From Panopea generosa (taxonomy: Eukaryota > Mollusca > Bivalvia > Adapedonta > Hiatellidae): a stretch of DNA of 64,000 bases. The translations under genes were made by a program, and so were the position numbers. The notes below the pieces were generated by a model. That model saw only the letters and a program-made list of their open reading frames with translations, searched no databases and had not been told where the DNA came from. Of the stretch, positions 1 through 64,000 are shown piece after piece. The stretch covers positions 60,464,457 to 60,528,456 of the forward strand of contig CM055905.1 of NCBI GenBank assembly GCA_029582155.1. Reading direction: 5' to 3'. How positions within the stretch are numbered: position 1 is the first letter of the stretch; each line of letters starts with the position of its first letter.

Positions 1-47
1 AAACAATACAGTCTACATGTAAGAAGGATAAAGTGAAAACATCAAAC

Positions 48-244
48 CTTCAAATTCCAATATTTTGAAGAACAGTGCTATCACTGCTCCACACACTTTC
101 AACACCTCACCGCTGGTCATGTTGGTAGGTCGGGTCACATAATTAAGTAGTTTTAATGTCAACATGGCAACCTGTGAGTCTGTGTGATTCAGAAGCTTGG
201 ACAGGGAGACCCAGTGTTTCTGCAAGCATTCTTTAAACTGAGAT
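48..244 (-). CDS. INTS5: INTS5 exon 14 (3' limit uncertain)
   Basis: Encodes [39 protein letters not shown] and [20 protein letters not shown], a HEAT-like helical pair. The acceptor TTTCAG is strong. The donor GTTTGA at 47 is only plausible; the frame stays open to about 13 if the exon runs on. Confidence 0.8.
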
Positions 245-3200
245 CTGAAATCAGGCAATTTATATGAAAGATAAATATAGGTCTTAAAACATTTAAAAAT
301 GTTGGGCCAGGTAAGATCAGCCGGAAGTGCATGTAACTATCAATCCAGTGGTTGTGAGTTTGAATCCCCAACCGGCCACATTCTCCATGATGATTGATAT
401 ATGACACTATGTTTCATTTTCAATCATCTCACTGCTGATTCAAGTAGGAAATTTATCATTTACTTGCGGAGACAGGTGTGCTGAAGTACGGTTAACCTCA
501 AGGATATCAGGAAATGGTGGTTATGTTAACTAATTGTTTGTTTGCCATCAATGTGGCATAAAAATAATGCTTAATATTCTAACAAAAATTAAAACATTTA
601 ATGTATTTAATGTTTAGTTCTGTTGTATATACTTTCAGTTGGGATAAGCTTTATACATTAACAGCAGATATAGATTTGCATAAATCTGCTTGAAATTTAA
701 GACATGTATAATGAAAACATTCTTTTTACTGAGATAATCTTAAAATTAGAAATGTGTCTCTTAATGGGAATGCCCATGTTATTGATTGCAAACCAATTTT
801 TTTACTGAAAATTAAGATAAAAAGGGGCCACAACTCTTGTAAAATTTGGCCAACATTGGGTTGAAAATGACCAATATTTCCCTGTACTTCACAATTATGC
901 AGGTACACCAAAACCAATTTTTTACCTCAGATGGACAAAAGAACAAAATGGAAAAGGGTTAAACTTAATGCTCATTCACCATTCTTCAAAAAGCATGGCT
1001 TAGGCCATAATAAATTAATTGCTGGATTATCATCCCCCGCCAATCCCCTAATTTTCATGCTGCCCCGACTTTTTTTATTTTTATAAAAAAAAATATTGTA
1101 TAATAATTTTTTTTGTTATTGAAAAAAAACATAAAAAAAATAAAAATAAAAAATAAAATCCTCCCGCCCACTCCATTTTTAAGAAAAATTATGATGATAG
1201 TCTAGCAATTAATTTATAATGGCTTTAACAAAACCAAGATGTACCTTATTTTAATGTTTGTCAGCTTACTCTCCCACTGCGTCAGTTTGTACATATTATT
1301 GAGTAGTTGCAGCTGGTTAGTGTCTTTGTGGTGGTGTAACAGATCTATGGCCAACTGGACACAGCCGGTCAGTACACCTGGCATCCCAACCTCTATCTTC
1401 TCTTGGATATATATCAGCTGTGTCAACTGTAACATAAACAAACATGCATATACATGTGCCCTTGTTTACCTCCAAGTCAGTATTACAGTAAAAATGAGGC
1501 AGGCGTGGTTTAATAGATCAGTCAGTAGCACATCGGACTATCAATCCAGAGACTGTGAGTTAGAATTCCCACCCGGCAACAGTCTCTGTGATGATTGATA
1601 TGGGGCATTTGGTATCATTGTCATTTGTTTTCACCACTGATTCAAGTGGGAAAGTTATCAGCTACTTGATGGGTGTGCTCGAGTACCAGTTAACCTTCCA
1701 GGATTCCAGGAAAGAGTGGTTACATGTAGGTTAACGGATCTCCGTTATATGGATGGACAGGCGTTAACACTTAATGCCTGCTAACCTTTCTTCAAATTGT
1801 GGGGGCATAAATATCTTAATATTTTCAAAAGTATGGATTGTGATAACAATCGCTGTGCCTTATAACTGTATGTATAAAGATTTCAATCTATACCAGTCCT
1901 ATATGTACATGTACCTGATCATCTGTTTCTGCCTGTGATAGTATTAAGCTCAGTGTTTCAGCTCCGTATCTCTCCCCCTTGTACAGTATGATGTAGCAGA
2001 TGAGAGTTTGTAACCATTTACTCCTGAAGAATACAATTTGTATATGTTACATTACGAACCTAATACATCATGTTTCAATTCTGCTTAACCCTTTACTTCA
2101 TATAGACACCTTTGGACACCTCTAATATAGACGCCTTTGGACATCTCTAATATAGACACCTTTGGACACCTCTAATATAGATGCCTTTGGACACCTCTAA
2201 TATAGACGCCTTTGGACACCTCTAATATAGGCGCCTTTGGACAACTCTAATATAGACGCCTTTGGACACCTCTAATATAGACGCCTTTGGACACCTCTAA
2301 TATAGACGCCTTTGGACACCTCTAATATAGATGCCTTTGGACATCTAATATAGACGCCTTTGGACACCTCTAATATAGACGCCTTTGGACACCTCTAATA
2401 TAGACGCCTTTGGACACCTCTAATATAGACGCCTTTGAACAACTCTAATATAGACGCCTTTGGACACCTCTAATATAGACGCCTTTGGACACCTCTAAAT
2501 TAGACGCCTTTGGACACCTCGAATATAGAAGGCTTTTGAATTATTGAGTGAATTATGTTTATATTAACTGACAGAGTGGAAAACAGTGCAGGAAGTACTC
2601 TATGAAGCAAAGGGTTAACTATTATACAAGGAAAATAAAAGTGATAATTTCTACTAGGAATATTCAAAATATTCTTCTTGACCAAAGTCCAGGTCGTTGG
2701 CTCAGCGCAAAACCCCAGTAACTGCATTTTTCTTACTTTTCAGGAGAGACAAAAAACTGATTATATAAATTGCTAGTTAAAAGACTTAAGTTTAATATTA
2801 TAATTAAGCATATTCATTAAAAACAGTTCTTCACATTTGTATCTTGTATAAAAAAAAATATTAACAAAGTATTAAAAGTAATCTGAAAAATTAAGTTGGA
2901 AATTTGCGTTGAAAAACTTGGCGCACAACTCCAGTAACAGCACTTACTGATTTTTTGCTCTGAAATATATTTGTGCAAAACTCCAGTAAGTACATTTACT
3001 GGTTTTTTGCTCTTAAATTTATTTGTGCAAAACATCAGTATTTACTCTAAAAGGTATATTGTACAATTAAAATGGCCAAAGATTTACTAAACAGTACAAC
3101 TAGTATAATAACATTAGTTTAATGGAAAAAAGAGTTTGACTTTTACAATAGACAATATTTATTCAAACACTATTTTATTCAAAAGTAATTCTGGCCTCTG

Positions 3201-6200
3201 GCCCATAATACAAATATACATAGTAAACATGCACATAACAAATGACTTGCTATAACTTATAGTAACTGCTTCTTATAAAATTAATTTTGTTTTTTATTAG
3301 TTTTTAAATTAAATAATCAAATAATATTAAGATGAAACATTTCTTTTCTTACACTGATATTTATTAAGCTTCACAATAGGCATGAATAGAAAGCTCTGTG
3401 GAATTATAAACTGTTTTAAAACCATAAACAGAATTATTCATATTTCTCTTTTAAAAACACTATTTCTGTACTTCATATCGCAAATAAAAAAAATTTATTA
3501 ACATTATTTGAGCAGTATCTATCAATTATAATCTTTAGTAATTTAAAAAAAAAATGCAAAAATTTTCATCTTTTAGCAGTGTTTTATATAAAAATGTGTT
3601 GCTTTGAGTCATCGTATTACAAATAACGTGTCGTTTTTCATTAATTAAATTACAATAGAAGTCATTCAAAATTAATAGTAACTATAACTATATTTGCCAG
3701 TAATGCCAAAAAATGAATAATAAATTAACGGACAAGTTGGCTGCTTTCTTTACCATTAATAAACAAACAGTATTTCTTTGAAACCTTCCTTTTAATATTG
3801 GTCTTATTTAGAATTGGTTGTTCTAGAATTGTTCGAGACATATAGTCTCTTTCGCGATCAATATTACCAAGGTCCCAGAAATCATTGAATAAAGTTTCCC
3901 TTTGGGTTTCTGTAATATGAAGTTGACATTTCTTTTACAAAGCAATCAACAACCTTTTTTAACTGATTTAGCATATTTATTCACCCCACAATGACTTGTA
4001 TAGCTGAGACGTCTGTTTCTTTTATTTTTTATAATATTTCTTTTCCAGTTAGATTCCTGTTACTTTTTTTCTCCCCCTACTTTCATTTCCTACATTTAAG
4101 ACATTTCCCATTTGACATTCATTAGAGGGGCTAGTGAGTTCAGAGGTGTGAGGGATTAAATTCCTAACGGGTCGTGCAAAGTAAATCAATGGTCTGTCAT
4201 CATCATCATCAACTGTATTCTCATTCATTTCTATATTACAACTCTTATCACAAGTACCATCTATTTCACTATTCATCTCAGTAGAATTCCTTCTATTACT
4301 AACATTTTTACCTGACTTGCCACCACTACCACTATTCATATCACTATCATCGCCTCTTATCACTAGACTCACCAACACTACCACTATTCATCTCACTACC
4401 ATTGCCTCTATCACTAATCTTACTATTATCCCTTCTATCACCAGACTTACCACCACTACCACTATAATAATTCATCTCACTACCATCGCCTCAATCCCCA
4501 ATCTCACTAACATCCCCTGTATCACCAGACTTGTCACCACTACCACTATAAAAATTCATCTCACTATCATCACCTCTATTACCAATCTCACTACCATCCC
4601 CTGTATCACCAGACTTGTCACCACTACCACTATAAAAATTCATCTCACTACCATTGCCTCAATCCCCAATCTCACTACCATCCCCTGTATCACCAGACTT
4701 GTCACCACTACCACTATAATAATTCATCTCACTACCATCCATTCTTTCACCAGACTTACCACCACTACCACTATAATAATTCATCTCACTACCATTGCCT
4801 CAATCCCCAATCTCACTACCATCCCCTGTATCACCAGACTTGTCACCACTACCACTATAATAATTCATCTCACTACCATCGCCTCAATCCCCAATCTCAC
4901 TAACATCCCCTGTATCACCAGACTTACAAACACTACCACTATAATAATTCATCTCACTACCATCCATTCTTTCACCAGACTTACCACCACTACCACTATA
5001 ATAATTCATCTCACTACCATTGCCTCAATCCCCAATCTCACTACCATCCCCTGTATCACCAGACTTGTCACCACTACCACTATAATAATTCATCTCACTA
5101 CCATCCCCTCAATCCCCAATCTCACTAACATCCCCTGTATCACCAGACTTACAAACACTACCACTATAATAATTCATCTCACTACCATCCATTCTTTCAC
5201 CAGACTTACCACCACTACCACTATAATAATTCATCTCACTACCATTGCCTCAATCCCCAATCTCACTACCATCCCTTGTATCACCAGACTTGTCACCACT
5301 ACCACTATAATAATTCATCTCACTACCATTGCCTCTATCACCAATCTCAATACCATCCATTCTTTCACCAGATTTACCACCACTACCACTATAATAATTC
5401 ATCTCACTACCATTGCCTCTATCACCAATCTCACAACCATCCATTCTTTCACCAGATTTACCACCACTACCACTATAATAATTCATCTCACTACCATCGC
5501 TTCAATCCCCAATCTCACTATCATCCCCTGTATCACCAGACTTACCAACACTACCACTATAATAATTCATCTCACTACCATCGCCTCTATCACCAATCTC
5601 ACTACCATCCCCTGTATCACCAGACTTGTCACCACTACCACTATAATAATTCATCTCACTATCATCACCTCTATCACCAATCTCACTACCATCCCCTGTA
5701 TCACCAGACTTGTCACCACTACCACTATAATAATTCATCTCACTACAATCGCCTCTATCACCAATCTCATTACCATCCCTTGTATCACCAGACGTGTCAC
5801 CACTACCACTATAATAACTCATCTCACTACCATCCATTCTTTCACCGGACTTGTCACCACTACCACTATAATAATTCATCTCACTACCATCCCCTGTATC
5901 ACCAGACTTACCAACACTACCACTATAATAGTTCATCTCACTACCATCGCCTCTATCACCAATCTCACTACCATCCCCTCTATCACCAGACTTACAACCA
6001 CTGCCACTATAATAATTCATCTCACTATCATCACCTCTATCACTTATCTCACTGCTATCCCCTCTTTCACCAGACTTACCAACACTACCATTATTCATCT
6101 CATTGCAAACGCCTCTATCACCAGACTTACCACCACTATCACTTTTCATCTCACTACCATCCATTCTTTCACTAGACTTACCACCACTACCACTATAATA

Positions 6201-9200
6201 ATTCATCTCACTACCATCGCCTCAATCCCTAATCTCACTACCATCCCCTGTATCACCAGACTTGTCACCACTACCACTATAAAAATTTATCTCACTACCA
6301 TCACCTCAATCCCCAATCTCACTACCATCCCCTGTATCACCAGACTTGTCACCACTATCGCTATAAAAATTCATCTCACTATCAATGCCTCTATTACCAA
6401 TCTCACTACCATCCCCTGTATCACCAGACTTGTCACCACTACCACTATAATAATTTATCTCCCTACCATCACCTCTATCACCAATCTCACTACCGTCCCC
6501 TTTATCACCAGACTTACAAACACTACCACTATAATAATTCATCTCACTACCATCACCTCTATCACTAATCTCACTACCATCCTCTTTATCACCAGACTTA
6601 CAAACACTACCACTATAATAATTCATCTCACTACCATCGCCTCTATCACTTATCTCACTACCATCCTCTTTATCACCAGACTTACCAACACTACCACTAT
6701 AATAATTCATCTCACTACCATCGCCTCTATCACTAATCTCAATGCCATCCTCTCTATCACCAGTCTTACCAACACTACCACTATAATTATTCATCTCACT
6801 ACCATTGCTTCTATCACTAATTTCACTGCCATCCTCTCTATCACCAGACTTACCAACACTACCACTATAATAATTCATCTCACTATCATCGTATCTATCA
6901 CTAATCTCACTGCCATCCCCTCTATCACCAGACTTACCAACACTACCACTATAATAATTCATCTTGTTACCATCGCCTCTATCACCAATCTCTCTACCAT
7001 CCCTTCTATCACCAGACTTACCAACACTACACTATAATAATTCATCAAACTATCATCGCCTCTATCACTCATCTCACAGCCATCCCTTCTATCACCAGAC
7101 TCACCACCACTACCACTATAATAATTCATCTCACTATCATCGCCTCTATCCCCAATCTCACTACCATCATTTCTATCACCAGACTTACCACCATTACCAC
7201 TATAATAATTCATCTCACTATCATCGCCTCTATCACTAATCTCACTACCATCCTCTCTATCACCAGACTTGCCAACACTACCACTATAACAATTCATTGC
7301 ACTATCATCACCTCTATCACTAATCTCACTACCATCCTCTCTATCACCAGACTTACCAACACTACCACTATAATAATTCATCTCACTTTCATCGCCTCTA
7401 TCACTAATCTCACTACCATCCTCTCTATCACCAGACTTACCAACACTACCACTATAATAATTCATTGCACTATCATCACCTCTATCACTAATCTCACTAC
7501 CATCCTCTCTATCACCAGACTTACCAACACTACCACTATAATAATTCATCTCACTATCATCGCCTCTATCACCAATCTTACTACCATCCCCTCTATCACC
7601 AGACTTGTTACCACTACCACTATAATAATTAATCTCACTATCATCGCCTCTATCATCAATCTCACTACCATCCCCTCTATCACCAGACTTACCAACACTA
7701 CCACTATAATAATTCATCTCACTATCATCGCCTCTATCACTAATCTCACTACCATCCTCTATTTCAGAAGTAGAAAAATCTAATACATTTATATCTATAG
7801 AATTTAAAAACATGCTGCTGTCATTCAGATCCAAATATTTTTTTTCTTTTCTAGGGGGAGGGAGTGTCAATAAAAAATTATAGTGCAGGAATTTATAAAA
7901 TCATAGATAATACTGGCTTTTTGCATTATTGTTTTTTTGTATTGTACTTTAAAAACTTAGTGCAAAAATTCAGTAAGTGCAGTTACTTGGGTTTTGCGCT
8001 GAGAAAAATCATGAATGCAGTTACTGGATTTTGCTATTTTTTTAATTAAAACATTAAAAAAAAAATTTCAACCACCATATTTTGATAGGAGGTGTAACTT
8101 TCCTTTATATACCAAATTATTGAAAAAAGTCATTTTTGGATAAATGTCAGTTACTGGGGTTTTGCGCCGAGCCAACGAGGTGTATGCATCAGGGAATGGT
8201 CCACATGATTTTAGATGTTTCAGCGTTATATGAAACAAATCTTTTTTTAGAACAACAATCTTAACAATGATCAAGACTAGGTAATCTGTATCGTTTTAAA
8301 GAAGCATAAACTTTTAGACTAGCATGGACCTACCTCTCCCACTTAATTCCATTATATAGCTATGAGATTTGAGAAGACTGATTGGTCAGTTACTTACGGC
8401 AAAGATGAATGACGTCTCAGTTTTTTATAAGCTTTATTTAGCTATGAATTGTGGGAAAGGCATATTGATTGACAGATTGATTGATTGAATATTTAGCGTC
8501 ATTTTTATGCCATCGAGGGCTAACAGACGATTTATTTACCTAACCACTGTTTCATGGGATTAACCAGTACTCGATCACACCCCATCTCCGCAAGTAACTG
8601 ATAACTTTCCCACTCGAATCAGCGGTGAGAGACGAATGATTATGAGACAATCATCATGGAAACTGTTGCCGGGCAGGGATTCGAACTCACGTCCCCTGGA
8701 TCGATAGTTAGACGCATAACCCACTGAGCTAATTGGACCCGGCTTGGGACTGGCATAGAATACCTTGCTTTTTAAGTGGGGTTGAACAGACCTAATTTAG
8801 GAGATATCAGAGACTGGGATAGACTAATAAACTTTAAAACACCTAATAAAAAGTACAAAGAACAGACACCCAGTTTACACACCCATCACAATATCAAGTT
8901 TAATACGTTATATTGAGATATATTTGTCCTCTGCAGGAATAACTATCTGCACCCAATGTCAAATTTAATACAGAATTTAAACTTGAATAACTTGATAAAT
9001 CATGCCCTGAACAGAAGTTTACCCATTATTTACCATCACTACAGGGCCTGTACTGAGTCAGTTAGAATAGAGAGAGCCAAGAATGTTTATTAAGTGTGCA
9101 ATTTCTAGATTTTCATGCTTTATCCTCAATCCCTCCCCTCCTTTGTTTTGAGGGTTGTTGTGGAAGGTGTCTGAACAGGAATTGTAATATGACAGAACGT

Positions 9201-12200
9201 TTTAAACCTGTTGATATTTTCTTTCATATCATAACTAATATGACACTTTTAGTTTAAAATCTGAAAAATAAATTATAAAATTGCACCACCACCCCTATTT
9301 TGATCTAGGAATCAATTTAGTATGTCCTTATTACATATTCCAAAAACAGAACACTGAAGTCGACAAATAATCCCACCTTTTATCTTTACTATTAAGCATA
9401 TCCTGGGTCAGTTGTGGGAGAAGTGACCCGAGGGCTCCGAGAAAAGGCATATCAATCCCAGAATCCATCCTTCCTCGGCGGAAAACCATTTTCTGTGTCT
9501 CATTAAGAATCTGATCCTGCAGAAAAAATAAAAATTATATAGATTAACTGAAAGTTGATATTTATAGTCCCGATCAAATTTGAATTCCAAGGTGCTTTAC
9601 AATTATGGATTGATTAATTGAATATTTAGTGTCATTTATATGCCATCCGGGGCTTACAGACGATCAGTTAACCTAACCACTGTTTCCTGGGATCCTGGAA
9701 TGTTAACCAGCACTTGAGCACACCCCATCTCCGCAAGTAACTGATAACTATCCCATTTGAATCAAAGGTGAGAGAGGAATGATAATGAGACACAATGTTG
9801 TATATCAATCATCACGGAGACTGTAAATGGGCAGGATTCCAACTCACGATCCCTGGATTGACAGTCAGACGCACTTCCTACTGTCAGAGCTAATCAGGCC
9901 TGGCCAATTAAGGATTGAAAGCACAGTTTTGCACCTTTTTAATGGCAACTTAGGGCAAACGTCATGTGAATCTCATGACAGCGTGACAAAGTACCAGCAA
10001 AACAATATCTTGCAACCAATGAAATGCAAAATAGTCTTTTTTAACTTTGGTCAGCTGCATTGTTTTTCTTTTTTATAGGGAAATGAAATGCAATGTATTC
10101 ATATAGTTCGTATTAATGTAGAAATGTAAATATTGATAGGTGATTAACTGTAGACTAATAATAAAAAATGTCCTTATATTTATCTATTTCATATAGAAAA
10201 TTACTAGCATACCACAGTGATGTCATAAGTACAGTTCTAATTACATATAATAGTTTCCAATTTGATTCATTAAAATTCCGTAGTTTTTTTATAAATTGTA
10301 CATACACTGACTGATTCATTGATTTGGTCAATCTGACACATAATTACAGGAATTTACTTGATGCAGCAAACTTCATAATAAACTATTTTGAACAGGCTGA
10401 CTGGTAACTTAACACCTTTAACTGCTGTAATATTTAAGTTATTATTCATCAAATTTCAGTTTAAGATTCCACAGAAATTCAATCAGAAAGGCAAAAAAAT
10501 ACAAGGATAAAATGTTAAGTCAACTACTCCTACAGGACGAGTAAGCATAAAACATTTTTTTGAATTCTGTTCTGAATTTTTACAAGGAAAATAGTTAACG
10601 GTCTGCCAGCATTTTGTCAAGTCATTTCATTGAGTACACTACATGTAAATGGAACAGCTAACATGCCATTTTTATATTTCCAATACCACCAATTTGTCAA
10701 AATACTGAATAGCATTATTAAAATTTGAATACATGTAATGTGACATTAATTGTCAATTAGCAGCCTAAATGTTCTTTCTTATTGGAGTCCAAATTTTAAG
10801 GAAACTGCTTTATACATTTTGAGAAAATAGATTAATAGTCAGGTACATAAAATGTCAGGTGGCGGGTTAGCTGTTTCGTTCAGTATACATACTCCAGCTC
10901 AACTTCAGGATGAACTTACTATGAGTATGGCGCATGTTTTCTGTATATCTGGTAATGGGAGGGGCGTGTCCGGTGGCGTATTCTCTGAAACAAAACATAC
11001 AAGTGAGTGAGCGAATTAAATACATAGAAGTTTTCAGAAGTCATTTATCAGAAACCAATTTGACTGCTGCATGAATGAACAGATGGATAAACACAAGCAA
11101 ACAGACTGGCAGTAGTAACACTTCATGCACCTTCATCATTACCCGATTGGTGTGGGTATAAAAAGACCACCCGTAACTCTGACACTTAGATTTACCTTTA
11201 ATACAAATGTATTAACCATTCACATGTAATGTGTTTTAATAAAATATTGGCAGATGTGTGCATAATTTTACTGTCAGAATTGAAAAAAAATTCAACATGG
11301 CTGTTTTAAATATAAAGATAGATGTGTTAAAGGGAGATTACCCATGGTTGCTGTAGCATTATAAATGAGAAACTCAAGTGCCTTGTCTGCTCCTGTGTCA
11401 CTCTGCATCACCAGGTGGGCCACCAGTGTCATCATGCTGTGAATAATTAAGCAACATTTACACATTTTATGTATTTATATATGTGTTGAACTTATTTATT
11501 TTACATCAACTGTGAAACTAGTCTGTTTCATCAACAAATTTAAATACATACACAGTTAAAATTTGAAATCTAAAAAAAGCAGCTAACTGATCAAGATTTT
11601 AGACTGGTTTTTAGTAAAAACGCATACAATTTCTTTGGTTATTTGATAAATAAATATTATAATCAGTCTGAGTTAAGTTTTTAAGTCATACGTTGTTGAG
11701 ACACAAGATAACAAAGACTTATTATTTATTACAATGTAACGTATTAAAGTAGACTAACATGTACTAGTATAATATAAAATAGGTAAAACCTATATGGCGA
11801 ACACCACCAGTGTAAAAACATTTGTCTTTTATAAAAAGCAGCATTGCAGATGTTTAAGACTAAAACTCATTAAGCGGGTCAGGGTACAAAACTACTTCAA
11901 AACAGACATGTTTATGGTATGCTGCAAAATGAAATTACCAATGTGTTTTTGGCATAGAAAAACAAGTTTTTTATAAATTCCTCTGATTATTATCCCAGTA
12001 CATTAATGTTCAAAGTTATTGCTTTAATACACAGCAGATTTTAAATTTAACATTTTTACAACAATCCTGGTGACTGAATTACAAAAAAACAACTTCCCAT
12101 GAAACCACTTCCAGAACCAAGGTTTTTCAATCCGTTAGTGTTTTTAAATTCTTTTCAACATGCATGTTACCATATGAGCTCGGTTTCCCTCAGTATTATT

Positions 12201-15200
12201 AGGTAGACACTACATGTGCCATGTGATTTCAAACAAGGTGAACACATACCTGTCAAACTCATGTGGATATGATGTCATCCAGGTCTGGAAATGTACATGC
12301 AGGCGATTCAGCACGGGAGCCGTCACTGGAAGAAGAAACTCAACTTGAAACACAGGCTCATAAAGTTGTTTATCATTACATTTATTACCCAATGAAAGAA
12401 GAAACCCAGAATAGACTTCTATCTTACTATTCAACCCCCGGTTACAAATATATAAATCTAACATCATAATTCTTTTTTTTAATATGATAGCCAATTTATT
12501 TAACAATTTTTACATACTGATACATATAATGAAGAACATATTTGAACACATACAAAAGTAAACAAATAAAGACAAAATTAACCGGCCATGATTTATACAA
12601 AAGTATGTCATTAAGTTTAGTATGAATTTGTGAATGGTTGAATATAAAAGTTTATTCAGAATTAAGATTTAATGATCAATTGATTATGTTATTTTAATTT
12701 GTTTGCTGCTTAATGTAGGGATCTACACATAGATTATATATTGAAAGAGATAGAGAGAAAAAAAACACATACAAAAAAAAACACATCATAATTCTACTTA
12801 CATGCCTTCACCATGTCTGTAGCCAAGATATGAAGTAACATAGGAGACATTGAGGCCAGTTGTAACAAGAACGGAATGGTGGTTATCCTGGTTGAGCCAC
12901 CAGTGTTTTCAAGACTATCCTGTTATCAAAAGAACAATATTCTTTATTTTTTGTTTTAAACTTCTTCATTTTACATTGACTGTGAAACAATTTCTTATCA
13001 AACTCACCTAGGCCAATTTACTGGTTTATTACATGTAAAAATGATGGGTTGATACCCGACTCGGCAATGATGTTCAAACATTACTCATTTATTTTAGCCC
13101 AACAGTGAAATATAGAAAGCTTACATGAAACACTGTTGAGTTTACTACCTTGGTAGAACCAGTACTGGGTCTTGGTTTTGCGAGGGCAACTACAAAATTG
13201 TGTAGGTAAAATCCTTTTTATACAAGCACACCAAGGTCCATACACTTTTTGTGCAAAGTTGGACAGTTACTTAGGAAAGGACGGTAATTTACTCAAATTC
13301 ATTCATTCTCTATCATTAAAACTGGAGATGCCATAAGTAACCATGTATTAATAATGGTGGTAAATCCCATTCAACTTTTCATACAATGGTGCGAAGGTTC
13401 CGGGCTCACCTTGAACAGTTTCATAAGAGCGTCACGTATGTCATGACCATGTTTCGATGCCAGATGGCCCAAAATTCCAACGACTGACCCCATCTTCGGA
13501 ATCTTGGCATCGCTATCTCCATCGCCATGGGTCCCATGATGACAATAGTCTTTGAGTCCACACATCAAGACACGTGTTATGATTGTACGGGGAAAAGAGG
13601 ACCTGCAATGTACTCGCTTTAATAAGAATTCATACAGAGAAACCATAAACTACATATGTGAATAAAGTTATTTCTTGTAATTTGCATAAAAATATTTCCA
13701 TTGAGTATGTATTTCTAAACATTATATTGATTTCTGTTTCAATATTTAGATTCGAGAGCTGAAAGATGATCAGTTAACCTAACCACTCTTTCTTGGGATC
13801 CCGGAAGGTTACCCAGTACTTGTGCCCAACCATCTCCGCAAGTTGTTGATAACTTTTCCGCTGGAATCAGTGGTGAGAGCAAATGACAATGAGACCCAAT
13901 GCCTCATATCAATCATCACAGAGACTGTGACAGGGCGGGAATTCAAACTCATGACCCCTTGACTGATAGTTTGATGCCATACTGAGTGAGTTAACTGGAT
14001 CCGGTAAGTTATATTGAACAAATCAAATAAGCAAACTGGATGAAAAACAAGTTCAACCATACCATTTCATCTTAATTTCTGATAATAATACTATAAGTGA
14101 CTTGGAGATGATAGAAATGTGTTTGACTGAAAAAAACAAAAACAAACTCTATTTGTTGAAATCAGCAATTACATGTTTTAACTACAGTAATCAACTTATG
14201 ACAGCTACATAATTATGTTAACTCTATACAGACAAACTGAACAACCTACCCAATATGCGCCACCACCCAGTCAAAATGAGGGCTGTACTTGACTGAGGAT
14301 TCTAACAGGGCGTCGACACATGTCTCCGGGGCACTACCAACCCTGAAGAAGTTTATGTTAAAATTTTACAATATTCCTGTCAGAGAATACATTCATGCTG
14401 GTAATACATGTAAAATGACTATAATAAATTTACTAAGAATTGATACTATATAAGGCCTTTACCTACCTACCTGATAATATTGCCCCTACTCTATTAATTT
14501 TATTGCATTCCCCAGAAAATATTTATTGTTATTGTTTGTCTTTGTCAAATTGTTGGATAGAATCCGACATTTCTGTTGTGACAAAAATTATACTTTTTTG
14601 ATAATTTCCCTGGCAACACTGTTTTTTGTCCTACAGTGCTCCATAAACTGTTTTTCATATCTATAAAAGGCGATGAAAATTTACAAAAATGGTTGTCATT
14701 CATAAAAATGTTCTTCAGTTCTTTATAAAAAAAACAACATCTTTAGCTACTAGCTATGAGTTACGCTGCTTTCAAAGAGATAATGTGCTAGGAAAAAGTA
14801 ATAAAATAATTTCTGTCAAAACACAAAATATAAAATATAATGTCATAATTTATCTACTTACCTACCCAAGATAAAAATGATGGGTAGGTACTAAAGGACA
14901 AACAAACAATATTTTAATTTAGACCTTAATAAAAGTAAAAGTGTTATTCTATAGTCTGTAATACGGACCCAGTTGACTGATCGGTTGTTTGAAATGAAAG
15001 TTTGATGACGTCACAGTTTAGTAAGCATTCAACTGCTATGAATTGTGGGACAGACACAGAATTCCTTGTTTTTTCACTGGTGATTAAAAGACCAGATTTG
15101 GGATATATTAGATTCTGGGATAGACTAGTTATTTTGAGGACAAACTCTGCTATGAATCATGCAAATAACTTGTTTGTTTGTTTGAATATTCAGTGTCATT

Positions 15201-18200
15201 TTTGTGCCATTGAGGGTTAACATATTATCAATTAACCTTATTTATATGGAGTGTGTGGTCCAGTGGTAGAGTTGTTGTTGTTGTTGTTGTTGTATGGTGT
15301 TTAGCATCGCTTTCAACAATTTTTCAGTCATATCGTGACGGTGTCTACTTGAGACAGTATTCTAATCGCTGTCACACTGGAGTATCATGCCACAGACACT
15401 TGGTATGATACCCTACCCAGTCACATTATACTGACATCGGGCCGACCAGACCTAGAACTCTCCTCTAAATACTTAGTGTCAAGCGAGGAAGCTTCTAGTA
15501 CCATTTTTAAAGTCTTTGGTATGACCCGGCCTTCCGCATGCGAGGCGGACGCTCTAACACTATACCACACCACGGTCTCAGTGGTAGAGTATCAGACCCA
15601 TTTAAGGATATAACTAGTGTTACTTTTAAGTCTTCAGTACACGTCAACCTGGATCTGAACCAAACCTACATTTTGCATGCAAGGCAGGCACTCTTCAACT
15701 GTGCATCCACTTCTGTCCATACAACAATGTTAACCTTCATTTCTATGTAATGTTTTTACCAGTACACAAATTTAACACTGACAAATAGGCTAAATTAATG
15801 ACCATTTCCCAATACACATTTTCTTAACTTAAGATACTTACATCTGAGCGAAGCATTCAGTGGCAACTTCTATGAGGAGTTTTGTAGGTTTACATGTGAG
15901 CCACAATTGCAATAGTTCATTGAGACTTCCTGTGTGCGGGACACCGCGGCGGTCAGAATACTTACTACTGATGTGGCCCAGCAACTCTAATGACCACTGA
16001 AACAAAGCATTAAGCAGAGCAATAATGTATTAGATAGAGTGTGAGCTGCTCACGTCAGAGGTTGTGGATTCAAACCCCAGCTTGATCCACTACCTCTCAA
16101 AAACATCAAAATCACTCAGTACTGGTTCTAATCAGGAAGCAACACTCAGTACTGGTTCTAATCAGGAAGCAACACGCAGTACTGGTTCTACTCAGGAAAC
16201 AACACTCAGTACTGGTTCTACTCAGGAAGCAACACTCAGTACTGGTTCTACTCAGGAAGCAACACTCAGTACTGGTTCTACTCAGGAAACAACACTCAGT
16301 ACTGGTTCTACTCAGGAAACAACACTCAGTACTGGTTCTACTCAGGAAACAACAGTCAGTACTGGTTCTACTCAGGAAACAACACTCAGTACTGGTTCTA
16401 CTCAGGAAGCAACACTCAATACTGGTTCTACTCAGGAAACAACACTCAGTACTGGTTCTACTCAGGAAACAACACTAAGTACTAGTTCTACTCAGGAAAC
16501 AACACTCAGTACTGGTTCTACTCAGGAAGCAACACTCAGTACTGGTTCTACTCAGGAAACAACACTCAGTACTGGTTCTACTCAGGAAGCAACACTCGGT
16601 ACTGGTTCTACTCAGGAAACAACACTCGGTACTGGTTCTACTCAGGAAACAACACTCAGTACTGGTTCTACTCAGGAAGCAACACTCAGCACTAGTTCTA
16701 CTCAGGAAACAACACTCAGTACTGGTTCTACTCAGGAAACAGACTCAAGAATGGTTCATGTAAGCTCTGAGTTTTCCTAACAATCAAGCTTAAATTAATT
16801 TGTATGCTAAAGGATAAGAACATTTCATTTGAATTGGATATTGTACATTCTTACCATATTATAGATCATATGATGACGGTTTACCTGTATCTACATTTCT
16901 ACCACAATCTGACTAAATAAACTATAGATCAACTGCATTTTATTTTACAATTGAAAACAGTGAAATGACCATTTATAATTTCAAAAGTGAAATTATCGAT
17001 AAAGATAATCACTGAGAATCTTTATCGTTCGTCAAAAAGCAAAATTAAAACATTTTATTTATATTTAAGTGGGGCGATAGTTAAGTGGATAGTGTTGGCC
17101 TTTCACACCAGAGGTTGTGTGTTCAATTCCTAGCTTGACCTGAAGCCTATCACAAAAACAACCCTCTGTCCTACACAGAAAGAAAACTTGAGAGTGGTCA
17201 TTTAAGCTCTGAGCTTTCTTTGCAATCGAGCTTAAATGAGTTAGTATAAACTAAATGAAGACTTACAGCTGAGATAATTGGTGCCCAGGCAGCTGAATGT
17301 GTCTGAACAAACGTATGTAAAACACCACAGGCATCGTGAAGTAAACTGTCCATAACTTGCCCAGTGGAATCTGAAATTGACAAACACCATTGAAAATACA
17401 TCCAGTTCTCATGCCCCTCGATTTCTAGGGTCCAATTATACGCCCTTTTGCAGGAGGTGGGATACTTATCTTATATTCAAAAGACAGAGACTCTACATTA
17501 GTTTAATTTTCAAGCAGATAGGCATATTCACAAATTCCCACCTTAAAAACATGTACTGGTTATAGAGTTTAAAAAACAATTATTTTTTTTAACAAATACA
17601 TGTACTTTTAAATCTGTTTGAAAATCTCTAAAAGTGACTCAAACAGTATATTAATGTAATTATCCAATATATTCTAGATACTTTACTTATAACTACTGTC
17701 AGAGAAACTTTTGTCAAGATATAATGAGAATCTACAACACGAACAGTGTGGACTGTTCTCTAGTTTTACACACCTAAGAGTTTGTGTATATTCGTAATTA
17801 AAAGAAGTGGGGCAGGGTTCTCCGTGGCCGAGTGGTCGTAGGCGCCGTCTCAAGATCACTTACCTCTCACCGCTATGGTCGTAGGTTCGAGTCCCGCTCG
17901 CTCCAAAAACTTTATGTGAGAAAGTTTCCAGTTACTTGCGGAAGGACGGTGGTTCTACTCAGTCTGACTCAGTCTGAGGTCTTCCTCCACCAGTAAAACT
18001 GGATATGCCATATATAACCTGAAATGTGTTGAAAATGGCGTTAAACCCCATTCAATAAAAAAAAAAAAAAAAAAAGAAGTGGGTCCTCCATTGGCTGAAT
18101 GGTTCAAGGCACAGTCTCAAAATCACTTACCTTTTGCTGCTAAGGTCATGGGATCAAGTCACACTCGCTCCAAAAACTTTATGTGAGAAAGTTTGCCAGT

Positions 18201-21200
18201 TACTTGCAGAAGGATGGTGGTTCTACTCAGACTCATTCAGAGGTCTTCCTCTACACCAGTAAAACTGGATATGCCATATATTACCTGAAATGTGTTGAAA
18301 ATGGCATTAATTCCCACTAAAAAAAAAGAGTTAAAAGTAAACAAGTCAAGTTTTCATCCTTTTATAAAAATACCTGTATGCTACCATACAATCAAGGTGA
18401 AGAATATTACACCCACTCGTAACACAGTACTTCCCGAGTTGACTGCATATTTTTCTCGTCCTGTTACATTGGCACCTAACGTTAGACTGAGACTTTTATA
18501 TATTCATATATATATTAACAGGGTTCTCTTGTCTTTATGGAAATTCGCGGACCAATTCCAAATTTGTGAGGGAATGTCACAATGTGCATGTAACCTACTA
18601 AGAAAGAAATGTATGTCAGCGGTGTGTTTAGCTCAGTTGGTATAGCATTGGCCCTGTAAGCAAATGGTTCCAGGTTCAAGTCCCAGACTGGCTGCACATT
18701 TTTCTCGTCCTGTGACACATTAATAAGAGAGTAGTTGAGACTGAAAACAAACTGACTTACCTGTGACATTGTGTCCTATATCCATCTCTAGCAGAAAGTT
18801 ATGAACAGCTTCATCAAACATGTTCGCCAGGTACTCCAGCACGGCATGTCGCGCAGTGGGCAGTGTCCGTAGAAGTATCAGAGCTGATTGGGCGAGAGCC
18901 TCTCTCTGTCTCTGGTTTTGAATTTTATAATTAGCCCCATGTAGAAAATTACGTACCTCTTGAAGTATTTCCTTGAATTGAAATGAAGTATAAAAAAGTT
19001 AATATAAATATTAACAATAGTTATTATTAAATTATGCAAAACAAGTTTATCTATAATATAGCTATTTTGTTTGAATGAATTTATATTGCCATAACTGTTT
19101 ATATCATGTTTTATGTATAATACACATACATGTATTTTGTATTGTCAATAGCGACTTATAGGACCACTGGGTCATGTACTATATTTTCATTTATTGTTTA
19201 TACGCTAAACCTATTAATTTCTCAATATATATGTCACTTTAATAAAAAAAAAAACTTAATTTTAATAAATACAGTAGCTTACAAGTTCAGAAATATTTTA
19301 AAATAAAATTTTGAGGTTTGCAGTTCAGTTTTCAATCTTATTTCACATAAGGTAGTGTCTGGATATCTGGTAACAGGAATGCAAACATGGAGTCAAAATG
19401 ACATTAAGTCGACACCACTCATATGCTGGCTGTCCAACAACTATTTGAATATTGTATCAAGAAGAGATGGGCGTTGGTCAGAGTTTCATAATTGATCATT
19501 GGTTCAAGTCAATTGAATAATAATTGAATACGGGTATAATTGGAATCGGCTACTGCTACCATAAGTATTGATCAATGTTTAGTCTTTGCCTAATATTAAC
19601 TTTCAATAATTATAGCCAGGCCAGGTTAGCTCAGTCAGTAGTGCATATTAAATCAATCCAGGAGTTATGAGTGAATCCCCACCAGGCCACAGCATACAAG
19701 GACACAGGGGCATTAAGGGTGACTACTGGAGATGAAACTGGAACGTTGAGACAAAACCATCACAAACTAGTGCGCTGGTCTTCATATAAGTCATCTTATT
19801 AATATTTGAGAGGGCAGGTGAACACAGATAAAGTTTGATCAGTGTAATATACATATGGTATATGGTTTGCATATTGTTTGGCTTTGATTTAGTAATTAAC
19901 TGTTTAAAATGAATCCTTTAAAGAATTGTTGGCAACTTATTAACCGGCAGGCAGCCCATAAAAAAATTATTAGACACATTATTAAATCAGCTCAGCTATT
20001 CTTTTCATACAGATGAGCATTTATTTGCATTACCACTCGTGCAAGTTAATAATGAATTTACAGTCAAACTTGTGCAAGCAGTCACCGCTAATAGCAGCCA
20101 TTTGTCTTAGGCAGATGCATTTGTTATTTCTCATTTCTATGCTTTCAGCACAAATAATCCTGTATTTTAAGCAACAACCCGTCTTAAAAGGCCATTTTTG
20201 TTTCTTCCCTCAACTTGCTGCTTAAAGCAGGTTTGACTGTATTAAATCAGTCTTAATAATTTGATACACATTACATTTCCATTGTGAAATAACTTTCAAA
20301 TTGAACTTTCCACATTTTTTGCATCTGTTTCTTCACAGGAACCTGAAGTTCTACTTTTTATATAATATATATATATATATAACATTGCTTGTATATAATG
20401 GATCAATAGCTCATTTGTAAAATATTCCTATGGTTTCTTAATAATAAAAGCAATGCATGAACTGGTGACAATATTAGGCACATTGTCAAAAGAAGTTTTG
20501 TGAAAACTAAGTGCACAATTGAAGTCACCCATCCAAATACTGACCCTTAGTTGATTAAGTTGTAAGTAACAGTGTTCTCTAAGGAATGCAAGCGCTGCTG
20601 GCTTGTAAGAGCGCATATCAACATTATCAAGCGTTGTGGACGGCACTCAGTGAAATATATTTCACTAGTCAAACTTATATTTATCAGTTAAAGTCATCAT
20701 ATTCAGTATGTTTCATTTTAGGCATTAAAATGAGAAAAAGATATGCAAAGAAAAATAATGATTGAGAGGAAAGTAAGCTTTTGCAAAATTTTGCTAAATA
20801 ATTTAAGCGTTAGGGGAATATCATTTCTGGTAGTGTTGGGTGCTCCGGTGCTTAAATGGCCTGTGAAGCCTGGTTCACAACAGCATTATTTGCATGAATG
20901 GCATCACTCGAGGAACAAGAATTTATTGACATGATGTTCTGCTATTACTTCCTGCTATAATTAAAGTAGTTGTCAAAATATCGATGAAAATCTCAGCGGA
21001 TTTTTCTGTAGTTTTAGAGAAAACATAAACGCGAAAACCCATGTCATCAATCTTTATCTTGCTTGTTTTGAAAACATGAATGTTGATCCAATTTGATTTT
21101 TAACTATATTAAAGATGTGAAGTTAAATATCATATAATAGTACTGTTATTCAACCTGTGGCGAATATCCTTGACCCGACTGTGTCAATTCCGTGGCAGCT

Positions 21201-21205
21201 GCCAT
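48..21205 (-). CDS. INTS5: Integrator complex subunit 5, 5' two-thirds (14 exons)
   Basis: INTS5 is a helical-repeat scaffold subunit of the nuclear Integrator complex, which binds RNA polymerase II and cleaves snRNA and other nascent transcripts. Fourteen exons chain on the minus strand with canonical GT-AG borders and matching phases, giving about 602 residues before the window ends; vertebrate INTS5 is about 1000 residues, so the C-terminal third lies off the left edge. Diagnostic matches to the family as I know it: [13 protein letters not shown] near the N-terminus, [74 protein letters not shown] and [14 protein letters not shown]. No catalytic residues are expected. Exon sizes are 51-211 bp; the largest intron (7.35 kb, between exons 11 and 12) holds a 5.5-kb transposon and a MITE. 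The identity is secure; the boundary of the last exon is the least certain. Confidence 0.93.
304..580 (+). mobile_element. tRNA-derived SINE, family 1
   Basis: Starts with a decayed tRNA-like head containing a B-box-like GTTTGAATCC, then the family body (TGATGATTGATATATGAC, AAATTTATCATTTACTTGCGG, ATGTGGCATAAAAAT). At least seven further copies or fragments are in the window in both orientations. It sits in the INTS5 intron before exon 14. Confidence 0.75.
1245..1426 (-). CDS. INTS5: INTS5 exon 13
   Basis: Encodes [20 protein letters not shown] and [20 protein letters not shown]. Acceptor TTACAG. A GTAAGC lies upstream inside the exon, but the GTACAT donor at 1244 keeps the frame into exon 14. 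Confidence 0.83.
1498..1830 (+). mobile_element. tRNA-derived SINE, family 1
   Basis: Better preserved copy with a tRNA-like head (ATCAATCCAGAGACTGTGAG, TTAGAATTCCCACCC) and the shared body (GTGATGATTGATATGGGGC, AAGTGGGAAAGTTATCAG). It lies in the intron between INTS5 exons 12 and 13. Confidence 0.75.
1915..2023 (-). CDS. INTS5: INTS5 exon 12
   Basis: Encodes [20 protein letters not shown] followed by [16 protein letters not shown]. Acceptor CTTCAG, donor GTACAT. It is separated from exon 11 by a 7.35-kb intron filled with mobile elements. Confidence 0.85.
2085..2618. mobile_element. TTAA-flanked MITE with an internal 25-bp minisatellite
   Basis: The ends are inverted copies of TTAACCCTTTRCTTCATA, so a TTAA target duplication is likely, as for piggyBac-like MITEs. 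The right part (GAGTGAATTATG, TATTAACTGACAGAGTGG, AAAACAGTGCAGGAAGT) is shared with a second, compact copy at 44508-44742. Inside this copy the segment TATAGACGCCTTTGGACACC plus five bases has expanded to about 17 units (2100-2530). Confidence 0.8.
2100..2530. repeat. 25-bp minisatellite, about 17 units
   Basis: Tandem units of TATAGACGCCTTTGGACACC followed by TCTAA, with single-base variants and one shortened unit near 2342. The compact MITE copy at 44508 holds three diverged units, so the array grew inside the element. Confidence 0.95.
3725..7813 (-). pseudogene. decayed transposon gene with a giant acidic repeat region
   Basis: Starting at [13 protein letters not shown], the frame enters about 40 tandem 28-residue units of the type [28 protein letters not shown], rich in Ser, Gly, Asp and Glu and likely disordered. 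It then reaches an acidic stretch ([20 protein letters not shown]) and a basic domain: [20 protein letters not shown], a Cys-containing segment, then [20 protein letters not shown]. That last order (basic WKRN, Tyr-Ser, Cys, FW-LG-R-RD) is an uncharacterised domain I recall as widespread in invertebrate genomes, here evidently carried by a transposon. The gene is dead: frame changes near 7030 and near 4065, a TGA near 3948, many inherited TGA codons in the repeats, and a stop at 3725. Confidence 0.7.
4380..7765. repeat. 84-bp coding minisatellite, about 40 units
   Basis: Basic period 84 bp with shorter 57-bp variants; around 4690-5250 they form a 225-bp higher-order unit. All periods are multiples of three, so frames stay open on both strands. 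The plus-strand frame (a Thr/Ile-rich repeat) is a by-product; the minus strand is the coding one, because it continues into unique protein sequence at both ends. Confidence 0.95.
8315..8826. mobile_element. MITE family R, copy 1 (split by a SINE)
   Basis: Bounded by ATAAACTTT on both sides (8306-8314 and 8827-8835), a perfect 9-bp target duplication. The right end is GGGATAGACTA, as in copies 2 and 3. The body contains ATGACGTC, GCTATGAATTGTGGGA and GAGATATCAG. A SINE is inserted at 8465-8745. It lies in the INTS5 intron before exon 11. Confidence 0.8.
8465..8745 (-). mobile_element. tRNA-derived SINE, family 1, nested in MITE R
   Basis: Reverse-oriented copy whose tRNA-like head is at the high end (GGATTCGAACTCACG, ACTGAGCTAATTGGACCC). 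It is flanked by GGGAAAGGCATA and GGGACTGGCATA, a 12-bp target duplication with two mismatches that lies inside the MITE body, so this insertion is the younger event. Confidence 0.85.
9377..9516 (-). CDS. INTS5: INTS5 exon 11
   Basis: Encodes [20 protein letters not shown] and then [21 protein letters not shown] nearer GTAAAG could serve as donor, but only the GTGGGA donor at 9376 gives the phase required by exon 12, so I chose that one. Confidence 0.82.
9606..9905 (-). mobile_element. tRNA-derived SINE, family 1
   Basis: Reverse copy just upstream of INTS5 exon 11: tail AATTGAATATTTAGTGTCAT, body CTCCGCAAGTAACTGATAAC, degraded tRNA-like head ending GCTAATCAGGCCTGGCC. Confidence 0.75.
10920..10984 (-). 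CDS. INTS5: INTS5 exon 10
   Basis: Short 65-bp exon encoding [20 protein letters not shown] plus two residues: a proline-rich loop followed by the start of a helix. Acceptor TTTCAG, donor GTAAGT; phase 0 at the 3' end. Confidence 0.82.
11342..11436 (-). CDS. INTS5: INTS5 exon 9
   Basis: Encodes [20 protein letters not shown] followed by [11 protein letters not shown]. Helical, with no distinctive motif; placed by its borders (acceptor TTCACAG, donor GTAATC) and by phase. Confidence 0.85.
12250..12343 (-). CDS. INTS5: INTS5 exon 8
   Basis: Encodes [20 protein letters not shown] and [11 protein letters not shown]. Acceptor TTTCAAG, donor GTATGT; the phases fit both neighbours. Confidence 0.88.
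12802..12919 (-). CDS. INTS5: INTS5 exon 7
   Basis: Encodes [20 protein letters not shown] and [19 protein letters not shown], which aligns with the family motif PFLLQLAVMSP. Acceptor AACAG, donor GTAAGT. Confidence 0.92.
13235..13378 (+). mobile_element. tRNA-Leu-type SINE, family 2, 3' part
   Basis: Shares the family 2 body: ACAGTTACTTAGGAAAGGAC, AAAACTGGAGATGCCATAAG and GGTAAATCCCATTCAAC. The tRNA-like head is unrecognisable. It ends next to INTS5 exon 6. Confidence 0.6.
13410..13602 (-). CDS. INTS5: INTS5 exon 6
   Basis: Encodes [20 protein letters not shown], an HG/GD-rich loop, and [20 protein letters not shown]. This is the most diagnostic INTS5 stretch in the window. Acceptor TTGCAG, donor GTGAGC; ends in phase 0. 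Confidence 0.95.
13742..14006 (-). mobile_element. tRNA-derived SINE, family 1
   Basis: Reverse copy with CATCTCCGCAAGTTGTTGA, AATCATCACAGAGACTGTGA and the head remnant GAGTTAACTGGATCCGG, in the intron between INTS5 exons 5 and 6. Confidence 0.72.
14250..14342 (-). CDS. INTS5: INTS5 exon 5
   Basis: Encodes [16 protein letters not shown] and then [15 protein letters not shown], matching the INTS5 segment ending [10 protein letters not shown]. Acceptor CTTCAG, donor GTAGGT. Confidence 0.93.
14952..15127. mobile_element. MITE family R, copy 2
   Basis: Compact 176-bp copy with ends TAGTCTGTAA and GGATAGACTA. The flanks GTTATTCTA and GTTATTTTG agree at 7 of 9 positions, consistent with an aged 9-bp duplication. 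The body carries a full TGACGTCA palindrome. Confidence 0.75.
15168..15238 (-). mobile_element. tRNA-derived SINE, family 1, tail fragment
   Basis: Only the 3' part remains: GAATATTCAGTGTCATTTTT, GCCATTGAGGGTTAACA. It is followed directly by another SINE. Confidence 0.5.
15248..15580 (-). mobile_element. tRNA-derived SINE, family 4
   Basis: The high end has reverse-oriented tRNA-like sequence (CATGCGAGGCGGACGCTCTA, CACTATACCACAC), after a body with GTGTTTAGCATCGCTTTCAA and CAGTCATATCGTGACGGTGT. A short (GTT)n run lies at 15270-15292. No other copy is in the window. Confidence 0.6.
15842..15996 (-). CDS. INTS5: INTS5 exon 4
   Basis: Encodes [20 protein letters not shown] and then [18 protein letters not shown], clearly the INTS5 block with the ALNELLQLW motif. 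Acceptor TTTCAG, donor GTAAGT; two bases of a split Met codon remain at the end. Confidence 0.93.
16025..16796 (+). mobile_element. tRNA-like SINE, family 3, expanded by a 30-bp minisatellite
   Basis: The head (CACGTCAGAGGTTGTGGATT, CAAACCCCAGCTTGATC) and tail (TTCATGTAAGCTCTGAG, CAATCAAGCTTAAAT) match the unexpanded copy at 17070-17236. The middle is replaced by about 21 tandem units of a 30-bp repeat. Confidence 0.7.
16118..16745. repeat. 30-bp minisatellite, about 21 units
   Basis: Units of CTCAGTACTGGTTCTACTCA plus GGAAACAACA with a few point variants (GGAAGC/GGAAAC, ACTAGT). It gives an open Ser/Thr/Gly frame ([10 protein letters not shown] repeats) on the plus strand only because the period is divisible by three; it has no start context or flanking coding sequence. 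Confidence 0.95.
17070..17236 (+). mobile_element. tRNA-like SINE, family 3, unexpanded copy
   Basis: Head GTTGTGTGTTCAATTCC with CTTTCACACCAGAGG, then CCTCTGTCCTACACAGAAAG and the tail ATTTAAGCTCTGAGCTTTC. It ends close to the donor side of INTS5 exon 3. Confidence 0.65.
17267..17370 (-). CDS. INTS5: INTS5 exon 3
   Basis: Encodes [18 protein letters not shown] followed by [17 protein letters not shown]. It corresponds to the family segment ending AWAPVISA. Acceptor TTTCAG, donor GTAAGT. Confidence 0.92.
17816..18060 (+). mobile_element. tRNA-Leu-derived SINE, family 2
   Basis: The head reads like tRNA-Leu: TGGCCGAGTGGTCGTAGGCG, an anticodon loop CTCAAGA (CAA), a long variable region and GGTTCGAGTCCCGCTCG. 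The body (ACTTGCGGAAGGACGGTGG, GCCATATATAACCTGAAAT) ends in an A-rich tail. Confidence 0.85.
18083..18325 (+). mobile_element. tRNA-Leu-derived SINE, family 2, tandem neighbour
   Basis: A second, more diverged copy beginning right after the A-tail of the previous one (TTGGCTGAATGGTTCAAGGC, TACTTGCAGAAGGATGGTGG). Insertion into the A-tail would explain the head-to-tail order. Confidence 0.8.
18624..18698 (+). mobile_element. tRNA-like SINE head, family 5
   Basis: TTTAGCTCAGTTGGTATAGC is an A-box-like D arm, and GGTTCAAGTCCCAGACTGGC a B-box and T arm. The following ATTTTTCTCGTCCTG also occurs at about 18449 without the head, suggesting a nearby duplicate or second fragment. Confidence 0.6.
18761..18971 (-). 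CDS. INTS5: INTS5 exon 2
   Basis: Encodes residues 18-87, including [19 protein letters not shown] and [13 protein letters not shown], the best-conserved N-terminal block of INTS5. The acceptor is TTCAAG and the donor GTAAGT; it ends with one base of a split Asp codon. Confidence 0.92.
19618..19695 (+). mobile_element. tRNA-derived SINE, family 1, head fragment
   Basis: GGTTAGCTCAGTCAGTAGTG and ATCAATCCAGGAGTTATGAG, then GTGAATCCCCACCAGGCCAC; the sequence then departs from the family. It lies in INTS5 intron 1. Confidence 0.6.
20061..20239. mobile_element. small hairpin MITE with a TA target
   Basis: The ends are CAGTCAAAC and GTTTGACTG, each flanked by TA. Inner bases are also largely complementary (AGCAGTCACC against TTGCTGCTTAAAGC). 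It shares the block GGCCATTTTTGTTTCTTCCC with the hairpin at 26838-26915. Confidence 0.65.
21155..21205 (-). CDS. INTS5: INTS5 exon 1 (start codon)
   Basis: Seventeen codons, [17 protein letters not shown], followed by a GTTGAA donor. The end phase is 0, and joining to the next exon gives [13 protein letters not shown], which resembles the N-terminal region of vertebrate INTS5 (SAQELSQEIKAFL). The donor is weak, so this exon is less certain than the rest. The ATG is the only one in the frame that gives this join. Confidence 0.75.
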
Positions 21206-22213
21206 TGTACCAAAAGATGTCTGTTTTAATGACACTTTCGTGAGAATTACGCTACGGGGGCAGGAGCCAGGCCTTTTTTGGGTATATTCGCTTTTTAGTT
21301 TAAATGTAATGTATTTTGATTCCGATCTTGCTATTAGTTTATGCCAGAGATGTAAACATATAAACATTAAATCATGGTTTATGTGACAGTCGTAGCCTAC
21401 ACTGAATTATAACAAAATTGTAAAGTAGGCAAACACATACGTTGTGCAAGTTTATCAGATACCAGCTTATATCTGTTTTTCAAAATTGTGCATGTGATTG
21501 TTGTCACGCTCCCTCCTTTAAACATGTAAATGTACATGTACTTCACTTTGTCTTAGTCAGATTTTTAACATATATTGACCATGTCATCTTTTATTACCCT
21601 TTCTTATCATCATGCTACTTTCACTTTTATTCCACACAGTTGCACAGGCACGCATAATTGTACATACTCCATGCTATAAAATGTTTCATTTTGAATGCCA
21701 GAGCAGTGACCTGAAACTATTCTGCATGGCTTGTGGTTGTCGATGCCAATATTCACACAATCGTGAAACATCGGGTATTTCCGTATCCTTCGTATAATAC
21801 ACCTCAGTGCCAGTATTCACAGTGAGATTTTGTTGTCTAGTCTCATCAACAAAGTGGTTGACAATTTCGATCTAAAGTTCTTTATTGTTGTTTCTCTGAC
21901 AGTAAGACTCATTGAATATTGATTCATTAAACAGATAACTCATTAAAATGTTGTCATAAAGTAGATTTTTAGTTGATCGAGAGAGCTGTCTGACAATGGT
22001 AATACAATCCGTGATCCATCTTTTTAAATACACATTGGTCACCGCTTTTCATACAAACACAATATGTATACTTCTAAATCACAGGATTACGAGACATATT
22101 GTGATTGTTTCGTTGCTTTAAGTTGACATTTTTTTCACGTGTGTCAGTTGAATAACAGTTTCAATAAAAAAATATAAACAAAAGGATAAAATAAATATTT
22201 TGTTTTTTTTAGC

Positions 22214-22290
22214 TTTGACTGCGGTTTGAACATACGACAATCTGAGTGACAGTCAAAGGCGTACACCATTAGACCACTTTGGAGCCTAAT
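22214..22290 (-). mobile_element. tRNA-like sequence (SINE head or pseudo-tRNA)
   Basis: On the minus strand: AGTGGTCTAATGGTGTACGC resembles a D arm and ATGTTCAAACCGCAGTC a T arm, about 35 bases apart. No clean acceptor stem is visible. Confidence 0.4.
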
Positions 22291-22503
22291 AATGGTGTAA
22301 GAATTAACACCTTTTAAAGCCGTTAGGTCTTAAAGGGTCGTCATTCTAGTTGACCGGAACTAGAAAAAATTCATACGTTTTAAAACGTTTTGTTATGTAA
22401 ATCGTTGTAACCGACTAAATGTTTTTGCTGATGAATATAAGAAGCCTCGAAATGTGTAAATTGTATCCATACGTTTGGTGCTTTGCTAATACTGCGAATA
22501 GCC

Positions 22504-22616
22504 TAATTTTGAAATCCTTATTGATTTGAGGTCAACCCATCCAGTGGGATGTGGTTGTCTTATTTTGAAATCCTCATTGATTTGAGGTCAACCCATCCAG
22601 TGGAATGTGGTTGTCT
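22504..22616 (+). repeat. 55-bp direct duplication
   Basis: Two adjacent copies beginning TTTTGAAATCCTYATTGATT and ending GGTTGTCT, differing at a few positions. Confidence 0.9.
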
Positions 22617-23984
22617 AACAATTGCTAAAATCACCGGTCGTGGAGGATTGAGCGTCCTTTACTGTTTTCTCTCTATCTTTCTTTGTTTAATACTATCACA
22701 TTCTGTTTTAGTGTTTGAATAAACCGGTTTGAGTCCATATTTATTATGGATATCATATTTGATAACTGGTTTTTCAAACACTATTAGTACTCCGTTCTGC
22801 TTTCAGATTTGTCCGCTAAAAAGATAAGTTCTTCATCCTAAAGCTTTTTATTTTGTACATTCCGGTATTAGTCTGTTTCTCTAAATTGACTTTCTTTCAT
22901 TCTGAAGTGTGTTTAGTCATATTCTATATACTTGCTCTGATACAAAACCGTCCATATTACTTATCTTTCGCTTTTGTTTTAGGTACAGTACACTATACCA
23001 CAAGTGACCAATATACTGACCCGTTTAATGTTCAGGTAAGGTGAGCCAGCATATACTTTCTCATACATCCTCATAGACTCTCTCCTGAGGTCCCCACCTC
23101 CCACCCCCTCAATAATTAAAAAGCTCCTACATCCATGAATAAATGAGCGAATACAAAACAATGAGCAACTAAAAATTGAATAACAACCCTCAAATAGTTT
23201 GGTAGAAGTAGTATTTCATGTAATCAGAATATCGCTGAATGACACAACTTACGTAGCGTACAATATACGAGGCACCTACTTATGCTACGTACTAAGCACA
23301 TTTTGGCGTTTAGCAGCCTTATAACATCAACTTGTATTCTTTTAACGATATAACTTGGTGTATTGATACATAAAACAAACATAAAACACACGAAGCAGTT
23401 CTAGAATTGCTTCCGAAGTGCTATTGAAATCTATCTGTAAATTATGTGTTTTCAATCTGAAAGAGGTTAATTTCGTCACTTTTCTCGAATGTTTGAGGAA
23501 ACGATCATGTACCCATTCAAAAGCACATGCTCGCTTGCGACTTAAATATAATGCCGATCGTATCGGCTATATCATTGATTTAAAAACTAAATAATAGTAC
23601 GAAAATAAAGGGGTTATCCCACCTCTCTGTCAAGCAGCGTGCACAAAAATAACAGGAAGTACCGGTTTACCGCGTGTAGTTATCATCGTAAATGCGGCGT
23701 AGTTGCCGTGAATGTTACGTTTGCGTTGGACGTGGTGATATTGATAAAGATTTGCAGTCAGTCAGTCAGCAATCATGCCGAGACAACTTTGAGGAATTCT
23801 GGGAATGAGAAAGGATCCAAAGAAATAAATTATCTTCTCCTTCAATGTAAAATAGGGTGAGGAGTGACTCTCAGGTGATTAGGATGACTTGGATTACCAG
23901 CCTGGTTTTGTAACATACTAAATAATATGTTTTTATATCATTATGTCATGTTAATGTGAAAATGTTATAAAACATGTAGCGATG

Positions 23985-24610
23985 TAGCAGCAGCAGAAGT
24001 AGCAGTAGCAGAAGTAGTAACAGCAGCAGAAGCCGTAGTGGTAGCAGCAGCAGTCGTGTTTTTGTTGTTGTTATTGTTCTTTATTGCTGTTGTTAGAGTG
24101 GTAGTATAGTAATATTAGTAGTAGCAACAGCATAAGCAGCAACCAAAATAGAAATAGTATCAGCAGCAAAAGTAGAAGCAGTAGTAGTATCAGTAGCAAA
24201 ACTATTAGTAGTAGCAACAACAGAAGTAGTAGAGCAGCGAAAGTAGTAGTAACAGCAGCAGCAGCAGTAGTAGTAGTAGTAGCAACAGAAGTAGTAGTAG
24301 AAACCGTAGAGATGGGGTAGTAGAAGTAGCAGCAGCAGAAACAGTAGAAGAAGCAGCAGCAGAAGTAGTAGTAGGAGCAGAAGAAGTAGTAGTAGCAGCA
24401 GCAGAAACAGTAGTAGAAGCTGCAGCAGAAGTAGTAGTAGCAGCAGCAGAAACAGTAGAAGAAGCAGCAGCAGAAGTAGTAGTAGGAGCAGAAGTAGTAG
24501 TAGCAGCAGCAGAAACAGTAGAAGAAGCAGCAGCAGAAGTAGTAGTAGGAACAGAAGAAGTAGTAGTAGTAACAGCAGTAGCAATAATAGTATTAGCAGT
24601 GGTAGTAGTA

Positions 24611-24661
<51 letters not shown>

Positions 24662-24980
24662 ATTGTTATTGTTGTAGTTATAGTAGTCGCAGTAGTTGTA
24701 GTAGTAGCAGTAATGGTAGTAGTGGTAGCATAAGTGTAAGTGGTGGTTGTAGTAGCTTTATTTATAGTGGTAGTAGCATTAGTAGAAGTTGTATTTGTGG
24801 AAGTGGTAATGTAAGTAGTGGTAGTAGCAATAGTAGTATGTGTATTTGTAGAAGTGGTAATGTTAGTAGTGGTAGTAGTAGTTGTATTTGTAGAAGTGGT
24901 AATGTTAGTAGTGGTAGTAGTAGCATTAGTAGTAGTTGTATTTGTAGAAGTGGTTATGTTAATAGTAGTAGTAGTAGCAT

Positions 24981-25026
<46 letters not shown>

Positions 25027-25262
25027 TATAGTAGTAGTAGTAGCATTAGTAGTAGTTGTATTTGTAGAAGTGGTAATGCTAGTAGTGGTAGTAGTAGCAT
25101 TAGTAGTAGAAGTAGCAGTAGTAGTAGTAGTAGGAATAGTTGTTGTATTTGTAGAAGTATTAGCAGTATTGGTTGCATTAATAGTTGTAGTAGTATTTGA
25201 TGTAAGTGTACTCATTGTTGTAGAAGTAGTAGTGGAAGTAACAGAAATAGCGGTACTTGCAG
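23985..25262. repeat. 1.3-kb impure (AGT/AGC)n triplet tract
   Basis: Mostly AGT, AGC, AGA and GGT triplets. A purer AGC/AGT/AGA mix fills the left half, and longer 30-45-bp blocks (TTGTATTTGTAGAAGTGGTA) repeat in the right half. Open frames in several phases (poly-Leu, poly-Thr, poly-Val, poly-Ser) are composition artefacts. Confidence 0.9.
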
Positions 25263-27065
25263 TTATATCACGTGTCCATTAAATATTTAACTCAAAGTTA
25301 ACTTCGAAAATAAAATATGTTTACTTTCGATGCCTCAAAACATTATAAATCCCTACCTTTTTTTAAAAAAACATAATGGCAAAAATGTTAATTAGTCACA
25401 CAGTTTTTTTATAATATTACATGCCGGAAAAATATGCCTAAAAAACTTCGGACGCTATGACGTCACACAGCATGAGCTAATCAGTGCCGGTACGTGATTG
25501 TATTCCCCTCGTAACAGGTTGTGGGACAATGTGGGATAACAGAAGGTAGTGTCGGTATCCAATATTAATAGTATCCTCTCTATACTTAAATGATCGGCAA
25601 ATTAAGCACTTGAGAACAATTAATAAAATGGAAATAATATTTTAAAAAAACGTACGTCAATAATAAGCAGTGAATAATATAATATAATGAGAATATGTGC
25701 CAAAATCTTCTATGAAACTTTAAAATTTACGCGAAACAAATTGTATAAATAATGTATAGGATATTGGTTAAAGCACATATATTAAAGTGTAACGATAAAA
25801 TACATTTTATAATCTAGGTATACTATTTTACAAATACACTGCTCCAGTATAAAAAACGGTGCAATATACTGCTAAGGACTCCTTGATACGTATTATTGCT
25901 TATATAACAGATCCGATGATACTTATTGAAATGATTTTCATCCGTTTCAAGCAGTTCTTTTTACATATATTTTTAAAAAATGATTGATAACTATATGAAT
26001 AACAATGTTATCAGTGCCCCCGAAGTCTCTTGCGGCTGGGGTCATAAAAACGACAAAGACCAACAGTTTAAGTTTATTTGACACGAACATTGCCGTAAAG
26101 TTCCAAGGTTTGCCGATGCATCAGTGGAATTGGTAATTGGTACAAAGGAGTGCTATTAACCAAAGAGATACAACCTTATCAAAATAGAGTTAATGTATAT
26201 CAATAGAAAGCTTAATGAAATACATTGTAATATTTATAAGTACAAATTAGGAATAATTTGTTTGAAAGATGGTGTTGGAGAGATAATATCCAGTTTCTCT
26301 TAATATTTCTTCATTTTATATAGAGGATATAGAGAATTTAAGTGATTTCTTAAATCTTAAAAAAATAATTAATTTAGAATTATGAAAAATACCCAATTTG
26401 TAGACGCATTTTAAACAACATTTTATGATAAGTACAAATTTGATATTTAGAATCGTTATTTATTTATTTATTTGTACAAAACTAAAATATAGTTCTCCTC
26501 TGTTTATAGTCTAAGTATTATCGATGATAATAATGATGATGATGATGTTGTTGATGATGATGATGATGGTTATAATAGTTGTAGACTTATTTAGAGTCTT
26601 GTATATAAGTCCTTGATATGAAGAAAATCAAGGACCTTGTGAAAATTAATTAAAATACAGACACACATAATAAAGGTATATTTAATTACATTTACGCAGG
26701 CTTTTCGTTTTAATTACTGGTCAAAATAAGTCATCAAATATAAAACAAAATGGACGTTTTAACTTTATTTTCAAAATTAGAAAATTAAAAATTCAGCAAT
26801 CAATTTCCTATTTACCAGTTTTATAACTTTAGTTAAAATCAACCTGAATTAAGTAGCCACCTGTCTCAAGAGGTCATTTTTGTTCTTTCCCTTGAGTGGC
26901 TACTTAATTAAGAAAGATGTGGCATATTTTACTGACACTTGATACTTAAAATACTAAATATAACTCTAATATGTAACTTTAAATTGTGTTCATGGTTTAC
27001 GTTCTATTAATTTCTCCTCTTTATAAACAGTATAATTGCAAACTGTAAGAACCATAGGGTTTTCT
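25263..27065. other. AT-rich intergenic DNA with a hairpin
   Basis: No coding sequence recognised. It contains a TGACGTCA at about 25458, a short (GAT)n run near 26533-26570 and a hairpin element at 26838-26915. Confidence 0.5.
26838..26915. repeat. short hairpin element
   Basis: The arms AATTAAGTAGCCAC and GTGGCTACTTAATT enclose CTCAAGAGGTCATTTTTGTT. The loop block GTCATTTTTGTTCTTTCCC is shared with the TA-flanked hairpin MITE at 20061-20239, so both may belong to one family. Confidence 0.65.
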
Positions 27066-27293
27066 TAGTCTGTAGTGCGGATCCAGCTCTCCCGATTGGG
27101 TCCGTTGAATAGCAATGTTGGGAAAGCCCCATTTAAGCACGTTAATTGGTCAGTTGCGTCAACTGAAAGTTTAAATGACGTCACAGTTTAGTAAGCGTTC
27201 ACTTGCCATGTATTGTGGGACAGACATAGAATTCCCTACTTTTTCATTTGTGGTTAATATAACTGATTCGGGAGATATTCTGGGATAGACTAT
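27066..27293. mobile_element. MITE family R, copy 3
   Basis: The ends TAGTCTGTAG and GGGATAGACTA are flanked by GGGTTTTCT on both sides (27057-27065 and 27294-27302), a perfect 9-bp duplication. The body carries ATGACGTCACAG and CCATTTAAGCACGTTAATTG. Confidence 0.82.
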
Positions 27294-27334
27294 GGGTTTT
27301 CTGTATTGTTTTTGTTTTAACTCAATACTCGGTT

Positions 27335-27475
27335 TAAATTGAGCACTGTCCCGTTGAAGTCGTAGGTTCAAATCCAGCTCGGTCCAAAAACTTTGTGTGA
27401 AAGTTAATTGCGAAAATTCTGCTAAGATTCTACCAGAGTGCTTCCGTCACCAATAAAATCTTGAATTGGAATAAG
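27335..27475 (+). mobile_element. tRNA-Leu-type SINE, family 2, fragment
   Basis: Retains GTCGTAGGTTCAAATCCAGC, GGTCCAAAAACTTTGTGTG and the 3' motif CACCAATAAAATCTTGAAT, with a deleted middle. Confidence 0.6.
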
Positions 27476-28404
27476 GATTTTAATCGGAGCCATGAAAAGA
27501 AGAGATATATGAACATGACTGCCAACAATAATTTAGCCATTGGTTATATTATAATTGTGTTTAATAGTCATGAAACAAAACATGTTATGTACACTTGTTT
27601 GATTTATTTTTTGTATTTGCCGAAAGTGAAATTTAAACTCAATTTATTTCTAGTTAAACTAGATATTTATATAGTGGACTGCAGATCTACTATGTATGCC
27701 AGGAATTTGAACAGGCACCTGAGCTTAAATTGAAAACATTAAAGTGAAAACTGAGAAAAAAATATATCCTGCACTTTTCGGACCTCTCCTTGGATTTACA
27801 TACTATATGTATTAAAATCCACATCCCCTGTGCCAGTGGAGATGTGTATCAGAACCCTTCACAAAACTCATGTACTGTGTACATTGCGACAGTGCCTTGA
27901 TAAGAGCACTACCTCTTAAATGTGGTAATAAAATATTCAGATATAAGATGCCACTGTCAAAAATGTTACCTGTTTGCTTGCTTTCTTTAAAATTAATCAA
28001 GTCCAATTATTGTCTGGTATTTATTATGGAATAAACAATCAATGCGTTGTAGTTTTAATATATAGTTTATTAGGTTTTGCACATGTTACACACAATGGTA
28101 CAAAGTCATATAATAAAAACAGAATTATATGACCTAAATACTTATAATACTAATTACATGTAATAGTTGGCTGATATACCTAAATACATGTACCTGTAGT
28201 GTAGTAGAAAGGGAAAGTGGCATATATGTTATTTATTTAAATGGCGAAATTGTGCAGTTTGTAATACTAAATGGTGTGGTAGAACTCGCTTTGTGTGAAG
28301 CACTGAATCGCATACCACGCTCTCGCGTGTTTGCAACATGCAGGCTAACCAACATCTTTAGCTAACCCTACAGTTATATAAATTGTCAAATGAATTAAAA
28401 CCCC

Positions 28405-28711
28405 AACTGCCATATAAAAGCTGCAAGATTGCTGTGAGGCAGGTTTTATATAATTTAATACATGATTCAAATCAGAGAACACTTTTTCGATATTTCACAG
28501 TCATCAATGCATTGTTTTTGTTTTAATTTAATTGGCAAAATCTTTTTTTCCAAAAAAAAAGAGAGTTTAACTCCAACTGCCAAATATTTGAAATTCGAGA
28601 GAGATGCACTCTTTACTCATTGATTTGTGTTCATTCACCATCATCAGGTAGCCGCATTGTAAGCTGAGAGTCTCCACTAACAAATATTTACTACCCTGGC
28701 TGTAAATGTTG
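28405..28711 (+). repeat. dispersed repeat Q, left copy
   Basis: The reverse complement of this segment recurs, diverged, at 34658-34999: CATATAAAAGCTGCAAG, ACAGTCATCAATG and CAAATATTTACTACCCTGGC are the strongest shared blocks. No target duplication found. Confidence 0.7.
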
Positions 28712-31440
28712 TGGCTTTAAATTTCTCCAGATGTTTTAAACTTGCCATAATAATATATTGAAAAGGGCTTTCCTAACTTTGGCTTCGTGCCTAGATTTAG
28801 ACTAAAATAGATTCCACACTTCAAATGAGACACTTATTTCATTTTGACTTCAATTTGATCCATTACACAAGTTCACATGGAGTAAAAAATGTTTCATCTA
28901 AGAAAGAGTCAGAATGACAATGTGTAGGTCGTCAAACAGTATTACAGTGCTGTCTCTCTTCAGAATGGGGATTTTATTTCAAATTTAACACTCCAATTAT
29001 ACATATTGGTTTTGGTGTATTTGCCATACTAAACTATTCAGTTCATATTTATTAATGCTAACGAGATACTTTCTGTCCATTTTGATAACGATTTTATTTT
29101 TAAGACATTTATAGCGTTTTATCCTGATACCCTCTCTTTAAATGTTAAACTAAAAACAGAATAGAAATAAAAATTCAAAAGTAAAGAAAATAATTACATA
29201 TCTAGAACTAACAATCCACAATATGGCCAGTATTAAAACATATGCCAATACAAATTGCCAATCTTACAAACAATGTAAAGATCCATTGTAACCTGACATT
29301 GTTTGTTTGGTTTGAAACATTTTTTAAATATGGAATGTTTCCAAGCAGTTACATCTTCAACAGAGAATTAATAATTAAAGAGACACAAGACAATGATGAA
29401 ATCAAATTTAATTCTACTCGTGTTCATGCCTCAAATCAATTTTAAAACCCATGGACTCATATGAGAAATATAACTCTCCAAGTATTACTTGTACAATCTG
29501 CAGCTTAATATATAAGACAATAGTAACATATAAAACTATTAGTGGCACACCGGTTTTGGAAATATGAACAAAACTTTTTTTCTCTGTTTTACCGATAAAA
29601 GCTCTTTTATGACAATAAATATGCGAAATATGATGCCGTTTAACCACTTACAAGAGTTAGCTCGTTTCTAACATAGAAACGGAATTAAGGGTCTGCACTT
29701 GTACTGGAGAATTTTAAATTCATATTTGCACCATGGAGATATAACATTTTCAAAAGTATGATTAAACGACAAGCTACCAAAACTGCCCAGGGTTCCTTTA
29801 AAGGTTTGCATTTTATTTAATTAAAGAGACGCATGTTTCTTTTTAAATTTAAGAATTTAATTACATTTTGGATCAATACCCTTTATGTATTAGTTCATAT
29901 AAGCAATGGAATCAAAATGCTATGCACAGTTTCAAACGTCCACAATGCTTATAAGAAGGTGGACTAAGTATTGGGTTTGATAACTTTGTACTTTTCCAAT
30001 GTCACTGGGATCATTCCATTAAATTTAAACAGAGAAAATAGCAATTTCTCTTGTAGAGACAGAATTATGTACACGTGTCAATCTTTCATTTTAAAATACT
30101 GTACAGTTACATAATCATTGAAATACAAGAGCAAACCAGAAGGAAGAATCCATGTTCACTGTACATGTAAAAAACAACAACAAATTAACATACAAATTAA
30201 AAAGACATCAACAACTATATATGCAGAATGAGCCTAGAACCTTGATACCTTCAGAACTACAGAGCTTCAGCAAAATGTTTTTTTTTGCATTACTCAAATT
30301 GTCGCCTCTTACAACATGCATGAACCACAGTGATCCTTTGCTTGCCATCACTCATATGGCTCCCGGGAACCACGCTAGGATTGGTAATTTAACCACAATA
30401 ATGAACATGACAAAAATGATAAAATGAACATGACACCCATTCGGAGGATTCCTACCCCTCTGCAGAGATCGGCATTGGTTCTATTTTCACACGAAACCAC
30501 ACGGGCTCTTTGATTATTAAGAATAATACTTTACTCCATATTCAAAAACATTAAAATATTGTTATCAACTAACTAAGCTATGCTTTATACAATATCTGAT
30601 TAAAACAAAAATACACAACGATCAGGAGTTGGTCTGTCATTTATTTACTGTCTTATTTAATAATTATTTAAAATGATAAATAATTAATATTCAGTGGCTT
30701 TAAATAGTGGAGTTTTCTGGCAGGTCGTGGAACTTCTGACAAAAGTTTTGAAAGGTTGGCAGAATGTTAAGAAGGGTCCAAACTTTACTGATAAAATATG
30801 CATTGTGTATTTCATTTTGATAGGTTCAATAAGGCCAATGGCTTTTGAAATGGCTTCAACGAAGCTAGTTTGATATTATTTACTTTTCAACTGCACTGTG
30901 TACATGGATAAAAAATCTAAGAATAGTTTACCAGCTATAGCCACAACATTTGCTGCATTAAATAAAGTCGTCATGTTGTATTTGTGGTCACTGTTTAATT
31001 TGTTCAATGTCTTCATCAATGGAGATTCAGAAATTGGTCTACTGCTTGTACTAATTGGAGATTGATACCTCATCAATTAGATTAAAAAGATGTTTTGTTT
31101 ATTTTTGAATTTTGAAAGGTCAGATGGACCCAGCTCAAGTAAAATTACAAGGGTTCGAAAGCAAAAGACAAAGGTCCCTGGCCACAGTCTCTATGATATC
31201 ATATTGAAAATATGCATTTATAAGTACTGGTATCACTTTTCATGTTTAAAATATAATTTGTACACATTAAGATACATTTGTCTTAAATATTATGTTAACA
31301 TTTAAACATCTTCTTTCGACTATTTTGACTATATTCTCATGATTAGAAATCATACATTGAATAAAAGCGTAGACATTCCGTTAGGGTTACATTGAATTAA
31401 TGTTCATTAAGACACCCCCTCTCCCTCTTCACCGTATTCT
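28712..31440. other. non-coding stretch, no gene recognised
   Basis: AT-rich. On the minus strand an AATAAA near 28066 could end a transcript. An open segment at 30932-31080 (YQSPISTSSRPISESP and then TTLFNAANVVAIAG before a GTAAAC) looks exon-like, but I cannot connect it to anything. Confidence 0.35.
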
Positions 31441-31499
31441 CCTTAAAATATACACCTATTCATTTACATTATTATATGCCTATATTAAATAGACAATAA

Positions 31500-33420
31500 A
31501 ACATACGTTCAGACATTATTCCATTGGCTATATATTCAAATTTAAACTAACATACATTCATAATTTTAAATGGCTATGTTGTAAACATGTCAACATTTAA
31601 ACAAACTTACATTTATACATTTTATATGACTATATTGAATATATATTCACAGTTAAACATTTATATGTATATTGCTATGTGACTACATTGCATATAATCA
31701 TATTATTAACGTTTTAACATGTCTTCATTCAGATTTTACCCTATGGCTATATTGAATTTATATTATTAACATTAAACATGCATTAATTCAAACATTACTC
31801 TATGACTATTTTGAAAACATATTATGTATAATTTAACATTCATTCAGACATTATTATATGACTATATTGAATACAGATTATGTACAATTTAACATTCATT
31901 CAGACATTTCTCTGTGGCTATATTGAATACATATTATGTACAATTAAACACGCATTCACTCAGATATTTCTTTATTGACTATATATTTATCAAGTTTAAA
32001 CATGCATTCATTCAGAAATTACTCTATGGCTATGTTGAATAAATATTATATACAATGAGACATGAATGCATTCAGATATTACCCTATGAATAATTTGGTT
32101 ATATATATTATGAACATTAAAACATACATACATTCAGACATTACTCTATGGCTATACTGAATATATAATATAAACGTTTAACTATGCATGCATTCAGACA
32201 CTACTCTAGAGCTATATTGAATATACATTATGTACAATTAAACATGCATATATTCAGACATTACTCTATGGCTATATTGAATATATATTATTTAAGTTGA
32301 AACATGCATACATTCAGACATTAATCTATGGCTATATTGAATATATTACGTACAATTAAACATGCATACATTCAGACATTACACTATGGCTATATTGAAT
32401 ATATATAACGTAAAATTAAACATGTATACATTCAGACATTACTCTATGGCTATATTGAATATATATTATGTACAATTAAACATGCATACGTTCAGACATG
32501 ACTCTATGGCTATATTGAATATACATTATGTACAATTAAACATGCATACGTTCAAACATGACTCTATGGCTATATTTTATTTAGATTACGTACAATCAAA
32601 CATGCATATAATCAGACATTACTCTATGGCTATATTGAATATATATTATGTACAATTAAACATGCATACATTCAGACATTACTCTATGGTTATATTGAAT
32701 ATATATTACGTATAATTAAACATGCATACATTCAGACATTACTCTATGGCTATATTGAATATATATAACGTACAATTAAACATGCATACATTCAGACATT
32801 ATTTATGGCTATATTGAATATATATATTACGTACATTTAAACATGCATACATTCAGACATTACTTTATGGCTATATTGAATATATATTACGTACAATTAA
32901 ACATGCATACATTCAGACATTACTCTATGGCTATATTGAATATATATTACGTACAATTAAACATGCATACATTCAGACATTACTCTATGGCTATATTGAA
33001 TATATATTATGTACAATTAAACATTCATACATTCAGACATTACTCTATGGTATATTGAATATATATTACGTACATTAAACATGAATACATTCAGACATTA
33101 CTCTATGGCTATATTGAATAAATATTACGTACAATTAAACATGCATACATTCAGACATTACTATATGGCTTTATTGAATATATATTATGTACAATTAAAC
33201 ATGCATACATTCAGACATTACTCTATGGCTATATTGAATATATATTACGTACATTAAACATGCATACATTCAGACATTACTCTATGGCTATATTGAATAT
33301 AATATTATATTATTCACGTTTAAACATACATACATCAGACATTACTCTATGGCTATATTTAATATATATCAATAACGTTTAAACATACATACATTAAGAC
33401 ATTACTCTATTTAGACATTC
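31500..33420. repeat. 60-bp minisatellite, about 30 units
   Basis: The unit contains CATTCAGACATTACTCTATG, GCTATATTGAATATATATTA and CGTACAATTAAACATGCATA. Units left of about 32080 are strongly diverged and those at 32340-33300 nearly identical, so recent turnover is at the right. The His/Met/Tyr open frames across it are artefacts of the period. It starts about 390 bp beyond the stop codon of the synthase gene. Confidence 0.93.
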
Positions 33421-33806
33421 GCTTAGGATTATCATGAATTTATTTACACAACTATTAAGTATGCATTTCTTCAAGGATTGAAACATTCTGAATGTGCTTA
33501 TATTGTTAAGTGTTTCATTTTGAATTCCTGATTATACGTTATTATATATCAATAAGCTTATATGTAGATGAAAGTTCGTCACATCACATGCAAAACCAAA
33601 CGTTAATCAAAGGTGCAAAAATGAGAGTACTTATTCGATGTACTTAAGTGTCTTGTTTGCATACTTATTCGATGTACTTAAGAGTTTTGTCTGCATTCTT
33701 ATTCGATGTACGTAAGTGTTTTGTCTGCACTGGTAGTTAATGACGATGCTGTTTGACTTTTTTCACCAAAATGATAAAGGCTTTATCTGTCTTTAATACA
33801 CACATC

Positions 33807-33922
33807 CTATGTAAACAGTCCAGTACTTTGTATAGCGGTGACCCAGTCATCCATGTTTTGACGTTCTGGTGTTTTCAGGATGATCCACCTTTTGTCTGTC
33901 TTCATCAATATTGCGTACAAGG
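33807..33922 (-). CDS. PKS exon 8: C-terminal half of PH domain and stop
   Basis: Encodes SLYAILMKTDKRWIILKTPE and RQNMDDWVTAIQSTGLFT, then TAG. The last helix, with Trp in DDWVTAI, is the hallmark C-terminal helix of PH domains. Acceptor TTTCAG. Confidence 0.86.
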
Positions 33923-36900
33923 CTGAAAAATACCATAATTTTATATATGCCAGATAGGAGGAAGGATAGTATCATAGGAATATAATTATATTTTGATAAT
34001 ATTGGATAAGGTGTCATTTTAAGTACATTAAATAGTATATATGAGAACCTATTATATTGTTGAGAGTAAAGTCAATACTTGATATATGTGCTGTGAGCTG
34101 GAATTGAACTCGCGACCTCAGCAATTAATTGGGTCCGCTAGATAGTAATGTTGGAAAAGCCCCATTTAAGCACGTTGATTGGTTAGTTGCTCCAACTGAA
34201 AGTTTGGATGGCATCACAGTTCGGTAAACGTATATTTGCTATGAATTGTGGGACAGGCATAGAATTTCCTGCTTTTTCATTGGTGGTTAATAGACCTGAT
34301 TCAGGAGATATCAGGTTCTGGGATAGTCTTATTCTACATTATATTTCAATAAATCTGAAGAGTTGTATGTAAGGGGATGATAAAACCATTACTTAATCAC
34401 ATCACTATTCAATAGTCTTTTGAATTTATAGTGATATTTCCTAAGAACATGTATTGCCTATTCAAAATAACGTTAACATTTGCATATCTTTTGATCCTGT
34501 CATTTAATTATAACTATCAATATGATTTCTTAATGTTGAGATAAGGTATACAAAATTACACATGAGATAATGGAAGTTTTTTTACGCGAAATGTAGGCAA
34601 ATATGACCTATTGGAGTTACATATATAAGGAGGATACATGCTGTATTGTTTAACCCCCCAACATTCACTGCCAGGGTAGTAAATATTTGTAAAAGGAGAC
34701 TATCAAATTACAACGCTACACTAGGCTATCTACTGATGGTGAATTAACACAGATCCATGTGTGCAGGGTGCATCTTTCTCGAATATTAATATTTTGGCAG
34801 TTGGAGTTAAAAAAATAATTTCAAAGTGCATATATCAAACACCATTTGGAAAAAAACTATTACCAATAATATAGCAGAATGCAACATCATAACAAAAACA
34901 GTACATTGATGACTGTGAAAAAGGGTTCTTTGATTTAAATCATCTACTGAATTATACAAAAACCTTACCCAGAGCCACCTTGCGGCTTTTATATGACACT
35001 AAGAGCTTTAAGAAATAGTTTCATAATCTTACAGTTAAGGAGTCTTGTTTCTATGCGTCGAACATGGCACATATGTAATATCCGCTTCTGTCCATCAGAA
35101 GTTTTTCCCCACTGCATCACCAGGTGTTTGTTGTCATTTTGAATCAACCTGACATGTACACGATGATCCCATCCTTGTGTCGTCTGCTTCAAGAAGTGAC
35201 CTGTAAGTCGATAAAAAGGCTTTTTTAACGTTTCTCTGTAGTTTGACTAATATATTAGATTAAGCTTGACAGGTAATATTGGGAAGTTTTTTTACCCCAA
35301 AATACCATGAAGATAATTCAGACAATCATCTACATTTGGTCTGAGAATTAAAATCAGACTTAAAACATATATAAAAAAAAGATATATATAGAAAATTAAA
35401 TATATGTAAAAACGATTAAATAAACATTTTTTTTTACTTTCAGAAACAAGAATATTATCAGTTATTATCATAAAATCTTATTACTTACCCATAAAGTTGT
35501 GTTTACAAGAATTGCAGATTTTTATGAGTTTTAGTCTAATTTTAGTATTTGAAAGTTAAATGAATATAGTCCCTGATACAAGAATTATGATAATGCGACC
35601 TAATAAACCTAGTAATTATTTACACTTGTTACTTTACTGATACAGAGCACAAATCTTAAATATATGGAGTTATAAAATATCAGAAAATGATAAAGTGTAT
35701 TTTAAATGGTATTTGACAGAAGTCAAAAGTAAAAAAAGATGTTAACATATATTACTGGATTTGGGACATTACGTAACTGTTGGTAAACCATGTCGTTAAA
35801 AATTACAAACATGAAAATGAATTTCAATTTCATTATTATCTTTTTATTAGTGAAATTGACGTTACTACAATATATTATATAAAAGCTATATTTATAAAAA
35901 ATCACATCGTATCTTTCCCTTCATTATAAATATGTTATCACGAGTTGGATATACACATCACTATGTAATATAATGAATTTCAATCAGAAACGTAGTCTTT
36001 AAATATTTAGAATGAACACTAGAATTAACCGTCTTCCGTGGCCTTGTGGTTAGAGCGTCCGCCTTGGAAGCGGGAGATCGAAGGTTCGAATCCTGGTGGA
36101 AGATTTTGTTGTTTTTTCTGATGGGGCCGGTTGCTCACTCAGCAGCTAGTTAAATTGAGGTTCCGAATGTGTAAGTCAGACGCCTGGCAAGGATAGCTTT
36201 TGGAAACAACATAAAAGTGTTGCACAAGCTGGCTGGCCCTTTCAATAGGGGTGATAAACAACAATCAAACACTTCACTTTTTATATCAGAATATAACTTA
36301 CCTTGCTTTATAACTGTAAATGTAGTGTTTTCCTCCAGTACACTATTGTGGAGTACCACATCTTCGTGTTCAGTATTCGAATCATCTGTCTCTTGCATTA
36401 CATTGTGACGTGAACTGTTAGCTTCATTTTGTCTGTTTATGGTCGATATTTGTTGTAATGATATCGGATGTCTTTTGTCCCCAATTTCATTTGGATGCCT
36501 TGTGTTATGGGGTGCATGGAGTTCATTTCGAAGATCGACAATTTGTTTGGATGTTTCTTGCATACATTTGTCTATCAATTTCATTATTTGCTTTGGAATT
36601 CCATACCCTTGCTTTGGTTTACAGATTTTGGAGTTAAATCCAAATTCAAATGAAATTCTTTTCGATGTGACGTCATGCTGGATGAACAGAAACGTTTCAT
36701 ATTTCATCCTTGAAGTCCAGACATCCTTCAGTTCTACTTCATAATCTTGACTCTGTGTAATCAAATCATTTAGTGACTGCATATCGTTAATGGCAATCCA
36801 ATGTCTCCCAAGGTTGTTTTTCAAGCTGTTATCTTTGATTTCATCTTGAATGAGTTTAAATGGGTATGCGCTGTGTTGTATCGCTTCTAAAATTGTATCC

Positions 36901-39900
36901 GAATTTTCCTGTAAGAATCGTGCCAATGACATTTTGTTTATGAACCTTGCTACCAGAGGAACAGCATTCACACACCTAGCCACCGTCCCGTGCAACTTAT
37001 GTATATGCATTCGCATGTCTACAGATGTCATAATCGGCACTGTTTCCCTATTTGTTTCCAGATGCAGAAACAATTGGTAAACCGATGCTAAGAAATGGAA
37101 CACGCTTATTCCATTTGCGCGTGTATAACGTACCATGCGCGTAACCAGTTCTTCTGGCATTTCTTCATTGAATGTGATGCAGAAGTTTTCTTGAATGTCG
37201 TCAAGTTTGTTTCTAAGTGAAACAGGATAAATCGTACCCTCCATGTACTCTTTCCAAAACAGTCGAAGGCTTGATAGCTGTGGTTGTAATGTGTGTTTAA
37301 CCAATGCAGGAATATCAATCTCGAAGCGTTTTGGTGGCATATCTGTCTTGTTATGGTAGGCGAGTATAGTCAGCTGTAAATCTTTGAAAATGATAGATGT
37401 AGACATCATATCTGTGGCAATTGCATGCAGTATTATTCTCAAACGTGTTCTGTTCTTGTGGTAGGCAATTTGGAACTTGACTGGCCACTCCCTTTCAAGA
37501 TGAAACACAACTTTTAAGTTTCTGTCTACGACAATGCTTTCAAACGGTACTTCCTGCAAATCTATATGCGTCTCTGCAGGATTCAGGAGTACTACTTTAA
37601 CATCTGTTGTGACGCTGTCCGTGGTATATCGTTTTCTAAGCTCTGGATTCATATTCATAACGTGCTCAAGTATTTTAATCCAGTCCTCTGTTTGAAGTAT
37701 CGATTTCATTTCTATATCAACTATGCGTATTAAAGTTGGATCATCTTTTCTCTTCAAGTACTTATCCATTACGCTTTGTTGCATAAAAGTAATTTCTCTT
37801 GATAAGAAAGAATTATTTTCAGTGCTTTCTTGAACCAATGATTGTTCACCATGTGTTACTTTCCCCGCCAAAATATGTACAATGGTTGAAATCGTCGTTT
37901 GATCTGACATTAAAGTCATGAATGGTATTTTACACTGAAGTGCATCATCTATCGTATTTGAAAAACTCATTGCCGCCATAGAATCGATCCCTAGACTAAC
38001 TAAAGAGGTAGAGTCTTCAAGCGAATCTTTTGTAGCAACAAACACTTCGCAAATTGTCGTTTTGACATAGTCGGTCAGTCGCTCTTTCACTTCCGTTATA
38101 TCTTTGCCAGTGAAGTCACTATTGCCAAGTGTATTTTTGTTTACTTCAGACGCATTTGTTTTACGAAATTTGACTTGAATGAGGGTGTCGTATTTTGAGA
38201 TTTGCGCTGCCAAATTCATATTTGATGTGACTATATCCCAGTCAATGTTTGCATATACGGTCTGAGTGTCGTTGGTGAGTAGAGATTGGATAAAAAACGA
38301 TCTTATCTCCGCAGCAGACAGATGTGAAAACCCTTTCTGTTTCAGTTTGGCCTCTACGTTTACATCCATCACAGCCATGCCAACAGATAACGCTCCCCAA
38401 TTGATAGTTTGAGCCGGAAGTCCCTTTGACCGTCTGTAAAAGGCCAATGTATCCATAAAACTGTTTCCTGCTGCGTAGTTGCATTGCCCAACGTTGCCAA
38501 TGATGGAAACAATTGAGGAATGCAATACAAAGTAGTCGAGCTGAAACTGTTTTGACCGCGTGTGTAAATTCCAAGCCCCTTTAATTTTTGGTAACATCAC
38601 TTTCCTTATATTCTCTTCTGATTGATTAATCAAAAATGAATCTGCAAGGACTCCTGCTCCGTGAAAGATACCTTTTACTGGCACACCTTTCAACATTCTT
38701 TTGATTTCTTTCAATCCTTGATCGAGTGACTGAGAATTTGTAACATCAACCTGTACGGCTGTAACAACAATGTTATACTTTTGCATGACATTTCTAATAT
38801 CTGTTTGCTTACTTGAAGTTGGAACACTCCTTGACAGGGTGACAATATACCCAGCACCCATACTAGCTATCAACTGCAGTAGTTCCCATCCTAATCCATG
38901 CAAACCGCCAACTAAAACATAACATGCTTCCTTTTGAAAGAGACTACTTTGCTCCACCCGAAGGGGTATACTGTCATTCGCTATGTCGGTTTCTATATCT
39001 ATCTGCTCCATTGGTAACTCAAAATTGAACCGATTCCTGAGACATTTTTCCATTTTTTCCTGACTGTCCTGTGTGTCAATATTTTCTATCAACGTCCGGA
39101 CTATTGGTATCGACGATTCCAATACACTGAGATTAAACAAATGACAAGTAACTAATATCCGCATAAATACGTGTCCGAATTTGTGATTTATACAGGCCTG
39201 GAGTGCATCCGGGATCAATGTTTTGAGAGAGACTATACGTTTGAGACCTGGATTTCTTTGAATAAGAGTTTGAATATGTACTTGCTTTGCAGATGTTAAT
39301 ATCAAAGCTGCTGTCACATCAGTGCACACGTGTGTAAGATTATCATTTTCCAAATCCGTTGACGTAATGTATATCATCTTGCATGCTTTTTTTTGGAACA
39401 CCTTTTTCATAAAAATATGTCTGAAGTCATTTTCTTTGCACAACGTATCTAAAACAATAACATGCGCTTTGTCCGGGACTTCTTTGATCATGTGGTAAAG
39501 TATATTGCCGAGTATGAGTGAACCTGGTTTATATGCTTTGCTATTTCCGCTGAATATACATTCTTCTGGGATACTGACTAATGAAGCTGCATCAACTGGA
39601 CAACAGAAGCAAATGTCATTTCCTTTGTTTGATGTTTTATCTATAATTGTTCCCGTGCCTTCAATTGCTATAATTTGGCTTCCAAAACGATTGGACTTTT
39701 CTGACCATATATCGGTGTACTGCCCAACATCCGTTGTCGGAGGGTACACGGAGTCATGATGCTTGACAATTGATTTCAACATAACTGTGTGCAGCGGTAA
39801 TTTCAGCTTGTGATGTTCCTTCGTTTCTGATGACTCGCCTTTTGCCAGCTGAAAAAACGGCTGTAAAACCTTGTAAGCACATTCAGACTTCAGATGTGCA

Positions 39901-42900
39901 TTGTAGTCCAGGTTCATTTTGAGAGTTCTATACATGGGGCGCGACCTTTGGTTGACATTTAGTTTCGCACCGAATACACTCGATCTTGATACGCATAGTT
40001 CTGCCTGGTCACGCAATCCACCCGTTAAAATACATCGCAACAGTTTGTAATTTAAACCGCGAGGGTTTATATCTACTAAACGAATGTCTGCATAAATTCC
40101 TTCATGCATTGCTGAACGAACCATTCCCCATAATTCTGATCCACTCAGATTTAGTGATTTAGAATCTTTTTCTGATATGTATTGTGTACATTCTGTTACT
40201 ACGTAGAGTGGTAATGATACTTTGTTCGTTGCCAAAATCTGTAACAGTTTCTTCAGGTTTATAAACCTCTCTACCGCTGCATCGAATAGCATGACTTCGT
40301 CGTCATGATCGACAGTGCTTTTACCGACGCAAAATAGAATAGCTTCATATTTCTCTAAAAATACTGATGTCAGTACATTTCCATCGACTTCATGCAGCAT
40401 GTCAACTTCTGAAATATTTTGAAGTTTCTCAATCCACATGTTCTTCTTTTGCAAAGACAATGCTAACAATTTTGTTCCATTTGTAACTAGATCTGTTGTA
40501 TCCACATTAACATTGATCCAGTCGTATTCATAAGCCTTACTTTTTATATCAGCTGATCGACCCAAAGTTCTAGTATGGAAATTGTTTACCTCTACGATCA
40601 CAGAACCTGTTGGCGACAAAAGCAATGCGTTATACTCATCACCTGTTTCAGACTTGGATATTCGACGAGCGTAACCGAACATTCTCGTCTGTGGTGGCCT
40701 GTTTATCACAATGGAGCCGGCTCCCTTTGGCATGGCTAAGCTGGAATTTGAAACAGCGAATATTCCAAACGTTTGAAAAAGAGCATCGATGATGGCTGGA
40801 TGAAAATGTGTTTTGACAAATTCTTCAGCTACGGAATCTGGAACACATATTTCTACTAAGCATTCCGAGTGCGCTGTCCATGATCTTTCAATCAAATTAA
40901 GACTTGTTCCATATTGAAATTCAAGTTTTTCCAAACAAGCATATGATTCTTTCTTATCTTTTATAATCTTACATCTCTCACGCAATTCGTCGATATCCAT
41001 CTCTGGTCTTTCAGGAATATTTCTCAAACTTACCTTTCCGGTACTCAGTGTCCTTGTGCTACTTTTAGTTTCAAAAAGAAAAGATGTTTCTTCCATTTCA
41101 GTTGTACTGACAGCAAGTGCATATTCATTTCCAATTGATGGCATAAATGGATTTTCGAACTCAATAGATACCATCAGGTCATAAACTGGTTTCTGAATGC
41201 ATTCTTGGCCGATATGAAATCCCATTTCAACATATGTAGCACCTGGTACTAGAATATTACCTGAAAGGAAATGATCGTAAACGAATGGAGTTGAACTTGC
41301 GCCAATCAAAAGTTGAAAACCCGGGTTTCCTTTGTTTTCAGTAAAGCGTCTGACAAACATATGCGAATCTGCACTGCTGTCAACAGTACCTGCTAAATAT
41401 AGATTTACCCTGTCAGCAAGGTAAAGACTCTTTGATTTGTTGAACGCATACTTTGGAATTGGTGTCACCTTTTGAATATTGGTGTAAATGTTTTTCCAAA
41501 TAATCGGAATCTCCGTTTCGTAAAGCTCCGAAACCGTTGAGTACACGCTTTGTAGTTCTTTATTGACATTAAGCGAAGGCAAGCACAATCTTTCAGTTTC
41601 TTCATCTAGAATGTTTCCAATATGTGCACGTAAAACTGGTCTCGGTCCTATCTCTATGATTATGTTTTGAGAGTTTCTCTGAATTGCTTTCTGTATCCCT
41701 TGCATAAACAAAACTGGTTTCCTGACATTGTCCGCCCAGTAAGTTCCTGCTTTGAAAAGGGACTGTGTAGCAACATCACCCGTTACGGTCGAAATGTGCC
41801 GTGTGGTATGACCGGACCCTGTGCTTAGGTTGCGTATTTGCTTAACTATTTCACTTCTACAGTTTTCCACTTGGGGACTGTGGTATGCGCATTGAACATT
41901 CAACCTTTTGATAAATAGTGGTCTGTTTTTGATAGTTTGACTCTTGTCTTGTTCTGACTTTCGTTTTTCTAGATCGTTTTCGATAGAATCTATGTCTTCT
42001 GCATTGCCAGAAATAGTACAGGCTGTTGGACTGCTGTAAACCGCTACGGAGACAGTTTGTTGGTAAGCCTTACATAACGCCTCCACTTTCGAGACCTCCA
42101 AATTCATCACAACCAGCATTGCGCCGCCTGTTTGTTCTGCTAGAATCTTTGATCGTTGGTATATCACATTCACGCTATCTTCCAATGACAAATGTCCCGA
42201 AGCATATGCGGCAGCTACTTCTCCTACTGACTGACCAACCACTACGTCAGGCTGTACTCCCCAGTGTTTCCATACATTCGTAAGGGCTACTTGAACGGCA
42301 AAGATAGCAATATGATTCAGAAACGGATCTTCATAGTTCGTATTTGCCATGAATTTGTCTCTCATCTTCCAGCCAGTGAGCGGGGAAAGGTACGTATCGA
42401 TACTCTCAACGGTTTCTCTGAACTTGTCTACTTTTGACATCATTTCCATGCACATTCCCGGCCATGTTGTTCCTACGCCGCAGTATACAAATACAATATT
42501 AATGTTGTTTTTCCCCTTTTTAGGTTTTACTTTTGTAATTTTTGTCTTAATTTGTTGCAAAAACTCTTCCTTTTTTCTTCCTATTAGACCAACTCTGTTT
42601 GTAAAATGATCTCGATGACAGCATGATGTATAGCAAACGTCTTCTATATCTAATGTTGCAGCTTGAAGGTCTCTGTAAAATGTTTCGAGATTTATTTTAA
42701 GAGATTGCGCATCAAGTGCAGAAATACAAGCAATTTGCCAATCGTCTGTGCTTTTTGGCAAATTGATTTGATTGTTGCATCCATTTATTATAGCATGGCA
42801 GTTTGATCCGCCAAATCCGAAAGAATTAAGGCATGCAATTCTACCACCGGCCTCGTTTTGTTTCCAGTCACTTACATCCAACGCTATATCTAAACCGTAT

Positions 42901-45900
42901 CTTTCAAATAAAATCTTCTTGTTTACGTTTGACTTATTTTTCTTGACGTGTAAAGATGGTACTATCTTTCCATGTTTTATCATGAGTAGGACTTTTACAA
43001 GTCCAGCTATGCCCGCGGCAGACTCTGTGTGACCTATGTTCGATTTTACAGAACCAACTAGTAATGGCGCATCATAGTGTCGGTCTGCTCGGTATTTGGA
43101 AAAAAACATACCTAATGCATTGACTTCAGTTGGATCTCCTATAGGTGTACCTGTTCCTACAAAACAAAACATGCAACGATGTGTGATCATGAGTGATAAT
43201 TACATACGCAGCATATTGTAATGCCAAATATACCATTTGAATTGAAAATATAAAACATATACAGTATAATCATTGTTACGAAATATTAATTGATGTTATT
43301 AAGATGATTTCCTTGCAGTGATGATGTCAGCAACATGGAATTTAAACATTCCATATCACGGGTAACGCCCTTAATGTTACATTGCTTTAACGTTAAAACA
43401 TGGCAAGTGTATCGCTATTGAATTGTGTCAATTGCATTTCTTTGAAAACAAACTTTGTAGAGAATTTGTCGAAGACGTACCATGTGCTTCAATATATTCG
43501 ACGTGACCCGGATTAATGCGACTTTTACTGTAAATGCTTTCTAGGAGTTGCCTCTGTTGTTCACCAGATGGCGCTGTGATTGGCTGCATCGTACGTCCGT
43601 CTTGGTTAGTGCCAGTCTCAATCGTTGCCCATATTGTATTGCCATCATTTACAGCCTTATAAGTAGACAATATACTTAGTCACTATTATAATCTATTTAC
43701 ACATATAACTTAAAATGGCTTTTCACACATTATATATACCCTATATATATATTGCTTATATCTTACACGAACCAGAAAACATATAATAAAAGATTAGTTG
43801 ATTTTTTTAAAACCCATTTTAAAAATATGAGTGCAAGTTCAATAAAAAATTACATGTAGTAAGAGACATTATATTGGAAAACATGATATCTTTTGAACGG
43901 TAATCAAAATTTCGCTCATAAACGTTATATAGTTTCTCGTGGGGGACACTTTTAGATGTCAGTAAGTGCAATTTGCCTCAAATACAAGAGGTGTATGCAC
44001 CATTTACCACGAATAAGACCGATGTGTGTATCATGAACCTAATTTTGTAGCAACCGTGAGTGGAATCTACCGCGGCCGAGAGATCTAGGGTCTGTCTCAT
44101 GTCCCACCGCTGAGAACCTTGTTTCGAGCCTAAATCGGTCCATAACATTATGTGAAAAGATTGCCAGTTACTTTAAGAAGGACGGTGGTTTCATTTTGAG
44201 GGATTCCTCCACCAAAAAATCTGGTTGAGGTATATCTCAACCAAAAAATCTGGATATGTCATACTAGTATTAAATAATATTTTTTATTGTTTTAAATGCA
44301 GTTTAACGCAATAAACAAATACTTATGAGTGTTATTCACCCAAATTCCTGAGTGCGTCCACTTCCCATGATACTTATTAAACTTTACCTTTAAGTTAAAC
44401 GTGAACAGAAGATATAAATTGCCGGGATGTATGTTTTCGATAAGAGGCCTCTTATCAATATCTACGAAACATGCAATTTAAATCATGTTGATGTTTAACG
44501 CATCTCTTTAACACTTTCATATAGACGCCTTTTGACACCTAATATAGAAGGCTTTTGACACATAATATAGTAGGCTTTTACATAAGTGAGTGAATTATGT
44601 TAATATTAACTGACAGAGTGGAAAACAGTGCAGGAAGTGTTCAGATTGCTCTTGACGAGCAATCTGAACTCTTCGTGCACTGTTTTCAAAGGTCTTCTGT
44701 GATTGGTGCGGAAAAACGCGTATCTATGGAGTAAAGGGTTAACCTTAGTGATATTTGTCAAATGAAAAGTAGCTTAATCTCGTCGTATGATAAACAAGGT
44801 TTATGTATCATCAATTTAAAAAAGATGTTAATATTAAAACTACCACCCACCACTGCAAAGTCGAAAGCATAAGCAAAGAGAAACGATTCGTCATTTTCTG
44901 AACATGAAATAATGGTTACAATAGTATACAATTTTTTTACTAAAACTTGAACTAAACACTGCTGGTGTGACTTTATTTATATTTATTCGTGTACCGGCAA
45001 TGTCGGGTCAAAATGGATAGAGTTATGGCCCTTAATAGATTAAAATATTACGTTTGTCTTATAAAAACTCTATAGCAATATTAAAATTCATCGGATAAGG
45101 ACTTGATTAAAATGTTATTGCTTATGAAAGGTTGGGCGAGTTTCTGAATTGGTCGATAATCCTTTAATTTATTGATAATTGCTGATGTTTGCCTAGTAAA
45201 CTCTGATTCTTGAACAGATCTAGTCTGGAACATTTGCGACGCTTGCTTTTCTAAAAGACAAACGTCTTGATAATTTCGACCGAGAATAAAAGTAAATCAT
45301 TTTTAGCGTCAATAGATAACGTTTTTCATTGGTTGATTCAAACCATCGGGCTACCTCTGCTTCCTCGGCGAATTCCATAATATTTCAAAGAGTTTCATTC
45401 GGATGCTATTTCTATACTCATTAAATTTATGTTATTAGATATTTTTTATGACAAAGATCTTGTACAAGATAACTGCCTCTACTTCCGTCCGAATAAAAAT
45501 CTTTAAACTTTTCCCATAATATTACAATTGCAGAGGTGTGTTTGTTTCATTCAAATAGATCTGCCTTTCAGATTCGAACGTTTTTTTTCTGCACAACTTG
45601 TCAATGCGTTTGTCTTTTAGAAAAGCAAGCGTCGCTATGATCAAGACTAGAACCGGTCATATTGTACCGGAATAAATAGTCGAATGTGATACAGGTCCTA
45701 TTGGGCGTTTTTTATTTTTTTTTTATACTGGAGGTATTTATGTTTTGGCTCATTTTATATCAAACAGCTATTTCCAAATAAAAATGTTCATACCGACTTC
45801 GCTCGTTGCAAAATAACAACTCCACAACCTTCTCCACGTGCATAGCCGTCCGCAGTGTCACAGAAGGTCTGGCATTGCCCCGTGGGTGACATCATTTTGT

Positions 45901-48900
45901 TCTTGCACAGAGCAAAAAAGGTATTAGGATTAAGGATGCTGCTAACGCCACCACAAATAGCCATGTCACAATCGCCTGAAATGGAAAAATAGATAATACG
46001 AAATATATAATTCAATAAAGTCAACATTATATATTAGATACATATTGTGAGAGATATCTAGAACAAATGTTATTAACAGAAATATATATATAAACATGTA
46101 TACTTTACTTGAAATCAGCATTTCGGCTCATTCTGCTTATCTCCACAATTAATTTAACATCCTTCGCATTCCCTCCCCCAAAATATACATTTATATATTT
46201 GTGTGAAACGAAAAATAAAAGAAAAACAAAATTAAAAGGAACCATCAGGTATACTTTTAAATATACTTGCAATCCTTTTATATTTTGTCTAACATATGTA
46301 TCATTTATGTAACCGGGGTTGGAAGGTATTCGGTAATAACAATTCCATGGTTCTTGTTATAATTGCAGATTTATTACAGTATACTCAGGGTCAAAGAGCC
46401 TGTAATACATAACATAACATTCAGATACACATTAAAACAAAAAGAACATTTACACAATACTTCACAATACAAATTACAATATTTCATTATTAATGCGGCT
46501 CTTTTATATAAATAAAAAAACAATATCACAGATCTTACCAGGATATTCTGATCAAATAAATAAAACTTTGCAGTTTTATTATTTCTGTCTGGAGTGTGAC
46601 AAAATATACTATTAATATATTTAGTGTCTTTGTTGATGTCTAGAGGAAGGATGCTGTAGATTGTTAGTTTGGGGATAAGGGTATGCATGCAGTGCTGGGT
46701 GTGGCCTAACTTGCATCACTCACTTGTCAATCAATGTCACTCCCAAACTAAATATTAACTCACATCGCTCACTTGCCAATCTGTCATGCCCAAGCTAACT
46801 CAGTTCACAATATATACAAACAAAACAACATGTACAATAAACCAGTTTGGGTTTACTATTTTGTACTATACAAGTAGTTAATTGTTTTCCAATACTTTAC
46901 AGTTAGGATGTACCTGTATGACTTTCATGTATAGATAATTATAGGTTAAGACAGTGTTGTCTCCCTTGAACCATAAAATGCTGGAACTATAAAAAAAAAT
47001 GAATTAGTAACACTGGGTGACATTTATAACAAAGAAAATTTAATTTTATAAACATCATTACTATGTTATTTTTAAGAAAGGGTTACCTTTATTTTGATGA
47101 ACCTGCCTTTACAGTTGAATTTTGATCTTTGTTCTACATAAAATTTCCATTGAAACGGCCTATAATTATCTATTCATGAAATACATAATAGCCGACATAT
47201 TAACCAGTTGTTTTTTTAAAGCGCAGTGACATCCGTTAGATTTTTAAAAAATATTCCATCAAAGGCTCTAAAACATACCCGCCTGTTAAAATCAAATACA
47301 AATCAAAGCTTCAACACCAGTGATACATCTTATTACGGTATATGCTATGTCAGCTTTGTTTTACTACAATCCAGGGGTCGTGAGTTCGAATCCCCCGCCT
47401 GACAACAGTGTCTGTGATGATTGATATACGACATTGTGTCTCATTATCATTCGTCTCTCACCACTGACTCAAGTGGGAAAGTTATCAGTTACTTGCGGAG
47501 ATGGAGGGTACTCGAGTATTGGTTAATCCCAGGAAACAGTGGTTAGGTTAACTTATCGTCTGATAGCCCTCGATGGCATAAAAATGACGCTAAATATTCA
47601 ATCAATCAACCATTGTTTTACTCATCTGTAGCAATAAACCACAATATCAGCGAACCATTTTGAAAATAGTCCAAAACTTATTAAATATATTTTTAACCTT
47701 ATAATTGTATCACATTCAGTATGGCGCATCTAAAGCATATCAACTAAATACTATATTTATATGAGCTTTATTTTGAGACTGTGATCTACATTAAAATGCG
47801 TTACCTGATCGTATAGCTTGGCAGCCTAAATGTATAGCCACAAGTGACGAGGAACATGCGGTGTCCAGAACTAGACATGGACCTTGCAAGTCGAATACGT
47901 ATGACACTCTTGCAGCAATGATTGTAGTAGACATTCCTGTTGCGCTATAGCTTGTCATTTCGGTCTTAGGGTCGTTCGATAGAACTTTAAAGTCGTCATT
48001 CATGCAGCCTTTATATCAATAAAATATCAACTGTTATGAATATTAATTAGCAGATATATGAAAACTGATATTTTACATGTTATTATTTACAACTAGTTAA
48101 TGCTATAGTTAGTCAGTTCATCTTATGTGTATTTATTTCATAAATATAACACGTCATGTTGTTATCCTTTGTTAAGCGTGTGAAACCAAAATGAAATCAC
48201 ATGACTCATTTAATATGCCATAAAATATGTTGCACTTAAAAGCGGGAAAAAAATTTCAGTCTAACCTAGACACGTAGCCCAAGTTAGAAATTCGATTTCA
48301 ATATATTATTTTGACAAGTTAAAATAAATATCCTTTTGACAATACGGAGTCACATAAAGTTTTTGAACTTGAACCTATGACCTTAGCGGCGCGAGGTGAG
48401 TAATCTTGAGACGGCGCCTTAGACCACTCGGAGAATCTCCTCAATGTTATTCAAAATGTGATATATAAAATATTTTTGTTAAAGGTTATTCTCAACTTTG
48501 CATTTAATAATCTTGTTTTCTTTTTTTACCAAAAACGTACCTATATAGACTCCGGTGTTAGACCCCTTTAGGCGTTCTCGTGTTATACCACCATCTTCCA
48601 TCGCCATATGAACACATTCTAAAACGTATCTCTGCTGGGGGTCAATTCTCGATGTTTCATTGTCACTAATACCAAACAAACGATTGTCCCACTCATCGTG
48701 TCTGCAGCATGTACAATATATGACATGTTGCCAATGGTTATTTTTGAAACATAAGATTATTGTAAGAACTATAATTTCTGTTTGTTTCCTATGATTCACT
48801 ATGAAAATACATGTACCAATGTCGAATCTTATGCCAGTGATTTCTGTTCACTTTGTTGTAAACTTTGAACTTGTATAACATAATATTGTTTAGCATGTTC

Positions 48901-51900
48901 TTTTACTAAATTCAAATGTATTTTATTTTTCGGCATCTGCTCATTCAAGTTAATATGTATCTTCAAGTAAACCACGCGGTTGCACATTTGATGAAGATGG
49001 TATGTAAAAAGTTAAAATTGATATTTTTGTTCATTAAAATAAATTTTCACAAAACTACCATCGGAACATATGAACAGCATAAACATCAATAAATAAATGT
49101 CTATTTTAACATAACATAATGGCGACATGTAAAAAACGTACATACAGACATAGCTTAAGAATACGGCTATGAAATAATGTTAGTATTAAATATCAATTGT
49201 TAGTAAAAATAATCATATAAATAGTAACGATCAAATAATTTATAATACTTGCAATAAGTTTTAATAGCGCAATATCGCCTCACACCTGTAATAAAATCAT
49301 GTATTGCGTTATCTGGATTGTAACGCCTGTTACTTATATCATGTTTCACGTGCGTTTATTGTTAAATTGATACTCAATTAAATGGATAGTAATAAAAGGT
49401 AATTATAAAGCAAGTAACTATTAAGGAAACATTCCAGTCTGTTATCATTAGTTCAGATGCTGATTCAGACGTGGGAGGCTTCTTCAATCTTTTTACACCG
49501 TTAATGGTAATACTATAATATTTTAACTACAGTTTGCTTTCAAATGCACGTTCACACGATAATTTTGATACAACAATAAACATTGTAACAAGTAAACTAT
49601 CCGATATTTTCTACAAATCAGCATACAAAACATTCCCGTCACGTAAAAGTTGTAACCAGCCGTCTGTAAACAAGGTCAATACTAGTAATCATGTAAACAC
49701 CAATAGTAAATTCCGCACTGACCGACCTTGGTTCGGACGAGACTGTCGTATAAAAAGAAATATGTATAACAAGGCCAAAAGTATTTATTTATGTGACCGG
49801 TCCCACTCAAACAAAACTAAACTAAATAAGGCGAGCAAGGTTTACAAAAAAACAATGAATTTTTACATAACTATATATAAATGTAAAAATGCTCACAAAT
49901 TAAGAACTATGCATAACGCTGACCCCAAATCTTACTGGAAGTACTTTAAAAGTTTAAATTTAAGTTCTGAAAATAAAGCACCTGAATTTTACGATTTCTT
50001 TAAAACCTCCAGTTGTGTAAATGGATATGAAAATATAAACATATCGCCTGATATAGCTAACAACAATGCAATATTAAACTCCCCTTTTGTTGAAAGTGAA
50101 ATTAATAAAATGATTATGAAATGCAATAATGGTAAAACCTCTAGTTTGTCAGACGAAATATGTAATGAATATATTAAAGAAACGCGACACTTATTCTTAC
50201 CATTATATACCAAACTGTTCAACCTAATATTTGATTCAGGACTTGTACCAGAACACTGGACAACTGGTTACTTAATTCCAATTTACAAAGGTAAAGGTTC
50301 ACCTCTAGATCCCACGAATTACCGCCCAATTACTATATTAAGTTGTCTGGGGAAATTATTTACAGCTGTCCTTAACGAGCGACTCACAAAGTTTAGTAAT
50401 CAACACCAAATAATACACCAAAATCAAGCTGGATTTAGGAAAAGCTACTCTACGACCGACCACGTATTTACTTTAAACTACTTAATTAACTTAATGAAAT
50501 CTCAAAAACAGAAGTTGTTCGTTGTGTACGTTGACTTTTCACGTTGTTTTGATAACATCCCAAGGGCCGAGTTTTTTCCAAATTAGTAAATAATGGAGTA
50601 GATGGAAAATTTATAAGAATCATTCGTAATATATACAACAATATAAAATCATGTGTACAATCTCGCGGTAAGCTCTCTGCATTTTATGTCCCAAATTGTG
50701 GTATTTTACAAGGAGAAAGCATTTCTCCGTTACTCTTTTCCTTTTATTTGAATGACCTCAATGATTATTTATCACACCTACAAAATCCAGGCATCACTTT
50801 AGACTATACGACCAACGAAACAACAACGTACCTTCAAATACTGGTAATGCTCTTCGCAGATGATACTATAATACTGGCCCGAAATCAATCTGACTTTCAA
50901 AAATGCTTACGTGATTTTGAAAGTTATTGTTCACTATGGAAACTAAAAATTAATACTTCAAAAACCAAAGTTATGATTTTTGGATCTAACCGAAGATCCT
51001 GGCCTCGATTCAATTTTATGCTTAACAATAGAAGACTAGAAATTGTGGACAATTATAAATATCTTGGTGTATATTTCACCCCATTAGGAAGCGTCAACAA
51101 AACCAAAAAACATCTTGCCGAACAAGCCAATTAAGCCATGCATCTTCTGTATAAACGAATCAATAATTTAGATTTACCTATAGATCTCCAACTTAAATTG
51201 TTTGACCACACAATAATGTCTATCCTAACTTACTCCTGTGAAGTATGGGGCATTGAAGAAAATATAGATTGCCTTGAGAGAATCCATTTATCATTTTTGC
51301 GCAGAATCACCAAATCCAGAAAATCCACTCCTGCGTATATGCTGTATGGGGAACTCAACCGATATCCCATTAGAATCACAATTCAAGATCGAATGATTAA
51401 TTATTGGAATAAATTAATTTTAGATGATAAAACTAAATACTCTACTTTTGTATATAAGGCAATGCTCCACTCTCCGATCCAATTTAAATGGTTACAAACA
51501 ATAAAATATATACTTAACAGCACAAGAAACACGTTTATGTACGAAAACCAGAATGCAATGCGTACCAAGAACATAAGCAAGACTATTAAGCGAAATTTAT
51601 TGGACCAATTTATTCAAACATGGTCAGAGTCTATGTCAATTTCAAATAAAGGGAAACATTATTGTGTCTTTAAGGAACATGTGCAGTTCGAACCTTATCT
51701 TAAATTGATACCTTTGAAAAAAGCGATATCCTTTTGCAGACTTAGAACTATGAATATAAAACTTCCTGTTGAAACAGGACGCTGGAATAACACCCCTTTT
51801 GAAGAAAGATACTGTACTTTATGCGAGAATAGAGATTTGGGTGATCGTTACCACTATCTACCTGTCTGCTATTACTTTAAAGCAACACATCCACGTTTGA

Positions 51901-53145
51901 ACTTTTAAAAAAAAAATTTGATTGAGTTATGAGCACATTTCCCATACAAACATATGATCAATTAGCTGTATATGAGCATATAAACACAATCCCGAACAAA
52001 ATGATGCCCAAATTATAATGCGTGACTAACACTTTATAAAACAAGCGTGTAACTCACCCGAGTAAAAAAAAATTGTCAAAATGACTTTCAAGGCAGGTAA
52101 AGTACACTATGCACTAAAACGTGAAGTTTTTTTAATACGACTCGCATAATTCAATTTGAAGCCAAGTTGGAATCCTCGGCAATTTAAAAATAATTTATAA
52201 AGCGTTTGTCATGCTTTATAATTTGAACATCTTTTTTTATAATTCTAAAGCGTTCTGGATAGTGTTTGTTAGCACATATACAGCTCACTGACCATATATT
52301 TATGTATGGAAAATGTGCTCACAACTCAATTGAAATATTTTTTAAAAAAATTTAAACGTGGATGTGTTGCTTTAATGATCAACGATTAAAGTACATCAAC
52401 AAATATTTCCGTACGCATCCAAATATATTGAAATATCGGGAACTATTGCAATCAGACAACCCTAGAGTTTTAAATAAATTGAGTGAATTTGCCGAGCATC
52501 TTATTAAAACTTTCAAATAGACTTACTTTAACTGAATTTCGTGTAGCTATTCCCCTGTATTAAAACCACACTTTATCACGATCAAAACACTACACTGCGA
52601 TTTAAAATATACCCCATGAAAAACACCGGTAGTAATTGATTCATCAAATCCAAACAAAAGTCGTAGAATTGTAAACTTCCATAAAATATCCGTCCGTTTA
52701 TTTCTTCAAATTATCTGTTATTTTAATCAATCGGCGGTTTTATTTGGTCATAATCCTTACTTGTTTAAGTCACATGGTTTCCTTTTGTCAACTATTTTCT
52801 CGTTTATAAATTTCATTCACAAAATACTGATAGTAAACTGTGATCCTCGTGTATTCAATCCCTATTTACACCCACGTCGAGGCCAACAAATTATAGGCAT
52901 TTGGTGTACGTGTGTTTTTTGTGTGGACTTTGTACCCGCTTGAAGTATTAAACTTGATACATTTAATTACTAATGATTTAACAAGAAAATCTCACTGTTC
53001 CCGCCGGGATTTTACAATATCACATTTGTTTATGAAATGTTTGTGTGAATTCTTCCGATACCCTCATGTGATTATTTATGTTGTAGCCATCATTTGCTGT
53101 TGCGATTCATGATCGTCGATGCAATAAAGGTTGTTGTTGTTGGTT

Positions 53146-53177
<32 letters not shown>

Positions 53178-53976
53178 GGTGGTGGTTAATTGGACAGTTC
53201 AGTCTTGTATGTTGAACAAAACAAAAATTTTTGTTTCAATTAGATACTTGATGTATGTGCAATTACGATTGGTAATGAGCAACAGCAAGTTTTGTAAGGT
53301 AAACAATATGTATGTATAAGCAGCCGTGTTCAATGTTTCAAATAGTTACATCAAACTCAGCTTCTAAAGTGATGACTGCTTACCATTGACGTGACCGTAC
53401 AGTATGTAACGTTAGACGTTTATTGGATCCAATGAATCAGTTCAATATTCAAAACGGCGATTGAACTAAAACGAATTAAATTAAGTAAATTTTAACAATA
53501 AAAGCAAACAACTGGCAAATGTTCCGCATAATTAGCGAGACGTTGAGAAAATCCGAACATTCCTTCATCTACCGCTTTAAACCCACAGCTTATTTATTAA
53601 TTAAAATGATCTTAATCTTTCTTTTCTCTTATGTTGATCTTATTCAGATACAGAATGAAAAGGTCTTTATGATCCCATATTATACACAAACTGTAAAATA
53701 ACCTTATACATTTTGACATTGATTACCATTAAAGAGAATATAATTATTGACAATATATATAGACTCTTACCTCTTCAGAAGACCGGCCTTTTTGACATAT
53801 AGTTTACCAGGCGTTTTCAAATCTTCATCAAACACCGCTTCGTTGTTCCATCTGTCTTTTGGTATATCTACGACATGATTCTCTGCATTGATCAAAACTT
53901 GCCAAAACTCGTCAAGATTTTCTGCACCAGGGAACTTGCACCCAACACCAATTATAGCTATGTCGTCCTCTTCCAT
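33807..53976 (-). CDS. animal-type polyketide synthase with condensation-like and PH tail (8 exons)
   Basis: An iterative type I multienzyme of 2688 residues that should build a carbon chain from malonyl-type units. Eight exons join with canonical borders and consistent phase. Domains (approximate residues): KS 5-430 with Cys174, His309 and His352; AT 525-840 with Ser619 (GQSVGE), Arg644 and His735; DH 915-1200 with His938 (HFLSGNILVP) and Asp1100 (DALFQ); structural KR 1220-1390; degenerate ER about 1440-1600 without a glycine-rich NADPH loop; KR 1715-1950 with GGLHGLG, Ser1857 and Tyr1870; ACP 2000-2075 with Ser2035 (GIDSM); condensation-like domain 2085-2510 with HAIATD instead of HHxxxD; linker; PH domain 2590-2685. 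There is no thioesterase. It resembles animal FAS-like polyketide synthases, but the tail is unusual. The likely product is partly unsaturated; it is otherwise unknown. Confidence 0.92.
34115..34333. mobile_element. MITE family R, copy 4
   Basis: Shares AGTAATGTTGGAAAAGCCCC, GCTATGAATTGTGGGACAGG and GAGATATCAGGTTCTGGGAT with the other copies. The dyad is decayed to ATGGCATCAC, and its end reads ATAGTCTT. No target duplication could be defined. It lies in the last synthase intron. Confidence 0.7.
34658..34999 (-). repeat. dispersed repeat Q, right copy (inverted)
   Basis: Inverted relative to the copy at 28405-28711, diverged with several indels. It ends 33 bp from the exon 7 donor, inside the last synthase intron. 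Confidence 0.7.
35033..35200 (-). CDS. PKS exon 7: N-terminal half of PH domain
   Basis: Encodes HFLKQTTQGWDHRVHVRLIQ, DNKHLVMQWGKTSDGQKRIL and HMCHVRRIETRLLN: a series of beta strands with the Lys/Arg pattern of a PH domain. The acceptor TTACAG and donor GTAAGA give the phase that both flanking exons need. Confidence 0.85.
36030..36104 (+). tRNA. tRNA-like sequence, anticodon loop CTTGGAA (TGG, Pro)
   Basis: GTCTTCC and GGAAGAT form a full 7-bp acceptor stem (one G-T). TCCGC and GCGGG enclose the 7-base loop CTTGGAA. GGTTCGAATCC is a B box, but the outer T-stem pairs fail, so this is more likely a tRNA-derived repeat or pseudogene than a working tRNA. It lies in synthase intron 6 on the opposite strand. 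Confidence 0.4.
36302..43156 (-). CDS. PKS exon 6: end of KS through AT, DH, ER-like, KR, ACP and condensation-like domains
   Basis: A single 6855-bp exon covering residues 310-2594. It begins TGTPIGDPTEVNALG and carries KSNIGHTESAAG (His352). If the donor GTAAGT at 36296-36301 is not used, the frame runs another 50 codons to a stop at 36150. With the donor used, VIKQ is joined to GHFLKQ, the first strand of a PH domain. The residues 2510-2590 linker is polar (Asn, His, Glu, Ser) and probably flexible. Confidence 0.94.
43481..43655 (-). CDS. PKS exon 5: ketosynthase, first catalytic histidine
   Basis: Encodes GTNQDGRTMQPITAPSGEQQ and ends VEYIEAHG, which holds His309. Acceptor ATAAG, donor GTACGT; the split Gly codon is completed by exon 6. 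Confidence 0.93.
44062..44285 (+). mobile_element. tRNA-Leu-type SINE, family 2
   Basis: Degenerate copy: CCGCGGCCGAGAGATCTAGG, TTGTTTCGAGCCTAAATCGG, GCCAGTTACTTTAAGAAGGA, with a small internal duplication of AACCAAAAAATCTGG near 44238. In synthase intron 4. Confidence 0.65.
44508..44742. mobile_element. TTAA-flanked MITE, compact copy
   Basis: 235 bp with TTAA at both ends and terminal CTTTCATATAG against AGTAAAGGGTTAA. It shares GAGTGAATTATGTTAATATT and ACTGACAGAGTGGAAAACAG with the expanded copy at 2085-2618, and has a central palindrome TTCAGATTGCTC-TTGACG-AGCAATCTGAA. In synthase intron 4. Confidence 0.75.
45236..45635. repeat. inverted-repeat element with 29-bp perfect arms
   Basis: GCGACGCTTGCTTTTCTAAA plus AGACAAACG at 45236-45264 is matched exactly by its reverse complement at 45607-45635. 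Outer sequence (CTAGTCTGGAAC against ACTAGAACC) also pairs weakly, so the whole element may be larger. In synthase intron 4. Confidence 0.8.
45794..45975 (-). CDS. PKS exon 4: ketosynthase
   Basis: Encodes DCDMAICGGVSSILNPNTF, MMSPTGQCQTFCDTADGYAR and GEGCGVVILQRAKS, matching the KS segment with FDxxADGYxRGEG; here the first position of that motif is Cys. Acceptor TTTCAG, donor GTATGA. Confidence 0.94.
47355..47612 (+). mobile_element. tRNA-derived SINE, family 1
   Basis: Well-kept body (CAATCCAGGGGTCGTGAGTT, GTGATGATTGATATACGACA, AAGTGGGAAAGTTATCAGTT) ending AATATTCAATCAATCAA; the first part of the tRNA-like head is missing. In synthase intron 3. Confidence 0.78.
47805..48008 (-). CDS. PKS exon 3: ketosynthase active-site cysteine
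   Basis: Contains LDTACSSSLVAIHLG, with the condensing Cys at residue 174. The acceptor is ATAAAG and the donor GTAACG, both used in phase. Confidence 0.94.
48345..48446 (-). mobile_element. tRNA-Leu-derived SINE head, family 2
   Basis: On the minus strand: GGAGATTCTCCGAGTGGTCT, AAGGCGCCGTCTCAAGATTA and the T-arm remnant GGTTCAAGTTC, followed by AAAAACTTTATGTGACTCC; then the copy stops. In synthase intron 2. Confidence 0.65.
48541..48701 (-). CDS. PKS exon 2: ketosynthase
   Basis: Encodes HDEWDNRLFGISDNETSRID, PQQRYVLECVHMAMEDGGI and GSNTGVYI; PQQR and the GVYIG strand are conserved KS features. Acceptor CTGCAG, donor GTACGT. Confidence 0.93.
49525..52520 (+). mobile_element. decayed LINE (non-LTR retrotransposon), 5'-truncated, in PKS intron 1
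   Basis: Reverse transcriptase blocks in order: GYLIPIYKGKGSPLDPTNYR, QAGFRKSYSTTDHVFTL, VVYVDFSRCFDNI, GILQGESISPLLFSFYLNDL, LFADDTIIL and NYKYLGVYF, then a Cys-containing C-terminus (YCTLCENRD-YHYLPVC) and FNDQRLKYINKYFRTHPNIL to a stop at 52518. No endonuclease domain is present, so the 5' end is truncated. It is inactive: a one-base frame change in a T run near 50570, a TAA at 51132, and a 491-bp MITE insertion. The general type is Jockey/CR1-like; I cannot place the clade. It lies on the strand opposite the synthase gene. Confidence 0.88.
51881..52371. mobile_element. MITE with long inverted repeats inside the LINE
   Basis: Terminal AGCAACACATCCACGTTTGA and its inverse, continuing as imperfect inverted repeats for about 150 bp (GAGTTATGAGCACATTTCCC against GGAAAATGTGCTCACAACTC). 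Flanked by TTAA at 51877-51880 and 52372-52375. Removing the insert and one TTAA restores the LINE reading frame through CYYFNDQRLKY, which fixes the borders; a TA duplication is equally compatible. Confidence 0.9.
52521..53770. other. rest of PKS intron 1
   Basis: No gene recognised. The first part may be the LINE 3' UTR. A (GTT)n run at 53128-53180, directly after GCAATAAAG, could be its 3' tail, but no target duplication was found. Confidence 0.35.
53771..53976 (-). CDS. PKS exon 1: start of ketosynthase
   Basis: MEEDDIAIIGVGCKFPGAEN is a textbook ketosynthase N-terminus. The ATG lies two bases inside an acceptor (TTTTAG), so a non-coding first exon further upstream is likely but not located. 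Donor GTAAGA. Confidence 0.92.
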
Positions 53977-53978
53977 GC

Positions 53979-54861
53979 CTAAAATAAAATTCAACATGTG
54001 GTTAATACTAATCATATCTTAATATGATAGGGTTCTGTCATTTCATTTATAAAACTATACAGTTAAATTAAATACTTAATATTTCATTCAGCAAGCAAGT
54101 TTCACAAATGTCGAGTAAAGCGCGTTTTTAAGGACAATGCCCCGTTTCAGTACACCATTGCAGTAAATAGTGATTGCTTATATGTATTTTGTTTTATACT
54201 ATAAAAACATGCATGTTTATGACATAACTATTAATAAGTACATTTATAAATATTTTTAAAGAGTTTGAAAATGTTGGTAAAATTAATTTACACATTTATT
54301 TTGAAAAGCAATCATATCGTCAAAACAACACATTTCAACGCAAGCTTTCGTACAAATAAGATACCTTCAGAACAAGTCACAACACATGCCGTTTGAACAC
54401 GTGACACCCATATTGTCGAAACTATATCATTTAACCACAGAACATTTGCATATGATGTTATTTCATTGAACCTACTTTATATGTTATACCATATAATATG
54501 GGACAGCCCATATCTTGATTGACATAAACAACATTGACACATTAAGCAACCAATAAGCTCCGCTCCTATAGCATTAGACCTATACATACTTCCTGTTAGC
54601 CTTTGTGAATGCCTGAACATGTCGAAACCGATGTCAGGGTGTCTTAAGATAAGCTTCTGTTATTTTTAAGCATGTTCATGGCGACAGTTAAGACATTTAT
54701 CACAACGCTGACAAATACGGGTACATCATCATCGATTCTGAGAAAGTTCAAAGTCACAGGATGTTTTCACGAAAAAGCCAATCCCATACTTCCGACTAAA
54801 AAGGGAAAACCCAATCATGGCATATTGTTTTGGTTTTGCAGAAAGTATCAAGTTTATGTTA
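53979..54861. other. PKS upstream region
   Basis: AT-rich sequence between the exon 1 acceptor and the 90-bp minisatellite. A non-coding first exon and promoter for the synthase are expected here or beyond the array; I could not locate either. Confidence 0.35.
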
Positions 54862-56665
54862 GTATGTATCAAATAAGTATCGTATAATCAATGAATAATG
54901 TCTTATTCTGTAGAACATTATTAAATACATACTCTTGACTGTTTTAGTATATTGTGTATTAAATTAGCATCGTACAATCAATGAATAGTTTCTTATTCCG
55001 TAGAACATTATTATATAAATACTCTTGACTGTTTTAGTATATTATGCATCAAATAAGTATCGTACAGTCAATGAATAGTTTCTTATTCCGTGGAACATTA
55101 TTATATACATAGTCTTGACTGTTTAAGAATATTATGCATCAAATTAGTATCGTACAATCAATGAATAGTTTCTTATTCTGTAGAACATTATTATATAAAT
55201 ACTCTTGACTGTTTTAGTATATTATGCATCAAATAAGTATCGTACAGTCAATGAATAGTTTCTTATTCCGTGGAACATTATTATATACATAGTCTTGACT
55301 GTTTAAGAATATTATGCATCAAATTAGTATCGTACAATCAATGAATAGTTTCTTATTCTGTAGAATATTATTATATAAATACTCTTGACTGTTTTAGTAT
55401 ATTATGCATCAAATTAGTATCGTTCAATCAATGAATAGTTTCTTATTCCGTAGAACATTATTATATACATACTCTTGACTGTTTTAGTATATTATGCATC
55501 AAATTAGTATCGTACAATCAATGAATAGTTTCTTATTCCGTAGAACAGTATTATATACATACTCTTGACTGTTTTAGTATATTATGCATCAAATTAGTAT
55601 CGTACAATCAATGAATAGTTTCTTATTCCGTAGAACATTATTATATACATACTCTTGACTGTTTTAGTATATTATGCATCAAATTAGTATCGTACAATCA
55701 ATAAATAGTTTCTTATTCCGTAGAACATTATTATAAACATACTCTTGACTGTTTCAGTATATTATGTATCAAATAAGTATCGTACAGTCAATTAATAGTT
55801 TCTTATTTCGTAGAACATTATTATATAAATACTCTTGACTGTTTTAGTATATTATGCATCAAATAAGTATCGTACAGTCAATTAATAGTTTCTTATTCCG
55901 TAGAACATTATTATATAAATACTCTTGACTGTTTTAGTATATTATGTATCAAATAAGTATCGTACACTCAATTAATAGTTTCTTATTCCGTAGAACATTA
56001 TTATAAACATACTCTTGACTGTTTTAGTATATTATGTATCAAATAAGTATCGTACAGTCAATTAATAGTTTCTTATTCCGTAGAAAGTATTATATATAAA
56101 GTCGTGACTGTTTCAGTATATTATGCATCAAATTAGTATCGTACAGTCAATGAATAGTTTCTTATTCCGTAGAACATTATTATATAAATACTCTTGACTG
56201 TTTTAGTATATTATGCATCAAATAAGTATCGTACAGTCAATTAATAGTTTCTTATTCCGTAGAACATTATTATATAAATACTCTTGACTGTTTTAGTATA
56301 TTATGTATCAAATAAGTATCGTACAGTCAATCAATAGTTTCTTATTCCGTAAAAAGTATTATATATAAAGTCGTGACTGTTTTAGAATATTATGTATCAA
56401 ATTAGTATCGTATGATCAATAAATAGTTTCTTATACAATAGAACAGTATTATATACATACTCTTGACTGTTTTAGTATAATTTGTATCAAATTAGTATCG
56501 TACACTCAATGAATAGTTTCTTATACAATAGAACAGTATTACATACATACTCTTGACTGTTTTAGTTTATTATGTATCAATTTAGTATCGTACCATCAAT
56601 GAATAGTTTCTTATTCAATAGAGCATTATTATATAGATACTCTTGACTGTTTCAGTATATTGGCC
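54862..56665. repeat. 90-bp minisatellite, about 20 units, partly 180-bp dimers
   Basis: The unit includes AGTATCGTACAATCAATGAA, TAGTTTCTTATTCCGTAGAA and CATACTCTTGACTGTTTTAG. The stretches 55021-55200 and 55201-55380 are nearly identical to each other but made of two different 90-bp types, so a 180-bp dimer was duplicated. The flanking units are the most diverged. Confidence 0.95.
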
Positions 56666-56989
56666 GATGTAAAGTTTTATGGTTCGACTACCTAGTGGAT
56701 GTTTTGCTGCTGACCATTACAATTAGGCTACCCCTGTTATAAGTTAAGTTATTCATTTGAGCCTAATTGAAAAGCAATCTCAAATCATATATAAATCGCT
56801 ACCAAGTCCGGTTTTTTAATTGAACCAGTGCGGAACGTTGTATGTAAGAGGCTATCGGATCAAATCTTGGATATATTTAATACATGATGGAAGAACAGAA
56901 CTCAAGCAAAGAAGAAAGTAGGGTACTCGGTTTCTAACGAGTCTGATCAGGAGGGGTTAATAAACAGTATGCAACATCCCAAAAGCCTC

Positions 56990-57222
56990 CTGATCACTGT
57001 TTCCTTGAATCCTGAAATGTTAACCAGTACTCGAGCACACCCCATCTCTGCAAGTAACTGATAACTTTTCCACTTGAATTAGCGGCGAGAGACGAATGAT
57101 AATGAGACACAGGGTCGTAAATCAATCATCACAGAGACTGTTGCCTAGCAGGGATTCGAACTCACGACCTCTAAATTGATAGTCAGACGCGTAACCGACT
57201 GACCTAATCGGGCCCGGCAGCA
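56990..57222 (-). mobile_element. tRNA-derived SINE, family 1
   Basis: Reverse copy with CTCTGCAAGTAACTGATAAC, AATCATCACAGAGACTGTTG, the B-box inverse GGGATTCGAACTCACGACC and the head end GACCTAATCGGGCCCGGC. The tail is missing. Confidence 0.8.
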
Positions 57223-59334
57223 GCTACGAAAGGAGAATGTAGATTCTTATCAGTTTAACACGAAGTTAAATGAAAATAAAATTCATGAATGTTTTGTGGT
57301 CTGACTGGTTTAATATCCAGTGACTGTAATTTCTGCCTAGCCTTAAATATTAAATTGCGTATTTTTATTTGAATGCAATGTACAGATTGAGCTTGTCAAT
57401 ATTGAATTGTTATGTGTCACGGTTAAACGCCGTTATCAACGTTGTCCAGAATGAGAACAAAAGATAAAGCGAACTATTAAATTGCTACGTGCTGAATCGA
57501 TTTCAACCACACATTCCAGGATTTGTATAAAAGTACAAACTAAAGTGCAATCACACCACCCTCGAGTATTACGTAGTATTTGAGGTAAAACGGTGCAGGT
57601 ATTTACGTTATCTCGCCTACCTTTTTTAGACTACATCTGTTATTTACCTGTTTTGGTCAAAACAAACAATCGTATTATGTTCCGTTCTCAGTAAATGATG
57701 TAATATCCTATTTAGTCGAATCAACATGCGCCATTTATTCAATATCACAGATATCACTTGCAAGGCGGAGCAACAGCTTAACCTATCTGAGGCTAAGAGA
57801 TCACATTTCAAGATAACATAAAATTGAAGTTTCGTGCATTAGGCTGTAACGCAGGAATTAAAATAGACGCTCAAGTTCCCTCATCTGTCTGATACAAGGT
57901 AAATAATTTTTAAGTTTAACTTTCCAAATCGTTACTTATTGTATACTAAATCTCAGGAAATACTTATCTTATTTGATCAGACAATTACACCTTATGCTTC
58001 ATGTACATAGCATATATATTTTATTAATCATTAAGACGTAAAGTTGATCTATACTTAAACAAGGCTTCTGTTTCACCAACATTTTACTTAAATACTTAAC
58101 TAAGTTTTGACTGGTTGTTTATCTATTTTATAATCAATATCAATGAAACAATATGCAGTTTAATTGGAACCAGTCTAAAATCATGATCATTTGGCTGCTT
58201 TTCTGAGATTTAAGTTTTTAAGTATATGTTGATTAAACAGGAGCCAGTACATTAAATGTGCACTTGTGTATTATGCATTTACTTAGCTAAGTGAATATTA
58301 GTGAAACATAACCCAGGTCACGTGATTGCATTTGAAATCATTATTATTGTGTTTTAAAAATTATCTGTCGACAGTGATATAATCTGCACATAGTTTCCTA
58401 GTTTCATAGTGCCCGTCAAGCATACGGTATACATATAAAACGCAACGAAAGCAAGTTTAGTACATAAATATATATTTGCACTAACAAGTGAAATACGAAA
58501 TGCATGTAGCGTATGTACTTATAAATACATAAATTGTAAATGCAATAATGCACTGAAGAAGATTTGCAGTCATGTTTGGTAAACTATACTCTTTTTGTAT
58601 AGTTTAATAATATCTTGAATATTATATAAAATTATTCACTGTAAAAAGTATAAAGTGATACAATTTTCTACCAATAAATTCAATTAAATATATTAATGTT
58701 TTTTACACTATATACTTAAAACATTTATGACGCTGAATTCAATGTAGATAAACTTTTCTGTCAGTGGATTCAATACAACAATTATGCCACTGTATTCAAC
58801 ATAAGTATATAATTTCAATCAAATTATAATTCTGTATCTTAATTCAATAACATTATAACATATCTGCCGCTGAATTTAGATTAAATATAAACCAATAAAA
58901 GATAACTCCAATAAAATTATTTACCACTCGTGACTTATTTATATTTGGATATATTATCATATGGACCAAAGTGTGTATGAAAAATAAGTTAAATGAATAG
59001 AAAAAGATATGAAAATATATAATTGGATTTAATCAATTTGTATTTAAGAAATATCAACATTTCTTCTTCTCAATTCAATATAAATTTGATAAATTATAAG
59101 ACTAGAAACAATTATAAAACTATAAAAATTTGGGAGTTTGGGAAATAGTCCAATATAATGAGTTCTGACACTAAATTCAATATAGAAGTATATAAAGTTA
59201 TTATTTTGTGTTTAAATCAGAATCCAATTCAAAAAGAATAGTTGAAACAACTTGACTCTAAAGTTCCACGAAACTGCGCCCCTGTATTAGTACTAATGAC
59301 TTTCAACTGTGTTTTGGATAACATTACGCGTAAA
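57223..59334. other. intergenic region upstream of the PTCHD-like gene
   Basis: No coding sequence. GATACAAG followed by GTAAAT at about 57898 could be the donor of a non-coding first exon. Between 58730 and 59185 a degenerate motif CTGAATTCAATA recurs seven or so times at irregular 30-100-bp spacing. Confidence 0.35.
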
Positions 59335-59622
59335 TCAAGAGTTGTCAGAAGACAACAAAGCTCGCCCCTGGGTGTCTAAGTTGAAAAAAACATAACTGTG
59401 CCAAAAATGCAATCCAGAGTTATGGTTCTTGTCTGTGTGTGTTCCATTGATGATAGTGAACACACATGCGACGTTTCATTCACATCCAATGAGTGGTTGC
59501 ATAGATATCTGAAACTTAAACGCAGAAGTTTAAGCTGGGTGTCTACAGACGACGTCGACGACGCCGGGGTCATGGAAATTGCTCTCCTTGGACTTTGTCC
59601 CGGCGAGCTAAAAGCATTATAG
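59335..59622. repeat. GC-richer dispersed element
   Basis: Stands out from its AT-rich surroundings: CAAGAGTTGTCAGAAGACAA, TGTCTACAGACGACGTCGAC, GACGCCGGGGTCATGG and CCCGGCGAGCTAAAAG. This looks like a repeat, but no second copy is in the window, so the family is unverified. Open frames on both strands lack splice or start context. Confidence 0.4.
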
Positions 59623-59776
59623 TAAGATATTTTAAAATATAAATGAATGATTCGTAAAGAAATGTCAATCAAGAATCAGATGCATGACAAAAGTCAATTG
59701 AAATATAAATGTACTGCCAGTTTTATAACATCCAAAACCACATTCATAGTATATTTATCTTTTTTTTTAAGGAAAA

Positions 59777-60638
59777 ATGACATGCTATGAAAAGGTTGAA
59801 ACAAAGATTGGAGATTTTTTTCACTGGTATGGAAAATGTCTTTCAAATCATCCATGGAAGATAATGATTGCTATTCTTCTCATGAACGGACTTCTGGGTA
59901 TAGGAATGCTAAAGTTGGAACCCGACACCGATGTTGCTAGAGTTTATACACCAATGAACAGTCAGGCCGTAAAGGACGAAGAACGGGTCCAAGCTTTATT
60001 TACAGACAAAAGTGGCACTGATTTCTACAGCTATCAGCTTACGATTGCTTCTGTATCAGCAACAGTTATAATTAAACCTTCCAGGGGAAATATACTTGAC
60101 ATATCGTTTCTTGATGAGTTGAAAAAATTGTACAAATATATAAATGACACAATGATTGACAATGACGGACAGTCAGTAATATATAAGGACATATGCGCCT
60201 TGCGAGACGGTAAATGTGTGGTTGAAGGAGACGTATTTCTGACACCGGAGTTCAAATCAGGCGTATCAAATAAAAACATTTCCTATCCAATATTTACTCT
60301 GACATCTGGGGAAACTGTTAATCTAAAATCTTTACTATCCGGCGTGGAACACACGTCTGGAAAACTCTCACAAGCGACGTACCTGAAACTCAAGTTTTAC
60401 ATAAGGTCCGATTCACAAAACTTCATCGATCTGTCGAAGATTTGGCTCAAAGAATTTCTGAACAGAATGGAAACGTACAGCACAAATAGTTTCGACTTTG
60501 CATACGCGCACTACGATTCTCTGAGCGATGAACTAAGTGCAAATATTGGCGGTGACATTGGACTGTTCTCTGCAACGTTCACTCTGATGATAACGTACGC
60601 TTGCTTTGCTACATTCTCGGCAAGACAAGACTGTGTGG
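59777..60638 (+). CDS. PTCHD-like exon with start codon
   Basis: Begins MTCYEKVETKIGDFFHWYGK, five bases after a TTTTTAAG acceptor, implying an upstream non-coding exon. It ends FSARQDCVG with a GTAAGT donor. It holds the first membrane helix, the extracellular domain and most of the second helix. Confidence 0.9.
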
Positions 60639-63600
60639 GTAAGTGCACACATGTTGAATTAATTGAAAAATAGCGTTTCCTGCGTTGTTCGAAATTGAAA
60701 TATCGTTGAAGCCAATGTTAGGGGGTGAGGGAGATGTTAAATATTTAATTATTTCTCATGAAAATACTGTAAAATTCTTTTTTTTTTTGGAAGTGTTCTG
60801 TGCTTTCAGGGTATCCTTTCACCATGAACTAACATCTGGTACGTTGATTTATTACTAATAATACACATGGAGTTATAGCAATATTGTGTAGAAAAGGGAT
60901 CTAGTCCGAGCAATATAAGGTTTTGTCTTCTGATAGGTTATGGATTAGAGTCCAGTTTGGTTTATATATTTCATGCAAACGTATTTTTTCCGTTTACCTG
61001 CGAAAGACGACTGTTCTTTTCATATTTATTTTAAAGCATCACCCAAAATACATCTGAATGTTATGTAAAACATGCTATGTGTTAACATGCGTTGTTACGC
61101 ATTCACTCATGCAGAGTATTATTCTACCTTATATTTCAAATTTATGTTTTGTGGCTTTTATAAGACTATTTTTGTTTATTGATATTCATCTCTAAAATAT
61201 TGAACTGACATTATATTCTTATCATGTTGGTGATAATGCCTAGTGTCTGTTATCATGCATCTTCAATACGAGTAAAGAAACATTACCATTTCAATCTGAC
61301 AAACACGCCATCTACTTATTACTTCTGTATCACCATGTTAAATATTCATTTGCATCACTTCAAACAATTCTGTGTATTTAAATATGATATTTAAATACCT
61401 GAATTATGTTCAATACATGAATATATGCGAACAACGAAAATTATGTAAAAACATTATAAAACTGTAATACTTTCAGGGGTTTCATTTTAGTTTAAACTTA
61501 TTTATTTTACGTCGATTGTGAAACAAGTTATTACAGTTTGTACAAATCACGCTAGAAGTATTTCTGGGTAGACTCATTAATAAGCATATAAGGAAAAAGT
61601 ACCTTGGTCAAGGACATCACAATATGATGCACTACAATTGAACAACGCGCTCTACAAAAGGGTGTCGTGTAGTCTCCATGATGTCAGATTGGTTTGGGGA
61701 TGTCTCCGGGTTTTTTTCCTTTTGTGGGGGAGGGGTGTTGCAGTTAGCTTCATCCAAATAATGTTTTGAAAAGAAGACGCACAATCTTTGATGGCGAATT
61801 GTTTCATTAGAATGTGAAGAACGTGTGATAACTAAACTATAATAAAAATACTGTAGGACCATATATCAATTTTTCAGGCTTTGTTTTGCAATAATTTACG
61901 CTACGCCGCTGACTTTAGTATAATATTTTGGAATCTTAAAACGGAAAGTTTGCCTATAAAGATCAATACAATATAAAAGGTAAATTTTAAATACAAATCG
62001 CTTATGCGTGTTATTGTAAAAGTAATAATTAAAAACAAACTTTGAATGTCATTTGTTCTGTTTACAACACACACCAATGTCATCCCTGCATATGATGTCG
62101 CGCCGTTTAATAATAATCATAAATATTACAACAAAAAATCTTCCGTGATAAAGATTATCTTTTTTTAAGTTTTGCACATATGAGACTAGTTTGTTAGTTG
62201 CTGTTTGTTTTTTGCTTTGCTGGTATATGCAGGCATAGGTCAATCGATCAATCATCGATGTAGTTTCCATTTTTAACTGTTTTTTGGTGGCCAACACTTT
62301 TGAATGTTTCATCCCCCTCGCCCCTGAACGAACTATCACATGCGTAATAAGCTATGCAAAAATATTAAAACACGTAACCCGGTGAGGTTTGCCGGTACCC
62401 TGGAGGAATGTTCATCGGTTGCTACCAAAATGCCGGTCTGGGTTTGTGTTTTTAAAATCCTTTCATTAAACTAGACGAGTGCAGACATAGTCACGCGTTT
62501 ACTGTAATTTTATTCTGATCTGGGACCCGTGTTTTAAAAATGACCAAGATATAAAAACAAACACGGATTATTCCACAGAAAAGACTTGTTCAAATGGCTA
62601 CACTTAGATACGTTGCCGAGGTGTTTGGGAAAAGTCAAACCTATTGTCCCTCTGTATCGGGGACGATGATCCCTCTGTACCGGGGAAAGTACTCCCTCTG
62701 TGTCGGGGACGATAGTCCCTCTGTAACGGGGACGATAGTCCCCCTCCCTCTGTATCGGGGACGATATTCCCTCTGTACTGGGGACGATATTCCCTCTGTA
62801 TCGGGGACGATATTTCGAATAGTTCTGCGATATCTTGTGACAATTAGTTTTGACTGTTCCCAAAATCACATGAAATAACTGTATATTATTGATTGGTTTA
62901 TAAGTTTTACACTTAAAATAGTCCTTTTTCATTTTTGAATTCTCAATTAATATTTTATTTGCAGTTCTAAACCGTCTTGTTACATCGTAGGAAAATAACA
63001 CTATGTCGGTTATACAAGTGTCAATAATTTCAGGTAACAGAATGATGCTTGGTTTCGGAGGTGTACTAGCCGCTGGACTTAGTATAGTAGCGGCGTTTGG
63101 TCTCGTTAGTGCATGCGGAATGAGTTTCGTCAGCATCGTTGGGAATGTTCCTTTTCTAATTATAGGTAAGGGAATGTTCCTTTTCTAATTATAGGTAATA
63201 GTTTGCTGTTGGATATGCTTTATTTCTAATTATAGGTAAGGGAATGTTCCTTTTCTAATTATAGGTAAGGGAATGTTCCTTACCATTATAAGTAATAATT
63301 TGTTGATGGAAATGCTCGATTTCTAATTAAATACTAACTAAAACAAAAATAGAAAATTTGCATGGTGTAACTGCTTATGAAATGCCCATATATATATATA
63401 TATTTCTCAATTTTCGATTCATAAATATATTATTAAATCTGTACTGCGAAGGTTTGTTGTCACTCAACAAATTAGTATTTATTGAACCACTCGACAGTTA
63501 TTCCTATTTATATTGAAACGGCCTTAAGAAATTATTTTAAATAAAAAAATCAAATACAGTATAGTTTCTTTTATGAGTTCGTATAGTAAATAACAGTTTA

Positions 63601-64000
63601 AAACTGTGCTGATTATTTGATTGATCTTATCATAATTTGCTCTTTATTGACTAGTATAAATTAGTTTGACATTCGTTTAGTCACTTAAGTGCGTTACACT
63701 CTTCAATATTGGAGGCTGAGAAGATTTATGATTTAGGTCGTGTAAAATATCATAAGAAGAAAAACCGAATATTATACTAGTGAGCCTATTAGAATAACTA
63801 CTTTTAATCGGTTTGGTAAATCAACAAAATATCTAAAATTCGATATTATTTCATTTTCTTAATTTTAGGTAATTGCAGTTATTATTCAATTTTTAATATC
63901 ATCACGTCATACTTGTGTTTTTATGTGATTGCTGTAATGCTATTTTGTGATTTGTTACTAGGTATTGGTGTTGATGACATGTTCATCTTACTTTCTGGTC
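59777..64000 (+). CDS. patched domain-containing membrane protein, N-terminal part (3 exons)
   Basis: A member of the Patched/Dispatched/NPC1-like RND transporter superfamily (PTCHD3-like), a multi-pass membrane protein. Visible order: cytosolic N-terminus; first membrane helix at about residues 28-47 (IMIAILLMNGLLGIGML); a large extracellular domain starting LEPDTDVARVYTPMNSQAVK; a second helix (LFSATFTLMITYACFATF); then the sterol-sensing-type core (GGVLAAGLSIVAAFGLVSAC, VGNVPFLIIGIGVDDMFILL), including the GxxxDD of helix 4. Exons 59777-60638, 63034-63165 and 63962 onward join in phase. The rest lies off the right edge. Substrate and role are unknown. Confidence 0.9.
60639..63033 (+). other. 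PTCHD-like intron 1
   Basis: Non-coding, AT-rich; the only structured part is the short minisatellite at 62645-62815. Open frames on both strands have no homology I recognise. Confidence 0.6.
62645..62815. repeat. 22-bp GC-rich minisatellite, about 8 units
   Basis: Units of TCCCTCTGTATCGGGGACGA plus TA or TG, with variants (ACCGGGGAAAGTAC, GTGTCGGGG), in an otherwise AT-rich intron. Confidence 0.9.
63034..63165 (+). CDS. PTCHD-like exon, sterol-sensing core
   Basis: Encodes NRMMLGFGGVLAAGLSIVAA, FGLVSACGMSFVSIVGNVPF and LII. Acceptor TTTCAG, donor GTAAGG. The last 25 bases of the exon with its donor are repeated downstream in the intron. Confidence 0.9.
63141..63300 (+). repeat. tandem copies of an exon end with its splice donor
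   Basis: GGGAATGTTCCTTTTCTAAT followed by TATAGGTAA occurs at the true exon end and again near 63171 and 63240, and in a decayed fourth form (GGAATGTTCCTTACC) near 63269. Shorter spacers (TTTGCTGTTGGATATGC) separate some copies. Confidence 0.92.
63962..64000 (+). CDS. PTCHD-like exon, truncated by the window end
   Basis: After a TTACTAG acceptor it reads IGVDDMFILLSG, the conserved helix-4 motif of patched-type proteins, in the phase left by the previous exon. Confidence 0.9.

Follow-up and report, generated by a model that had tools for sequence, protein, structure and literature searches.

A polyketide synthase gene of Panopea generosa ending in a PH-like domain preceded by a condensation-type domain that lacks its central histidine

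The locus studied here raises the question of what a bivalve polyketide synthase (PKS) may do with two domains placed after its acyl carrier protein (ACP), one of the condensation type (C) and one resembling a pleckstrin homology (PH) domain, in a protein where no thioesterase (TE) was found by Pfam at E up to 1. The window, that is the whole stretch of DNA that was analysed, comprises 64,000 nucleotides of the Panopea generosa assembly GCA_029582155.1 (contig CM055905.1, positions 60,464,457 to 60,528,456), and feature coordinates below refer to it. A previous sequence-only reading had described the gene, assigned its domains and suggested that the arrangement was foreign to described families; we have followed up these points with a rebuilt gene model, domain and structure searches, and a comparison with related loci of the same genome.

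The gene, rebuilt independently from splice signals, gave the same model as that reading: a minus-strand gene of eight exons, with 2688 residues and a single terminal stop, whose seven introns are all GT-AG and in phase. Exon 1 (53771..53976) holds the start codon and the N-terminal part of the KS, which continues through exon 2 (48541..48701), exon 3 (47805..48008, with DTACSSS and Cys174), exon 4 (45794..45975) and exon 5 (43481..43655, with EAHG and His309); the open frames containing these five exons all match KS in Pfam. Exon 6 (36302..43156, 6855 bases) lies in an open frame of 2349 codons, a length far beyond chance, and encodes the C-terminus of the KS, the AT, the DH, a pseudo-KR/ER-like region, the KR, the ACP, the C domain and the first PH-like residues. 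The middle of the PH-like domain is in exon 7 (35033..35200), and its end, together with the stop codon, in exon 8 (33807..33922). Five of the seven introns are thereby placed inside the first 310 residues, within the KS, ahead of the single long exon. The ATG is situated 2 bases past a TTTTAG acceptor-like site, and that of a paralog described below 3 bases past one; an acceptor-like site just before the ATG in both genes makes an upstream 5' UTR exon likely in the window gene.

All ten catalytic or attachment residues that had been named as intact are in place in the rebuilt protein (Cys174, His309 and His352 in the KS, and Ser619, His735, His938, Asp1100, Ser1857, Tyr1870 and Ser2035 beyond it). 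Pfam matches on the exon 6 frame were obtained for KR (179 bits), AT (161.9), KS C-terminal (79.4), Condensation (69.7), PS-DH (67) and PP-binding (39), the six of them exceeding the curated cut-off. On the minus strand, the acyltransferase corresponds to 41601..42494 (residues 531-828, with Ser619 and His735), the dehydratase to 40551..41330 (residues 919-1178, with His938 and Asp1100), the ketoreductase to 38388..38927 (residues 1720-1899, with Ser1857 and Tyr1870) and the ACP to 37875..38072 (residues 2005-2070, with Ser2035). In the Pfam search of the window protein, methyltransferase families were missing at E up to 1, and neither an AMP-binding domain nor a second carrier was found.

The sequence-only reading had taken animal FAS-like synthases as the term of comparison. 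Among the best 60 of 70 PDB matches to the KS, however, the PKS chains 7zma and CurL scored 614 bits (in two stretches) and 351.2 bits, against 301.7 for the best FAS chain and 301.5 for LovB, although several bacterial (erythromycin) PKS modules in the same set scored below FAS. Used as a proxy for the HMM test and tree of Lin et al. (2024), these scores lean towards a PKS-type rather than a FAS-like KS, so that animal FAS-like synthases are unlikely to be the closest kind. A FAS-like (AFPK) identity is likewise disfavoured by the difference between CurL and FAS, with the reservation that it rests on a proxy and that some PKS modules fall below FAS.

Between DH and KR there is an interval of about 530 residues (38940..40526, minus strand; residues 1187-1715) that had been labelled ER-like. 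Searches with the window protein gave nothing for it in Pfam at E up to 1, nor any sequence hit in the PDB, and no nucleotide-binding glycine motif is visible in a 12-row consensus of the interval. A model of the pseudo-KR/ER/KR region built from 12 in-genome paralogs reached a mean pLDDT of 53, for which it was counted as weak support; its best Foldseek matches were DH-ER-KR regions of PKSs (E 8.9e-17, TM-score 0.26, rmsd 26). On the basis of position and of this weak model, the interval is likely to be a pseudo-KR followed by a degenerate ER, and the label can be kept in that restricted sense, without a match at the sequence level. An active ER was also considered, and is ruled against by the absence of both a sequence match and a visible glycine-rich motif.

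Further evidence on the C-terminal part of the protein comes from other loci of the genome, in which 91 exon-level KS matches were found. For 15 further PKS loci the downstream part was compared with the window gene, and two of these loci show similarity to its C domain: at C12:60.30 Mb there is a near-copy that is broken, and at C1:82.54 Mb a divergent one (C1 hereafter). In nine of the other 13 loci similarity breaks off in the region of the ACP, at query positions 2069-2109. That of L017 stops 69 bases from the edge of the stretch, with none in the adjoining L018; that of L031 reaches the edge of the compared stretch; L033 is fragmentary; and in the near-copy L009 similarity goes no further than position 1056, and the adjoining L010 has none. 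The C1 copy is intact, with 2838 residues in eight exons, and has all seven intron positions and phases in common with the window gene; the ten named residues of KS, AT, DH, KR and ACP are all kept, and the protein has the C domain and the PH-like tail as well. Identity between the two proteins is 70% in the KS, 52% in the AT, 51% in the KR, 45% in the DH, 39% in the KS-AT linker and 38% in the PH-like domain, and goes down to 32% in the C domain, 31% in the linker plus ACP, 28% in the pseudo-KR/ER region and 21% in the C-PH linker. In a 12-row tree, midpoint-rooted and with long branches flagged, the window protein and C1 group together at 100/100 against ten loci without a C match. As for the broken near-copy L011, 118 of 382 changes are synonymous in its longest stretch, where 21% would be expected for random changes, which may represent a weak signal of constraint.

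The presence of a condensation-type domain after the ACP was borne out: in Pfam the domain (36534..37679, minus strand; residues 2136-2517) follows PP-binding, and the Condensation scores of the window protein (69.7 bits) and C1 (75.2 bits) are well over the cut-off of 30.6. Its active-site motif is altered. When aligned with L036, a canonical C domain from the same genome, the sequences read VVHHIIFDGWS in L036, ILHAIATDMMS in the window protein and YMHSVISDLSG in C1, and a PDB profile alignment puts the motif residues at the same positions. HAIATDM thus replaces HHxxxDG in the window protein, where the central His has changed to Ala at residue 2221; both the central His and the Gly are absent from the two paralogs (HAIATDM, HSVISDL), while the first His and the Asp are retained. 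The central His of C domains is generally considered catalytic, although its role is debated (PMC8097023). Since both paralogs lack this residue, ordinary condensation by the domain appears doubtful, and the loss of the same catalytic position in both, with the first His and the Asp kept, suggests that the C fold has been retained without ordinary catalysis.

The debate on the central His (PMC8097023) also leaves some room for a different explanation, according to which the C domain would still be an active release enzyme, transferring the ACP-bound chain to a small acceptor (an amine, an alcohol or another carrier); the part of the central His would then be taken by the first His or by assistance from the substrate, and the PH-like domain would serve only for positioning. 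It would account for the retention of the domain at 69.7 and 75.2 bits in two paralogs with a conserved first His and Asp, and for the release step that must exist in some form if no TE is found. We nevertheless consider it unlikely, though worth keeping in mind, given that the central His has been replaced in both paralogs and by different residues, that the 32% identity of the C domain is among the lowest of the domains of the enzyme, and that an AMP-binding domain or second carrier was not found in the protein. A C fold kept without ordinary catalysis is the reading that we prefer. A structure model of the C domain, obtained from a two-row alignment, had a mean pLDDT of 33 and was unusable. 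No bacterial or archaeal relatives of the window C domain were found, nor any of the C domain of the C11 megasynthase by near-match search. The replacement of the central His in both paralogs is an observation that the sequence-only reading did not contain.

The final domain had been assigned as PH, and here the outcome depends on the type of evidence. In Pfam, where Condensation is above its cut-off, PH (PF00169) stays below the cut-off of 25.1 bits, both for the window gene (18.2 bits, E 0.0038, profile 1-102 of 105) and for C1 (15.9 bits, E 0.019, profile 30-103); Ribosomal_S10 scored better than PH in the Pfam list of the window gene (20.4 bits, E 0.00064), so that the window match is not decisive by itself. 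A profile made from the two tails was compared by hhalign with the sequences of six PH domains and gave a score of 28.2 over 89 columns (probability 49%; E 1.7e-4 for a single comparison). This score was reached by none of 300 column shuffles, the best of which gave 19.75, and the reversed profile gave 8.65. In the PDB, a sequence search with the window tail had no match at E up to 1, and the two-tail profile recovered no PH domain and one unrelated lectin (E 0.18). The main support for a PH-like tail is its conservation in the paralog, and we describe the domain as PH-like. The terminal residues 2584-2688 carry the signature GWDHxVHV...QWGKT...ILMKT.

The qualification of this domain as lipid-binding goes beyond the evidence. 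A PLC-type PH domain can be aligned with the tail over the 89 columns, which begin at the first strand and reach the Trp in the C-terminal helix, with GWDHRVHV in the window protein and GWDHAVHV in C1 opposite SWRRERFY of PLC-delta. The four basic inositol-phosphate contacts K30, K32, R37 and R40 of PLC-delta are mostly missing from the window tail, itself below the Pfam cut-off, and only K30 of the four is matched. Many PH domains bind proteins instead of lipids. Phosphoinositide binding by the tail is therefore not supported by the residues as aligned, and a role at the membrane becomes one option among several. The explanation in which the domain would be a phosphoinositide-binding membrane anchor, the product being a lipid made and delivered at the membrane, finds some backing in the conservation of the tail in both paralogs and in its net basic character (16 K+R versus 10 D+E in the window protein, 15 versus 7 in C1); with K30 as the sole contact kept, and protein binding common among PH domains, we regard it as improbable.

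The exon structure bears on whether this tail belongs to the gene at all. The PH-like domain is spread over three exons (6, 7 and 8), and in both the window gene and C1 exon 6 ends with a phase-1 donor close to where the domain begins. Using the C1 tail as query against the genome (1.47 Gb, 39 contigs), five matches were obtained at E up to 1, three of them C1 itself and the other two window exon 7 (E 9.9e-5) and exon 8 (E 0.0147), in the correct order; the DNA of window exon 7 has itself as the sole match in the genome. That exons 7 and 8 are part of another gene or a product of chance, with the protein ending past the C domain by read-through into the intron, could be argued from the PH score below the cut-off, from the unspliced window frame, which continues for about 50 codons beyond the exon 6 donor, and from the broken near-copy at C12:60.29 Mb, in which homology is lost about 100 bases short of exon 7, but it is strongly disfavoured and in our opinion highly improbable, as C1 has the same exons, order and phases with 38% identity in the tail, its frame stops directly after the donor so that read-through is not conserved, and the genome-wide search returns just C1 and these two exons.

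The claim that the arrangement is new to described families has to be narrowed. The order KS-AT-DH-...-inactive ER-KR-ACP-C is that of LovB, which ends in an ACP and a CON domain and whose ER is non-functional (PMC7870829); the likeness in the ER rests on the weak fold model, and in the window protein the C domain is followed by the PH-like domain, whereas in LovB it is terminal. LovB has in addition an active methyltransferase and a trans ER, while the window protein has no methyltransferase match, and no PH domain is mentioned for LovB in the passages of PMC7870829 considered here. A clade of mollusc PKSs, compared here for C domains and introns through its description in the text, includes both members that carry C domains and members that lack them, and its genes have few introns concentrated towards the N-terminus (Lin et al., 2024; PMC10764717). 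An NRPS-type C domain on a PKS and sparse, N-terminally concentrated introns are both found in the window gene, for which this mollusc PKS-with-C-domain kind is the most likely assignment from sequence comparison. The loss of the catalytic His, on the other hand, is a feature of the window gene that goes unmentioned in section 8 of PMC10764717, and the word 'pleckstrin' is absent from the main text of that article. Like the AFPKs (EcPKS1/2), the window protein belongs to the animal PKSs that lack a TE; AFPK genes are of high intron density (PMC10764717), in contrast to the sparse introns of the window gene. In the open-access literature searched, we came across no description of a PKS that carries a PH domain. 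LovB thus provides a precedent for the order up to the C domain, and C domains on mollusc PKSs have been published; the PH-like end looks new, and the gene is a conserved form of a known kind of enzyme, in which one part is new and one loss was unexpected.

As a working model, to which we would give about an even chance, the protein would be an ER-deficient iterative type I PKS whose C and PH-like domains form a docking tail that is largely non-catalytic. The AT would load malonyl-type units and the KS would extend the chain; KR and DH would act and the ER step would be absent, so that the ACP would bear a polyene-type chain, reduced only in part. Amide or ester formation of the usual sort would no longer be carried out by the C domain. 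Together with the PH-like domain it would mainly provide a platform at the C-terminus, keeping hold of the loaded ACP and docking the enzyme to a protein partner or a membrane, where the chain would be released in trans or through self-cyclisation. In evolutionary terms, and more tentatively, at somewhat under even chances, an animal PKS lineage may have made an NRPS-type C domain non-catalytic and fused it to a PH domain, giving rise to a docking tail by which the product, still bound to the ACP, is brought to a membrane or partner. If this were true, it would represent a PKS controlled through an adaptor domain of the signalling type.

Offloading in most mollusc AFPKs that lack a TE is stated to be unknown (PMC10764717), and the same question of release applies to this TE-less PKS. 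The conserved terminal module formed by a C domain without its central His and a PH-like domain is a concrete and testable candidate for releasing or placing an animal polyketide, and provides a sequence signature to be sought in other genomes.

The polyketide synthase (PKS) gene of the window belongs to a family that is large in the P. generosa assembly. Two broken near-copies (loci L009, L011 and L012) were located on contig C12 of this assembly, at 60.15-60.17 and 60.29-60.30 Mb, with DNA identities to the window coding sequence of 94.4% (2242 columns) and 91.5% (6860 columns). Stops and gaps are present in these copies, and in the one at 60.29 Mb homology to the window gene ends around 100 bases before exon 7. 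Six PKS paralogs lie side by side in C10 (14.50-14.81 Mb), and further ones were found in C1, C3, C4, C6 and C12; in nine of the inspected PKS loci, matches end at the ACP region.

Several other elements were identified in the window. Intron 1 of the PKS gene harbors, on the strand opposite to the gene, a reverse-transcriptase frame (49519-50583, + strand; RVT_1 match, E 1.9e-13), which is probably a LINE-like insertion; the domain scan covered this frame, and additional frames extend to 51908. The gene is bordered on both sides by tandem arrays with 60-base and 90-base units (31726-33410 and 54863-56661). A long tandem array, made of 27- and 84-base units (4386-7757), has a GC skew of about -0.75 and contains a 950-codon open frame that probably represents repeat rather than a gene. 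Finally, a 300-codon frame (59771-60670, + strand) gave a borderline match to the NPC1 middle luminal domain, with 27.1 bits versus a cut-off of 27.

Megasynthase loci were also recognized elsewhere in the assembly, based on long open frames and domain matches, in C11 (48.71-49.07 Mb; L001-L007 and L036) and C3 (30.52 Mb; L008 and L037). For one condensation domain from the C11 loci, no relative was recovered when bacterial and archaeal genomes were scanned for near matches. Their open frames reach up to 3223 codons and combine KS, condensation, AMP-binding and carrier domains, the canonical HHxxxDG motif being present in one of the condensation domains, and the units in C11 are repeated. These loci constitute an NRPS-PKS megasynthase array within this assembly.
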